Assembly: GCA_036245525.1 (NCBI GenBank)
Contig: BTPG01000004.1
Location: forward strand, 15,276,700-15,340,699
DNA length: 64,000 nt
Direction: 5' to 3'
Source: Semisulcospira habei
Lineage: Eukaryota > Mollusca > Gastropoda > Semisulcospiridae
Shown here: positions 1 through 64,000 of the stretch, in pieces
Numbering within the stretch: position 1 is the first letter of the stretch
Layout: each line of letters starts with the position of its first letter
Made by a program: the position numbers and the translations under genes
Notes under the pieces: generated by a model
Database searches by the model: none
What the model saw: only the letters and a program-made list of their open reading frames with translations
Told to the model about the DNA's origin: nothing

Positions 1-448
1 GTATGGCGTCATTCAGTCGGTTAATTGTATGTATAAATGTACATTGATTTGTACTGCGCACACTGCACTCCACCAAAAAGCTCCACCGCGCAGGCTTTAG
101 GAAACGCCCACGGACTATGACACTGAACTTTCCAAGTCCTGTAGCGATGGGCAAGGGGCAAAACGGCAGGTGAAAGATGTCACTGGAAGCCGCAGTCTCA
201 AACCTGCATGCAGGCGGTTCAGGATATTGGTCGCCTGATGTTGACATGGGGATGACAACGTCACTCGGCACACCCTGAACGACCAAGCAGCCTTCTCTAG
301 GGACAGCACTGCTTGCTCCACACGGAGAGGGGCCTAGAAAAGGTGGCCTAACCAAAGCTCATCCCCTCGTAACCCAGTTGGCTAGCCGCGGTCAACGGGC
401 ATCTTCTCATGCGGTCAGAAAACAAGAAAAAACAATGGATCCACTCTC

Positions 449-1284
449 ATGACGACCACGACCGGACTCAACGTAGCATGCTGGAACATCCGAACCATGC
501 TCGACATAGCAGACAGCGGACGCCCTGAACGTCGCTCCGCCCTCATTGCCCATGAATTGCGGAGGTTAAACATCGACATCGCCGCGCTCAGCGAAGTACG
601 CCTCCCGGAGGAAGGCAGCCTCCAAGAACTTGGCGCTGGCTACACCCTCTACTGGTCAGGCAGGCCTGCATCAGAAAGACGGCTCTCAGGCGTGGGCTTC
701 ATGGTGAAGACCCACATTGCGACTAAGTTGGAAAACCTACCAACGGGTCACTCCGACCGCATCATGTCCATGCGCCTCCCACTGAGACACCAGCAATACG
801 TCACCCTTCTCAGTGTGTACTCCCCAACCCTCCTGGCAGAGCCTGCAGAAAAAGACAAGTTCTACTCTGACCTGCGCAGCCTCCTGCAGAGCACCCCTGC
901 AGACGACAAAGTCATCATCCTTGGCGACTTCAACGCCAGAGTGGGCCAAGACTCTGAAGCCTGGAAAGGAGTCCTCGGCAAGCATGGCGTTGGGAACTGC
1001 AATGACAATGGTCGCTTACTGTTGGAGCTCTGTGCAGAACAGCAACTTGTCATCACCAACACTACTTTCCAGCAAAGGGACAGTCGAAAGACCACCTGGA
1101 TGCATCCTCGCTCCAAGCACTGGCACCTTATCGACTATGTCCTAGTGCGTCAGAGGGACCGCAGTGACGTCCTTCTCACCAGAGTGATGCCCAGCGCAGA
1201 GTGCCACACTGACCACCGCCTTGTTCGCTGCAAACTCAGGCTCCGCCTCAAGCTGAAACCCAAGAAAGGGGGCCCCCCCCCCCC
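449..1284 (+). CDS. LINE endonuclease domain (APE/EEP family), 5' part of the broken ORF
   Basis: This encodes the endonuclease that nicks target DNA to prime reverse transcription. Visible family motifs, in order: 'ACWNIRT' (metal/phosphate-binding Asn), 'LSEVR' (catalytic Glu), 'SVYSP', 'ILGDFNARVG' (catalytic Asp and Asn), 'TWMHPRS', 'HLIDYVL' and 'CHTDHRLV' (catalytic Asp-His pair). All key residues are present, so the domain looks intact. The ATG at 449 gives an N-terminus 'MTTTTGLNVACWN' that leads straight into the fold. After the homopolymer at 1268-1284 this frame continues only to 1417 with unrelated residues, while the adjacent frame carries the family sequence. The true product should therefore continue into the reverse transcriptase half. 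Confidence 0.88.
1268..1284 (+). other. G5C12 homopolymer run causing the LINE frameshift
   Basis: Five G are followed by twelve C. Protein similarity to the LINE family leaves frame 2 here and resumes in frame 1 immediately after. This is a slippage site; a sequencing or assembly length error is equally possible. Confidence 0.8.
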
Positions 1285-3681
1285 AAGAAAAAGCTTGATG
1301 TTGCCAGCCTTCAGCGTGACGACAAGAAAGCTGCCCTTCAGGCCGATTTACAGCGCATGCTCAAAGACACAGTTGATCCAGCAGACTCCTCCCCTGAAAC
1401 ACTCTGGGAACAACTGAAAACTGCTATTGTAAAATCTTCTGTGGAAGTCTTGGGCTTTGCTAGAAAGAGGAACAAAGACTGGTTTGACGAAAACGACGTA
1501 GAGATCCAGGAACTTCTAGCAAAAAAAAGAGCCGCCCACCAGGCCCACCTAGCCCAGCCTTCCTGCCCTGTGAAGAAGTCTGCCTTCCGCCTCATCTGCA
1601 GCAGTCTCCAGCTCAAGCTTAGAGAACTCCAGAACGAGTGGTGGTCCAGACTCGCACAGAGGACCCAGCTCTGCGCTGACAACGGTGATTACAGGGGCTT
1701 CTACGAAGCACTGAAAGCAGTGTATGGCCCTAGGCACCTGGTACAAAGTCCCCTGCGAAGCGCTGATGGACAGGCACTCCTCACAGATAATACCTCCATC
1801 TTGAACCGCTGGTCGGAATACTTTCAGGACCTCTTCGGCGCTGAGCGCACTGTTCAAGAAACAGTCATCCTTCAAATCCCACACCTTCCACTAAAGGTTG
1901 AATTGGACGAACCGCCCACCGCCGAAGAGACCCTCACAGCCATCCACCAGCTCAAGAGTGGCAAAGCAGCAGGCATTGACGGAATCCCGCCAGAGATCTG
2001 GAAACATGGAGGCCCAGCACTGCACAACAAGCTCCACGACCTCTTTCTCTGCTGCTGGGAAAAAGGAACACTACCAAAGGATCTCCGTGATGCAGTCATC
2101 ATCACCCTGTACAAGAACAAAGGAGAGAAGTCTGCCTGCTCTAATTATCGTGGAATTACCCTGCTGTCCATTGCCGGGAAAATTCTCGCAAGGTTGCTCC
2201 TGAATCGGCTGGTACCTGCCATCGCTGAAGACCACCTCCCAGAGGGCCAGTGTGGCTTCAGAGCCAACAGGAGTACCACCGACATGGTCTTTGTGCTGAG
2301 ACAGCTTCAGGAGAAGTGCCGCGAGCAGAACAAAGGGCTGTACGTAACGTTTGTCGACCTAACAAAAGCGTTTGACACTGTGAGCAGGCAAGGTATGTGG
2401 CAGATCCTGGAGCGACTAGGCTGTCCCCCAAAGTTCCTCAACATGATCGTCCAGCTCCACGAGGACCAGCAAGGCCAGGTCAGACTAAACAGTGACCTCT
2501 CAGAACCATTCCCCATTCGCAACGGCGTGAAGCAAGGCTGCGTGCTGGCACCGACCCTCTTCACCATCTTCTTCAGCATGATGTTGAAGCAGGCCACAGT
2601 GGACCTCGACGACGACGACGCAGTGTACATCAGGTATCGTCTCGATGGCAGCCTGTTCAACCTCAGACGACTGCAGGCCCACACGAAAACCCTAGACCAA
2701 CTGGTTCGTGAGCTGCTCTTTGCTGATGACGCTGCCCTCGTTGCACACACAGAGAGAGCCTTGCAGCGCATTACGTCCTGCTTCGCAGATGCCGCCCAGC
2801 TCTTTGGACTTGAGGTCAGTCTGAAAAAGACAGAGGTCCTTCATCAGCCGGCACCCAAGGAAGAGCATCGCCCTCCCCACATCACCATCGGCGAGTCCGA
2901 ACTGAAGTCTGTACACCAGTTTACCTACCTTGGCTGCATCATCACGTCAGACGCCAAGCTGGACAAGGAGCTGGACAACAGGCTGGCAAAAGCGAACAGT
3001 GCTTTCGGGCGACTATTCAAGCGGGTGTGGCACAATCAACAGCTGAAAAAAGGCACCAAGATCAGCGTGTACAGAGCTGTCGTCCTCACCACCCTGCTGT
3101 ACGGTTCCGAGTCCTGGGCCCTCTACCGCAGCCAACTACGACTCCTCGAACGCTTTCACCAGCGCTGCCTGCGTACCATCCTCAGCATTCACTGGAGTGA
3201 CTATGTCACCAACGTCGAGGTCCTTGAACAGGCGGAAACTGTGAGCATCGAGGCTTTGCTGCTGCGGACACAGCTTCGCTGGGCGGGGCACGTCTCCAGG
3301 ATGGAGGATCATCGCCTACCCAAGATCACTCTGTTCGGCGAGCTCGCCACTGGACACCGAGACAGAGGGGCACCAAAGAAGAGATACAAAGACGGTCTCA
3401 AGAAGTCACTTAGTGCCTGCCAAATCGACCACCGCCAGTGGTCTTCGCTTGCTGCGGACCGTGACACCTGGCGCTCCACCATTCACAAGGCAGCCGTCTC
3501 CTTTGAGGACTCTCGCAGAGCTAACCTTAAGGACAAGCGGCTCAGAAGAAAAAACAGAGCTGTCGTAACTCAGAACCCTGAACAGACCTTCCCCTGCAGC
3601 CACTGCGGTCGTACCTGCCTGTCCCGGATTGGCCTCCGCAGCCACGAAAATGCCTGCAGACGACGTGGGCAAGCCCTATAG
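1285..3681 (+). CDS. LINE reverse transcriptase with C-terminal Cys/His knuckle, 3' part of the broken ORF
   Basis: This frame is open from just after the C-run, well before its first ATG at 1357, so it is the continuation of the endonuclease ORF and not a separate gene. Reverse transcriptase blocks in order: 'GKAAGIDGIPPEIW' (about 1960), 'NYRGITLLSIAGKI' (about 2143), 'FVDLTKAFDTV' (about 2350), 'GVKQGCVLAPTLF' (about 2524), the catalytic 'FADDAALV' (about 2716; FADD replaces the commoner YADD) and 'FTYLGCIIT'. Near the end, C-x2-C...H-x4-C ('CSHCGRTCLSR', then 'HENAC') forms the terminal knuckle. The stop is 30 bases before the family's 3' end. The reading frame is intact throughout. Confidence 0.9.
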   Translation, partial: KKKLDVASLQRDDKKAALQADLQRMLKDTVDPADSSPETLWEQLKTAIVKSSVEVLGFARKRNKDWFDENDVEIQELLAKKRAAHQAHLAQPSCPVKKSAFRLICSSLQLKLRELQNEWWSRLAQRTQLCADNGDYRGFYEALKAVYGPRHLVQSPLRSADGQALLTDNTSILNRWSEYFQDLFGAERTVQETVILQIPHLPLKVELDEPPTAEETLTAIHQLKSGKAAGIDGIPPEIWKHGGPALHNKLHDLFLCCWEKGTLPKDLRDAVIITLYKNKGEKSACSNYRGITLLSIAGKILARLLLNRLVPAIAEDHLPEGQCGFRANRSTTDMVFVLRQLQEKCREQNKGLYVTFVDLTKAFDTVSRQGMWQILERLGCPPKFLNMIVQLHEDQQGQVRLNSDLSEPFPIRNGVKQGCVLAPTLFTIFFSMMLKQATVDLDDDDAVYIRYRLDGSLFNLRRLQAHTKTLDQLVRELLFADDAALVAHTERALQRITSCFADAAQLFGLEVSLKKTEVLHQPAPKEEHRPPHITIGESELKSVHQFTYLGCIITSDAKLDKELDNRLAKANSAFGRLFKRVWHNQQLKKGTKISVYRAVVLTTLLYGSESWALYRSQLRLLERFHQRCLRTILSIHWSDYVTNVEVLEQAETVSIEALLLRTQLRWAGHVSRMEDHRLPKITLFGELATGHRDRGAPKKRYKDGLKKSLSACQIDHRQWSSLAADRDTWRSTIHKAAVSFEDSRRANLKDKRLRRKNRAVVTQNPEQTFPCSHCGRTCLSRIGLRSHENACRRRGQAL

Positions 3682-3898
3682 AATCTTCGTTCGCGAAGTC
3701 AAGCCAAGAAGATTTGGAAATCAGCACAAGGTCATCGGACCATCGTCCGTGCGTAGACCGGCCGCCAACATCGGCCCGAGGACCTTGCTGCTCGCTCACA
3801 CCTGTGTCATATATCCGATACCGCAGGCTACTGGAGCATGTAATAATTATGAAGGATGACCTGTAATTGCTTACTCTAGACTGAAACACATAAAGATA

Positions 3899-4268
3899 AA
3901 TAATAATAATACATAGTATTTATACGGCGCATTTCTCATATTTATAATAAAGCTCAATGCTCATGACATAGCCGCGAACTGAACCCAAAAAGCACGATCA
4001 CGTGAATCACGCGCATTCCCTCACACACTGTACATAAACACATAACATTTACGTGGTGCTAAGGGCAAGCTCAAGCGAGCTACTGAATTTTTTGAAAATT
4101 TAAATCGTTTTTTATATTTTTGAAATTTGATTAAATGGACTGAAATTAATACCAAATTCGTGGGGGAGGAAAGAGCCGGAGAACCCGGAGAAAGAACCCC
4201 CGACGGTCCGCCCGAATGAATGGCGACACTTACTAGAGGAGAAAAGTCTGACGCCGAAACCGGGATTT
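3899..4268 (-). mobile_element. SINE copy lacking its tRNA head (same family as 51132-51567)
   Basis: It aligns by eye over most of its length with the SINE at 51132-51567. Shared blocks are 'gaactgaaccca', 'cacgtgg..cgaaggg', 'cccggagaaagaaccccc', 'gacggtccgcccgaa' and 'acacttactagaggagaaaag'. On the minus strand the copy ends in an (ATT)n tail. The pol III B-box region is degraded at about 4260 and the A-box part is missing, so it is 5'-truncated or diverged. Confidence 0.65.
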
Positions 4269-4290
4269 GACTGGAAATATGTTTGAACAG

Positions 4291-4967
4291 CTTCCCATTG
4301 CATTCATGTGTATACTTCTCATATACATGAATTTATAACAACGAACAAATCAAACACAACACACATGCAAGAAAAGTTTTGTAACCCAACAGACCGATTT
4401 ACACCAACTTTAATCTATTTTTTTATCACCAGAATATATTACATGTTATATGAACAAACTCAATTTCAACACAAGTGACCTCATTCAGTCCAGTTATATA
4501 CAACAGTTGTCTCACTGCCATTCATGTCTGTTGTGCATAGTGGTCACCCGAGTACAATTTAAATTTTTTTTACAATTTTTGTTTACATCTTACGAGACCA
4601 TGCCCTACATTCTGTGATGGTCTATGGAACCCTACAATTCGCAACAGGGCAACATTAGACATACATTCTGGCACAGCATTGCAACTGAACGTACATGCAC
4701 ACAGTTGATGTGATGGTAAACTCAATACAGAATTGTTGATGACACAGCTGCAGCACTTCATGTTATGGAGGCACAACACAGGCTATTATAACATGATGCA
4801 ATAATCAAGCCCAAAGCTGTTCCTATGTGTAAGCTTATCATTCTCATCCACACTAACCCACCCTACCGTCTGATCCAAGCAAGCTGGTAGTGGTACACAT
4901 AAATACCAAGTGATGCACAGCACTTTGCGCTAGTTGCACTTTTGTAGACTGGCATAGTGCAAGCTGG
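4291..4967. other. AT-rich intergenic DNA
   Basis: I see no open frame, known repeat or RNA gene in this stretch. Confidence 0.5.
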
Positions 4968-5105
4968 TTGGTTGGTTGTAGAGTGCTTAACGTCCCTACA
5001 GCAACAATACTTTCTCAGGATGTGCCTGCCCTGCTTGTAAATAAAAAAATAAAACTGAACTAAGTGACCAGCTGGTCCAATACACTATATAAACCTAAGA
5101 CATGC
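4968..5105 (-). repeat. SINE-like dispersed repeat, copy A (partial)
   Basis: It matches the fuller copies at 5508-5872 and 7012-7406 ('gtgcttaacgtccctacagcaac', 'aggatgtgcctgccctgcttgt', 'ccagctggtccaatacac'). Read on the minus strand the family ends in 'gacgttaagca' followed by a CAAC/CAAT tail. I associate this 3' end with molluscan SINE-like repeats. Confidence 0.6.
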
Positions 5106-5354
5106 TGAGGACGATGCACCTTCATGCTAATTTGAATTTGTTATATCCTAGTTAACAAAGAAAAGAGTAGAAAATCATTACAATTATAAAATATGCACCA
5201 TAATTATATGGAAAATGATATTGAAAATTGTGTTAACTACAAACGCATAAATTATCAGCTCTTAGATGTATCAGAACATTTCGCAATAAACACCCACTAT
5301 CAAAGACTAGGAAGCACAAAGGAGATGTTAAAGAAGGAAAATAAAGGTAAATGG

Positions 5355-5500
5355 ATGGTTGGGTATACATTGCTCACACATCCCGTCAAAACAAGAATTT
5401 CTCAGGACTTTCCTGCACTGATTGTGAAGAAAACCCCTGTGAAGAAAACCCCTAAAAAACCACCAGAATACTGAATTATGTCACCAGATGGTCTAGTATT
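5355..5500 (-). repeat. SINE-like dispersed repeat, copy B (diverged)
   Basis: It shares 'ctcaggactttcctgcactg', the A-rich segment and 'tgtcaccagatggtctag' with copies C and D. It contains a short internal duplication of 'gaagaaaacccct'. The 93-residue open frame across it (5193-5474) has no family signature. Confidence 0.5.
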
Positions 5501-5507
5501 AGTAGTA

Positions 5508-5872
5508 GTATTTGAACATTGCTTAACGTCCTGACAGCAACAAGACTTTCCCAGAACGTGCCTGCACTGCTTGTGAAAAAAACCAACTAAACAGAATATT
5601 GAACGTATGTCGCCAGCCGGTCTAATACGCTAAATAAGCCTAAGACCACTTAGCAACACACATCCAATATCAAGAGCTACATGCAGCGCAGACAGTAGGG
5701 AGCGCTTAAAAAATGAAAATACAGGTGAATGAACCAAGGGTAGACAGAAACACACGCCCCAGAATAGAGGGAAAAACCCACCCTGTGGGGCTGACCAGGG
5801 TGACCCTGAGAACTAAAAAGCAGTTAACCCCACCCAAGTCCCCCAGGGCAGACCCGGTTGGGGGTCCAGATG
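5508..5872 (-). repeat. SINE-like dispersed repeat, copy C
   Basis: It aligns with copy D over nearly its full length: 'cattgcttaacgtcc', 'cgccagccggtc', 'agaccacttagcaacacaca', 'tgtggggctgaccagggtga' and 'gtcccccagggcagacccgg'. It carries no recognisable A/B box, so the promoter class is unknown. Confidence 0.65.
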
Positions 5873-7011
5873 GTCTAATATGATTCATGGTAACATTATG
5901 GACTAATATGCACATCAACATGAAGACATGCACGAGAATATCTCACATGGGCAAAATAAGACACATTTCAATTATTTACATCACTGTGCAAATTTTCAAC
6001 TTTTCCTAACATGGATCTTTTCAATAAATGAATTAATCATCAATCAAGAAAACTGAAGAGGTACAAAACTGGCTAAACAACTCATCCAAAGCCTATTCAG
6101 AATGAAGCTAAATCTAAACTTTCAAGCGAATATGACAAAAATTATGCACTCTAATGCGGGGTCAATGTGACAATTTCTGTGCAATAAGCACTCCCACTTC
6201 GAGGCTCTCTTCGCAGTTCTAGATTGAGAGAACTTCCAAAAGTTTCAAGCCCCCAAGAACAGAAACAGTGGAACATATTTAGTGACACATACACACACCA
6301 CTTGGTACCAAAAGTACATTATACAGACACAACTGTTTATATGTGACATAACTTTTACCTTGTTGCTTTACTGCCATAATTTACATCAAGTGCTCGCTAA
6401 TGAAAGCGCTCCACTGCGCCACATTTCAAAGTTGTTCATATTATTTTTAAAAATTTGTGAAAAAAAAACCCAAACAACAAACACACCAACCAAAATGCTT
6501 GGGTAAGCTCTATCAAGTCAATCCAACCGTGAAACCAGCATGATACAACAAAGGGATCATCCGACAGTGGGATTAATGTTACACCATGGCCACTGCTGAT
6601 TTATGTGCCTTGACTTCCTTTTGATGCACAGTTCTAGCTACTCAGCTCGTTAATCATCAGCAATCATGGTTTAATATATACATATAAGTTAAACCATGAG
6701 CGATGGTGATTTACAAGCCAAGACCTGCTTATGACACCAAAGTTCTGGATATAATAAAGTTCTGCTGAGAAGCCATAACTATGCCCAAAGTGTCATACCT
6801 GTTTCGCTGTTGAATTGACCTGATACAGTCTACACACAAGCGTTTCAAGGCCTCCATATCATTGATAATCAAGCCTCAAGAGCTATGATGTAAAAACTTC
6901 TTCAGTGTCTTGCAATAAATACATGACAGAACCTGCATCCAAGCAACCTCAAGTGTACAGTTCCACGGACAATATTGGTGAAAGCTGGCACATATATCTG
7001 GTAGAAAAAAA
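5873..7011. other. AT-rich intergenic DNA with a weak ~60-bp direct repeat
   Basis: No gene is visible. Around 6570-6640 and 6690-6750 two diverged copies of a segment beginning 'gtta(c/a)accatg' lie in direct orientation, and 'ggtttaa'/'ttaaacc' at about 6668-6695 forms a short inverted pair. The short open frames have no family signature. Confidence 0.4.
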
Positions 7012-7431
7012 TAATTGATTGATTGATTGTACATTGCTTAACGTCCCGACAGCAACAAGGCTTCCTCAGGACGTGCCTGCACTGCTTGTGAAAAAAAAAA
7101 CTAAACAGAACATTGAATGTATGTCGCCAGCCGGTCCAATACATTAAATAAACCTAACACATGGGGCCTAAATAAAGCTAAGACCATTTAGCAACACACA
7201 TCCAATATCAAGAGCTACAGGCAGTACAGACAGTAGGGAGAGTTTTAAAAAGGCAAATACAGGTGAATGGACCTCGGGTAGACAGAAACACATGCCCCAG
7301 AATAGAGAGAAAAACTCACCCTGTGGGGCTGACCAGGGTGACCCTGGGAACTAAAAAGTACCTAACCCCACCCAAGTCCCCCAGGGCAGACCCGGGTGGG
7401 GGCAGAAAAAAAAAAAAAAAAAAAAAAAAAA
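7012..7431 (-). repeat. SINE-like dispersed repeat, copy D, with an A25 tract at its edge
   Basis: This is the fullest copy. The left edge has (GATT)n, which on the minus strand is a 3' (AATC)n tail after 'gacgttaagcaatgtac'. The right part ends 'gacccgggtgggggcag' followed by about 25 A (7407-7431). It shares long identical blocks with copy C. Confidence 0.65.
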
Positions 7432-7820
7432 TAAGTTCTCCTGGTCATTTACAGATCACAAGTCCAGCTAAATGGTGCCAAGTTACTGCAAAGTCTGTTT
7501 TTCACATTTTCAAATTCAATAAATCCAAAATTAAACAATAAATATTCACATAGCATGCTGCATCTGTTAGCAGTAGTTATGATCTCAAAGTTAAAGCAAA
7601 ATTATTCTTTTGATCTCAAAGTTGCAGCAAGAATTATTCTTCTACGGTATTTGGTTATTTTGCTATACATGCTTGATTCATGTACATGTACATTATAAGT
7701 TAGTGGTAGCAGGGTTTGCTGCACGGACCCTTGTTGCCCTGAGGGAGGTCAAAGGAACCATTGTACTCCAAAAGGCCTGATAATATATTTGTTTTAATTC
7801 CTCCACTGTTATTATAAAAG
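7432..7820. other. Intergenic DNA left of the DIRS-like element
   Basis: No gene is seen. A short imperfect duplication around 'ttattcttttgatctcaaagtt' lies near 7590-7640. Confidence 0.4.
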
Positions 7821-8044
7821 AAATGCATTTTTCTTTAAAAGGTATTTTTTCGAAAAATACTTACCGATGACATGACCTTATGGGAGTGTCTACTACTTAC
7901 TCAATTCTAGCCTAAGTACTCGTTGTGTTAACACACAACCCGGGAGGCACTCGGGGAACCCCGAGGGGGCCAAGAGTTGTCTCCCGATACTCCCCATCCG
8001 GAACAGAGTACCCATAATTCCTCAGTCAGGATACTTAGCTTACC
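7821..8044 (+). repeat. Left inverted terminal repeat of the DIRS-like element
   Basis: The core 7861-8029 is identical to the reverse complement of 13877-14045, and weaker similarity continues to about 8044. The outer 40 bp (7821-7860) is specific to this end and holds the palindrome 'tattttttcgaaaaata'. Confidence 0.88.
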
Positions 8045-8078
8045 AGCGGCAAGCGGGGCCGGTGGGAGGGTCGTCCGA

Positions 8079-8175
8079 GTCATGTCATCGGTAAGTATTT
8101 TTCGAAAAAATACCTTTTAAAGAAAAATGCATTTATTTCATCAAAAACATTACCGATGACATGACCTTATGGGAG
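8079..8175 (-). repeat. Internal complementary region of the DIRS-like element
   Basis: Bases 8079-8134 are the reverse complement of the left end (7821 inward). Bases 8131-8175 are the reverse complement of the right end (14064 inward). The two halves overlap in one ATTT at 8131-8134. In DIRS elements this region is thought to template completion of the ends through a circular intermediate. Confidence 0.85.
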
Positions 8176-8627
8176 AATCACGAATAGGAGGAGGGTGCCG
8201 CGCACTAGCACACCTTGGGGCCCCAAGGGCCGTCCTCCCAAACGCAAATTCCCGACGACCCTGGGGAGGTGTAACCTACGGCGCTGAAGCGCCAGGAGGA
8301 AGAGGAGCCCCGGAGCAGTTTCCCCACCAGAGCGAGTAGCCCCGCTGGACTGGGAAACTGTGAGCGAGAGAACATGCCCGCGAGCCCTACAGTAGCCACG
8401 AAGTGGAAGACAGCACAGTTCCTGACGCCTGTGACGTTCGTGGCCCTGTACGTAGCTGATAGGACTTAATTAGCCTCTAAGCTCGCTGCGGGAGGGATCC
8501 TGGAATCGGATCGCATGACTGAGCGTCGTCAGGAAGATCATCTGACTTGTAGCTTCAGGGCTGTTATTCCTAGTGACGAGGAGAAGCTCGATCCTTGTTA
8601 CGCTCGCGAGGGAGCGCGAGGGTGGCG

Positions 8628-8935
8628 GTCCGACTTCGAGCGAAGAGAGGATCCCGAAACGTGTCGTGACGTGGTGTGCGTGTGAGAATGTCTCCGCGAG
8701 CCGGACTCTGTGGCGAGGCGGGTTCGCAGCGGCCGAGGAGGATCCAAGGCCTTCCTAGGAGACGAGTGGGGACCGGTTGACCATGGAGGCGCGAAGCACG
8801 CCTCTCCGAACCGAGCTCTGTAGCGAGATGGGTTCTCTGCCTGGCATAAGGCTTGGTCCAAGCGCGGTCCCTCCTGGGAACCCGCGCCTCGAACTCCCGA
8901 CTCCGCACACTACCTTGCTGTGTCCAACGTTGAGG
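8628..8935 (+). repeat. Internal direct repeat of the DIRS-like element, copy 1
   Basis: It is closely similar to 11162-11465 over about 300 bp, including 'gacgtggtgtgcgtgtgaga', 'tccgcgagccggactct' and 'ggccttcctaggagacgagt'. There is no convincing coding frame. Confidence 0.75.
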
Positions 8936-10639
8936 CCTGCCGCCACCGACGAAGGCGAAGGAGTAGGGGCCCCATCAAAGCGAAACAGCGAGCGTCGCGG
9001 CTGCAGGAGCACCTTGCAGAAGCGGGAAGCAGTAGCGGGGGTCCGCGGCGAGGAGAGGTGTAAGAGGTACAGGACCGGAACCCAGTAACGGGGTGACGAA
9101 CAGGAAGAGCGGAGCAACCGTCCCAGGCTAGGCCAGAGCGTCGATGTCTCGTCCAGGCGGGCGAATCCACAAAGGCAGGGCGAATCCTCAGGGACGGGGC
9201 ACGCCAGTGAACCCACCTAGTGTCGAACAGGTCCGTGAAGCCATCTCGCCAGTGCGCCGGTCCTCCGAAGGCATCCTGGTGCAAACTGCGTGTAGCAACT
9301 GGATCCATCGGGGAAACAGGTTGGCGCAGCCGTCCCACGAGAAGGTGACCTACTAGTCTGCGTCATCTCCAAGCCGTTCGCGCTCTTGACCGCGAGGTCC
9401 GAAGGCCAGGCTGGAGTTGGAGAAGAACCACGGTAGTAGGAGGCGTAGCAGAAGCAGCCGGGCTTAGAGACGACCAAAGGAGAGGAGATCCGACTTCCGA
9501 GTAGTGGCTGGGCCGTCCAACCGCCAGCACAGCCGCAGCAGTACCACGTGTTCGAAGCCCGGTGCCCTCCTGGGTGCCCAAGGGGAAGTCGAGTTGGTTA
9601 GACACCAGGGAGACGGGGCTGTGCCATGGTCCTACAGCGTAAGCGAAGCGAAGGTTCTAGAAGCCTCCACCGTTCTGCTCCCCGTAGCGAAGTCCAGGAA
9701 CCCCCCAAGGAACTGCCTTGGTCGAGTCGTCAGCACAGAGGTTCCGTCAGCATCACACCGCCCCGCTCGGCGCCAGGAGTCGTCGACCTGGAGAACGAAG
9801 GATAGGGTAAGGAGCTCTACCATCTCACGACACGAAGGGAGGTACGTACGAGAGGGGTCGTCTAGTCCCAAGGAGAGGCAAGAGCGGATCCACCGCTGGA
9901 AGGGGAGGCAACTCCTGTGACCTCCCGAGCACCGTTCCGACCGAGGGAAGCCAACAGCCGGCAACTCCATGGGGGTGAAGAAGATCCGTGAACCGAGAGA
10001 AGAAGCGCAGGGTAGGTGAAGCGCCTGGCACGAAGTCCGGAAGCCGCTGCCAGCTCCGAGCTGCATCCGAGAGGGCACCAGGGGAGACAGAAGCCGACGC
10101 GCTCGCAGACCCGTTTACCACCCGTGCGAAGTCAGAGTACTTCCACTAAGTCAATGGGACTCACGCGTAAGGCCACCAGCTAGTGAGTCGTCAGATCTCC
10201 AAGGAGTATTAGTGCACAACTGGGTCGAACCGAGTACTGTAACCGCAGGAGGAGGTAAACAGGTCCGAGCAAGGCGAAGTAACGACAGCATCCTCCCCGA
10301 GAACCACCGGAGGGGGTCGGATGTCCAGAAGAGGAGCGACCGCAGCCAGGCCGGAGCACGAAGAAGGGGAAGGGCTGAGTGCGGGGGAGAGGAAAGGGAC
10401 GAACGGCAGACGGGCGCGAAAGGGATCGACGAGCGAGGCAGGAGAGAATCCCTGGAGCGACGTGAAGAACGGCAACTCCTAAGCACGCCCGCAGCGGAGA
10501 GAAGCGGAGTGTAGACCTAGAGTGCCGGAAGGTTGACTCCAACGAGGGAAATTCGTAGATGGACGGGCATCGAAGGTGCAGAGTGGTCCCTCCTCGCGCG
10601 CAGGAGAGCAAGAGCGGAGATCCGATCCTGAGGGAAGTG

Positions 10640-10920
10640 GATTCCCAGTCGTGCCGCCTCTTCCTGCCCATACGACAGGGCAAGACTGATATCCCAGCCC
10701 AGACGACTTCCTCCTTGGCTGCGCTGGGTAATACGAACTGCATACATGGATCTCTCCCGACGGGTAGCGCAGAGACTGAAGATCCGCGCAGATGAAGTAC
10801 GCGCCATGGCCACGAGCATCGCATACGACCGGAACTGCGCTGTCAAGGACATCGTGGCCGCTGTGGGCTGGCGAGCAGAATCTACCGTCGCTCGTTTCTA
10901 CCGTCGGGAACTGGCGGGAC
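10640..10920 (+). pseudogene. Tyrosine recombinase C-terminal fragment (DIRS type), frameshifted
   Basis: The segment reads 'LFLPIRQGKTDIPAQTTSS' in one frame. After a one-base shift near 10711 it continues 'WLRWVIRTAYMDL' and then 'DEVRAMATSIAYDRNC', 'DIVAAVGWRAESTVARFY' and 'RREL'. This is the conserved end of DIRS/Ngaro-type tyrosine recombinases (H-x-x-R, then W...T...FY). The nucleophilic Tyr is kept ('ARFY'), but the usual His of the H-x-x-R box appears as Asp ('DEVR'). The 115-residue frame at 10746-11093 covers only its last part. The frameshift and the His change suggest it is non-functional. It is encoded on the + strand, whereas the position of the complementary region suggests the opposite polarity for the element. 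Confidence 0.68.
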
Positions 10921-11161
10921 AGCGTGACTCTGCGACCCGGGCACTGTATCGAGGTGGGTCTCCGCCTGACGGCAGGCTATGTCCAGGTGCGTACCCTCCT
11001 GTAACGCCCGCGTCGAGAACCCCTCTCCGCGCAGTAACTGAAGCGGTCCGCGTAGCCATCCCTCCACAAGATCGTCAAGGACTCGGGCGGTAAGGAACGG
11101 AGACAGGCACCTCCGCCCTGCTGGCTGGCCACCAACAGTACCCTGCAACCACTAGCAGCCG

Positions 11162-11465
11162 GCCCGAGTTCGATCGAAGAGCAGATCCCAAACAAGTCGA
11201 GACGTGGTGTGCGTGTGAGATTGTCTCCGCGAGCCGGACTCTATGTCGAGGCGGGTTCGCAGCGGCCGAGGAGGATCCAAGGCCTTCCTAGGAGACGAGT
11301 GGGGATCGGTTGACCATGGACGGCACGAAGCACGTCTCTCCGAACCGAACTCTGTAGCGAGAAGGGTTCTCTGCCTGGCATAAGGCTTGGTCCAAGCGTG
11401 TTCCCTCCTGGGAATCAACGCCTCGAGCTCCCGACTCTGCACACTACCAAGCCGTGTCCGACGTG
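11162..11465 (+). repeat. Internal direct repeat of the DIRS-like element, copy 2
   Basis: Second copy of the ~300-bp segment at 8628-8935, about 2.53 kb downstream in the same orientation. Confidence 0.75.
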
Positions 11466-12652
11466 TCGATCCCCCGATGCTAGGGCCGTCGGAACTTGAG
11501 AGGCTGGAGAACCGGAACAGCTGGTACTTCCTCAGGTCTGGAACAGTCACCGGTGTCAGGCGTTCGCGCCGGAAACCCCAAGTTGGTACCAGTGTACTCT
11601 GTAGGGAGGCCGGTTGTCTGTCAGAAGGCTTTTTTCCAAGCGCACTTCCTCCTGCACACTATACTGACGCGTCCGGCATGGTGATCTCACAGTCCACTCG
11701 TCGGAACTCGAGCAGTCGGAGTACCGGGAATATCCGCCGGTATCTCAGCAGGGCTGTAATCAGTCACAGGCGTCGGGCGCTCTCGCCGATAGAAGCTCCA
11801 AGGTGAGCCCAGCGCCGTCCAGGTTATGTGGCGCAGGCGTCACACCAAGGTTCGGAGGCACATGGTAGACAGACCTTGTATGAGTCCGACGGTCACTGTA
11901 ACGTCCGCGTTGTGTGCAGGTCATCTAAGGCCCCTGCAACATACCAAAATCCGAAGGCACGCGGGCGTGGGCCTGAGGGACCCTGTCCTGGTAAGGTGAA
12001 CTTCCGCAAGACAACGGTACAACCAGCGAGGAACCACCTGTCAGCAAGCGCGCGGACCTGCAATACATCCCCGCAAGGTAGAGAGTGCAGCCAGTAGGGT
12101 CCCGGTTAACCCCAGGTAAGCACCCCACCTGTGTGACCTACCTTCTGCGAAGAAGAGGAGTCGCGGCTAACGGCACTGTCTGTCCATCCTGCCACGGCAA
12201 CTCCCCCAACCACCAAGGTGTGTACCTGTCTTCCCAGCGTATACGTCCTACGCCGGGCACCTCCCGGCCCCTACAGGTGTGGAGCCACCCTTGGTCTGGG
12301 AGGACCGCCAGGCTAAGTTGAGCCTACAACACATCCTGCACAACAAACTCAAGCATGTCATGACAAGTATAAGCCTGAAGCAAGCGGCAGGCCCAGAACC
12401 TTGGTCGGAGCGGAGCCCCCGCGACACACCGGAGCTGTACTATAGCGACGGCCTCCAGGTGCAGCTTTGATCATTGTCTTAAGTTGCCAGCAGGCAAGTA
12501 CCTTTCAACCGTAAAACGTTACTGTCGTTCATGTTAACTTGTATTCTTATGCATGTTGTTCATGTTAACTGGTAGTCACATGCCCAAGTAGGAAAATAAC
12601 CAAAGAGCAGAAACCAGTGCGTCCAGGAGACATAGGGCTGTCTGAGCACTGT

Positions 12653-12654
<2 letters not shown>

Positions 12655-12690
<36 letters not shown>
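12655..12690. repeat. Poly-T tract inside the DIRS-like element
   Basis: About 35 consecutive T. The flanking 12.47-13.3 kb is less GC-rich than the rest of the element, so this could mark a minus-strand retroposed insert with a poly-A tail. I could not define its ends. Confidence 0.5.
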
Positions 12691-13860
12691 CCCAGGGAGG
12701 TTCGGGCCGGGAGACAGTCACTGGCGCCTGCCATGAGATGCGTTGGCGACGGGCTCACCCGTACCAATCACCGTCCATCTGCAGCCTGTCATTGTAATAT
12801 GTGGAATGAGCAAGTGAGGGTATGTGAGTAGCACCTGTGGTGGCAAGAGAAGTTATTGCAGCTTATGACCTTCCCCCATGACAGCAACAATAAGTCATCT
12901 AGGTGCCGTCAGTGTCCCCTCAACTGACGAATACTCTGCATCTCCCATGTATCTAATACGCCCCCGTATGTGGTAAACAGGTCTGCAGTATGCATAACAA
13001 AACAGGCACGACGGGACCGACTCAGTACCGAAGTAAGCGTCGGTTCTCGCCACATTCGCCAACGTAATGCGTCAAGGGATGGCTGGAGCATACATTCCCC
13101 GAACCCAACCAGGGACAAGAGCATAGGTGAGGAAAAAGTGAGTAGGTAAGCGCCAGAAATAAGGTTAGACTTAGCTTCACCGATCTTGCACACCATTCCC
13201 CTTCCAGTAAAGGTTTTAACCGTGAGGAACACGGAGCTCTGCATCGTTAGACGCCATCTTGGAAAACGAAGCTGACCACCTGCGGATCTGCGCCGTTTAA
13301 GAATGACCGTTCCAGACTACAACGTCTCATTTCTTCCCTCACGCGTAAATGCCTTCCGTTAAAGCGCGGAACTTTCAACAACCACGCTGCTAACCACAGC
13401 GAAAAAAGGGAGACTTGACCCTGTCAATAACAATACCACACCAACGCGGAAGGAGAGGGGGAACGGGCGCGAGACCCGCCAAGAAAAAGTCAAGAATCTT
13501 GGCGCAAGCAACAACGCAAATGAAGACCGCGTTCGCGCCTGCTCAACCAGTGCCCAGCCCGGGAACCAGCCGAGGGCCAACCCAGTCACCTTACCTTTTC
13601 CCGGAGCGGGACCGGGGAAGGGGAGGGGGGGGAGAATCCAAACCAAGGCACGCGCGGCGAAGTCCCAGCGAAGTTCACAGCGTAGCCCAGGCACTTCAGG
13701 GAGCCAAGCGGGCAGCTGCCAACGAAGAAGGGATACCAGAGCCACCCGGTACAGGGGGGCCCGACGAAGAACAAGTCAAGAGAAGAACTAAGTCCGTCGA
13801 AGACCGGAGAACCGGTCGAAATCCCCAAAATCCGTAGGCTAGAGCAACACGTCTGAACAG

Positions 13861-14064
13861 CGTAAGCCTAAGTAGACTGACTGAGGAATTATGGGTACTC
13901 TGTTCCGGATGGGGAGTATCGGGAGACAACTCTTGGCCCCCTCGGGGTTCCCCGAGTGCCTCCCGGGTTGTGTGTTAACACAACGAGTACTTAGGCTAGA
14001 ATTGAGTAAGTAGTAGACACTCCCATAAGGTCATGTCATCGGTAATGTTTTTGATGAAATAAAT
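13861..14064 (-). repeat. Right inverted terminal repeat of the DIRS-like element
   Basis: It is the reverse complement of the left repeat: core 13877-14045, with a 19-bp outer extension (14046-14064) specific to this end and found again, inverted, in the internal complementary region. Confidence 0.88.
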
Positions 14065-15646
14065 CACACTGAAGTCGTCTGACCTGGATCACGCCAGACA
14101 TGACCAACGTCAACAGTATTTACATGTATAGAGAATAGACGTATGACAAAATATAACATCTTTCTTGACGTTTCCACCTGCATGACCAGCAAAATTGTCA
14201 GAGTAATGCAATGGAAAAGATTTTCAAATTTTTTAAACAAAATAGTTGCGTCACTCCCTCATGTGCTTAGATTCCGCCAAGACACTTTCTGTCGTCCGTT
14301 ACACACTATTGCTGTATATGTGTGCTGAAAAGAACTCCAGTAGTGTGGCTATTGTTTCCAATAACACAAGTAACTTTGTACTTTAGAACGTTTTGGTGAT
14401 CTTTCAAAACTGGCACCCAAGATGCATCATAAAGAGGGCTACAAGACGCCCACCATTAGTCGCTATAAGGGTTTGTGTACCGAGGTCACATGGTACAGTT
14501 TGTGTTAAAAAGATTGGTCGTGTGACGTAGGAATAAAAACAAATTATTTTGATTAATATAAACCACACAGTATGTTGGTGATAGTGGATCATCCTAGACT
14601 ATGTTAAACTATTCAATAACAGCATCCACTATGCAAACTTTAATTTCCTCACCCAAAAACATGGCAGTCATACACACACATACTTGCAAATGCTGAACAA
14701 CCATTAAATAGTGATAATAAAAATTTGGTGTAAATAACATGCACCGATCATTTTGGCTCCATCAAACAACATAGGAGGTGAACAATTTTTGTGTTTATAA
14801 TTCAAGAGAACATGATTGCCTACGCATTTATGCCATGTGCCTCCTTCTGCCTATAGTTTTCTTCATTGTGAAATGTGACTGAAAATATCCTTCAAAGTTG
14901 ACATTGTGACCAGTTTTACGCCCGATACCGGACATATGGTTCCAATAGAAAATCTGATAATGATGTATTATCTAATGATAATCTGCCCATGATATGACCA
15001 AGCCACATAATAGACCGACCGACTTTATCAGAGTGAATATTTAGAATCTGCCCCTTTAGTCATGTACGGCAAACTTTGGTACAAGCATTCATATAGCATT
15101 ACGGAAAACAGTGCGAGTGTAGACTGCTAGTATATTCAAGTACCTTATTCGACAGATGCTCAATGTTGAGGTTTTCATTGAAAACGCTTTTACGATGACA
15201 AATCTTGTAAAGTAAATCATTATAGGAGCTGTAAACAAATCAGTACAAACTAGTAATTGGGTTTAATCAGTATTGCGAGTGGAGATATTGTCAGTCTAGA
15301 GATCATGTTGTGCGTTACTCGAAACTTGCCATTTTATGAAACGCGGAAAATCATCTAATTTTGAAATGTGATTAAACTATAAAGGATAAACCTTTCAAAT
15401 TTTGCATGGCTACACATTGTTGTGCTCTCTGGTAATATCAGTTTTTATGTGTTTACAATCTGAAATTATTTGCTATCCAACCTCCAGATGGGCATACGTA
15501 GCCTCTAAAAGAAATTTTTGTTCTCGCAATCATCAGTGCACTTTTCTGTGTGGACAACAACCACTCTTAGCATTTCCGTCTGTCAGAAAACCCATTTTTC
15601 CCAGGCTGAGAACTGCTGCTGGAATACGGAAAAGCAGAAATGCTAC
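14065..15646. other. AT-rich intergenic DNA
   Basis: I see no gene, RNA or clear repeat. Short open frames at 14143-14328 and 14404-14592 have no family signature. Confidence 0.45.
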
Positions 15647-15858
15647 TTAACCCATTTCATCCTGTGGCTGATCTTGTTTACTTGCTCATTGTCCTTTGAA
15701 GGCTACATTACAGATTAGGTGATAGATCAACCATTTTAGTTCAAGGGTGGTGCCAGAATAGCATGGTGCCTCAGACGCCAAGCTATTCTGGCACCACCTT
15801 TGAACTGTCATAGTCAAATTAATTGCAAGAAGAAGTGTATCAGGATGAAAAGGGTTAA
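15647..15858. mobile_element. TTAA-flanked MITE with internal hairpin, copy 1
   Basis: TTAA (15647-15650) is followed by 'cccatttcatcctg', and the right side is 'caggatgaaaaggg' followed by TTAA (15855-15858), so the ends are inverted repeats flanked by TTAA as in piggyBac-type elements. The centre is a long hairpin, 'ggtgccagaatagc...gctattctggcacc'. No protein is encoded. Related copies lie at 45427-45601, 47470-47680 and 60365-60579. Confidence 0.7.
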
Positions 15859-16380
15859 GAGCATAAGCAGTAATGTCTTGTGATTCTCTCAGAGTTGTTG
15901 ATCATGTTGCCTACCGTAAGCTTTAATACACTCTTTCATGTCAGCCAGTCATGAGAAAGGTTTAGGAATAGAATAACAGCACAAATGAATATCGTTCAGG
16001 CTGTCAGGAATATGACTTACATTGCCCATAACAACAATGCTTTTCAGGCATCTCCAGTACTGCCGAAATTGGCTAAAAGAACAGAAATTACTGATGCCGT
16101 TTTATGTATGAAAGCAACAAATTGGCTGATTTTACAGTACCTGCCACATCTTGGCCCAAACCGCTTGGTGCCCGATTACAATACAGGTGCTGACTGGCCC
16201 CGGGGCTCTAACGCGCCCAGTACGATTGATATTTCTGACAAAGTGGATTGCGAATTAATCTCACCTTTGTGACTTTGACATTTCCGACAGGTCAATGAAA
16301 TCAGCAGTTGATCAAGTGTCCAAACATAGGTAAAAGGTTTGCTTTTATACCTTCAAAATCCATGTTCTCTCTAAATGTTA
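15859..16380. other. Intergenic DNA with one unassigned 95-residue open frame
   Basis: The frame at 15985-16272 (+) has no recognised motif, signal peptide or splice context. I do not call it a gene. Confidence 0.35.
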
Positions 16381-17735
16381 GCATTGGCACACTTGTCAAC
16401 ATCCCATGACCCTTGACCAATGCCAGGGGGTATGCACAGAAAGGCCTTTTCATCAGCTACCTTAATTTGTACCAAACTTGATTAAAAACTGTAAAAGCAC
16501 TGATAGAAAAAAAAAAATTATACCACTTGCATGGCATATTTGAGGGTGGACTAACAATGTGTGATTTAATAAAAACTCTAGCTCCATCAACTGACGATCT
16601 CAATTTGCAGCAATTCACCAACAAGAGCAGAAGCTAAAGTGATGAAATAAGTCTCCTAACATTCTTTATGGAAATGACACACATGTGCAGCTGGGAAGTG
16701 CGCTGCTTTCAACTTTAAAGTATTAGGGCGTGATGCAATTTGTAGTACCGGCATCATGCGAAAGTACAGAAACTTGGGCAAGTACCCACAATGATTTCAA
16801 ACAAGATATGTGGTAGATACAGCCTAGAGGATGGTTTTCTATTTTTTTTTCTGATTGCTATAAAACAGAATAATCACATTTTCTGGCATCAAAAGGACAC
16901 CTGCTACCTTAGATATGTCAAACATGTCGCGTAGTCAACTTATAATACTTCTTCTGATCATACTTTAAACTTCCAAAATGGTAAGTCAAAGTCTAACATT
17001 ATTTTCAGCTCACACGCATTTTCCAATATCACCTAATCAGTTAGCCAAGTGAGTGTTATCAAAGCTAGCACGCTGTTAAAATAAAAAGGTTGAAAATAAG
17101 GCAGACTGAAATGGGGTGTCCAAAACGCGTTCAATAGCTAGTACGCATTAGATGGGCAAGGGCCAAACAGTAACAGTGTAGTAAAAGGATAACAACAAAG
17201 GCAAAGCTCTTATAGCTCATGTGTATGACAGATTTATATGCGTGACCTTTGTGACAGTAAGTAAAGAGTTGGCTTCTGCAACAGCAAAATCCATGATTTC
17301 TCAAAATAAAAGCTATTTCACACACCTGTCACCCCCCCCCCCCCCCCTCCTTCCAGTGACCTTTAATCTTGTGATGATTCCACTAAATTAGTATGCATAG
17401 GAAGGTCCTATCATCAGCTACCTTTGTAACAAATTTAATTCAAAAGTTTGCAAAAATGTTGATAAAAATAAAAATCTATCAGAAACTGGCATTTCACACA
17501 CATTTGCCAACCTCTTGTAACCTATAAAGGTCTTACCATCAGGTATCTTTGCACAAAGTTTGGGTTTGAAAATAGTATTTGAGAAAAAAAAAAATTTTCA
17601 CAATATGTTTCACCTATTTCTAGATCACATGTGACCATTGAGCTTTCCAGTGGGTCAACCAAATCAGTATGAATAGAAGGTCTTACCATCAGGTATCTCT
17701 GTACCAAGTTTATGTTTCAAAATAGTCTGTAATTT
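16381..17735. repeat. Diverged tandem or dispersed repeat units
   Basis: Recurrent blocks such as 'aggtcttaccatcaggtatct', 'tgtaccaagtttatgttt' and 'ggtcctatcatcagctacct' recur around 16435-16500, 17390-17460, 17520-17590 and 17645-17730. They are spaced irregularly with A-rich stretches between. Nothing here appears coding. C-run at 17332-17348. Confidence 0.5.
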
Positions 17736-18252
17736 TTCATATTCTTATAAGATATTTTGCATATAGCTAAATTAAATAAGACAAAGAATGAGTTCACTAG
17801 CCACGATTGTACATCTTCAACTTGTTAAATTGTATTTTAATCATTTTGGCAAACACATTTCAATCCAACCAGTCATCCCTGGACACAGTTGGCACGCTTT
17901 GAATGCTTTTTATTCTGACAGTGTGGTAATACCTAGCAGCTTCGGTAACACTCGGCTCCCTAATTAGGCGAGACTGGAAAACACATGTGAGCTCAAAACA
18001 GTATGGTAGACTTTGGAATAAAATCCTCATCTTGTTTGTTGTTGCGACACCTACCATTTCATTTCAGCTTGACCAACAGTTTGTTTATATGAAACATATA
18101 TATACCAAGAGCACAAACACTGCTGCTCATTAAGTCTTTTAGAGATCACCGAGTCTCTGCCTTTTTCCACAATACTCACACTTCACAGAACATTGGCGTA
18201 CAGCCACTTTCTTGTAGAAGAAATTTGTACGCAAGTTAAATAAAGAAAAACT
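17736..18252. other. Intergenic DNA
   Basis: Nothing coding is seen. The segment around 17985-18025 ('gtgagctc.aaaca.ta.ggtagactttgg') recurs loosely at 44327-44360, so it belongs to some old dispersed repeat. Confidence 0.35.
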
Positions 18253-18413
18253 TCACATCGCCCTAGCACCATTAACACCTTCTGCTGTCCTCCCCACTGA
18301 CGCAGCTGTCTTATCCACTGCAGCAAGTCGTGTTACATGGAACATGTCTGCTCGTTGTTCAGCACAACCTTGAATGGCAAGTTGTCCAGCCAGCCAGCTG
18401 ATGTACTGAAAAA
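18253..18413 (-). other. Possible terminal exon of an unidentified minus-strand gene
   Basis: On the minus strand a pyrimidine-rich acceptor ('ctgttttttcag') at about 18414 opens a 53-codon frame, 'YISWLAGQLAIQGCAEQRA...', that ends in TGA at 18253. Codons look unconstrained by eye. I recognise no domain and could not connect it in phase to the segments at 19009-19758. Confidence 0.25.
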
Positions 18414-19008
18414 ACAGGTACACCAGATGAAGATGGTACCGAGATCTGGAATACACACAAAAACAACCGACTGTACAATAAAGTTTCAAGTCGATCAGTT
18501 GACAATTGTCTACATTACAACAAGATGGGATGAATCATAACCCACAAAATCCCTTTTATAAACGAAAGCTGCCCTCGCTGTCAAGGGTCTCTAATTTTTG
18601 TCATTGACCTGATTCTGATGTTGAAATGTCTTCTATTATTTAAAAAGCCTTGCAGATGTGCCAATGCACCTGTAAGCTGTATAAGGGGTGCAGTGCATAC
18701 GCATCATCGGTTTGTGAAACAAAAGTGAAGCAGACGACATCAATAGAAAAACAGGCTCTAGTTATCAGTGTGCTTCTGAAAGGTTAAGGACATCATATCA
18801 GTTTGGAGATCTTTTGCAATGTGAAGACCATCATATTATTACGGAGATCATATGATATGGTGTTTTGTTAACCTGCAACCTTCATTCTTTGGGCTCATGC
18901 GACATCACGGATGAATCAAGACAATTTGATTTGTATGCTTCTTTTGTTCTTAACATTTTGGTTCACTGCTAATATCAATAATATACCTAATAGCCCTGCC
19001 ATAAGGCT

Positions 19009-19226
19009 TCAGGAGTAAACCTCGTGTAAAAATCCAGAGTCAGAGCCCCTAAGGCAGTCCGTCAACGCTTTCATCTTCGTTCTGGCACCTCCTGCGATGG
19101 CGCCGGTCCCAAACTGTAATGGATCTGCTGTTCCTTTGGATCCATCAGTATTGTGGAGAGTGACGACATGCTGGATGGGCAACAGCCTATCCTCCATATC
19201 ACAACGCTCAGGCTTGCATCCGAACA
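19009..19226 (-). other. Possible exon of an unidentified minus-strand gene
   Basis: A minus-strand acceptor-like 'catcttag' precedes 'LLFGCKPERCDMEDRLL', followed by about 55 more residues with a balanced composition and no low complexity. The frame ends at 19009. I recognise no family. It may be old coding DNA, since its neighbours at 19298-19817 are duplicated at 26.4-28.6 kb. Confidence 0.25.
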
Positions 19227-19297
19227 GCAACTAAGATGCATTACCTATGGTCAGTTCACCGACAGAGGCCCATACATATGTATACATACTTAATAGC

Positions 19298-19817
19298 CCA
19301 GCTGTGCCGGTAAACATTACCTATACAGGTTTACTGTATCCACACAGTGTCAACATTTCTTTTCAGGTATAGTGGTGCAGCTCTACAAAATAAAAACTTG
19401 CTGACAGTGAGGTAAACAAAAAAATTCTGATGTTTTACCAACACTGGTGCTGTGACCACAACAGACTTGCTCCACTTGTCACTGGCTGGCACAGTAAGTG
19501 CTTCATGGTGCACTGTTGATGCATAAAACACCCCCTAAACTGTAACAAAACAAAACATTAACGTCACTCTTTTACTTTAGTCATGGTACAAGTCATGTTA
19601 CAACTCGTTTTACCTAATAATTCTATTGTAATCAATGTACCATGAACTTGCGACAACATGTATTCAAAGTTGGTCACGCACAATGGTGATACTGAAGTAC
19701 CCTGCATGCATGTGTCTGGGCACTTTTTCGCCTCAAAACAGCGATCACGTGTAACCACTGGGTATGCACATGCCGCAGTTTAAGTCTTTCCTCCTGCACC
19801 TCATGCTAGCATAATAG
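19298..19817 (-). repeat. 0.9-kb array unit 0 (partial), left of the transposon
   Basis: It is closely similar to the corresponding parts of the units at 26384-27313 and 27314-28212: 'aaacttgctgacagtgaggta', 'accaacactggtgctgtgac', 'tgtaatcaatgtacca' and 'gtctttcctcctgcacctcatgct'. On the minus strand it contains two exon-like frames (19564-19758 and 19435-19534) with plausible donor sites. Their splice phases do not match each other, so I do not propose a gene. The unit ends exactly at the transposon's target duplication. Confidence 0.7.
19811..19817 (+). repeat. Target site duplication (left), ATAATAG
   Basis: These 7 bp are identical to 26384-26390 and directly abut the transposon's inverted repeats. 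The neighbouring array junction at 27309-27325 shows the same sequence without an insertion. Confidence 0.88.
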
Positions 19818-19832
19818 TAGGTAGTGGCAGCC
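19818..19832 (+). repeat. Left terminal inverted repeat
   Basis: TAGGTAGTGGCAGCC. It pairs with 26369-26383 with one T/C difference at the eighth base. Similarity stops immediately inside the element. Confidence 0.87.
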
Positions 19833-20843
19833 AAAATTTAATTATAACTTGAGACTTTCCATACATTGTTTTACTAATAGAGCATTTAAAATAAAAGAAA
19901 CAGCAAAAAAATTTTTGGAAATATGTTGGTTAGTTCCGGAGATATAACATTTTAAACTTTTAGGCTTTCGTCCGTGGGCCGACAACCTAATGAAAAGCCA
20001 TTTTAAGACAAGGGATACAGAGACACTTAAGAAAATATAGGCTTCATCTTTTTGTTTCACAATCTGTATTATCAGGAGAATATCTGAAACAAATATAAAA
20101 ACCATAATGCAGTATAATGATGAGTAATGAGTTGCTAAAAATGGGAAAAAATCAATCGGAGCCGAGCTGACATTGCACAGAAGTCCAACTTTGTGACCAT
20201 ATTGTGAAACATCTTTTACTAAAAATAACCTTCTGTGAGATGATTTTAACACAATTATATACAAACAGTAAGCCTATTTTTTTCCAGACTGTAATATACA
20301 TAAACCTTTCTGATATAAGGTGCCAAAGTCAAGAAAATGCTCAAAATGACATATCGCGGACATGAGCGACAGCGCGGAACACGAAAATTAGCATAACTTC
20401 TGAATGCCTTGATGGATTTTCATGTGGTTTGGACACAAGTCAGAACATATATTCTGCTGCAATATTAATGGAAAATCACTTGTATACATCAAGTCATTCA
20501 TGTTGAACATGCTACAAATAAAAGAAAAGTATCATTGACAACATGTTGAAAACACAAATATGACTGTAAAACTTCAACCACTATACAGATTTTGATGCCA
20601 TTTGGCAAAGAGTAAACAAGGCCATTCAGCTATGATTATGAACAGAAAACAGATATAATGAGACACCTAAAAGTAATGTACATGTATGTCATATATTGAT
20701 GAATATATGTCTGAAATAGCAGCACGGCTTGATCGGAAACTTGCAAAACAGTCTGCACAGTCAAAAGATATAAGTACCAATGAAACCAGCTCACTGCTTG
20801 AGCTTTGAAATCAGCACTGAACAAAAAAAAAAAAAAACGCACA
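19833..20843 (-). other. 3' flanking or untranslated part of the transposon
   Basis: AT-rich. The 140-codon minus-strand frame at 19842-20264 is hydrophobic by composition, has no recognised motif and is not joined to the transposase by splice sites. I consider it a chance frame. An A15-like run lies at 20822-20837. Confidence 0.5.
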
Positions 20844-23800
20844 CTACAACAGAGTGTTCTTAAAATGTTGGTAAAGGTCGCCGATGTTAGCAGGAGAGCT
20901 GATCCTAAAAGCACGTTTTGAGGAGGAAGATGGCACAAGTACAACTCCTCCTGCAAACACAGACTCGTTCTTAATCACACATCTGTCTTCTCGCAGAGGC
21001 CAGCGCAGCACAATCCCCGCTCCCTTGGATCTTTCAAGAAAGTTAACTTCTGCCTCTTCCGCGGAGTCAATGCGGGTAACCTCGCCGACAAAAAAGTCGT
21101 CCCAATAAAAAACGGCTACCATTTCACCGGGTAGGTCAAAAGTAAAGGCAGGAATGGCCTCGTCTTCTCTTGAATCCGAATCACTGGCAACGTCAGATTC
21201 TGAAACAGAGTCTGATGTGGCCGATAACTCAGAATCTGAGGAAGTGACACGTTGTCGCTTGCGATGCTGACAGGCAGGTGGTGGAATGTTCGCTGCTGCA
21301 TTCTGCTCGTCTGCGCCCAAGAAGAGCTTCAAGTTGTGAACAAGCTGAGGTAGTGTACCAGTTACCTTCAGTAATGGAGAGGAGTGCTTCAGCACAAGTT
21401 TCTGGTACAAGATCTCAGCCTTCACAGCTTGAAGCCTACTTGCTGCAGTGGTGTGGATAGACAGGAGGCGGTTAACATCATCATGACGTACACAAGGCCC
21501 TTGATGAGGTGCAAGCTTAGCCATTGTATCTTGGATCTTCTGTTGACGTTTCTGCTCTGCCTCTGTTGTCTTGTCTCTGTGTTCCTGGAGAATTAGCTCC
21601 CGTCGTGCCACAGCTTCTTTTGCTTCCTGAATGTGCTTCTTCCGTGAAGCTGGTGCCTTTTTTGCAGACAGCTCTAGAAGCTGGTCCTGAACTTCTTTTG
21701 ACTCTGTCATCAGAAACTGTGAGATGCTTTTGTTTCGTTTGAGCAGATTGATGGAGGAATGGTGAAACAACGAAGCATTTCGCCGTTTGAAGAGGCTGAA
21801 ATCCAAGTCCCCGAAACATTGCTCGCCGATCAGGTTCGTTAGGCGGGAGTGAGTCATCCTCTCTCTCAAGACGGGGTCTTCAATCTGGAACAAAATGAAT
21901 TATTTGTACTTGCAGTTGCATCATAAAAATCACCTTTGAATGAAAAAAGATAACACAATTTTAATACACAATGTAAAAATATTGTGATTGAATGTAAAGT
22001 ACACAGAGTTTACACAGTGTCACTCTGCATGTACACCAAGCAAACGTTTGTATTACCTGATGGTACTTGCCCCCTGGAAGAAAATCGGTCAGCTGACGCT
22101 CCGTCACTGCAAGGCAGCCTTCACTGATCCTCTTGAGGATGGCCTTGACGCTCGTCTTCTTCTCCTCTGTGACGGCCAGTAGCGATGAGAAGATAGTGTT
22201 GTTCGGCATAAAGGCAAACCCGAAGAGAGGCTCGTGCTGATCTGTGAAGGCGTCTGAAGGATCTGCAGCCCATCTTGTCAGGAACTGGTGAAGGCGCTCG
22301 ATGTATGCATGGAAGTCCAGGTAGTGAAGTTCCTTGCCAAGGAGACTCCAGTATGGTCCAGTCACCCTGTAGTACAGCAGGCCCAGGGCGATTATTTGGC
22401 AGTCAATCTCCTCACTTCTGTTGTCCTCAAGGACGCTCTGAATCTTGCGATTCATCTGCAAATCAAAAAGACATTACCATCAAAGTATATGATAAGTTAT
22501 GATACTGTTTTATCTGAAACAGAAGACGTTTAGTCAGTTTCGGTTCATCTGCAATCAAATACAATGTGAGCCACATCTGGATATGCGGCCCAAAAGCTGC
22601 CTATCTGGATGCAGCTCACTGCAAAACATGGCTCAACACCTGTTTAATCATAGATCGGACCATCCGTCTCCAGTTACTGAAACTGATAAATGGGATAATT
22701 AGACTTTATATACCTTGGGGAGATCCTTGATGCAGATGTAGATGTCTTCTCTATGAAAGTGAAGGGCAGCTGCAGCTTCAAAGAGGTTGTTAAAGCGGTT
22801 GCTGCGGAAACTAGTTATAAAAGATGGTTGCTGTGTAGTCAGGCAATGGGTGTCCCACCATTCTTTGCATCCATTCTTGTCATCCCCACGAGGACCAAGG
22901 CAGTCACAAGCAAGACGCACATATCTGCAAAATATTGATTGCAATTAGTAATAAATTAATGTGTTCATGACATTTACAAAGTGTATATTGGTACACTGAG
23001 ACAATGTACACAGTTAGTAAAAAGTAGACAAATGTTTTAGAAAATCAAATGTAGAATATCTGTCAGAATGAAACCATTTGAAAAATGTATTTCTGTTTGC
23101 CAGTAAAACAAAAATTACTTGCCTGGATCCAGAGCTCTCCGTGCTGTTTAGGAACGATCTGAACTGGGGCAGTCGGTCTCGGCCCAGCCTCTGCCCACCA
23201 GCCTTCTCCATCTGAGAGAGACCTTTCTCGCTTTCAGTGCTCATCCCAAGCAGGAAGTGGGCATTGCAGTGCAGAAACTGGATGTCGTCAGGCGTCTGCA
23301 GAAGGTCCTGGCGGAGGGTGTTGAGGGCTCGGCCAGCTGATTTCATGACTGATGCGCGATCACACATCATGCCAGACATCCGCTGCAACATCTCTATGAA
23401 TGTGGTGTGAGCATCTGCCTCTGGGTAGATGTCTGACAGCTCCTCCAGTAGGTTAATTGTCACATCAACAAGTGTTGTTGTGTTTTCAACACTCACGGGA
23501 GAAAACCCCAGCGAAAGCGTTTGTCCTGCAACTGTCACCTGGTGCCCGATATACTTGCTGCCCCCTCTAGATGTGCCATCCACATGAAGGTCCCATGCTT
23601 CTGCTTGGCTGATTGTACTGGCAACATGTGCCTTCGCGATCACATGGCCACGATCAGCAAAGCGGATGGCTGACCTCACTGATGGAAGATCCTCTGCTGG
23701 AATATGACCTTTCACTGTATGCTGAACGACAGCTCTGATGATATCACCACATCGTGCTGGAGGTACTTCACATTCACCCACAAGCTGCATAATGCACACG

Positions 23801-25765
23801 ATGGCATCTTTGGTGAAATGTCCCCTTTCATCTTTCAGGCGAATGATGGGCTCATCAGCTGCCAACTCCTGATTAATCTGCACATCAGGCGCTTCTGGCT
23901 GCCTTGCATTTTCAAGTCTTATTATTCTTATTCGTCGATACCGTCTCTTGAGGTCTGCATGCTGTACTTGCAGATCTCGTAATTTTTTTTTGTAGCCATC
24001 GCGTTGCTGCTTATGTGTTGCGGCAAGAGTAGTGGTGTCATCTATACGTTCCTGAAGTTTCATGACTTTGTTTGCTGTATGTTTGAGCCTTCTGGAAAGC
24101 GTCCCTTTTGTATATTGCTTCAAGCGAGTGCTGATGCTGTCATGGCTGATTTTGAGTGTTTCTAGTCTCCCTTCAACAAGTCTCAGCTGATGGGTCCTTT
24201 CCGTTAAAACCTGCTGCAAAGTCCTCGTTTCTGCACTGGACTTTTGTGCTGTCTCCATCGCTGCTTGAAACTTGATATTGAGTGTCTCATTTTCCTGCTC
24301 CACTTCTTTAACGTGATGCCGCACACTGGTCAGCTCCCTACACAACTGCTGAATGGTCAGTGTCATGCCTTTCTTTTCAGAATCTAAAGTTGTGGTGGTA
24401 TTTCCTGGTTCTGCTGGGCTAGATGCTGGCAGAATGCTGGAATCCAGCGTTTCAGCCAAAAAAGAATCTACATTCCCTTTCTTCAGACCAACGAGTCGAT
24501 TCTTGAGGTCACCCACTTTTACAACCCTCCTCCTCATTGCTGCAACCGTCACGGTCTGCTGGGTCAATCTGTACCACCACCTACACATCATTTCAAATGT
24601 AGAGCCTTCGCGTTTTCTGAAGGACTCCAGATCTAGAAGTAAGCCTTTTGTTGGTGACTGTAGTGATGCCAGGTGGCAATCACCTGTCAAAAGTTGCTGT
24701 CTGGAGATTCCAAGTTGTTGCAGGTGTGGTCCTACGCCTGTCGTGTCGTGACGCTTCTTCAGAAAATCCTCTTGCAGTTGCATAGAGCTCTGCATTTCCC
24801 AGTTCAGCTTTGTCTCAGACACCAAACATCTCAGACGACTCGCTGTTAAGTCCGGAAAAAGGTTCAAAAGAAATGCTGCTGCATCATCAAAAGTCTTATC
24901 ACCCTCTTCTTTCAGAAGATAAACTTGAAGAAGAAGTGAGTTATCCAGTGCACTAAAGGTGGGCAGGTCGGGGCGCCTCCCCCTCCCTTTGGCAAGGAAG
25001 ACTTTCTTTAGTACAGTGTACACATCATCACCACCTAAAACAAAGGAGTTTATTTTAAAGTTTAATGTTAATCAGTTAAAAAATACTGGCTGTTCACTAT
25101 CATTTAATCAATTTCACGATGACCGAGTATAGCTCTCTTTATAAACAGCACACTCACAATCACATCATTGTTTATCTTTCACATTCTTTGAGAAGGAAGA
25201 TTTAATTAGGCCTAAAGTAAGAAATATAAGAAGCAGTATATCTTGATCATGCTGAGTGTGACTATTTATTTATCTCGACAAAACAAACAAAGAGAAATGA
25301 TGAAATGCTGGCCGCTCTGAGGGGTATTTTGTCAATGCCGAATAGTCGCTCATCAAATTATCTGCCCCTGCCTGTTATCACTCGCTTCGATGCCCGCCAG
25401 TTAAACTTGAATATTACCATAAAAGATGAGCATCGACGTTTGAAATTAATTAGGAAAGTGCTAAAGGCATTTACAAATACATTACTTAGCAGCTTGTAAA
25501 GCTAACTGACTTTTTTAATGGAGTATTTTCCTATATTCAATGACGGAAGCCATCCAAGCAAAGATGTGATGATCAATCAGGCTAAACGCAGTGATAGAAG
25601 GATATTTATGCAAGAGTTCCGAAGAATAATAAAACAAAATAGCATCTAAACCATACAAATGACAATACATCATTAACATGCAAAGCGATTAAGCTTTTAC
25701 TTACGTAGTTTTCTTGCAATTTCCTCGAAAGTGGAAGGTACCGGTTCAGCTTCTATCGTCGCCAT
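20844..25765 (-). CDS. Five-exon transposase-like protein (RNase H-type core, coiled coil, C-terminal Tudor/SH3-like domain), 1,207 residues
   Basis: Minus-strand exons: 25705-25765, 23123-25034, 22714-22924, 22057-22455 and 20844-21884. They total 3,624 nt with no stop and matching phases. Introns 1, 3 and 4 are GT-AG; intron 2 uses a GC donor (CAG|GCAAGT). The start is the ATG at 25765 ('MATIEAEPVPSTFEEI'). Residues about 249-389 form a long coiled coil. A catalytic-core-like region follows: 'WDLHVDGTS' (Asp about 506), 'GMMCDRASV' (Asp about 579), 'LHCNAHFLLGM' (about 608-618) and 'SNRFNNLFEAA', the order seen in hAT- and P-type transposases. I could not place the third acidic residue. A basic 'HRKRQR' and a Ser/Asp-rich stretch precede a C-terminal domain starting 'MVAVFYWDDFFVGEV' that resembles a small Tudor/SH3 barrel. 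No BED or THAP zinc finger is visible at the N-terminus. The family name is unknown to me; the role in moving its own element is inferred from the flanking inverted repeats. Confidence 0.82.
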
Positions 25766-26368
25766 TTTGAATCGCAGTCAAATGAAATCGCACGTGAACG
25801 AGAGTGGAAATTCCTCAAGCAGATTTTCCACCACATTTGCATAATTTAGCCTCTAACGCCATTCGATAGATTTGACGTTCCTCTACAAAATGGTACCCAG
25901 ATGTGTGTTTTTATACGTTCTGTTTTGCTAAAAAACGAAAATTTGTCTTTATTTTTGTGGAAAAACCACAATATTTCATGTGTGTATACGAAAACCACCA
26001 AACACCTTATACCAGTTTAAAGCGGACGTCGTGACCCACATTTTGATACTAAATATAGCTGTGTAGCGTGTGTGTGGTAAATCTGCTGGCTTGTTGAAAA
26101 GAGGGATCGTATAGGCGCGTACGCGATACATATGCCGGGAAGTCGGACTGCGGCTCGCGCGAGCCGAAACACATGCTCTAAAGTTTATTTTTGCAGTTTT
26201 TCCACACAAACAAAACATATATAATATTATGATCATTGGAAAGAGCAAAGGACGTATATTATTTTGACATAAGAATGAAAACAATCTGTGCAGTAGATGC
26301 ATGGTAAATTTGAGTTGAAGTTGGCACAAAATGCAGCGTTTTTATGCTTGATGGTAGCTGACTGGCGA

Positions 26369-26383
26369 GGCTGCCGCTACCTA
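26369..26383 (-). repeat. Right terminal inverted repeat
   Basis: GGCTGCCGCTACCTA, the partner of 19818-19832. Confidence 0.87.
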
Positions 26384-27313
26384 ATAATAGACCAGCTGAC
26401 AGAGTCCCATATTTACACACCATGCATACGAAATGTCAGGCTAAGTTCATGTGCGAAACTCACAAAGACATTTTAATTAGAACTGGCTGCGTATTTAAAT
26501 GCCAACAATAGTGACTTTTGTACAGTTATAATATGTGTATCTATACATAATATTAATAGTAAGGTATATAACATATAATACATACATATATGACAATTAC
26601 TTCTGCATTGTATCCAAGGTTGGCACCCAAGAGTTGCTACGGTTCGCGTCTTCAAAATGTCACAAATGTCTTATACTCAAAGTGCACAAGAGAATGAGCA
26701 CTACATCACCTGACGCATGGATTTATTGTGTACTATGTCACTGATTCCGATATTGGGTTGTGGTGTTAGTTGGGACCCGACAGCTGTGCAGGTATACAGC
26801 ATCTGTACAGGCTTACTGTGTCACACCTTTTTTATGGAGGTAAACTGGTGCAACTCTATAAAAACAAAAAACTTGCTGAAAGTGACAGTGAGGTAGAAAG
26901 GAAAAATTCAGATGTTTTACCAACACTGGTGCTGTGACCACAACAGGCTTGCTGAACTTGTTAGTGGCTGGCACAGTAAGTGCTTCATGGTGCACTGCTG
27001 ATGCATAAAACACCACCAAAACTGTAAAAACAAAACAAAACACACACTCCCATTAATGTCATTCAGTTACTTTAGTCATGATACAAGTCATGTTACAACT
27101 CCTCCTACCTCATAATTATATTGTAATCAATGTACCAGCTTATGACAAAATGTATTCAAGGTTGGTCACGCACAATGATACTGAAGTACCCTGCATGTGT
27201 GTGCCTGGGCACTTTTTCACCTCAAAACTGGGGTCACGATATCACAATGCGAAACCAATGACTATGCACATGCTGCAGTTTCAGTCTTTCCTCCTGAACC
27301 TCATGCTTGAATG
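26384..27313 (-). repeat. 0.9-kb array unit 1, right of the transposon
   Basis: It begins with the right target duplication ATAATAG (26384-26390) and 'accagctgac'. The same start recurs at 27314 (ataatagaccagcctgac) and, changed, at 28213. The unit carries exon-like minus-strand segments homologous to those at 19298-19758, more degraded (the acceptor before 'VFYASAVHHEAL' is lost). Confidence 0.78.
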
Positions 27314-28212
27314 ATAATAGACCAGCCTGACCAGTCCCATGTTTTCTCTCGGCCCGTACGAAATGTCAGGTTAAGTTCATGTGCGAAACTCAAAGACTTT
27401 TAATGAGCATTGGCTGCGTAGTAAAATGCAAACAATAGTGCCTTTCTGCACAGTTATGCATATGTATAGTATATATGACAATTACTTCTGCTCCATACAT
27501 TTTGTTGTATCTGCCAAGGTTAGGACCCAAGAGATGCTCTGTTTCACATCTTCAAAATGTCACAAAAGTCTTATAATCAAAGTACACAATAGTATGAGCA
27601 CTACATCACCCGACGCGGGGATTTAATGTGTAATATGTCACTTATTCCGATACCGGGTTGTGGCATTAGTTGGGACCCGAAAGCTGAGCAGGCACACAGC
27701 ACCTGTACTGGTAGATTAACTGTATCCGCACAGTGTCACACATTTTCTTTTCAGGTATACTCGTGCAACTCTATAAAACAAAAACTCGCTGACAGTGAGG
27801 TAAAAAAGGAATATTCAGATGTTTTACCGGCACTGGTTCTGTGACCACAACAGACTAACACTTGCTCCACTTGTCACTGGCTGGCACAGTGCTTCATGGT
27901 ACACTGTTGATGCACAAACACCCCCAAAACTGTAACAAAAGAAAACATTAATGTCACTCCGTTCCATTAGTCATGGTACATGTCGTGTTACAACTCCTCC
28001 TACCTCATAATTCTATTGTAATCAATGTACCATGGGCTTACGGCGACATGCATTTCAAGGTTGATCACACACAATAATGACACTGAAGTACCCTGCATGC
28101 GTGTCTGGGCACTTTTCGCCTCAAAACAGCGATCGCGAAATCACAATGCGTAACCACTGACTATGCACACGCCGCAGTTTAAGTCTTTCCTCCTGCGCCT
28201 TATGCTAGAATG
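27314..28212 (-). repeat. 0.9-kb array unit 2
   Basis: A full unit of about 899 bp in direct tandem with unit 1. It shares the start, the 'gtccatgttt'-type leader, the microsatellite-like TA-rich part, the 'ttggtacccaagag' region and the 'caggtata..gtgcaactctata' part. Confidence 0.78.
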
Positions 28213-28622
28213 ATACTCGTAGACCAGCCTGACACTTGTGACTGGGTCCCATGTTTACACACCGTGTCAGTGTACGAATCGTCATGCTAAGTTCATGTGC
28301 GAAACTCAGACATTTTAATGAGCACTGGCTGCTTAGTAAAATGCAAACAATAGTAACTTTTTGCACAGTTATGCATATCTGTATCTATGCATAATATTAA
28401 GTTATATTACATAATAATATATACATATACGCCAATTACTTCCGCTCCATACATTCGTTGTATCCAAGGTTGGGACCCAAGAGTTCACGTCTTCAAAATG
28501 TCACAAAAGTCTTAAACTCAAAGTGCACAATAGCATGTGTACTACGCAATCTGACGCGGGAATTTCATGTGTACTATGTCACCGATTCCGATGTTGGGAC
28601 GCTGCGTTAGTTGGGACCCAAC
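28213..28622 (-). repeat. 0.9-kb array unit 3 (truncated)
   Basis: Similarity to units 1 and 2 runs from 'agaccagcctgac' to 'gcgttagttgggaccca' and then stops, so the array ends here. Confidence 0.72.
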
Positions 28623-28889
28623 AAACGTATAGAAGACCACAGCCAAACTAGCCGCGTGATTTTAGATTTAAAAAACTTGACAGTACTGGTCAGGTTTCAG
28701 AATGTGTGCCTGTCATGTTATGGATCGACAGCCAGTGGTCAGCTACCGTGTATGCCAGTTATGCCAAATGAACAGAGCGAACATGGCAGTTCACGGGTAG
28801 TGTCGGCCAAGAGTTAGTGCATCTGTCCTTCGCTGGTGCTGAACTGGGTTATCGATATTTAACATATTAAGGCCGTGTTCCTCTACGTG

Positions 28890-29592
28890 CAGTGCTGATC
28901 TTCCTCAGTCAATGATGGTTGGCGAGAGCGCCATCTCCTTTTCTAGCTCGGCCTGTAACTTGGGTGTCATTTTTGACAACAGGCTGACAATGAAGGAACA
29001 AGTGAAGAAAGTTTGCCAGCTTTACTTCATTGAACTCAGAAGGATCAGCACTGTTCGACATCTGCTGACTGTTGAAGTTACCAAAACACCTGTTACCTCC
29101 CTTGTGCTGTCCCGAATAGACTATTGCAATTCTCTTTTGTCCGGTGTTCCGCAAAATCTTCTTGACCAAATCCCGGGAGAGTCATGAACTGTGCTGCACG
29201 TCTGATTTTTCGTGTACCGAAACGTGAACACATTATGCCTCTACTAGCTGATTTGCACTGGCTGCCAGTTTCATACAGAATTCAGTATAAAGTGTGTGCT
29301 ATTTGTTTCAACATCATCTCTGGTTCTGCCCTCCTTACTTATCTGATCTTGTCCAGCTGTATACACCGTCCCGCTCACTACGCTCTGCTTCAGACACTCG
29401 TGTTTTCCGTTTCCCTAGACGTAATAAGGTCACTCAAGGTCATCGTGCATTTTCGTATTTTGGTCCCATTACATGGAACGCTCTCCCAGCTGATGTGCGT
29501 CACTCGTCATCTCTTTCCATTTTCAAATCCAAGCTTAAAACTCACTTTTTTTCTGTTGCATATACGTAAGACCATTTTGTCTCCAGGCTCAT

Positions 29593-29672
<80 letters not shown>

Positions 29673-29845
29673 AGTTTTCTGCTCCTTGTAAATCAATGTA
29701 TTTTTTTGTTGTTGTTGTTGTAATGTTTTTGTTGTTGTTGTTGTTGTAATGTATATGCTTGTTTTTGTATTTTGCTTCACTGTTTCATTACTGTGATTGT
29801 AAAGCGCCTAGAGCACCTTGGTGATTAGGCGCTATACAAATTACC

Positions 29846-29897
<52 letters not shown>
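28890..29897 (+). pseudogene. 5'-truncated L2/CR1-like LINE (end of the reverse transcriptase ORF plus 3' tail)
   Basis: The translated blocks 'SACNLGVIFDNRLTM', 'LVLSRIDYCNSLLSG' and 'NCAARLIFRVPKREH', then 'LHWLPVSYRIQYK' and 'RAFSYFGPITWNALP' with 'FKSKLKTHFF', are the standard C-terminal part of L2/CR1-type reverse transcriptases. The frame changes near 29184 and 29330, so it is broken. The 3' end shows the L2-type hairpin ('aagcgcctagagcacc', 'ttaggcgctatacaaatt') followed by (ATT)n. Catalytic motifs are missing because of 5' truncation. The left junction is roughly 28875-28897. A GT repeat at 29595-29670 interrupts the 3' UTR. Confidence 0.85.
29595..29670. repeat. (GT)n microsatellite
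   Basis: About 38 uninterrupted GT units inside the LINE 3' UTR. Short TTG-rich repeats follow at 29706-29750. Confidence 0.95.

Positions 29898-29898
<1 letters not shown>
29848..29898. repeat. (ATT)n tail of the L2-like LINE
   Basis: About 16 units of TTA directly after 'gcgctatacaaattacc'. Confidence 0.9.
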
Positions 29899-29973
29899 GT
29901 GATTACGAGACCCGAATCAAAATGTCCGAGTCGTAGACGAGGACATTACTTGATTCGAGTCAAGTAATCACAT
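29897..29973. repeat. 77-bp imperfect palindrome
   Basis: 'atgtgattac' at the left edge pairs with 'gtaatcacat' at the right, and 'cgaatcaa' with 'ttgattcg'; 'atgtcc..gag' pairs with 'gaggacat' across a short loop 'tcgtagac'. It abuts the (ATT)n tail of the LINE. Confidence 0.75.
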
Positions 29974-32369
29974 CTGTCTGTTTATCGGCACTATATCAAG
30001 CAAAATGTTGCTCAATATATATGTACCCAGTCCAAAACAAAACTTTACCATAGTCCTTCTGATTACCGCCATTGGTGCTGAAGTGGTCAATTTCGCTATA
30101 TTTGGACATAAAACTTCCCAGCTTAACACTACTAACCCAAATGTACTCAGCGCAAATCCAAAAGGCGAACATCTACATCCATTTACTTTTAGAACTAAAT
30201 AAACACAGCGTGAATCTTCACAACATGACTCCACCCAACATAAATCGACAAAGGCTTGATTTTACTCAAATAAAAAATATCTCAATGTTATAGCGACAGC
30301 ACACATTCACACTGGGTAGATTTACGCCCAGGTTCATTCATGCTGTGTAGACTTTTGCTGGATATTTTCACGTTTTTTTAGATTTGCGCTAAAATATACC
30401 GAAATTTACCCCTTGAGCACCACTGATACTGGCACTGTGTGTACTACACGTACTAGAACAATGACGTCACCATCAAACTCTTTAACGTCACAATCTAGGG
30501 CCCGCATAGTCTGGAGTTCACGTCAGACTTTTCTGAAATGTTGCAAAGAAGGTGACATGACGTAAAGTTTACATGGACATAGGCTGAAGGGAACTTTACC
30601 GTCCAACACCAAATACATGCTTCAAACATACAGAACCCAGCAAATCTGACACTGCTGAAACTCCCTCTCGCACGCCTCAGATGTTGGAGAAAACAAGCGG
30701 ATAAGCTGCCTTAGGTGGGACCACAGACATTAATAACTATGTCTATTTATGAACCTGGGTGTGATACTTCCGATGTGTGTTTGTCCAAAAGTGACCCTGT
30801 TGTGTGTCACGTTTTGGACTGTCGACTGACAGTGTGGAGATTTCGTTTGACTGTGTAGACATCAGTGCTTTCTATAACCGTTCGTATTGTTGAGTGAAGT
30901 CTATTTGTAATTTGAACACGGATAATGACGGGAAATGCCACCAGGTGTTTTTACTTAGTCCTTTTCTAACGTCACTATCACTAGCGGACATCAGTGTCGT
31001 CAATCTCAATAATGTGGCGATTCGTGTGTTTGCTGCTGTCTATTCTCGGTGTATGTGTGTGTGTATGGGAATGTATTTTCGAGCGTGCGTACACACTAAC
31101 AAGTATTGCATTACTAGTGAGCATAAGGAGCTTGCTAATGTGACAGTATGCGCATATTTAGCGTTTTTGCATTGCGAACAGGCAAGCATCAAGATTGAGT
31201 CTTTCTGGTCTGCAAGGGATTATGGGAAGTAAAGCATATCGAGCAAGCTCATGAATATTAATTTGCTTGTCATACAATATATCAGTACATGTGTCAAAGA
31301 AGGGGCAATTTCATGGAGTGGGTACATTATATATATATATACGCACATTCTGCGCTTCGCGTCAAATGTACGTTCAGCAGCGAGGTTAGCGAAACTAGAC
31401 ATGACGTAATTTTTATCTTGTTACCTCAATTGTCAGAGGTTTAGGCCTGCCCGCCTTTGACATCATGGACATGCTATTATATTCGCCCCACCGAGACCCG
31501 TCCTAAAAAGACCCTTCTATAAACAGAACGGACTTAAAAATAGGCTGAGTGCCGTCGGCTGAATCTTACTTGCCCGATGTTTTAGACTGTGAACGTATGA
31601 AAAAGGCCCCACAAAAAAAAAATCCGCTGAAATAACTCACCATCTTCACATTTTCAAGCAAAATAAACACAGTTTTAAGTGGTGTTATCGGCTTTTTGGG
31701 GTGTCTGGCCAAACACGAGATGTGAGCTAAAACAACGCAGCACACAGAGATATGTCCGTCTGGCGATTGTTGATTTTGGGGGTAGGTAGCGTAAAGACTG
31801 CACAGTGGACAAACAGCAGCTGAAAGTGCGGTAACGAGGACTAACAATACTGTACTGTGACGACATCAGATTTTCAAATGTTATCTTGTTACTTTTTATT
31901 TTTTTTATTTTTATTTTTTTATGGCGCGCAGTGTATTAGATGAATTACCATATTTTTGAGATGGCAAACAAAAGATAAATAAAACGTTGCAAAAATCTGA
32001 AGTATGAAGTGTCATAGCCTCCGTAAAGCTAAAGAGTATGAATCTGATTATATGTAAAGCATTAGAAGACAACAACAAAAAAAGGCGATGAAGAGTTTAA
32101 AATACTACAAGATGACCTATGTGATTACAAACAACCAAAGTCTGAAATACAGAAAAACGTTCGCAAGAGTCAACCAGAAAATATGGATGAACTTAAACAC
32201 GCAGTTTTAGAAGCGCGGAAAAATGGGGCATAAAAAAAAAATCAGAAAAACTGCGAGGCCTCATAGCGAGTTAAACGTGTCATTCGACAAACACTGTCAA
32301 GTACACACCCACAACAGGGCCGCACAGAGAAATACCTAGTGCAAGTGAATAATGTTATATAGATTGTGC

Positions 32370-32370
<1 letters not shown>
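29974..32370. other. Intergenic DNA without a recognised gene
   Basis: Short frames at 30894-31232 (+) and 31566-31847 (-) have no motif or convincing splice sites. A short (TA)n run lies at about 31331-31341 and a T-rich stretch at 31890-31920. Confidence 0.45.

Positions 32371-32454
<84 letters not shown>
32371..32454. repeat. (GT)n microsatellite
   Basis: 42 GT units. Confidence 0.95.
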
Positions 32455-32455
<1 letters not shown>

Positions 32456-33267
32456 GCGGCGGATTGTAAGGTACCAGGTGACAAGGTGAACGGGCGGGCA
32501 CAACACTTGAATGCTGTCACCACTGGTAAACAGCAAGCCCAGAGAGGAAAAGAGCGTTGTGACGCAGAGTTCTGAAACATTCTCTCTAGATGTTAGGAAG
32601 AGTCAAGTGAAACGCGTAGGCAGCATTATTTTTAACTGGTGCACAAGACGGGCTGGCTGTGTAGACTCGTGCACAAGGAATTGTATGCACTCCTCTATAT
32701 ACGTACTTATAAAATTTGTCAAATGCTTCTTACTCTGAGAACACCCTCAGGTCTGTAAGGTTCTTTTGTAGACTGAACAGGACTCGATCACAAAAGAAGC
32801 ACTTCATTTCGCACTGAATGTCAATAGGCCTTAGGGGCGTTGAATACACGAATGAGGTTGGGAGTCCATTGACGCTTGTCATTCAAAAGGCATAATCTGT
32901 TTGCTCTGTCGATCACTGACTTTGGCTCGCAAGGATCCTTTGCAGACAGGTCGGGTTGCGTGTAACCGGGTGTAAGGTACAGTAAAACCTGTCTCGGTCT
33001 CAATTTTTGGGGGTGTGGCATTTTTCTAACCCAGCCCTTATTTAGGGATTATTTATTAGGATAATTTTAACAAATTTAGGTCGATTTTCTTATTTTGGAA
33101 GGTTACAAATTAAAACCATAAATGAGCACTTTGTGACCAGCATTATACAGGATGATTTGTAAACAAATGTAGGTGGGTTTCTTACTTATGGAGAGTTACG
33201 ATTTAACCTCTTAAATGAGCAGCTTTGTCCATCACCTGGCATGATCTTTCTCTGTTCAGGATTGTTA
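32455..33267. other. Intergenic DNA left of the 51-bp minisatellite
   Basis: No gene or RNA is recognised. Around 33040-33220 two diverged copies of 'ttaggtcgatttcttattttgga'-like sequence are present. Confidence 0.4.
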
Positions 33268-35690
33268 GTGGCCAGCCGATACCAGTAATGGTCATTGATA
33301 TATGTTGAGGGCGTGTCAGTGGCCAGCCGATGCCAGTAATGGTCATTGATATATGTTTAGGGCGTGTCAGTGGCCAGCCGATGCCAGTAATGGTCATTGA
33401 TATATGTTGAGGGCGTGTCAGTGGCCAGCCGATGCCAGTAATGGTCATTGATATGTTGAGGGCGTGTCAGTGGCCAGCCGACTCCAGTAATGGTCATTGA
33501 TATATGTTGAGAGCGTGTCAGTGGCCAGCCGATGCCAGTAATGGTCATTGATATATGTTGAGGGCGTGTCAGTGGCCAGCCGATGCCAGTAATGGTCATT
33601 GATATATGTTGAGGGCGTGTCAGTGGCCAGCCGATGCCAGTAATGGTCATTAATATATGTCGAGGGCGTGTCAGTGGCCAGCCGACGCCAGTAATATTCA
33701 TTGATATATGTTGAGGACCTGTCAGTGACCAGCCGATGCCAGTAATTGTCATTGATATATGTTGAGGGCGTGTCAGTGGCCAGCCGACGCCAGTAATGGT
33801 CATTGATATATGTTGAGGGCGTGTCAGTGGCCAGCCGATACCAGAAATGGTCATTGATATATGTTGAGGGCGTGTCAGTAGCCAGCCGATGCCAGTAATG
33901 GTCATTGATATATGTTGAGGGCGTGTCAGTGGCCAGCCGATGCCAGTAATGGTCATTGATATATGTTGAGGGCGTGTCAGTGGCCAGCCGATGCCAGTAA
34001 TGGTCATTGATATATGTTGAGTGCGTGTCAGTGGCCAGCCGATGACAGTTAATGGTCATTGATATATGTTGAGGGCGTGTCAGTGGCCAGCCGATGACAG
34101 TAATGGTGATTGATATATGCTGAGGGCGTGTCAGTGGCCAACCGATGCCAGTAATGGTCATTGATATATGTTGAGGGCGTGTCAGTGGCCAGCCGATGAC
34201 AGTAATGGTCATTGATATATGTTGAGGAAGTGTCAGTGGCCAGCCGATGACAGTAATGGTCATTGATATAATTATGTTAAGGGAGTGTCAGTGGCCAGCC
34301 GATGACAGTAATGGTCATTGATATATGTTGAGGGCGTGTCAGTGGCCAGGCGATGACAGTAATGGTCATTGATATATGTTGAGGACGTGTCAGTGGCCAG
34401 CCGATGCCAGTAATGGTCATTGATATATGTTGAGGGCGTGTCAGTGGCCAGCCGACTCCAGTAATGGTCATTGGCATATGTTGAGGGCGTATCAGTGGCC
34501 ATCCGACTCCAGTAATGGTCATTGATATATGTTGAGGGCGTGTCAGTGGCCAGCTGACGCCAGTAATGGTTATTTATATGTTGAGGGCGTGTCAGTGGCC
34601 AGCCGACGCCAGTAATATTCATTGATATATGTTGAGGACCTGTCAGTGACCAGCCGATGCCAGTAATTGTCATTGATATATGTTGAGGGCGTGTCAGTGG
34701 CCAGCCGACGCCAGTAATGGTCATTGATATATGTTGAAGGCGTGTCAGTGGCCAGCCGATGCCAGTAATGGTCATTGATATATGTTGAGGGCGTGTCAGT
34801 GGCCAGCCGATGCCAGTAATGGTCATTGATATATGTTGAGGGCGTGTCAGTGGCCAGCCGATGACAGTAATGGTCATTGATATATGTTGAGGGCGTGTCA
34901 GTGGCCAGCCGATGCCAGTAATGGTCATTGATATATGTTGAGTGCGTGTCAGTGGCCAGCCGATGACAGTAATGGTCATTGATATATGTTGAGGGCGTGT
35001 CAGTGGCCAGCCGACGCCAGTAATGGTCATTGATATATGTTGAGGGCGTGTCAGTGGCCAGCCGACGCCAGTAATGGTTATTTATATGTTGAGGGCGTGT
35101 CAGTGGCCAGCCGACGCCAGTAATGGCCATTGATATATGTTGAGGGCGTGTAAGTGGCCAGCCGATGCCAGTAATTGTCATTGATATATGTTGATGGCGT
35201 GTCAGTGGCCAGCCGATGCCAGTAATGGCCATTGATATAATTATGTTGAGGGCTTGTCAGTGGCCAGTCGATGCCAGTAATGGTCATTGATATATGTTGA
35301 GGGCGTGTCGGTGGCCAGCCGATGCCAGTAATGGCCATTGATATAATTATGTTAAGGGCTTATCAGTGGCCAGTCGATGCCAGTAATGGTCATTGATATA
35401 TGTTGAGGGCGTGTCAGTGGCCAGCCGATGCCGGTAGTGGTCATTGATATATGTTGAGGGCTTGTCAGTGGCCAGCCGATGCCAGTAATGGTCATTGATA
35501 TATGTTGAGGGCGTGTCAGTGGCCAGCCGATGCCAGTAATGGTCATTGATATATGTCGAGGGCGTGTCAGTTGCCAGCCTATGAGAGTAATGGTCATTGA
35601 TATATGATGAGGACGTGTCAGTGGCCAGCCGATGACAGTAATGGTCATTGATATATGTTAAGGGCGTGTCAGTGGCCAGCAGATGCTAGT
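33268..35690. repeat. 51-bp minisatellite, about 47 copies
   Basis: The unit is roughly 'ggccagccgatgccagtaat' + 'ggtcattgatatatgttgag' + 'ggcgtgtcagt'. Variants carry 'tgacag', 'cgccag' or 'ctccag', and some units have an added 'aattatg'. Because 51 is a multiple of three, long minus-strand frames of a 17-residue repeat appear. Indels shift them between units, so I regard them as non-coding. Confidence 0.93.
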
Positions 35691-35737
35691 GCTCTTTTTA
35701 AAGGACACGGACTTCCAGCTCTCGCTGATGTCGTTCG

Positions 35738-36098
35738 GGGGGGGGGGGGGGGGTAGGGGGGCGGGGGTTGTGGGGCGGGGGGGGGGGGGGGGGGGGAGTT
35801 ATGTTCTGACTGTTTGTCGCTGATGTCCGCGCATCGCTTTTGATCAGCTTCTCGTCAAGTCCGTCCGCGCCTTGGGAGGCTGGGTCGTTGGTTGAGGGGG
35901 GGTGGGGGGGTGGGGGGGTGGGGGGGTGGGGGTGGGGAGCTGTTGTTCCCTTCTTTGTTCTTTGGTGGTGTCTAGCTTCTGTTTCCACCTTTGGGGTCAC
36001 AGTCCAAGGCCCGGTTTATTTGGCCCGCACACTACTACCCTTATTGTTTGAGGGGGGGGGGGGGGGTGATTTTTACTTACCCCCTATAAGTGTGGGGG
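35738..36098. repeat. G-rich low-complexity insert within the minisatellite
   Basis: G-runs of 8-18 at 35738-35752, 35757-35797, 35896-35938 and 36050-36066 are separated by unrelated unique sequence. The 51-bp units resume afterwards. Plus-strand G-quadruplex potential is high. Confidence 0.8.
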
Positions 36099-36335
36099 CC
36101 AGTAATGGTCTTGATATATGTTGAGGGCGTGTCAGTGGCCAGCCGATGCCAGTAATGGTCATTGATATAATTATGTTGAGGGCGTGTCAGTGGCCAGCCG
36201 ATGCCAGTAATGGTCATTGATATAATTATGTTGAGGGCGTGTCAGTGGCCAGCCGATGCCAGTAATGGTCATTGATATAATTATGTTGAGGGCGTGTCAG
36301 TGGCCAGGCGATGCCAGTAATGGTCATAGATATAC
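36099..36335. repeat. 51-bp minisatellite, second block
   Basis: About five more units of the same repeat, most with the longer 'gatataattatgttgag' version, so these form a homogenised subgroup. Confidence 0.88.
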
Positions 36336-36562
36336 GCGCTCCCACCCCTCCCACTTCACAACTTTATCTTACACCTTTTCTGGTGGGGTCAGATGTGGAC
36401 AGCTTTTAACCCCTTATTGGCCGGGACAAGGCAAACGCCGCCCTAGCTGCAAGAGACATCATAGCCCCCACAGTCGCGGGACTAATGGGGCTTTATGTTT
36501 CTCCCTAGTCCTATATGTTCCTTTGGCCTGTGTTCTTGTCTCCTTTACATCTGTGTTGTTGA

Positions 36563-36861
36563 CGCCAATTTCTGTCAGTGTTCAGTCCCTTCAGACGTGA
36601 AGGCCAATTCTGTCAGTGTTCAGTCCCTTCAGACGTGAGGGCCAATTCTGTCAGTGTTCAGCCCCTTCAGACGTCAAGGCCAATTCCTGTCAGTGTTCAG
36701 TCACTTCAGACGTTAAGGCCAATTTCTGTCAGTGTTCCGTCCCTTCAGACGTGAAGGCCAATTTCTGTTAGTGTTCAGTCCCCTCAGACGTGAAGGCCAG
36801 TTTGTGTGAGTGTTCAGTCACTTGAAGGGAGTGTGCACTGACAGAAATTGACCTTCACGCT
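36563..36861. repeat. 38-bp minisatellite with an inverted terminal unit
   Basis: About seven units of 'gaaggccaattctgtcagtg' + 'ttcagtcccttcagacgt'. At 36829-36861 'cactgacagaaattgacctt' is the same unit in inverse orientation. Confidence 0.8.
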
Positions 36862-37470
36862 AATGTGATTAAGAACAACTCGCTGCAATCTTTCACGTTT
36901 CACAAAATGAACCAACGTGTGAGGTTCGCATGGATCGCGAGAAGTGAGCTGATTTATCCCCCCCCCCCCCCCACCCCTCTATCAAACGACATTTATTTTT
37001 TGTAAACCATAAGTTTCTTTAAACCTAGCCGCTCAATTTTCGATTTGCTTCCCTCCAATCCATTATGCAGACTGGACTATCAACATTTACACACACTGAA
37101 AAGGCGACAGGAGAACCGGTACAGGCCTGCCGCATTTCCAGTGTCATAATATCTGCAATTCTGAAACGTATGTTGGGTCCAGGGTAGTTAGTTCCGGCAA
37201 CAAAGAAGTCGACTCAGCAATAGTCATGTGACTTGTTCCGTCTAGTAGCCCGTTTTCAGTTCACAGTCGCCATTTGCCTGCCACACTGGCAGCTTGTACC
37301 TGTGCTGATACTCGTGTGGTGCAGATTGTGACACTTGGCTATACAGCGTTTAATACAGGATCACAAACTGGTTATGTTCATATGTGCATCAGTTATTGGT
37401 TCGATCTGTGGTCAGCCTGATCTGACGTTGTCTTCGTGTTGCACTGACCGCCGACATCTGCCTGAGCGGC
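36862..37470. other. Intergenic DNA between minisatellites
   Basis: No gene is seen. C-run at 36959-36972. Confidence 0.4.
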
Positions 37471-38435
37471 GGTACTGACTCCAAGCTGTTGCCCCCCGTG
37501 TACTGTGGGACTGACTCCCTGCTGTTGACCTCCGTGTACTGTGGGACTGACTCCCGGCTGTTGCCCCCCGTGTACTGACTACCGGCTGTTGACCCCCGTG
37601 TACTGTGGGACTGACTCCCTGCTGTTGCCCCCCGTGTACTGTGGTATTGACTCTCGGCTGTTGCCCCCTGTGTACTGTGGTACTGACTCCCGGCTGTTGC
37701 CCCCCGTGTACTGTGAGACTGACTCCCTGCTGTTGCCCCCCGTGTACTGTGGGACTGACTCCCGGTTATTGCCCCCTGTGTACTGTGGTACTCACTCCCG
37801 GCTGTTGCCCCCCGTGTACTGTGGGACTGACTCCCTGCTGTTGCCCCCCGTGTACTGTGGGACTGACTCCCGGCTGTTGCCCCCCCCCCCCCCCCCGTGT
37901 ACTGTGGGACTGACTATAGCCTGTTAGCCCCCGTGTACTGAGGGACTGACTCCCGGCTGTTGCTCCCCGTGTACTGACTCCCGGCTGTTGACCCCCGTGT
38001 ACTGTGGGACTGACTCCTGGCTTTTGCCCCCCGTGTACTGTGGGACTGACTCCCGGCTGTTGCCCCCCCCCTCCCCCCCCCCCCCCGTGTACTGTGGGAC
38101 TGACTCCCGGCTGTTGCCCCCCGTGTACTGTGGGACTGACTCCCGACTGTTGCCCCCCCCCCTCCCCCGTGTACTGTGGGACTGACTCCCGGCTGTTGCC
38201 CCCCCCCCCCCCCCCCCGTGTACTGTGGGACTGACTCCCGGCTGTTGCCCCCCCCCGTGTACTGTGGGACTGACTCCCGACTGTTGCCCCCCCAACCCCA
38301 CCCCCGTGTACTGACTCCCGGCTGTTGACCCCCGCCTCCGTGTACTGTGGGACTGACTCCTGGCTGTCCCCCCCCCCCCCCCGCACTCCCGTGTACTGAC
38401 TCCCAGCTGTTGACCCCCGTATGCTGTGGGACTGA
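37471..38435. repeat. 36-bp minisatellite with expanding C-runs
   Basis: The unit is 'ctgttgccccccgtgtactg' + 'tgggactgactcccgg'. The C6 in the unit has grown to C8-C17 in several copies (about 37879, 38064, 38200, 38370), so copies differ mainly in that run. Open frames across it on both strands come from the period being a multiple of three. Confidence 0.9.
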
Positions 38436-38582
38436 CTGATCGCGTTCACTCTGTTCCCGGCAGTGAAGGGGTGAACAGACACCAGGCGGCCACGTTCCTG
38501 CTTCGTGTTCACGTCTGGGCCGTCATCAGGTAGGAATGACTTTCATTTGTTTGATATCACGTTTCCTTTGTAACCACATCCT

Positions 38583-38690
38583 TTGCCGGGGTGGGGGCGG
38601 GGGAAGGCGGGGGGCTGGGGGGGGGGCGGGGGGGGGGGCGGGGGGGGAGGCGGGGGGGGGGGGGGAGGCGGGGGTGGATGCAGGAGTCCA
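38583..38690. repeat. G-rich low-complexity tract
   Basis: G-runs are separated by single C or A. Confidence 0.85.
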
Positions 38691-39001
38691 GGAGTGCCTT
38701 TCTTTTGGAGTCTGGACCCCCACCCTTCTTCCCCGGTCTCTTACATTCGCCCAAATATCACTGACGTGTAAGGCGGGGGGAGGGGTTTAAACACCCCTAA
38801 AATTGACTTTGTGTAGCATTTTTTTTTTATTGCTTAGGGGGGGGGGGAAGGGGAGAAACCCCTGTAGCACCCTCTTCCCCCAACCCCCACCCCCAGCCCC
38901 ACCCCTGTTTTCGGCCACTGGGTCGGCGAGCAAGGTCTGGCATTTGGGGGAGTTTCCTGTCAATCTGAACACAAAGTTGTAACATCTCACTCGCCTCCCA
39001 C

Positions 39002-39515
39002 TCCCCCCATCGCCAACCACTCCCCCACCACCTCCGCCCCAACCAACCCCACCCCCAACCAACCCCCCCACTCCCACCCCAACCACCCACCCCCCCGCCC
39101 CAACCACCCCCCCCCCCCCCGCCCCCCACCCCCCCCCCCGCACCAACACCCCCCCCCCCGCCCAACCACCACCTCCGCCCCAACCACCCCACCCCCAACA
39201 ACCACCCCACCCCAAACCCCCCTCCCCCGCCCCAACCACCCCCATCCCCAACCACCACCACCCCGCCCCAACCCCTCCCCCCGCCCCAACCCCCCCCCCC
39301 CGCCCCAACCACCACCCTCGCCCCAACCCCCCTCGCCCCCCGCCCCAACCACCCCCCCCCACCCCAACCATCCTTACCACCAACCACCACCACCCCCCCC
39401 CCCCCGCCCCAACCACCCCTCCTGCGCCCCATTCACCCCAACCACCCCCCCCCCGCCCCAACCACCCGAACCCCCCCCCCCCCCGCCCCAACCACCCCCA
39501 CCCCCACCCCACATC
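39002..39515. repeat. C-rich low-complexity tract (CCCCAACCACC-like)
   Basis: About 500 bp of C-runs with recurring 'cgccccaaccacc', a degenerate ~10-13-bp tandem repeat. The minus-strand Gly/Trp-rich frames of 120-240 codons here are artefacts of composition. Confidence 0.88.
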
Positions 39516-39967
39516 TCACCGGCGAGGTGACGGATCCGTGTCTGCTGTGTATTGTGTCTGATTGGCCGCGGCGAACGTTTTGTAGAGACTTTTCATGTGG
39601 TAAGCCAAATACCTGGACTGTGTAACACTGTGTAGTGGCGCAGGGACTAAATAGTCGGGTTGACAACCCCTGATTGTGGCATGAACCCCCTCGTGACAAC
39701 CCCCACAGCAGGTCGCAGCGCTTGTTAACTCTTTGATGTCTACAGATTACAAATCTGATGGATGCCACTGTGGCACTGTTGAGGCATTTTTGTAAATAAA
39801 CAAACAAAATAAATAACCAATCATTACGTTAGATATGACACAAACGCGGCACCATAGGGAGATTATGTGTGACGTCAGAGGTTATTGAAACAATGTTGCG
39901 GGCAGGGAGGGGAACAATGCTAGCGCTATGAGACCTGTCAACGATGCCTCAGTTATCCGCCTTGAAA
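39516..39967. other. Intergenic DNA
   Basis: I see nothing coding in this stretch. Confidence 0.4.
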
Positions 39968-39972
39968 AAGCA

Positions 39973-42571
39973 TGTCACGACCCCGCTTCCGGGGTGCAAA
40001 CTATGAGTGCTGTCACTCAAGATTCACCCAACCCACACTAACACAAACCTAACACAAACACCAGAGGAACAATAACGACGACGTTTATTAAATAATACCT
40101 TACAAAAACTAACTATTCACACTCAATCCTAACCACACACTCACCCGTCACATTCACACGCACGTACGTCCAAACTCCCCAAACTAAAGACCCTTAATAC
40201 ACAATACACAATAACAACAAATAAACTAAATAATCCTAATACAATACAAAATAACAATATATATACATAAAACTACCGATAAACTTAAATCATGTGCCAC
40301 TAGACCCCGCCGGAAGCACAAGCGTCAAGCGCTAGCGCCAGTTAGACCAACGCCTTTGCTTCCCCGGAATCTATCACAGCACGTGGCTCCTTAAGTAATA
40401 CGCTAGTTCAAATAGCACTATATCAACTAAATGAACTAAATAAGCTTGCTTATTAACTCACATAAAGAGCGAGAAAAATAGATACAATACGTACGCTACT
40501 CTATCTCCCCAAAGGGATCACGAACAACAAGTTTGAATTAAGCTAGCAAATTATACATTGACAGCACAAGGCTCTGTAACTAGCACTTCTCGGAATAAGC
40601 AATACTGCGCGTACAAATGGAACATATGTCCTTAACTCAACATGACTGACAGTAAGCTGAATAAACAATATCACGTATACAAGTGGAAACTAAACAATAT
40701 CGCATATGCAAATGAAAACTAAACAATATCACATATGCAAATGGATCAAATGTCCTTAATATAACAGAACTGAAAGTTGAATAAATATATTTTACGTCAC
40801 GGGACCTTCTCGCCGGAAGCACAACCGTTGAGCGCAGCTCCACTCGACGCTCTTGCTTCCGCGATAAGGTCTTCCGTAATACAGGCTACTTTAAACGATA
40901 TAACTCAAAATGTCACTGTAACAAAGCTCCTCTAGCAATACAGTCGTTACAAGGAGATGAAATATACTAACGTTCTTTATAACATTATAACTATACAAAA
41001 CTTCACGTAAACAGGTTAGAAAAGAACTATATTGGACGACCCGACCTGACTAAATACGAGGCGTGCGAAGGCACACAGGTCCGGTGTCGTAGCCCACAAG
41101 GCGGAGTGACACAGTCAGCTTCCACGCAGTACCACAGCACGGTGGCAGACTAGTTGGTTAGTTCTTCATATTTAAAGATGCACTAAAACACAGGTGCAAA
41201 AATACTCATAAATAACTAACAAAAGAAGACAAGCTAATCACCTCACCCTTCCCGCAACTTTAAACTCAACCTCCACGAAATACATAACCACAATCGCCTC
41301 ACGCTACCCGCAACAATAGATTTAACCTCAACCCATTCTCCTCACCTCTCTCCCGCAACAATAAATGCAACCTCGACATACTCCCTTCACCTCTCTCCCG
41401 CAACAATAAATGCAACCTCGACATACTCTCCTCACCTCTCTCCCGCAACAATAAATGCAACCTCGACATACTCCCTTCACCTCTCTCCCGCAACAATAAA
41501 TGCAACCTCGACATACTCCCTTCACCTCTCTCCCGCAACAATAAATGCAACCTCGACATACTCTCCTCACCTCTCTCCCGCAACAATAAATGCAACCTCG
41601 ACATACTCCCTTCACCTCTCTTCCGCAACAATAAATGCAACCTCGACATACTCCCTTCACCTCTCTCCCGCAACAATAAATGCAACCTCGACATACTCCC
41701 TTCACCTCTCTCCCGCAATAATAAATGCAAACTCAAAATATATATTTACACCTCACCACCCGATTCACTTCCGATACTCCAACTTACACCCTTACGCTAA
41801 ATACTGAGACCTTAGTCGCCTGCTCGGCGTTAAACCCACAGTAACTAAACCCCGCTAACTACTCTAAAAACAACGTACAATAACTAACATTTACATCTAC
41901 ACTCTACTCTCCTCTATGCTACGCCTGCCCCCCTAATACACACTAGCCAACATAATAATAACGAACAAGCAAACACAAACACCCCCCCCCCCTCCCTCGA
42001 GCAAATGGCCACTAAAGGATTGTTACGTGTACTTACTGTCATCCGTGAAGACGCCCCGGCTAGGAGAAGACAAGACAAGACAAGCCAGGGGTAAAGTCGT
42101 CGCAGCTCTTCTTCTCGTCACAGGACACCGACTCTCGGGCTCGAACCAGGGCCGTATCGTAGGACCGTTACAGAGAGACGACACAGCTACTTGAGGCTGG
42201 CGCTAATGGAAAACCACGCCCGCACCCCCCCCCCCCCCCCTCAGAGACTACGTTGGAAAAGACGACTGTTTCGTTCGCTGGTGTAAACGCGACTGGTTAA
42301 CAATTTGGAAATTTGGATAACATAAGGTTGGCGAAAAATCGCTCACATCATGTGATGTAGAAACACGTGAAACACTAACCACCCTATGGCGTTCAGACTG
42401 AACGATCACGTGCGGCACGCCAACACCCAAACTCACGTACAGCAGCAAATCTCGTGTAAAGGCCAAATACTACACACTTACGCTATCGTTACCCGGTGAC
42501 TAACTGAACCCTGTCACCCCTCTAAACTTACTCCCTTACAAAATTAAATGAAAAAAATCCGTGTCGTGACA
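39973..42571. mobile_element. Probable solo LTR (2,599 bp) of an LTR retrotransposon
   Basis: It starts TGTCACGAC (39973) and ends GTCGTGACA (42571), the TG...CA inverted ends typical of LTRs. AAGCA lies directly outside both ends (39968-39972 and 42572-42576), a 5-bp target duplication. No gag/pol reading frame lies between them and I find no second copy, so a solo LTR is the simplest reading. A non-autonomous DNA element with 9-bp inverted ends and 5-bp duplications is the alternative. Inside are two related blocks ('gccggaagcacaa...cttgcttcc' at about 40312-40365 and 40813-40862) and a 45-bp minisatellite. At 2.6 kb it is long for an LTR. Confidence 0.72.
41311..41735. repeat. 45-bp minisatellite within the LTR, about 9 copies
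   Basis: The unit is 'caacaataaatgcaacctcg' + 'acatactcccttcacctctctcccg'. Most copies differ at only one or two bases. The minus-strand 15-residue repeat frame is not a gene. Confidence 0.92.
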
Positions 42572-42576
42572 AAGCA

Positions 42577-43850
42577 CTAAACTGTATGATGCTGCCCTAA
42601 ACACGGTAATACTCAAAATATATGAGAAAGTTGCACATTTTTGTCAGCCTTATTGAAAATACGCTAGACTTTAGGATGGAGCTGCTCGGAGCGCGTTCCG
42701 TAAAATGCAAGGGACATAACAGCGGGCGGGGCTCATGGTCTGGCAAAGAAGTAACAAGATAAAAATTAAATGAAGTCACGTCTAGCCACTCTAAACTTGC
42801 CGTTGAAAGTGGTTTTGGCCCGAAGCGCCGTGTGTGCGTATGTATTGTGTGTTTGTGTGTGTGTGTGTGTAAACGCGAGAATCTCCGATATTACTGTACG
42901 CACAAACTTGAAACTTGGCAAAATACTTTATTAAGTGGGTGGCTAAAAGCACTTCCATGCATATTGTAATTGGATGTCTCATCGAAGACTTAAGAGACTG
43001 TTTATAGAAAATTGGTTGACCCAGATTAGCGTTCGCAATTTCGATTATATGCATCTGAAGTTTTATATATGGCTAGTTTGAAGAAGGACATTGCACGAGT
43101 TCATTAGCCAGCTTTGTACCTCTTAAACGTTTTCGAAAATATAAGTTCAATGCGGAAAAAAATATCCAAAGTAAAACTCCTTGATTTTATCACAAGAATC
43201 AAACAGTGACGGTGACGGAAAAGCACCAGACGACTCAGTGTTTTATACAATGTTCCTAATTGACGCAAATCACCAGCACGTCAGTGTTTTACATGTGTAT
43301 GAACTGGCGCGATGTTCAACTTACTTTATTTTTGTATGATATTTGCGAACGTATTGTGGAAGAGGTGGAATATACATGTATATGCAAGCTCAAACAGAAG
43401 AGGCTTTGTGGGCATGGGACATTCCCCCTTATTCTTCAAAATGGCTGTGGCTACGACAGCCCACAGAGGAAGCGCCGGGTGTCTGCCCTTTGTGTTTGTG
43501 TGTGCCATTGCCGTGCGGATCGGAGGGGGGGGGGGGGGTGTTAAAGGGAGATACTGAATGAGTTGGTAATCCAGCGTTGTACCTCTTCAACTTTTTAAAT
43601 AATAAGCCACTATTTACTCCCATCAAACAGTCAGCCCTGGAAGAGTTTGTGTGGAACAAAACAGTCAGCTCTGGTAGAGGTGTCTTTCGGATGAGTGACG
43701 TGAAACATCAGATTCGTCACAGTGTATGCCGCGTCGTGAGACCAGTGATGCCATGACGCAAAGCTTATAGTGAAGTCATTTTGCCGCTGCTCGTGCTATG
43801 CTTCTTCTTCAGAATGCCTGTCCGGCGCTACTCGGCCAGCCCACGGCAGA
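42577..43850. other. Intergenic DNA with two diverged copies of a repeat
   Basis: 'gaagcgccg.gtgt' plus a GT-rich part, then 'ttgtacctctt.aac.ttt' near 42820-43140, is echoed at 43470-43610. Small frames at 43260-43557 have no family signature. G-run at 43525-43538; (GT)n at about 42846-42870. Confidence 0.4.
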
Positions 43851-44207
43851 GCGTACTAATGGCGGGAAGCGCTGTGTGTCCGTCTGTATAGCGTACTAAT
43901 GGCGGGAAGCGCTGTGTGTCCGTCTTTATAGCGTACTAATGACGGGAAGCGCTGTGTGTCCGTCTTTATAGCGTACTAATGACGGGAAGCGCTGTGTGTC
44001 CGTCTTTATAGCGTACTAATGGCGGGAAGCGCTGTGTGTCCGTCTTTATAGCGTACTAATGGCGGGAAGCGCTGTGTCCATCTTTGTAGCGCACTGATGG
44101 CGGGAAGCGCTGTGTGTCCATCTTTATAGCGCACTGATGGCGGGAAGCGCTGTGTGTCTGTATTTATAGCGTACTAATGGCGGGAAGCGCTGTGTGTCCG
44201 TCTTTAT
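43851..44207. repeat. 40-bp minisatellite, about 9 copies
   Basis: The unit is 'gcgtactaatggcgggaagc' + 'gctgtgtgtccgtctttata'. Two adjacent units share 'gacggg' for 'ggcggg', and later units share 'gcactgatgg'. Confidence 0.93.
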
Positions 44208-45426
44208 TCAGTGTGTGCGCCGGCGTGTGAGTGTTGATCAGAAGCTGGCTTAGAGAGGAGTAAATGGATCAGAAGGACTGCTTACAAATATGAATAACTC
44301 TGAATGTGCCTAAAAGAAAAACGTACGTGAGCTCCAAACAATACGGTAGACTTTGGGATGAACAAAGTCCTCTATGATCTTGTCTCTCTGGGGGGAGTGT
44401 GGGGAGGGGGAGGGGGGAGGGTGGAAGGGGCTGGTGGCGGAGTACATGCTTCATTTTGTATATACAGGGGCACACAGCTTATTTATTAACGAAATCAAAA
44501 CGCCATCACTTTCTTATTGGCACAAACGAGTTTTAAAATAGAAAGCTTGTTCCACTGATTGGCCTGTTTATGTAATCACAACTTACTCTACTTGAGAAAT
44601 CGGGTGTAGTCATACCACAGTCAATAGGGAATTCCCGTATTTAGTCGCAATTTGAGGAAATCTGTTTTACTGAGAAATAGTATCAGCTGCCTTTTTTTTT
44701 TTTTTTTTTTTTCTGTTTTCATTGGCTGTACATGGATTTTGTGCGTTTTTAGTAACTAAAATAGACATAATATGATTTTTGCCACGTCGACCCGTCGCCC
44801 CCCCCCCCCTTCTCCCCCCCCCCCCCCCCCCCCGACATCCCCCCCCCCCCCCATCCCGCTCCCCCCCCCCCCCCACTCCCCGATAAAACCTGATAATACT
44901 GGATCACTTCGTCCTGGCGTGGACTAAGGAAGAGTTGTGTGCCCTTGCCGAGCACCAGTTTTATCACAGCAATATGCTAGAATACTTAGAAAAGAAAACG
45001 AAAGGTGAGCGATGTCTATCACCGATAAAGCCTAAATCCAATATAGCATTTTTACAACTGAGGTAAACATGAAAAGAAATCAGCTGATAGTATATTCACA
45101 AATATTTATCATTAACCAAAACAATGATAACATTACTGATGAATATGTTACAAACTTTCACAGTTCTAACACTTTCGATGAAATGGTATTAATATTAAGA
45201 GATGCAAAAACAAAACTAACCTTTCTTTAGCTAGTTAATGTTATTCCACACCATGAGGAAGTCGATTTATTGTGGATATTATTTTAGGCCTCTGTCGCGA
45301 AGGATTTTAATTTCACCATTGCCTGGTCCCAAGCCCAGGATGAGAAAAAAAGAATGTTGTAATGAGTTGCTAGCCCAATGTATACAAACCATTTCTACAC
45401 AGCTGTTGCCGTCTACTGTATCTGCT
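44208..45426. other. Intergenic DNA with homopolymer tracts
   Basis: T-run at 44691-44712; C-runs at 44799-44875. No gene is recognised; the 128-codon frame at 45238-45624 runs into a MITE and has no motif. Confidence 0.4.
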
Positions 45427-45601
45427 TCATTCATTCAGCCTGACGCAATTATTTCCCAAATTTTGGAGGCGTCATCTAATGACTATGCACCAGTTGCAGA
45501 TCGACCAGGGAATTCAAGGCGCCAAGATAATCTGGCACTACCCTTGAATTATCATGGTCGACCCATCTCCTGCTGTAGTGCGTCAGGGCTGAATGAGTTA
45601 A
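45427..45601. mobile_element. TTAA MITE copy 2
   Basis: 'cattcagcctgacgcaatta' on the left and 'gggctgaatgagttaa' on the right form inverted ends, with 'gataatctggcactaccctt' and 'gaattatcatggtcgaccca' in common with copies 3 and 4. The left TTAA is lost; the right TTAA is at 45598-45601. One arm of the central hairpin is deleted. Confidence 0.65.
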
Positions 45602-45743
45602 ACAGGTCCACTGCTCCTGTATGACTACTTGGCCGACATCTAAATGCTTAAACAGGTCATATGAGCATGCATGACTACACGGCTATATAAAATGCCTAAA
45701 CAGGTCAGGTGCTCATGTGTGCATGGCCTACATCGAAATGCCT
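45602..45743. repeat. ~45-48-bp minisatellite, left part (continues at 47409-47470)
   Basis: About three units of 'aaatgcctaaacaggtc' + 'aggtgctcatgtgtgcatgg' + 'cctacatcg'. It is interrupted by the LINE insertion that follows. Confidence 0.65.
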
Positions 45744-45745
45744 CC

Positions 45746-45834
<89 letters not shown>
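45743..45834. repeat. (CT)n microsatellite
   Basis: About 45 CT units, lying between the LINE's 3' side and its left target site. Confidence 0.93.
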
Positions 45835-45837
<3 letters not shown>

Positions 45838-47408
45838 AGTGTGTAGCAAGGACAAGAATGAAAACAGGTCTGCGCACCTATTCTTTTATCCTTGGAAAAT
45901 AAAGTTTCATTCATTCATTCATTCATTCATTCTCTTGGCTTGACTTCGCAAACGAAGATTCTATAGGGGTTGCCCACGACGTCTGCAGGCATGTTCGTAG
46001 CTGCGGAGGCCAATCCGGGACAGGCAGGTTCGACCGCAGTGGCTGCAGGGGAAGGTCTGGCCAGGGTTATGAGTTTCGACATCTCTAAGTCTTCTCCTGA
46101 GCCGCTTGTCCTTAAGGCTAGCTCTGCGAGAGTCCTCAAAGGAGACGGCTGCCTTGTAAATGGTGGAGCGCCAGGTGTCGCGGTCCGCAGCAACCGAAGA
46201 CCACTGGCGGTGGTCGATTTGGCAGGCACTAAGTGACTTCTTGAGACCGTCCTTGTATCTCTTCTTTGGTGCCCTCTGTCTCGGTGTCCAGTGCGAGCTC
46301 GCCCAACAGGGTGATCTTGGGTAGGCGATGATCCTCCATCCTAGAGACGTGCCCCGCCCAGCGAAGCTGTGTACGCAGCAGCAAAGCCTCGATGCTCACA
46401 GTTTCCGCCTGTTCAAGGACCTCGACGTTGGTGACATAGTCACTCCGGTGAATGTCGAGGATGGTACGCAGGCAGCGCTGGTGGAAGAGTTCGAGGAGTC
46501 ATAGTTGGCTGCGGTAGAGGGCCCAGGACTCAGAACCATACAGCAGGGTGGTGAGGACGACAGCTCTGTACATGCTGATCTTGGTGCCTTTTTTCAGCTG
46601 TAGATTGTGCCACACTCGCTTGAATAGTCGCCCGAAAGCAATGTTCGCTTTTGCCAACCTGTTGTCCAGCTCCTTGTCCAGCTTGGCTACTGACGTGATG
46701 ATGCAGCCAAGGTAGGCAAATTGGTGTACAGACTTCAGTTCGGACTCGCCGATGGTGATGTGGGGAGGGCAATGCTCTTCCTTGGGTGCCGGCTGAGGAA
46801 GGACCTCTGTTTTTTACAGACTGACCACAAGTACAAAGAGCTGGGCAGCATCTGCAAAGCAGGACGTGATGCGCTGCAAGGCTCTCTCTCTGTGTGCAAC
46901 GAGGGCAGCGTCATTAGCAAAGAGCAGCTCACGAATCGGTCGGTCTAGGGTTTTGGTGTGGGCCTGCAGTCGTGTGAGGTTGAACAGGCTGCCATCAAGA
47001 CGATACCTGATGTACACTGCGTCGTCATCGTCGAGGTCCACTGTGGCCTGCTTGACATCATGCTAAAGAAGATGTTAAAGAGGGTCGGTACCAGCACGCA
47101 GCCCTGCTTCACGCCGTTGAAAATGGGTAATGGTTCTGAGAGGTCACTGTTGAGTCTGACCTGGCCTTGCTGGTCCTCGTGGAGCTGGACAATCATGCTG
47201 AGGAACTTTGGGTAACAGCCAAGTCGCTCCAGGATCTGCCACATGCCTTGCCTGCTCCCAGTTTCAAACGCTTTTGTTAGGTCGACAAACGTTACGTACA
47301 GCCCTTTGTTCTGCTCGCGGCACTTCTCTTAAAGCTGTCTCATTACAAAGACCATGTCGGTGGTACTCCTGTTGGCTCTGAATCAACACTGGCCCTCTGG
47401 GAGGTGGT
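45744..47408 (-). pseudogene. 5'-truncated LINE copy, same family as 449-3708, minus strand
   Basis: Bases 45940-47408 match, in reverse, the LINE from about 2230 to its 3' end. They encode the last part of the reverse transcriptase ('GVKQGCVLVPTLFNIFF', 'ELLFANDAALVAH', 'HWSDYVTNVEVLEQAE') and the terminal knuckle. Stops and frameshifts are present, and the catalytic FADD reads FAND, so it is dead. Identical 13-bp CATCGAAATGCCT lies at 45731-45743 and 47409-47421. Between the LINE 3' end (about 45940) and the left duplication are about 200 extra bases with (GAAT)n and (GA)n on the minus strand. They may be a 3' transduction. Confidence 0.83.
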
Positions 47409-47469
47409 CATCGAAATGCCTACACAGGTCCAATGCTCCTGTATGACTACTTGGCCTATATCAAAATGC

Positions 47470-47680
47470 TTAACTCAAGCAGCCCGACGCACATATTTCC
47501 CAAATTTTGGAGGCGTCATCTAACGACTATGCGCCTGTTGCAGGAGATGGATTGACCATGATAATGTAAGGATAGTGCCAGATTAGTTTGATGCCGACAG
47601 GCGCCAAGCTAATCTGGCACTAGCCTTGAATTATCATGGTCGACCCGTCTCCTGCAATAGTGCGCTAGGGCTGACAGGCC
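47470..47680. mobile_element. TTAA MITE copy 3
   Basis: TTAA at 47470-47473 is followed by 'ctcaagcagcccgacgcac'; the right end is 'gtgcgctagggctgacagg'. It contains 'tagtgccagattag' and 'ctaatctggcacta' as inverted arms. Confidence 0.65.
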
Positions 47681-47898
47681 AAACGCGCATGCATGACAAC
47701 ATGAACTACTCCGGCTGTTTAAGTGTTGTTTTCACTTTTCATCAAGAAATCAATATGTCCAATTGAATAACTGAATGTTTTGATTATCCTAACCCTCGTA
47801 TCATCGGGCTTATCAAGGCCCTTGTTCATGACCGTTTCAACTGTCAGTTGATGATCTATTGATTTAATAGTGTTTTTTAATTGTTGGATGGGGAATGT

Positions 47899-47914
47899 CT
47901 TTGAGACAACTTAC
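47899..47914 (+). repeat. Target site duplication (left) of the second LINE
   Basis: CTTTGAGACAACTTAC, paired with CTTTGAGAAAACTTAC at 50295-50310. Confidence 0.75.
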
Positions 47915-50294
47915 TTACATACTTACTTACGCCTGCCACCCCTACCAGGGTATAGGCCGTCGACGAGAGACCTCCAGCGACTCCTGTCCTGTGCTTCTCC
48001 TTCCATTTTACTCCAGGTGGTTCCCAGTCTCTTGGTGTCTGCTTGGAGGTCTCGACGCCAGGTGTTTCTCGGCCTACCTCTTTTCCTCTTTCTCTGGGGG
48101 TTCAATTTCAATGCCTGCCTAGTGGTACTGGATACTGGCTTTCTCAGACTGTGACCAATCCATCCCCATCTTCTTCGTTCAATTTCATTCTCTGCTGTTA
48201 TCTGCACTGTTCTCTCCCAGAGTCTGACATTGCTGATTTTCTCTGGCCAGTGGATTTTCAAGATTCTTCTAATCTTATTCTTATGAAGATCTGTACTCTG
48301 TTGACTGTGGTTTTTGTCAACCTCCAAGTCACTGCTCCATATAGGAGAACTGCATTTACGTTTGAATTGAAAATCCAGACTTTGGTGTGTTGTGACAGCT
48401 CTCTGGAACTCCACACGTTTTTTCAGCTCGAGAAAGGCTGCTCTGGCTTTACTGATTCGTGCTCTGACATCTGCATCAGTGCCACTTTTTTTTGTCGATG
48501 ATGCTCCCGAGATAGGTGAAGGACTCCACCTCCTCCAACGGGGTGCCAGCAAGCAAGACTGGTTCTTCCCTGGTTGCGTTCAGCCTCATTGTCTTTGTTT
48601 TCTGTTTGTGGATGGTGAGGCCCACTTGGGACGAGATGTCAGCAAGCCTCGTGGTCTTGTCCTGCATTAGTTAATGAGTGTGGGACAGTAATGCCAAGTC
48701 GTCTGCAAAATCGAGGTCGTCAAGCTGTGTCCACAATGTCCACTGTATTCCGCTTCTTCTCTGCTCTGTGGTCCTCTTCGTGACCCAGTCCATGGCCACT
48801 AGGAAGAGGAACGGAGACAGCAATCACCCCTGCCTGACGCCGGTTCTGACCTGGAGCTCCCTGGTGAACTGCCCTTCATGGATCACGCGACATGCCATGC
48901 CATCGTAGCTGCTCTTGATCAGGCAGACGAGTTTTGTGGGTACACCGTAGTGTCGTAGGAGTTTCCACAAAGTCTCTCGGTCCACGCTGTCCAATGCTTT
49001 CTCGTAATCCACAAAGTTGACGTACAGCGGGGAGCTCCACTCCAGAGACTGCTCCACGATGATGCGGAGAGTGGCAATCTGGTCTGTACATGATCGGTTT
49101 TTCTTGTATGCAGCTTGCTGGTCTCTCAGCTGGTGGTCGACGGAGCTCTTCATTCTCTCCAGGATGATCCTGTTGAAGACCTTTCCTGGTACTGGTACTG
49201 ACTGCAAGGTGATTCCTCTGTAGTTGGAACACTTGCTGAGGTCGCCTTTCTTGGGAAGCTTGATTAGGTACCCCTCATTCCAGTCAGCCGGCATCACCTC
49301 CTCTTCCCAGATCTTTCCAAACAGTGGGTACAGCATCTCTACTGTTGTTTCTAGGTCTGCTTTCAAAGCCTCCGCTGGGATGCCATCTGGCCCTGCTGCT
49401 TTGCCGTTCTTCAAAAATGCCACTGCTCTTCTGATCTCTTCCCGGCTGGGTCTGTCACAGCTGATGGGTAGGTCAGTCTCTAATGGCTGGATGTCTTGGG
49501 GGGTCGGGTCGGGTGCGTCTGTTCAGTAACTCTTCAAAATACTCGGCCCATCTGTCGAGTTGGTCTGCTCTGTCTGCAATAGGCTTGCCTTCTTTGTCTT
49601 TTACTGGTCTTTCTGTATGGCCATACTTGCCAGACAATCTTCTGGTAATGTCGTAGAGCTGTTTCATGTTGCCGCTGCCTGCTCTCTTGTCTGCCCTGAT
49701 ACTCCTCTTCACCTCGCGGTTGGCTTCCGAGTATTCCTCATGTGCCCTTGCTTTGGCTGCTCTCGTGCGACTGTTGCTGACAACTGCTTTCTTCTGCTTC
49801 CTCACTTCTATCTTCTTCAAGGCCTGTGCCGACAGCCAGTCCTTGTGATGTTGTTTCCTGAACCCCACAGTGTCTTTGCAGGTTAAGTTCAGTGCCTCTC
49901 TAACTGCCTTCCACTGCTGCTATGTGGTGACCGCCTTCTCTTCATCTACTAGCTCCTGTAGCGCTTGAACAGCACCAGTTTGAACTCTTCTCTCACTCCA
50001 GTCTCTCTCAGGAGGCCTACATTATAGCGCTGTCTTCTTGTTGTCCATGTGCTGCTTTTCTTTAACTTGAGCTTTATTCTTAAGGTAAGCAGATAATGGT
50101 CTGAGGCGACATCTGCTCCCCTCCTCACTCGTACATCTTGAACGGATCTTCTAAATTTCTTGCTAATGCAGATATGGTCTATTTAGTTCTCTGTAGTATG
50201 GTCAGGTGAGACCCATGTTGCTTTGTGTATTCTTCTGTGTGGGAAGATGCTGCCTCCAACGACAAGTCTGTTTGGAGCACAAAAGTCTACGAAA
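47915..50294 (-). pseudogene. 5'-truncated LINE of a second APE-type family, minus strand
   Basis: On the minus strand the order is: end of the endonuclease (about 50060-50290; 'VVGGSIFPHRRIHKATWVSP', then an in-frame stop where the family has Gln, then 'IDHICISKKFRRSV' and 'ASDHYLL'), a linker ('DQLDRWAEYFEELLNR'), and reverse transcriptase blocks 'KAAGPDGIPAEALK', 'NYRGITLQSV', 'YVNFVDYEKALDSVDR' and 'GVRQG'. After frame changes come 'VESFTYLGSIID' and 'GHSLRKP' with 'RGRPRNTWRRDL'. The 3' tail is (GTAA)n. Target duplications 'ctttgaga(c/a)aacttac' lie at 47899-47914 and 50295-50310 (one mismatch in 16). It is non-functional: one stop and at least two frameshifts. Confidence 0.87.
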
Positions 50295-50310
50295 CTTTGA
50301 GAAAACTTAC

Positions 50311-51131
50311 AACGTATTTATGTAGTGTTTTTCACTTTGAGTCTTCGCTGACTTTTTACCCCCTAAATCTCGACACTTGTTTTTCTCTTGCAATAGCTAA
50401 GCTGTACACTTTGGTTTGGAGGCCAGCATACTCGATAATAAGTGTTGCTTCACATTCATCTTTGAATTGACCACGCACAAACCTTTTGATTAGTGTTGCT
50501 AAATGCTGGGTGATCTTTAGGATACGCCGACCTGTCATACGAGTCCAAGTCATCTGGCAGGTCCTTATACATATCCTTAGTAAATATCTGAACAATAAAT
50601 GAATCTGTGTCGGTATATAATCAATTTGCATCTGGATATATTTTGGGATATTATCATTACAGAATTTCTGCACGTGTAATTAATTACTTAAGTCAAGAAT
50701 AGGCTGGCCGATAAATATTGGTTTATCAAGTTTAATTCACTCCGTTGAAAACGCAGTTATCACATTTAGACCGCTTTATTTAACATTGTGTGTGAATTGA
50801 CTCATTACTATAAAGTTTAGTGTCCACAAATGTTACGCCTTCCGCTTCCAGGTCAAGGTCGCAGCAAGAACAATTTTATTGTCATTTTGTTTATTACCTT
50901 TCGAAAGAAGATTGAGTCGATTTTAAATTCAAATTTGATTGATGACGGTGATATGTATTACATATTACATATGTTAATTGCAACGCAAGATGGCTGCAAA
51001 AACCGAGAACCTACACCATAATGATCCATTTCTTGCACTAAATCTGTATACCTATAACAACTATTATCATGACAAATCTGAATCAAACCGGTCAAACCTT
51101 TTGAATATAATTAGGGTCTAGATGGATCTTA
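50311..51131. other. AT-rich intergenic DNA
   Basis: No gene or repeat is recognised. Confidence 0.45.
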
Positions 51132-51567
51132 AATAATAATAATACCGGTTATTATATAGGCCCTTTACCCAATTCTGCGAGTCGGCTCAGTCAAAGCGCC
51201 GAGAACTGAACCCAACACGCACGCTCACGTGACACACACGCATTCACTCTGAAGACAAACACAGTACAAGACAAACACAGGACATTCACGTGGTGCGAAG
51301 GGTCAGCTCAGCTACTGAGGTTTCTGAACTTTTGATCGCTTGTATTTGAAATTTATAAAGTGGCCTGAAACCGGTACCAAAGTGGGGTGGGGGGAGGGGG
51401 AGGGAGGAAGAGCCCGAGTACCCGGAGAAAGAACCCCCGACGGTCCGCCCGAATTAACGGTGACACTTACTAGAGGAGAAAAGTCCGACGCCGGAGCCCG
51501 GTATCGAACCTCGCACCATTAGCATTGGTGTCAAGCGCTATTACAACACTGCGCCACGCACCGCCCC
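51132..51567 (-). mobile_element. tRNA-derived SINE, with pol III boxes and (ATT)n tail
   Basis: On the minus strand the head reads 'ggcggtgcgtggcgcagtg' with an A-box-like GTGGCGCAGTGTTGT (51543-51557) and a B box GGTTCGATACC (51500-51510), an exact fit to GGTTCGANNCC. About 350 bp of body follow, ending in (ATT)n. The head is degenerate as a tRNA and is not a functional tRNA gene. The 3' part resembles the 3' end of the L2-like LINE at 28890-29897, suggesting that LINE machinery moves it. A second copy lies at 3899-4268. Confidence 0.82.
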
Positions 51568-51581
51568 TGGGAAAGAGACTG

Positions 51582-51621
<40 letters not shown>
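51582..51621. repeat. (GACA)n microsatellite
   Basis: About ten units of 'gaca', immediately beyond the SINE head. Confidence 0.9.
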
Positions 51622-51622
<1 letters not shown>

Positions 51623-52276
51623 CCGTAATACGCGAAACTTTCCCGGCGACTTCTGTAAGCAGCTATAATTTAGGATGTTATTTTTCCCTGTGTCAATTCT
51701 CTCAGATCCATGAGTCAAGGAATTTACACCCAAATGGACACACGTTTGGACTGAAAGTTCAACAAACTCATTGCATGTGGATTAGAATTTAATCTGTATT
51801 CCATCTTTTCATCATAATAAAGTCAGACGCACCTTTATATCCAAACATTTGATTTTTCAGAAATGAGTCCACTTCTTATTTCTGAACCATCAGTAATGAT
51901 CAACACAGAAAGTAGAGAGAATACGCGTAACACGGAGCGACCGACTCACTGTGTGGTTATTGTCCGCAGTTCCCAGTACCAGACTTATTTCTGTACCACC
52001 AGTAATGATCAAAACAGAAAAAAGAGAGAATACGCATAACACGGACCGACCGACTCACTGTTTGGTTATTGTCCTCAGTTCCTTACGATTGTTACGTGTT
52101 TGGCTGTAAACATATAACAATACTAATCAGTGACAAAACAACAAGAACACACAAGAACTAGGTCGCAATGGTGGCATTAGAGCAGTCCGCTAAAGGGTGG
52201 GCTTTGATTGCTAAAATTACATGATAAAACGGATTCTCCGTGTCTTGCCTCACTAGCGGAGACTTTTCTACTCTGT
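51622..52276. other. Intergenic DNA with one ~130-bp direct duplication
   Basis: The segment around 51878-51980 ('ttatttctgaaccatcagta', 'aagtagagagaatacgc', 'accgactcactgtgtggtta') is repeated at 51985-52080 with small changes. No gene is seen. Confidence 0.5.
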
Positions 52277-53197
52277 TCACAATCCATGTGACTATGCACA
52301 CGTAACAATGGTTTTCTAGTGGCCCTGGTAAATGTCTTTGTTTCACAATCCATGTGACTATGCACACGTAACAAATGTTTTCTAGTGCCCCTGGTAAATG
52401 TCGTTGTTTCACAATCTATGTGACTATGCACATGTAACAAAGGTTTTCTAGTTGCCCTGGTAAATGTCGTTGTTTCACAATCCATGTGACTATGCACACG
52501 TAACAACGGTTTTCTTGTGACCTTGGTAAATGTCGTTGTTTCACAACCCATGTGACTATACACACGTAACAAAGGTTTTCTAGTACACCTGGTAAATGTC
52601 GTTGTTTCACAATCCATGTGACTATGCACACGTAACAAAGGTTTTCTAGGACCCCTGTTAAATGTCGTTGTTTCACAATCCATGTGTCTATATGCACACG
52701 TAACAAAGGTTTTCTAGTGGCCCTGGTAAATGTCGTTGTTTCACAATCCATGTGACTATGCACACGTAACAAAGATTTTCTAGTGGCCCTGGTAAATGTC
52801 GTTGTTTCACAATTTATGTGACTATGCACACGTAACAAAGGATTTTTAGTGGCCCTGGTAAATGTCGTTGTTTCACAATCCATGTGACTATGCACACGTA
52901 ACAAATGTATTTTTAGTGCCCCTGGTAAATGTCGTTGTTTCACAATCCATGTGGCTATGCACACGTAACAAAGGTTGTTTAGTGCCCCTGGTAAATGTCG
53001 TTGTTTCACAATCCATGTGACTATGCACACGTAACAAAGATTTCTAGTGCCCCTGGTAAATGTCGTTGTTTCACAATCCATGTGACTATGCACACGTAAC
53101 AAAGGTTTTCTTGTGGCCCTGGTAAATGTCGTTGTTTCACAACCCATGTTACTATGCACACGTAACAAAGGTTTTCTAGTGGCTCTGGTAAATGTCG

Positions 53198-56100
53198 TTG
53201 TTTCACAATCCATGTGACTATGCACACGTAACAAAGGTTTACTAGTGCCCCAGGTAAATGTCGTTGTTTCACAATCCATGTGACTATACACACGTAACAA
53301 ATGTTTTTTTAGTGCCCCCTGGTAAATGTCGTTGTTTCACAATCCATGTGACTATGCACACGTAACAAAGGTTGTCTAGTGCCCCTGGTAAATGTCGTTG
53401 TTTCACAATCCATGTGACTATGCACACGTAACAAAGATTTCTAGTGCCCCTGGTAAATGTCGTTGTTTCACAATCCATGTGACTATGCACACGTAACAAA
53501 GGTTTTCTTGTGGCCCTGGTAAATGTCGTTGTTTCACAACCCATGTGACTATGCACACGTAACAAAGGTTTTCTAGTGGCTCTGGTAAATGTCGTTGTTT
53601 CACAATTCATGTGACTATGCACACGTAACAAAGGTTTTCTAGTACCCCTGGTAAATGTCGTTGTTTCACAATCCATGTGTCTATGCACACGTAACAAAGG
53701 TTTTCTAGTGGCCCTGGGAAATGTCGTTGTTTCACAATCCTTGTGACTATGCACACGTAACAAAGGTTTTTCAGTGGCCCTGGTAAATGTTGTTGTTTCA
53801 CAATTTATGTGACTATGCACACGTAACAAAGTTTTCTAGTGGCCCTGGTAAATGTCGTTGTTTCACAATCCATGTGGCTATGCACACGTATCAAAGGTTT
53901 TTTTAGTGCCCCTGGTAAATGTCGTTGTTTCACGATCAATGTGACTATACACACGTAACAAATGTTGTCTAGTGCCCCTGGTAAATGTCGTTGTTTCACA
54001 AGCCATGTGACTATGCACACGTAACAAAGGTTTCTAGTGCCCCTGGTAAATGTTGTTGTTTCACAATCCATGTGACTATGCACACGTAACAAAGGTTTTC
54101 TAGTGCCCCTGGTAAATGTCGTTGTTTCACAATCCATGTGACTATGCACACGTAACAAAGGTTTTCAAGTACCCCTGGTAAATGTCGTTGTTTCACAATA
54201 CATGTGATTATGCACACGTAACAAAGGTTTTCTAGTGGCCCTGGTAAATGTCTTTGTTTCACAATACATGTCACTATGCACACGTAACAAAAGTTTTCTA
54301 GTGCCCCTGGTAAATGTCGTTGTTTCACAACCCATGTGACTATGCACACGTAGCAAAGGTTTTCTAGTGGCCCTGGTAAATGTCGTTGTTTCACAATCCA
54401 TGTGAATATACACACGTAACAAAGGTTTTCTAGTGCCCCTGTTAAATGTCGTTATTTCACAAGCCATGTGACTATGCACACGTAAAAAAGGTTTTCTAGT
54501 GCCCCTGGTAAATGTCGTTGTTTCACAATCTATGTGACTATGCACACGTAACAAAGGTTTTCTAGTTGCCCTGGTAAATGTCGTTGTTTCACAATCCATG
54601 TGACTATGCACACGTAACAAAGGTTTTCTTGTGGCCCTGGTAAATGTCTTTGTTTCACAACCCATGTGACTATACACACTTAACAAAGGTTTTCTAGTAC
54701 CCCTGGTAAATGTCGTTGTTTCACAATCCATGTGAACATGCACACGTAACAAAGGTTTTCTAGTACTCCTGTTAAATGTCGTTGTTTCACAATCCATGTG
54801 TCTATATGCACACGTAACAAAGGTTTTCTAGTGGCCCTGGTAAATGTCGTTGTTTCACAATCCATGTGACTATGCACACGTAACAAAGATTTTCTAGTGG
54901 CCCTGGTAAATGTCGTTGTTTCACAATTTATGTGACTATGCACACGTAACGAAGGTTTTCTAGTGGCCCTGTTAAATGTCGTTGTTTCACAATCCATGTG
55001 ACTATGCACACGTAACAAAGTTTTTTTTAGTGCCCCTGGTAAATGTCGTTGTTTCACAATCCATGTGACTATGCACACGTAACAAAGGTTGTTTAGTGCC
55101 CCTGGTAAATGTCGTTGTTTCACAATCCACGTGACTATGCACACGTAACAAAGGTTTCTAGTGCCCCTAGTAAATGTCGTTGTTTCACAATCCTTGTGAC
55201 TATGCACATGTAACAAAGGTTTTCTTGTGGCCCTACTAAATGTCGTTGTTTCACAACCCTTGTGACTATGCACACGTAACAAAGGTTTTCTAGTGGCCCT
55301 GGTAAATGTCGTTGTTTCACAATCCATGTGACTATGCACACGTAACAAAGGTTTTCTAGTACCCCTGGTAAATGACGTTGTTTCACAATCCATGTGTCTA
55401 TGCACACGTAACAAAGGTTTTCTAGTGGCCCTGGGAAATGTCGTTGTTTCACAATCCTTTTGACTATGCACACGTAACAAAGGTTTTCTAGTGGCCCTGG
55501 TAAATGTTGTTGTTTCACAATTTATGTGACTATGCACACGTAACAAAGTTTTCTAGTGTCCCTGGTAAATGTCGTTGTTTCACAATCCATGTCACTATGC
55601 ACACGTATCAAAGTTTTTTTTAGTGCCCCTGGTAAATGTCGTTTTTTCACAATCAATGTGACTATGCACACGTAACAAATGTTGTCTAGTGCACCTGGTA
55701 AATGTCGTTGTTTCACAATCCATGTGACTATGCACACGTAACAAAGGTTTCTAGTGCCCCTGGTAAATGTCTTTGTTTCACAATCCATGTGACTATGCAC
55801 ACGTAACAAAGGTTTACTAGTGCCCCAGGTAAATGTCGTTGTTTCACAATCCATGTGACTATACACACGTAACAAATGTTTTTTTAGTGCCCCCTGGTAA
55901 ATGTCGTTGTTTCACAATCCATGTGACTATGCACACGTAACAAAGGTTGTCTAGTGCCCCTGGTAAATGTCGTTGTTTCACAATCCATGTGACTATGCAC
56001 ACGTAACAAAGATTTCTAGTGCCCCTGGTAAATGTCGTTGTTTCACAATCCATGTGACTATGCACACGTAACAAAGGTTTTCTTGTGGCCCTGGTAAATG

Positions 56101-58390
56101 TCGTTGTTTCACAACCCATGTGACTATGCACACGTAACAAAGGTTTTCTAGTGGCTCTGGTAAATGTCGTTGTTTCACAATTCATGTGACTATGCACACG
56201 TAACAAAGGTTTTCTAGTACCCCTGGTAAATGTCGTTGTTTCACAATCCATGTGTCTATGCACACGTAACAAAGGTTTTCTAGTGGCCCTGGGAAATGTC
56301 GTTGTTTCACAATCCTTGTGACTATGCACACGTAACAAAGGTTTTTCAGTGGCCCTGGTAAATGTTGTTGTTTCACAATTTATGTGACTATGCACACGTA
56401 ACAAAGTTTTCTAGTGGCCCTGGTAAATGTCGTTGTTTCACAATCCATGTGGCTATGCACACGTATCAAAGGTTTTTTTAGTGCCCCTGGTAAATGTCGT
56501 TGTTTCACGATCAATGTGACTATACACACGTAACAAATGTTGTCTAGTGCCCCTGGTAAATGTCGTTGTTTCACAAGCCATGTGACTATGCACACGTAAC
56601 AAAGGTTTCTAGTGCCCCTGGTAAATGTTGTTGTTTCACAATCCATGTGACTATGCACACGTAACAAAGGTTTTCTAGTGCCCCTGGTAAATGTCGTTGT
56701 TTCACAATCCATGTGACTATGCACACGTAACAAAGGTTTTCAAGTACCCCTGGTAAATGTCGTTGTTTCACAATACATGTGATTATGCACACGTAACAAA
56801 GGTTTTCTAGTGGCCCTGGTAAATGTCTTTGTTTCACAATACATGTCACTATGCACACGTAACAAAAGTTTTCTAGTGCCCCTGGTAAATGTCGTTGTTT
56901 CACAACCCATGTGACTATGCACACGTAGCAAAGGTTTTCTAGTGGCCCTGGTAAATGTCGTTGTTTCACAATCCATGTGAATATACACACGTAACAAAGG
57001 TTTTCTAGTGCCCCTGTTAAATGTCGTTATTTCACAAGCCATGTGACTATGCACACGTAAAAAAGGTTTTCTAGTGCCCCTGGTAAATGTCGTTGTTTCA
57101 CAATCTATGTGACTATGCACACGTAACAAAGGTTTTCTAGTTGCCCTGGTAAATGTCGTTGTTTCACAATCCATGTGACTATGCACACGTAACAAAGGTT
57201 TTCTTGTGGCCCTGGTAAATGTCTTTGTTTCACAACCCATGTGACTATACACACTTAACAAAGGTTTTCTAGTACCCCTGGTAAATGTCGTTGTTTCACA
57301 ATCCATGTGAACATGCACACGTAACAAAGGTTTTCTAGTACTCCTGTTAAATGTCGTTGTTTCACAATCCATGTGTCTATATGCACACGTAACAAAGGTT
57401 TTCTAGTGGCCCTGGTAAATGTCGTTGTTTCACAATCCATGTGACTATGCACACGTAACAAAGATTTTCTAGTGGCCCTGGTAAATGTCGTTGTTTCACA
57501 ATTTATGTGACTATGCACACGTAACGAAGGTTTTCTAGTGGCCCTGTTAAATGTCGTTGTTTCACAATCCATGTGACTATGCACACGTAACAAAGTTTTT
57601 TTTAGTGCCCCTGGTAAATGTCGTTGTTTCACAATCCATGTGACTATGCACACGTAACAAAGGTTGTTTAGTGCCCCTGGTAAATGTCGTTGTTTCACAA
57701 TCCACGTGACTATGCACACGTAACAAAGGTTTCTAGTGCCCCTAGTAAATGTCGTTGTTTCACAATCCTTGTGACTATGCACATGTAACAAAGGTTTTCT
57801 TGTGGCCCTACTAAATGTCGTTGTTTCACAACCCTTGTGACTATGCACACGTAACAAAGGTTTTCTAGTGGCCCTGGTAAATGTCGTTGTTTCACAATCC
57901 ATGTGACTATGCACACGTAACAAAGGTTTTCTAGTACCCCTGGTAAATGACGTTGTTTCACAATCCATGTGTCTATGCACACGTAACAAAGGTTTTCTAG
58001 TGGCCCTGGGAAATGTCGTTGTTTCACAATCCTTTTGACTATGCACACGTAACAAAGGTTTTCTAGTGGCCCTGGTAAATGTTGTTGTTTCACAATTTAT
58101 GTGACTATGCACACGTAACAAAGTTTTCTAGTGTCCCTGGTAAATGTCGTTGTTTCACAATCCATGTCACTATGCACACGTATCAAAGTTTTTTTTAGTG
58201 CCCCTGGTAAATGTCGTTTTTTCACAATCAATGTGACTATGCACACGTAACAAATGTTGTCTAGTGCACCTGGTAAATGTCGTTGTTTCACAATCCATGT
58301 GACTATGCACACGTAACAAAGGTTTCTAGTGCCCCTGGTAAATGTCTTTGTTTCACAATCCATGTGACTATGCACACGTAACAAAGGTTT
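53198..58390. repeat. Higher-order tandem duplication within the 66-bp array, period 2,575 bp
   Basis: 53198-55815 and 55773-58390 appear identical, including all private variants (for example 'ggtttactagtgccccagg', the T8 run and 'ctatatgcacacg'). The shift is 2,575 bp, that is 39 monomers plus one base. A third, partial and diverged copy of the same variant order continues from about 58390 to 59400. Confidence 0.88.
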
Positions 58391-59459
58391 TCTAGTGCCC
58401 CAGGTAAATGTCGTTGTTTCACAATCCATGTGACTATGCACACGTAACAAAGGTTGTCTAGTGTCCCTGGTAAATGTCGTTGTTTCACAATCCATGTGAC
58501 TATGCACACGTAACAAAGGTTTCTAGTGCCCCTGGTAAATGTTGTTGTTTCACAATCCTTGTGACTATGCACACGTAACAAAGGTTTTCTTGTGGCCCTA
58601 GTAAATGTCGTTGTTTCACAACCCATGTGACTATGCACACGTAACAAAGGTTTTCTAGTGGCCCTGGTAAATGTCGTTGTTTCACAATCCATGTGACTAT
58701 GCACACGTAACAAAGGTTTTCTAGTACCCCTGGTAAATGTCGTTGTTTCACAATCCATGTGTCTATGCACACGTAACAATGGTTTTCTAGTGGCCCTGGG
58801 AAATGTGGTTGTTTCACAATCCTTGTGACTATGCACACGTAACAAAGGTTTTCTAGTGGCCCCGGTAAATGTTGTTGTTTCACAATTTATGTGACTATGC
58901 ACACGTAACAAAGTTTTCTAGTGGCCCTGGTAAATGTCGTTGTTTCACAATCCATGTCACTACGCACACGTATCAAAGGTTTTTTTAGTGCCCCTGGTAA
59001 ATGTCGTTGTTTCACAATCAATGTGACTATGCACACGTAACAAATGTTGTCTAGTGCCCCTGGTAAATGTCGTTGTTTCACAATCCATGTGACTATGCAC
59101 ACGTAACAAAGGTTTCTAGTGCCCCTGGTAAATGTCTTTGTTTCACAATCCATGTGACTATGCACACGTAACAAAGGTTTTCTAGTGCCCCTGGTAAATG
59201 TCGTTGTTTCACAATCCATGTGACTATGCACACGTAACAAAGGTTGTCTAGTGCCCCTGGTAAATGTCGTTGTTTCACAATACATGTGATTATGCACATG
59301 TAACAAAGGTTTTCTAGTGGCCCTGGTAAATGTCTTTGTTTCACAATCCATGTGACTATGCACACGTAACAAAGGTTTTCTAGTGCCCTTGGTAAATGTC
59401 ATTGTTTTACAATTTATGTGACTATGCACACGTAACAAAGGTTTTCTAGTGCCCCTGGT

Positions 59460-59604
59460 AAATGTCGTTGTTTCACGTAACAAAGGTTTTATAGTGCCCC
59501 TGGTAAATGTTGTTTGTTCACGTAACAAAGGTTTTCTAGTGCCCCTGATAAATGTCTTTGTTTCACGTAACAAAAGTTTTCTAGTGCCCCTGGTAAATGT
59601 CGTT
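59460..59604. repeat. Shortened monomers at the array edge
   Basis: The last three units lack about 21 bp between 'tttcac' and 'acgtaacaaa' (the 'aatccatgtgactatgcac' part), leaving ~45-bp monomers. Confidence 0.75.
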
Positions 59605-59789
59605 GGAACTCTACTACGCACAAAGGAGAACTGAGGAGAGCAGAGAAGTCTTTCATTACTTACATTTAGACTACAAAACCTGTTAGCTTCTTTGCTCAGC
59701 ACTATTATAAAACACACTGGGAACACTGATTTGAATACAAAGCATGTATTGCCAACTATTGATCCTCTATTGTCAGGAACAGGTCGACT

Positions 59790-59790
<1 letters not shown>

Positions 59791-59872
<82 letters not shown>
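59791..59872. repeat. (GCAC)n followed by (AC)n microsatellite
   Basis: About nine CACG units (59791-59829) followed by about 20 CA units. Confidence 0.93.
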
Positions 59873-59874
<2 letters not shown>

Positions 59875-60364
59875 TTTGTTTAATAACGACCACGTTCGAC
59901 GCGCCCGAAGTTCAAGGTGTGCAGCAATCGACAACGAAACATAATGTGAAGGTGCCCGTGTGAATATGTCGCTCTGCCTTCAAAAGACCATCCATATTTG
60001 AGTTCGACTCATCCGAGTTCTGTTGGATTTAACAGAGCCGTGTTCACGTAAAAATTAGGCACAGAAAGAGCAGCCTTGATCAGGAGGAAAATAAAATGGT
60101 TCGACTTATCTGAGTTTGTAAAACTGACGAAAACCGCGTTTAATTTTATCGGCCGAAATTTTATTAACTCAAACTGGACCGTTTAAGAAATACAGTGTAA
60201 TATGATTCTTAGAAGAGAAGCTTTCAAGGACAGGGAGAAAAATGGTTTGACTTAAACGTTTTTCTGTGACAGCCGCGTTTAAAACTGCATTTTAGAAAAA
60301 AAGTGCGACTTTTCCAACTTTTGAGCGGAGAAACACGTTCCTCTTAGCTTATCCCAAGTTCGGC
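59873..60364. other. Intergenic DNA
   Basis: Nothing recognised. Confidence 0.4.
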
Positions 60365-60579
60365 TTAACCGATTCAGCCCTCACGCACTAAAACAGGAGA
60401 TGGGTCGACCATGATAATTCATGGGTAGTGCCAGATTATCTTGGCGCCTGTCGGAGCCAAGCTAATCTGGCACTGCCCTTGAATTATCATGTTGGATTCA
60501 TCTCCTGCAACTGGTCCATAGTCATTGGGTGACGCCTCCAAAATTGGGGAAATTCGGCCGTCTGGCTGAATGAGGTAAA
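60365..60579. mobile_element. TTAA MITE copy 4
   Basis: TTAA at 60365-60368 is followed by 'ccgattcagccctcacgcac'; the right end 'ggctgaatgaggtaa' is inverted to it. Central arms 'tagtgccagattatcttggc' and 'gccaagctaatctggcac' form a hairpin. This is the most complete copy. Confidence 0.7.
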
Positions 60580-60655
60580 TCAGTTGGAGTTATCTGTTGT
60601 AAAATTAGTCATAAAAACTTACCCGTGCTTGACTTAGGCGTATGGGACTGTACTT

Positions 60656-60656
60656 C

Positions 60657-60693
<37 letters not shown>
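60656..60693. repeat. (ATT)n microsatellite
   Basis: About 12 ATT units just upstream of the nuclease-domain gene. Confidence 0.93.
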
Positions 60694-60696
<3 letters not shown>

Positions 60697-60783
60697 CTCA
60701 GTATGGTACATTGTTACACTAGTTACACCCACACAGCGAAAAACCTCGAGTCTAATCTCTGTCCCGACAGTCACTGGCCCACA

Positions 60784-62027
60784 ATGTCGTATACACCACA
60801 AGAACCAACCAATCGTCGGTCGTCTCAGGTTGGCGGCCAAGGCAGTGCTCCGTCACAGTCTCAGGGCTCAGCACAAGGCCCTAGTCCATATGAAAGGCCT
60901 CGGAGGTCTTCACAACAACAGACAACAGGTGAATGTACCGGACAACGAGAAACACAACGTACCAGTACCAGACAGCAAAAAACACAAGGTACCAGTACCA
61001 GACAGCAAGAAACACAAGGTACCAGTACCAGACAGCAAGAAACACAAGGTACCAGTACCAGACAGCAAGCACAAGGTACCAGTACCGCACAACAAGTACA
61101 AGGTAACAGTACCAGACAAGTACAAGATACCGCTGGAAAAGAACAGGCTACCAGTACCAGACAGGAAGTACTAGGCACCAGTACCGGACAACAAGTACAA
61201 AGTACCGACATCAGACAACAACGAGCACAATATGCCAGTACCAGACAACAAGCACTAGTAGCGGCGGCCGAAGCCTCCTGGCGTCAGTCTGTACGTCACT
61301 GGTATCCCAACCTTCACGGCCAAACCTACCTCCTGCCTCCGATTCACGCCAACCAAGTGTCATACGACGTGCAGTCTGTGGCCGGTCAGTCGGTTCTAGT
61401 TCCACAGGAGGCACCAGATCAGCCCGGCCAGGCGCCCGCTTACTTCCCTCCCACCGGTCCACCCCCTCATCCCCCTGACCCACCTCTAGCAGCAGGAATC
61501 TGGCCTTACTACCAGGTAGTCCCACCTGGCCCGCTACCTGTAGTGCAGGACAGCGACACTAGAGACGATCAAGCGATACAGCGGGTTCGTAACTACATCC
61601 GGGATCTGGCGGAAAAGGAGCAAGAGGTGATGCTGGTGTTGTTTCAGCTAGAGTTCAGGAAATACCTCGACAAGCAAGTCGATCCGATCACCGCCGCAGC
61701 CATCTGCCTGCTGCCACGACCCGCCACACTTAGCAGGAAATTTACAGACGGGGACTTTGCCGTGCTGATGATCAATTCCCGGTACGGCCTGATAGTGGGA
61801 GAAATGAAATCAGTGGGAGCTGACCTCTGCAAGACCCCGGACTTAGACAAGGCGGTGGTGAAAGCAGTAAAGAAAGCTATCAAACAGTTGAACAAGGAGG
61901 AGGGTTTGCTGAGACATCTGGTGTTGGACATGGCGCGCATCAACATCACCAAGATATTGATGTTGCCCAACATAACGACCACACAGCTGTTACACGCTCT
62001 GAGTACCAATCCTCAGGTTGAAAAGGT

Positions 62028-62120
<93 letters not shown>

Positions 62121-62922
62121 CGTGTGTGTGTAAGTGCGTTGATGTTACTTTGATCTAGTCGTTAGGAACGGCCATAAAGAGGTGTTAATCGTTAATTATA
62201 TCTCTCACTCTGTGAGTTCTCGCGTGCGTGCGTGTTGATGGTGTCTTTTTTTCAGAGTTTAATTTATCGTTATCCCCTGCAGCCACTGCGGTCGAACCTG
62301 CCTGTCCCGGATTGGCCTCCGCAGCCACGAGCAGGCCTGCAGACGTCGTGGGCAACCCTTATAAAATCTTTGTTCGCGAAGTCAAGCCAAAAATTTATCG
62401 TTAACATTACTTTATTTCCAATAGACAATGGTTAATATACTTGTTTATTAAGTTCTTGTTTGCTTTCGATAAACATCAGAGACAGATTGTATGACAGGTT
62501 TTCATAAACAAAAATATGTTTCTTTCATGAATAAAGTTTCATTGCCATCAACATCATCATCATCGTCATTATTGACAGATCCATCCGTTGGAGTGTAGAC
62601 TGTTTTACTGCCACTCCCCCAACACTGCTAACTGTCGATGGTGGATGGTAGTATAAACGGTCCTACACATTTATCGTATCAATGTTGCTTTCAGGCTTGT
62701 TTTGAAAGCACATTCCAGTCACCTAGACAAGTCTGTGTGCGTGTGTGTGTTGCAGTCACTGTGCCGGTGTGTCGGGGTGGCTACAGGTCCCGCTGCCGCT
62801 GTAGAGCGATGTCTTTGTTCCGACAGTATGGCGGCGAGCAGTGTCTGGTGGCGGAGAGCCGTCACTGACAACGGCCTCGACCCCAGCATGACACCAGACC
62901 TGTACGAGGGATTAGTGGCCAG
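60784..62922 (+). CDS. PD-(D/E)XK (NERD-like) nuclease-domain protein, first two exons; gene continues beyond the window
   Basis: Exon 1 (60784-62025, 414 codons) starts at the ATG of 'MSYTPQEPTNRRSS' and ends at AAG|GTAACT. The probable exon 2 (62756-62922) follows 'tgttgcag' and ends at CAG|GTGGGT. Phases agree (0, then 2). Residues 1-165 are disordered, with ~10-residue Q/T-rich repeats; residues about 225-255 are Pro-rich. Residues about 315-370 carry 'DGDFAVLMINSRYGLIVGEMK', read as Asp324 and Glu340-x-Lys342 of a PD-(D/E)XK site, followed by the helix 'KAVKKAIKQLNKEEG', typical of NERD-like domains. Exon 2 ends 'GLDPSMTPDLYEGLVAR'. In related invertebrate proteins, as I recall, a P-loop helicase-like domain follows; that part would lie outside this window. 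Substrate and role are unknown. The upstream ORF extension to 60625 runs through an (ATT)n repeat and is not likely coding. Confidence 0.66.
60950..61260 (+). repeat. ~30-bp in-frame coding repeat of the nuclease-domain gene
   Basis: Tandem 'caaggtaccagtaccagaca' + 'gcaagaaaca' units encode 'GTSTRQQETQ'-like decapeptides. Five units are near identical and later ones diverged. Confidence 0.85.
62031..62115. repeat. (TC)n microsatellite at the start of intron 1
   Basis: About 42 TC units begin five bases after the exon 1 donor GT, then GT-rich sequence. Confidence 0.93.
62273..62391 (+). mobile_element. 119-bp LINE 3' tail (same family as 449-3708) in intron 1
   Basis: It corresponds to the terminal knuckle and 3' end of the first LINE ('cccctgcagccactgcggtc' to 'gttcgcgaagtcaagccaa'). 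The 12-bp AATTTATCGTTA flanks it at 62261-62272 and 62392-62403. The insertion is in the same orientation as the host gene and adds an in-frame-looking Cys/His segment, but without splice sites that would include it. Confidence 0.9.
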
Positions 62923-64000
62923 GTGGGTTTTGGTCAGACGCTCAGCTTCTTGATTGCTTTCAAACAACGACATCAGGAGATCGTTGCTTAGTTGGTCACT
63001 TCTGAATGCGGGTGGTAGTAGCACTGGGTAGGATCACCCGTGACACCAGTAGCAAGATTTGGCTCAGTTATTGCCCTGTATTTTTTTTTTTTTAACGGCT
63101 GCCTGTGCATTCCTGTGGCTGTGCGGGCGATGCAGCGCACGATGGGGTGAGATGGCACGTGGGACCGCTGAAGACTAGAGAGACCGTTTGACTCCACGTA
63201 GGGCTCCCGTCGTTAAGAAACCCGTGTTTTCCACCCGAAAGTCGAGTCAAACGGACTATCTAGTCTACATCGGTCTCACTTTCGATCTGAAGATTCCCAG
63301 GACGTGTTGTTTTCAAGCAGTTTATTACGCGTCGTAAAATAAATCTTCAATCTGTAACGCACGCAGACTTGCCCACAGTCGTACGCACAGACTCTCACGC
63401 AACAGACGCATACACCGCCACTGACTCAGACGGGCGCATTCATGCGGTAAAACACAACACACGGGCTCCCTTTCTAAAGTAACCTTTATACACTATAAAT
63501 GAAAAGACACGCTTAAAGACTATCAATTATATACAATGTTCTACTATAACACCACACACGTATCACAGTATCTTTGCCAGGCTAGGTCTTAGTCTCACAT
63601 TGCCTCCAACCTGTTTGATGTTGTTGTCTGGTTACGTTGGTCCTTCTCACGTCTAGGCGTGAAAGTCCTTCGTCGTACGCGTATTGCCGTCCTGTCTCTT
63701 TGGGCACGGACGTCCTCGTTCTCGTACGGTACACTCAGTTCTCGCTTGGACTTGGGTGTCTTGGTTCCCAGTCAAAAGACTCACTCTCAGAAGAGCTGGA
63801 GGGATGACCTCACGTAGGTCCCACCTGCGACTCGACGTCTCGGCGTCCGTCGTTTCCACTCTTGTTACAAGAACTCTGAATAAACAATAAAAGTCCCAAC
63901 GTAACACTTGCTAAACACACAACATATTGGATCAATGAGAAACGTCACGTAACCTGGCTGATACAAATAATTCACACGTTCATTCACACACACACACACA
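62923..64000. other. Probable intron 2 of the nuclease-domain gene, to the window edge
   Basis: No further exon with good splice sites was found. T-run at 63080-63093. An (AC)n repeat starts at about 63986 and runs off the end. Confidence 0.4.

What the first reader, a model, noticed from the sequence alone, without database searches (positions are those of the whole stretch)
19818..26383. Intact DNA transposon of unassigned superfamily: 15-bp inverted repeats, 7-bp target duplication, five-exon transposase-like gene
Seen: TAGGTAGTGGCAGCC and GGCTGCCGCTACCTA at the two ends, ATAATAG directly outside both, and one uninterrupted 3,624-nt spliced reading frame between them. Known: hAT elements make 8-bp duplications and carry BED fingers, P elements usually 8 bp with THAP, Dada 6-7 bp. 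This element fits none cleanly. Inference: a recently active element from a poorly described or new superfamily.
Basis: partly seen in the sequence, partly recalled or inferred. Interest (0 to 1): 0.9.

Follow-up and report, generated by a model that had tools for sequence, protein, structure and literature searches.

The report
Intact jumping gene of unrecognised superfamily
This is a complete, recently active DNA transposon whose transposase matches no catalogued family tested, whose relatives occur in several animal groups, and one of whose old offshoots seems to have become an ordinary gene in bony fish.

Summary
Confirmed. Window 19818-26383 is a 6,566-bp DNA transposon with 15-bp inverted ends (1 mismatch), 7-bp target duplications (ATAATAG) and a five-exon gene for 1,207 aa. 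Of 20 copies with both flanks (window plus 19 fetched), 18 have exact 7-bp duplications; a second intact copy differs at 6 bases; joined flanks match related uninterrupted sequence in the window. In three other families (37-44% protein identity in exon 2) a duplication predicted from one end was found at the other in 6 of 6 copies tested. D-D-CxxH-E residues are near-invariant, where present, in 144 non-fish relatives from molluscs, nemertean, annelid, echinoderms and hemichordate. Pfam, which holds hAT and P models, and the PDB do not recognise the core. The C-terminus looks Tudor/Agenet-like. A teleost gene is a descendant without the catalytic aspartates.

The parts
19811..19817 (.). left copy of 7-bp target site duplication ATAATAG
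   Evidence: single copy in the related uninterrupted repeat at 27113-27475
19818..19832 (+). left terminal inverted repeat TAGGTAGTGGCAGCC (3' side of the gene)
   Evidence: shared by other copies and, in part, by other families
19818..26383 (.). complete DNA transposon with intact gene, 6,566 bp
   Evidence: second copy L009 with 6 differences
25705..25765 (-). exon 1, start codon at 25765
23123..25034 (-). exon 2: AT-hook-like GRGRRP (motif name recalled), probable coiled coil, start of the core with D506, D579, C610xxH613; GC-AG intron follows
   Evidence: coiled coil from weak matches to SMC-type models
22714..22924 (-). exon 3: conserved NRFNN motif (R701)
22057..22455 (-). exon 4: part of the core between the second D and E
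20844..21884 (-). exon 5: E882 (TNLIGEQCFGDLD), C-terminal Tudor/Agenet-like domain (residues 1108-1207), stop at 20846-20844
26369..26383 (-). right terminal inverted repeat (TAGGTAGCGGCAGCC on minus strand, 5' side of the gene); a CCATCAAGCA motif just inside is shared with family 2
26384..26390 (.). right copy of target site duplication ATAATAG
27113..27475 (+). diverged relative of the target sequence without the insertion (paralogous empty site)
   Evidence: joined flanks with one ATAATAG align through the site, 303 of 373 positions identical
28008..28429 (+). second uninterrupted relative of the target sequence, gapped at the junction
   Evidence: 350 of 435 positions identical

Best explanation
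An intact autonomous cut-and-paste DNA transposon of a DDE-type lineage that no library searched here recognises. Inferred mechanism: the encoded protein binds the TAGGTAG... ends and subterminal motifs, multimerises through its coiled coil, and uses an RNase-H-like active site (D506, D579, E882, with C610xxH613) to cut the element out. It then joins it to target DNA with a 7-bp stagger at sites resembling CTNNNAG (T at position 2 and A at position 6 preferred), possibly guided by a C-terminal Tudor/Agenet-like chromatin-reading domain. Shown: ends, 7-bp duplication, intact gene, conserved acidic residues, copies, related uninterrupted sites, recent spread. Inferred: protein activity, the cut-and-paste chemistry, end binding, multimerisation, chromatin reading.
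For: Ends, duplication and gene. Target sites: position 2 is T in 17 of 18, position 6 is A in 16 of 18. Empty sites: the window flanks match 27113-27475, and the L015 flanks match the L018 flank with a single CTTCAAG. Other families: 7-bp duplication at both ends in 4 of 4 copies of family 2, the one copy of family 3, and 1 of 2 copies of family 4, the other not tested. Conservation in 144 non-fish relatives, among those with a residue at the site: D1 129 of 130, D2 138 of 140, C 140 of 141, H 141 of 142, R 140 of 140, E 122 of 123. Protein-level constraint: substitutions against deletion derivatives pile up at codon position 3 (e.g. 64 against 26 and 21 in L026). A profile made without P0161 matches 23 of 23 sister-clade proteins, and hhalign of that profile with the sister clade gives E 4e-76. 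No DNA transposase domain in complete Pfam lists for 45 members at E<=0.03, 22 sister-clade members at E<=0.03 and 9 cores at E<=10 (the tool's filters drop most matches above about 0.1).
Against: No activity or transcript data were available, and excision footprints were not looked for. 2 of 20 copies with flanks (L016, L024) lack a matching duplication; recombination or decay would explain it but was not shown. No structure could be predicted, so the RNase-H fold rests on residue order and conservation. Splice sites rest on frame and continuous homology, not on RNA. Between the window copy and the degraded full-length copy L010 there is little codon-position bias (5, 6, 9).
Confidence: 0.88

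Rival explanations
1. It is a highly diverged branch of the hAT superfamily, with 7-bp instead of 8-bp duplications.
For: Same order D, D, CxxH, conserved R, E; spacing of 73 and 303 residues is like hAT as recalled; likeness to hAT motifs (DNAS, CAAH, RWxS, SERxFS) is recalled. The duplication prefers T at position 2 and A at position 6, like a shortened nTnnnnAn (recalled). [quoted passage not shown]
Against: No hAT or BED model is in the complete Pfam lists for 45 members and 22 sister-clade members at E<=0.03, or for 9 cores at E<=10, while PF05699 rings in this genome at up to 2e-22. The core profile's only PDB hit up to E 10 is an unrelated GGDEF protein at 0.43. Two search rounds and one from the sister clade listed no protein named as a transposase.
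Confidence: 0.2
2. It is a diverged P-superfamily element; Galileo shows that P elements can make 7-bp duplications.
For: Galileo makes mostly 7-bp duplications; 2 of 7 fish relatives scanned carry a THAP domain.
Against: The P RNase-H model PF21787 is absent from the complete Pfam lists, though it rings in this genome at up to 2e-47. THAP was found in 2 of 45 members, both fish, and not in the window protein.
Confidence: 0.06
3. It belongs to a known superfamily for which I know of no Pfam model (Dada, Kolobok, Academ, Sola, Novosib, IS3EU), or is already deposited in Repbase/Dfam.
For: Repbase and Dfam could not be searched. Dada makes 6-7 bp duplications.
Against: Dada-U6 and Dada-U1 lack terminal inverted repeats, Dada families with defined ends insert into small RNA genes, and Dada has DxxH and zinc fingers (passages). 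Kolobok makes TTAA duplications (KolobokP 3-5 bp) and has RR/YY termini (passages). Ours has TIRs, CxxH, 18 different targets in 18 copies and TA..TA termini. Duplication lengths of Academ, Sola, Novosib and IS3EU do not fit as recalled.
Confidence: 0.2
4. It is a host gene with accidental flanking repeats.
For: A related gene-like protein exists in teleosts.
Against: Dispersed copies with the same ends, target duplications and related empty sites in the same genome.
Confidence: 0.01

Closest known systems
hAT superfamily (Ac, Hermes)
   Same: DDE with CxxH after the second D and a long stretch before E (hAT details recalled; C/DxxH group per passages)
   Different: 7-bp rather than about 8-bp duplications; no hAT dimerisation or BED match
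P superfamily (P element, Galileo)
   Same: C/DxxH group; 7-bp duplication in Galileo
   Different: no THAP in the 38 invertebrate or unnamed non-fish members scanned; no match to PF21787
Dada
   Same: 6-7 bp duplication, multi-exon transposase, C/DxxH group
   Different: 15-bp TIRs, CxxH not DxxH, no fixed target among 18 sites
Kolobok / KolobokP
   Same: C/DxxH group, found in molluscs
   Different: 7-bp rather than TTAA or 3-5 bp duplication; termini TA..TA, not RR..YY
Teleost 'zgc:109744' type gene
   Same: homologous over much of the protein
   Different: first Asp not aligned in 42 of 42 and second Asp replaced in 41 of 42 fish-type sequences, while E is kept in 35 of 41

Membership tests
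DDE/D cut-and-paste transposons (general) | terminal inverted repeats and fixed-length target duplication | tested here: met
   18 of 20 copies exact 7 bp; 6 of 6 tested copies of three other families
DDE/D cut-and-paste transposons (general) | three conserved acidic residues | tested here: met
   D506, D579, E882; near-invariant where present in 144 relatives
DDE/D cut-and-paste transposons (general) | RNase-H-like fold | not testable with these tools
   structure prediction switched off
hAT | about 8-bp duplication | tested here: not met
   7 bp; 8 bp for hAT per passage, but Repbase mentions 7-bp hAT families
hAT | hAT dimerisation domain or BED finger model | tested here: not met
   45 and 22 members at E<=0.03, 9 cores at E<=10, complete lists
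hAT | profile-profile or structural kinship to hAT cores | not tested
   no hAT sequences could be fetched
P | P-type RNase-H domain (PF21787) | tested here: not met
   the model works in this genome
P | THAP domain on the transposase | tested here: not met
   2 of 45 members, both fish; none in the window protein
P | 7-8 bp duplication | tested here: met
   7 bp; Galileo precedent
Dada | no terminal inverted repeats (Dada-U6, Dada-U1) | tested here: not met
   15-bp TIRs; Dada from passages
Dada | insertion at a fixed place in small RNA genes | tested here: not met
   18 different 7-mers as targets in 18 copies; the sites were not scanned for RNA genes
Kolobok | TTAA duplication, RR..YY termini | tested here: not met
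KDZ / Zisupton | match to its Pfam model (model recalled) | tested here: not met
   absent from complete lists
Any catalogued family in Repbase/Dfam | transposase match to a deposited element | not testable with these tools
   neither library is held

The most novel reading that the evidence does not exclude
The element founds an undescribed superfamily of animal DDE transposons, spread over Lophotrochozoa and Ambulacraria. It is defined by TAGGTA-type ends, 7-bp CTNNNAG-like duplications, an N-terminal coiled coil, a D-73-D-303-E core with CxxH, and a C-terminal Tudor/Agenet-like reader that steers integration by chromatin state. One lineage was domesticated once in the ancestor of teleosts and kept there after loss of catalysis.
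Probability: 0.55. Interest if true: 0.82.

Novelty: new variant of a known kind. Interest (0 to 1): 0.72.

Why it matters
A 2022 paper counts 20 eukaryotic superfamilies with a DDD/E transposase in Repbase (passage). A further one with intact, recently amplified copies would be a new candidate gene-transfer tool and a new point for comparing how the hAT/P/Kolobok/MuDR/Dada group sets its target stagger. The teleost descendant offers a testable case of transposase domestication, and a chromatin-reader domain on a transposase would make integration targeting open to experiment.

Tried and rejected
The full-length profile against PDB was swamped by coiled-coil hits, hence the core-only profile (best hit E 0.43, unrelated). 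The window C-terminus alone hit nothing in PDB; the aligned C-terminus hit Agenet domains weakly (E 0.0024), and the sister clade hit Spindlin Tudor at 2e-7. One pattern scan of viral contigs confirmed no relative. A first profile comparison of core and sister clade (E about 1e-117) shared one sequence (P0161) between both sides and is not used; it was repeated without that sequence. The first Pfam scans of A2 and A4 showed only 25 of 32 and 25 of 46 families; they were repeated at E<=0.03 so that the lists were complete. Considered and rejected: host gene with chance repeats, P, Dada, Kolobok (see rivals). Considered, not settled: that deletion derivatives make a truncated regulator, as KP does for P elements (recalled); many of their retained frames hold stops, which speaks against it.
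Full report
The two 15-bp ends lie exactly where stated, differ by one base, and are the only such sequences in the window with up to three mismatches. ATAATAG flanks both. On the minus strand five exons join into one frame of 3,624 nt, 1,207 aa, with three GT-AG introns and one GC-AG intron. Among the combinations of splice sites tried, two frames exceeded 1,190 aa; they differ in one donor. The homologue P0006 aligns at 44% identity over 99% of residues 400-1000, across exons 2-5, which supports the splicing.

IT IS A MOBILE ELEMENT. A search of the host genome (1.98 Gb, unnamed) with the first 383 bases scored 40 of 182 candidates and listed 40 matches, a lower bound. I fetched 20 of the 39 other places. 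One (L009) is full length and differs from the window copy at 6 of 6,566 positions, one of them in an exon, with the frame intact. Another (L010) is full length and 97.8% identical by blastn, with 99 mismatches and several indels, one of a single base in an exon; its exon 2 match has two stops. The other 18 are 3.4-3.9 kb derivatives that keep about 1.07 kb at one end and most of about 2.4 kb at the other. One group of nine averages 99.9% identity, another of six 99.4%, which points to recent bursts. Of 20 copies with both flanks (window included), 18 have an exact 7-bp duplication; L016 and L024 do not, and L012 lies at a contig edge and was not counted.

INSERTION WAS PRECISE. Joining the window flanks with one ATAATAG gives a sequence that runs without interruption through a diverged repeat copy at 27113-27475 (81%), and, gapped at the junction, at 28008-28429 (80%). 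The joined flanks of L015 run through the flank of L018 with a single CTTCAAG (84%). These are related rather than allelic empty sites. The duplications prefer T at position 2 (17 of 18) and A at position 6 (16 of 18); C is the commonest at position 1 (10 of 18) and G at position 7 (8 of 18).

OTHER FAMILIES OBEY THE SAME RULES. The exon-2 protein search scored 69 of 947 candidates and listed 99 matches. Apart from copies and fragments of the window family it shows family 2 (44% identity; four copies, 99.6-99.8% alike over about 4.75 kb), family 3 (39%, one copy) and family 4 (37%, two copies); a further 37% match on C1 was not followed up. Their ends start TAGGTAGTGGCAGC, TAGGTAGCGGCAG and TAGGTACTGGCAT. 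From the flank at one end I predicted the sequence at the other and searched for it. It was found 6.5-7.0 kb away in 4 of 4 family-2 copies, the family-3 copy and the one family-4 copy tested of two. The patterns also hit elsewhere: 3 further hits, 1, 4, 3. The backwards controls gave 0, 1, 6 and 0 hits, so for family 4 the evidence rests on the place, not on the hit as such. The 7-bp duplication and the TAGGTA terminus are thus features of a group, not of one family. Families 1 and 2 also share a subterminal CCATCAAGCA motif, a candidate transposase binding site.

THE PROTEIN. Three protein searches produced 189 proteins; 186 match the core profile at E 1e-5, and the other three (P0165-P0167) are the SMC-type hits. 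Named invertebrate hosts are gastropods (Littorina, Gigantopelta, Babylonia, Nucella, Elysia, Plakobranchus), bivalves (Mercenaria, Mytilus, Solemya), a nemertean (Lineus), an annelid (Lamellibrachia), a crinoid (Anneissia), sea urchins (Strongylocentrotus, Lytechinus), a brittle star (Amphiura) and a hemichordate (Saccoglossus). Many records are unnamed. D506, D579, C610, H613, R701 and E882 are almost invariant among the 144 non-fish sequences: D1 129 of 130, D2 138 of 140, C 140 of 141, H 141 of 142, R 140 of 140, E 122 of 123; sequences with a gap at the site (14, 4, 3, 2, 4 and 21) are left out. [quoted passage not shown] The clade with the echinoderm and hemichordate names is homologous: the core profile without P0161 matches 23 of its 23 proteins, and hhalign with that profile gives E 4e-76; it forms one side of a branch in the tree (22 rows). 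The N-terminal part carries an AT-hook-like GRGRRP (motif recalled) and a probable coiled coil (weak SMC-type matches). The C-terminus resembles Agenet (E 0.0024), and in the sister clade Spindlin Tudor (E 2e-7). Substitutions against 10 derivatives examined concentrate at third codon positions (61-65 against 20-28), so the protein was under constraint in the lineages joining them; against L010 there is little bias (5, 6, 9).

WHAT IT IS NOT, AS FAR AS TESTED. No DNA transposase model in Pfam matched the window protein (E<=1), 45 members (E<=0.03, complete list), 22 sister-clade members (E<=0.03, complete list; one record is joined to reverse-transcriptase RNase H domains) or 9 cores (E<=10). 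Looser lists for the same sets showed 25 of 32 and 25 of 46 families, none of those shown a DNA transposase. The library's hAT and P models ring elsewhere in this genome at E down to 2e-22 and 2e-47. The core profile met no transposase in the PDB. A 2015 Repbase paper states that transposases of different superfamilies should not converge in iterated PSI-BLAST (passage). My two rounds plus a sister-clade round listed no protein named as a transposase, but those searches rely on shared words, scored only the best 7,986-7,993 candidates, and most hits carry no informative name. The 7-bp length alone proves little: Galileo (P superfamily) makes mostly 7-bp duplications (passages) and Repbase has an example query for hAT families with 7-bp TSD (passage). 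In literature searches (listings only) no title or abstract start described a superfamily with these features. The library lacks most subscription journals, preprints and, as far as I know, Repbase Reports.

A FISH DESCENDANT. 42 sequences were classed as fish-type (25 bear a fish name, 17 are unnamed and were classed by list position and similarity). They retain much of the protein, but the first Asp is not aligned in 42 of 42 and the second is replaced in 41 of 42; C is kept in 8 of 42, H in 12 of 42, E in 35 of 41. In a quick tree of 113 cores, which includes 11 of the 42, they form one clade (SH-aLRT 100%) on a long branch among invertebrate and unnamed sequences, with the two eels as sister to the other nine (midpoint root). 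This fits one old domestication with vertical inheritance; synteny, copy number and selection were not tested. Two of the seven fish proteins scanned carry an N-terminal THAP domain. A full-text search for the gene name found no paper.

HOW IT MOST LIKELY WORKS. Inferred from the above: cut-and-paste transposition with double-strand cleavage at the TAGGTA ends and strand transfer staggered by 7 bp, as in hAT or P. The internally deleted copies would be moved in trans by intact ones. The Tudor/Agenet-like domain may recruit the complex to particular chromatin. None of this was tested biochemically.

VERDICT. A real, intact and recently active transposon, very probably autonomous; most likely an undescribed superfamily-level lineage related in mechanism to hAT/P. 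I file it under no known superfamily because defining features of hAT, P, Dada and Kolobok were tested and not met. The remaining doubt is whether Repbase/Dfam already hold it and whether a structure would fold it into hAT.

Noticed in passing
window 386-3678: Non-LTR retrotransposon-like pair of overlapping frames: endonuclease PF03372 (2.7e-15) and reverse transcriptase PF00078 (4.4e-35).
   Followed up: partly
window 33357-35256 and 52177-59879: Arrays whose frames show repeated peptides such as HSHMDCETTTFTRATRKPLLRV and WPLTRPQHISMTITG; they look like minisatellites rather than genes (ORF list; no tandem-repeat scan was run there).
   Followed up: no
window 24013-26383 compared with L011-L028: The 18 fetched deletion derivatives keep most of this stretch, which holds exon 1 and part of exon 2; a truncated N-terminal regulator is conceivable, but many retained frames hold stops.
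   Followed up: partly
P0092, P0100 (Hypomesus, Hippoglossus): Two fish descendants of this transposase carry an N-terminal THAP domain, not seen in the 38 non-fish members scanned.
   Followed up: partly
G000: The host genome also holds many P-type (849 candidates, 150 scored) and hAT-type (1519 candidates, 150 scored) sequences, a number with long open frames.
   Followed up: no
P0175 (Anneissia): A sister-clade protein record is joined to retrotransposon RNase H domains (PF17917, PF17919), perhaps a gene-prediction fusion.
   Followed up: no
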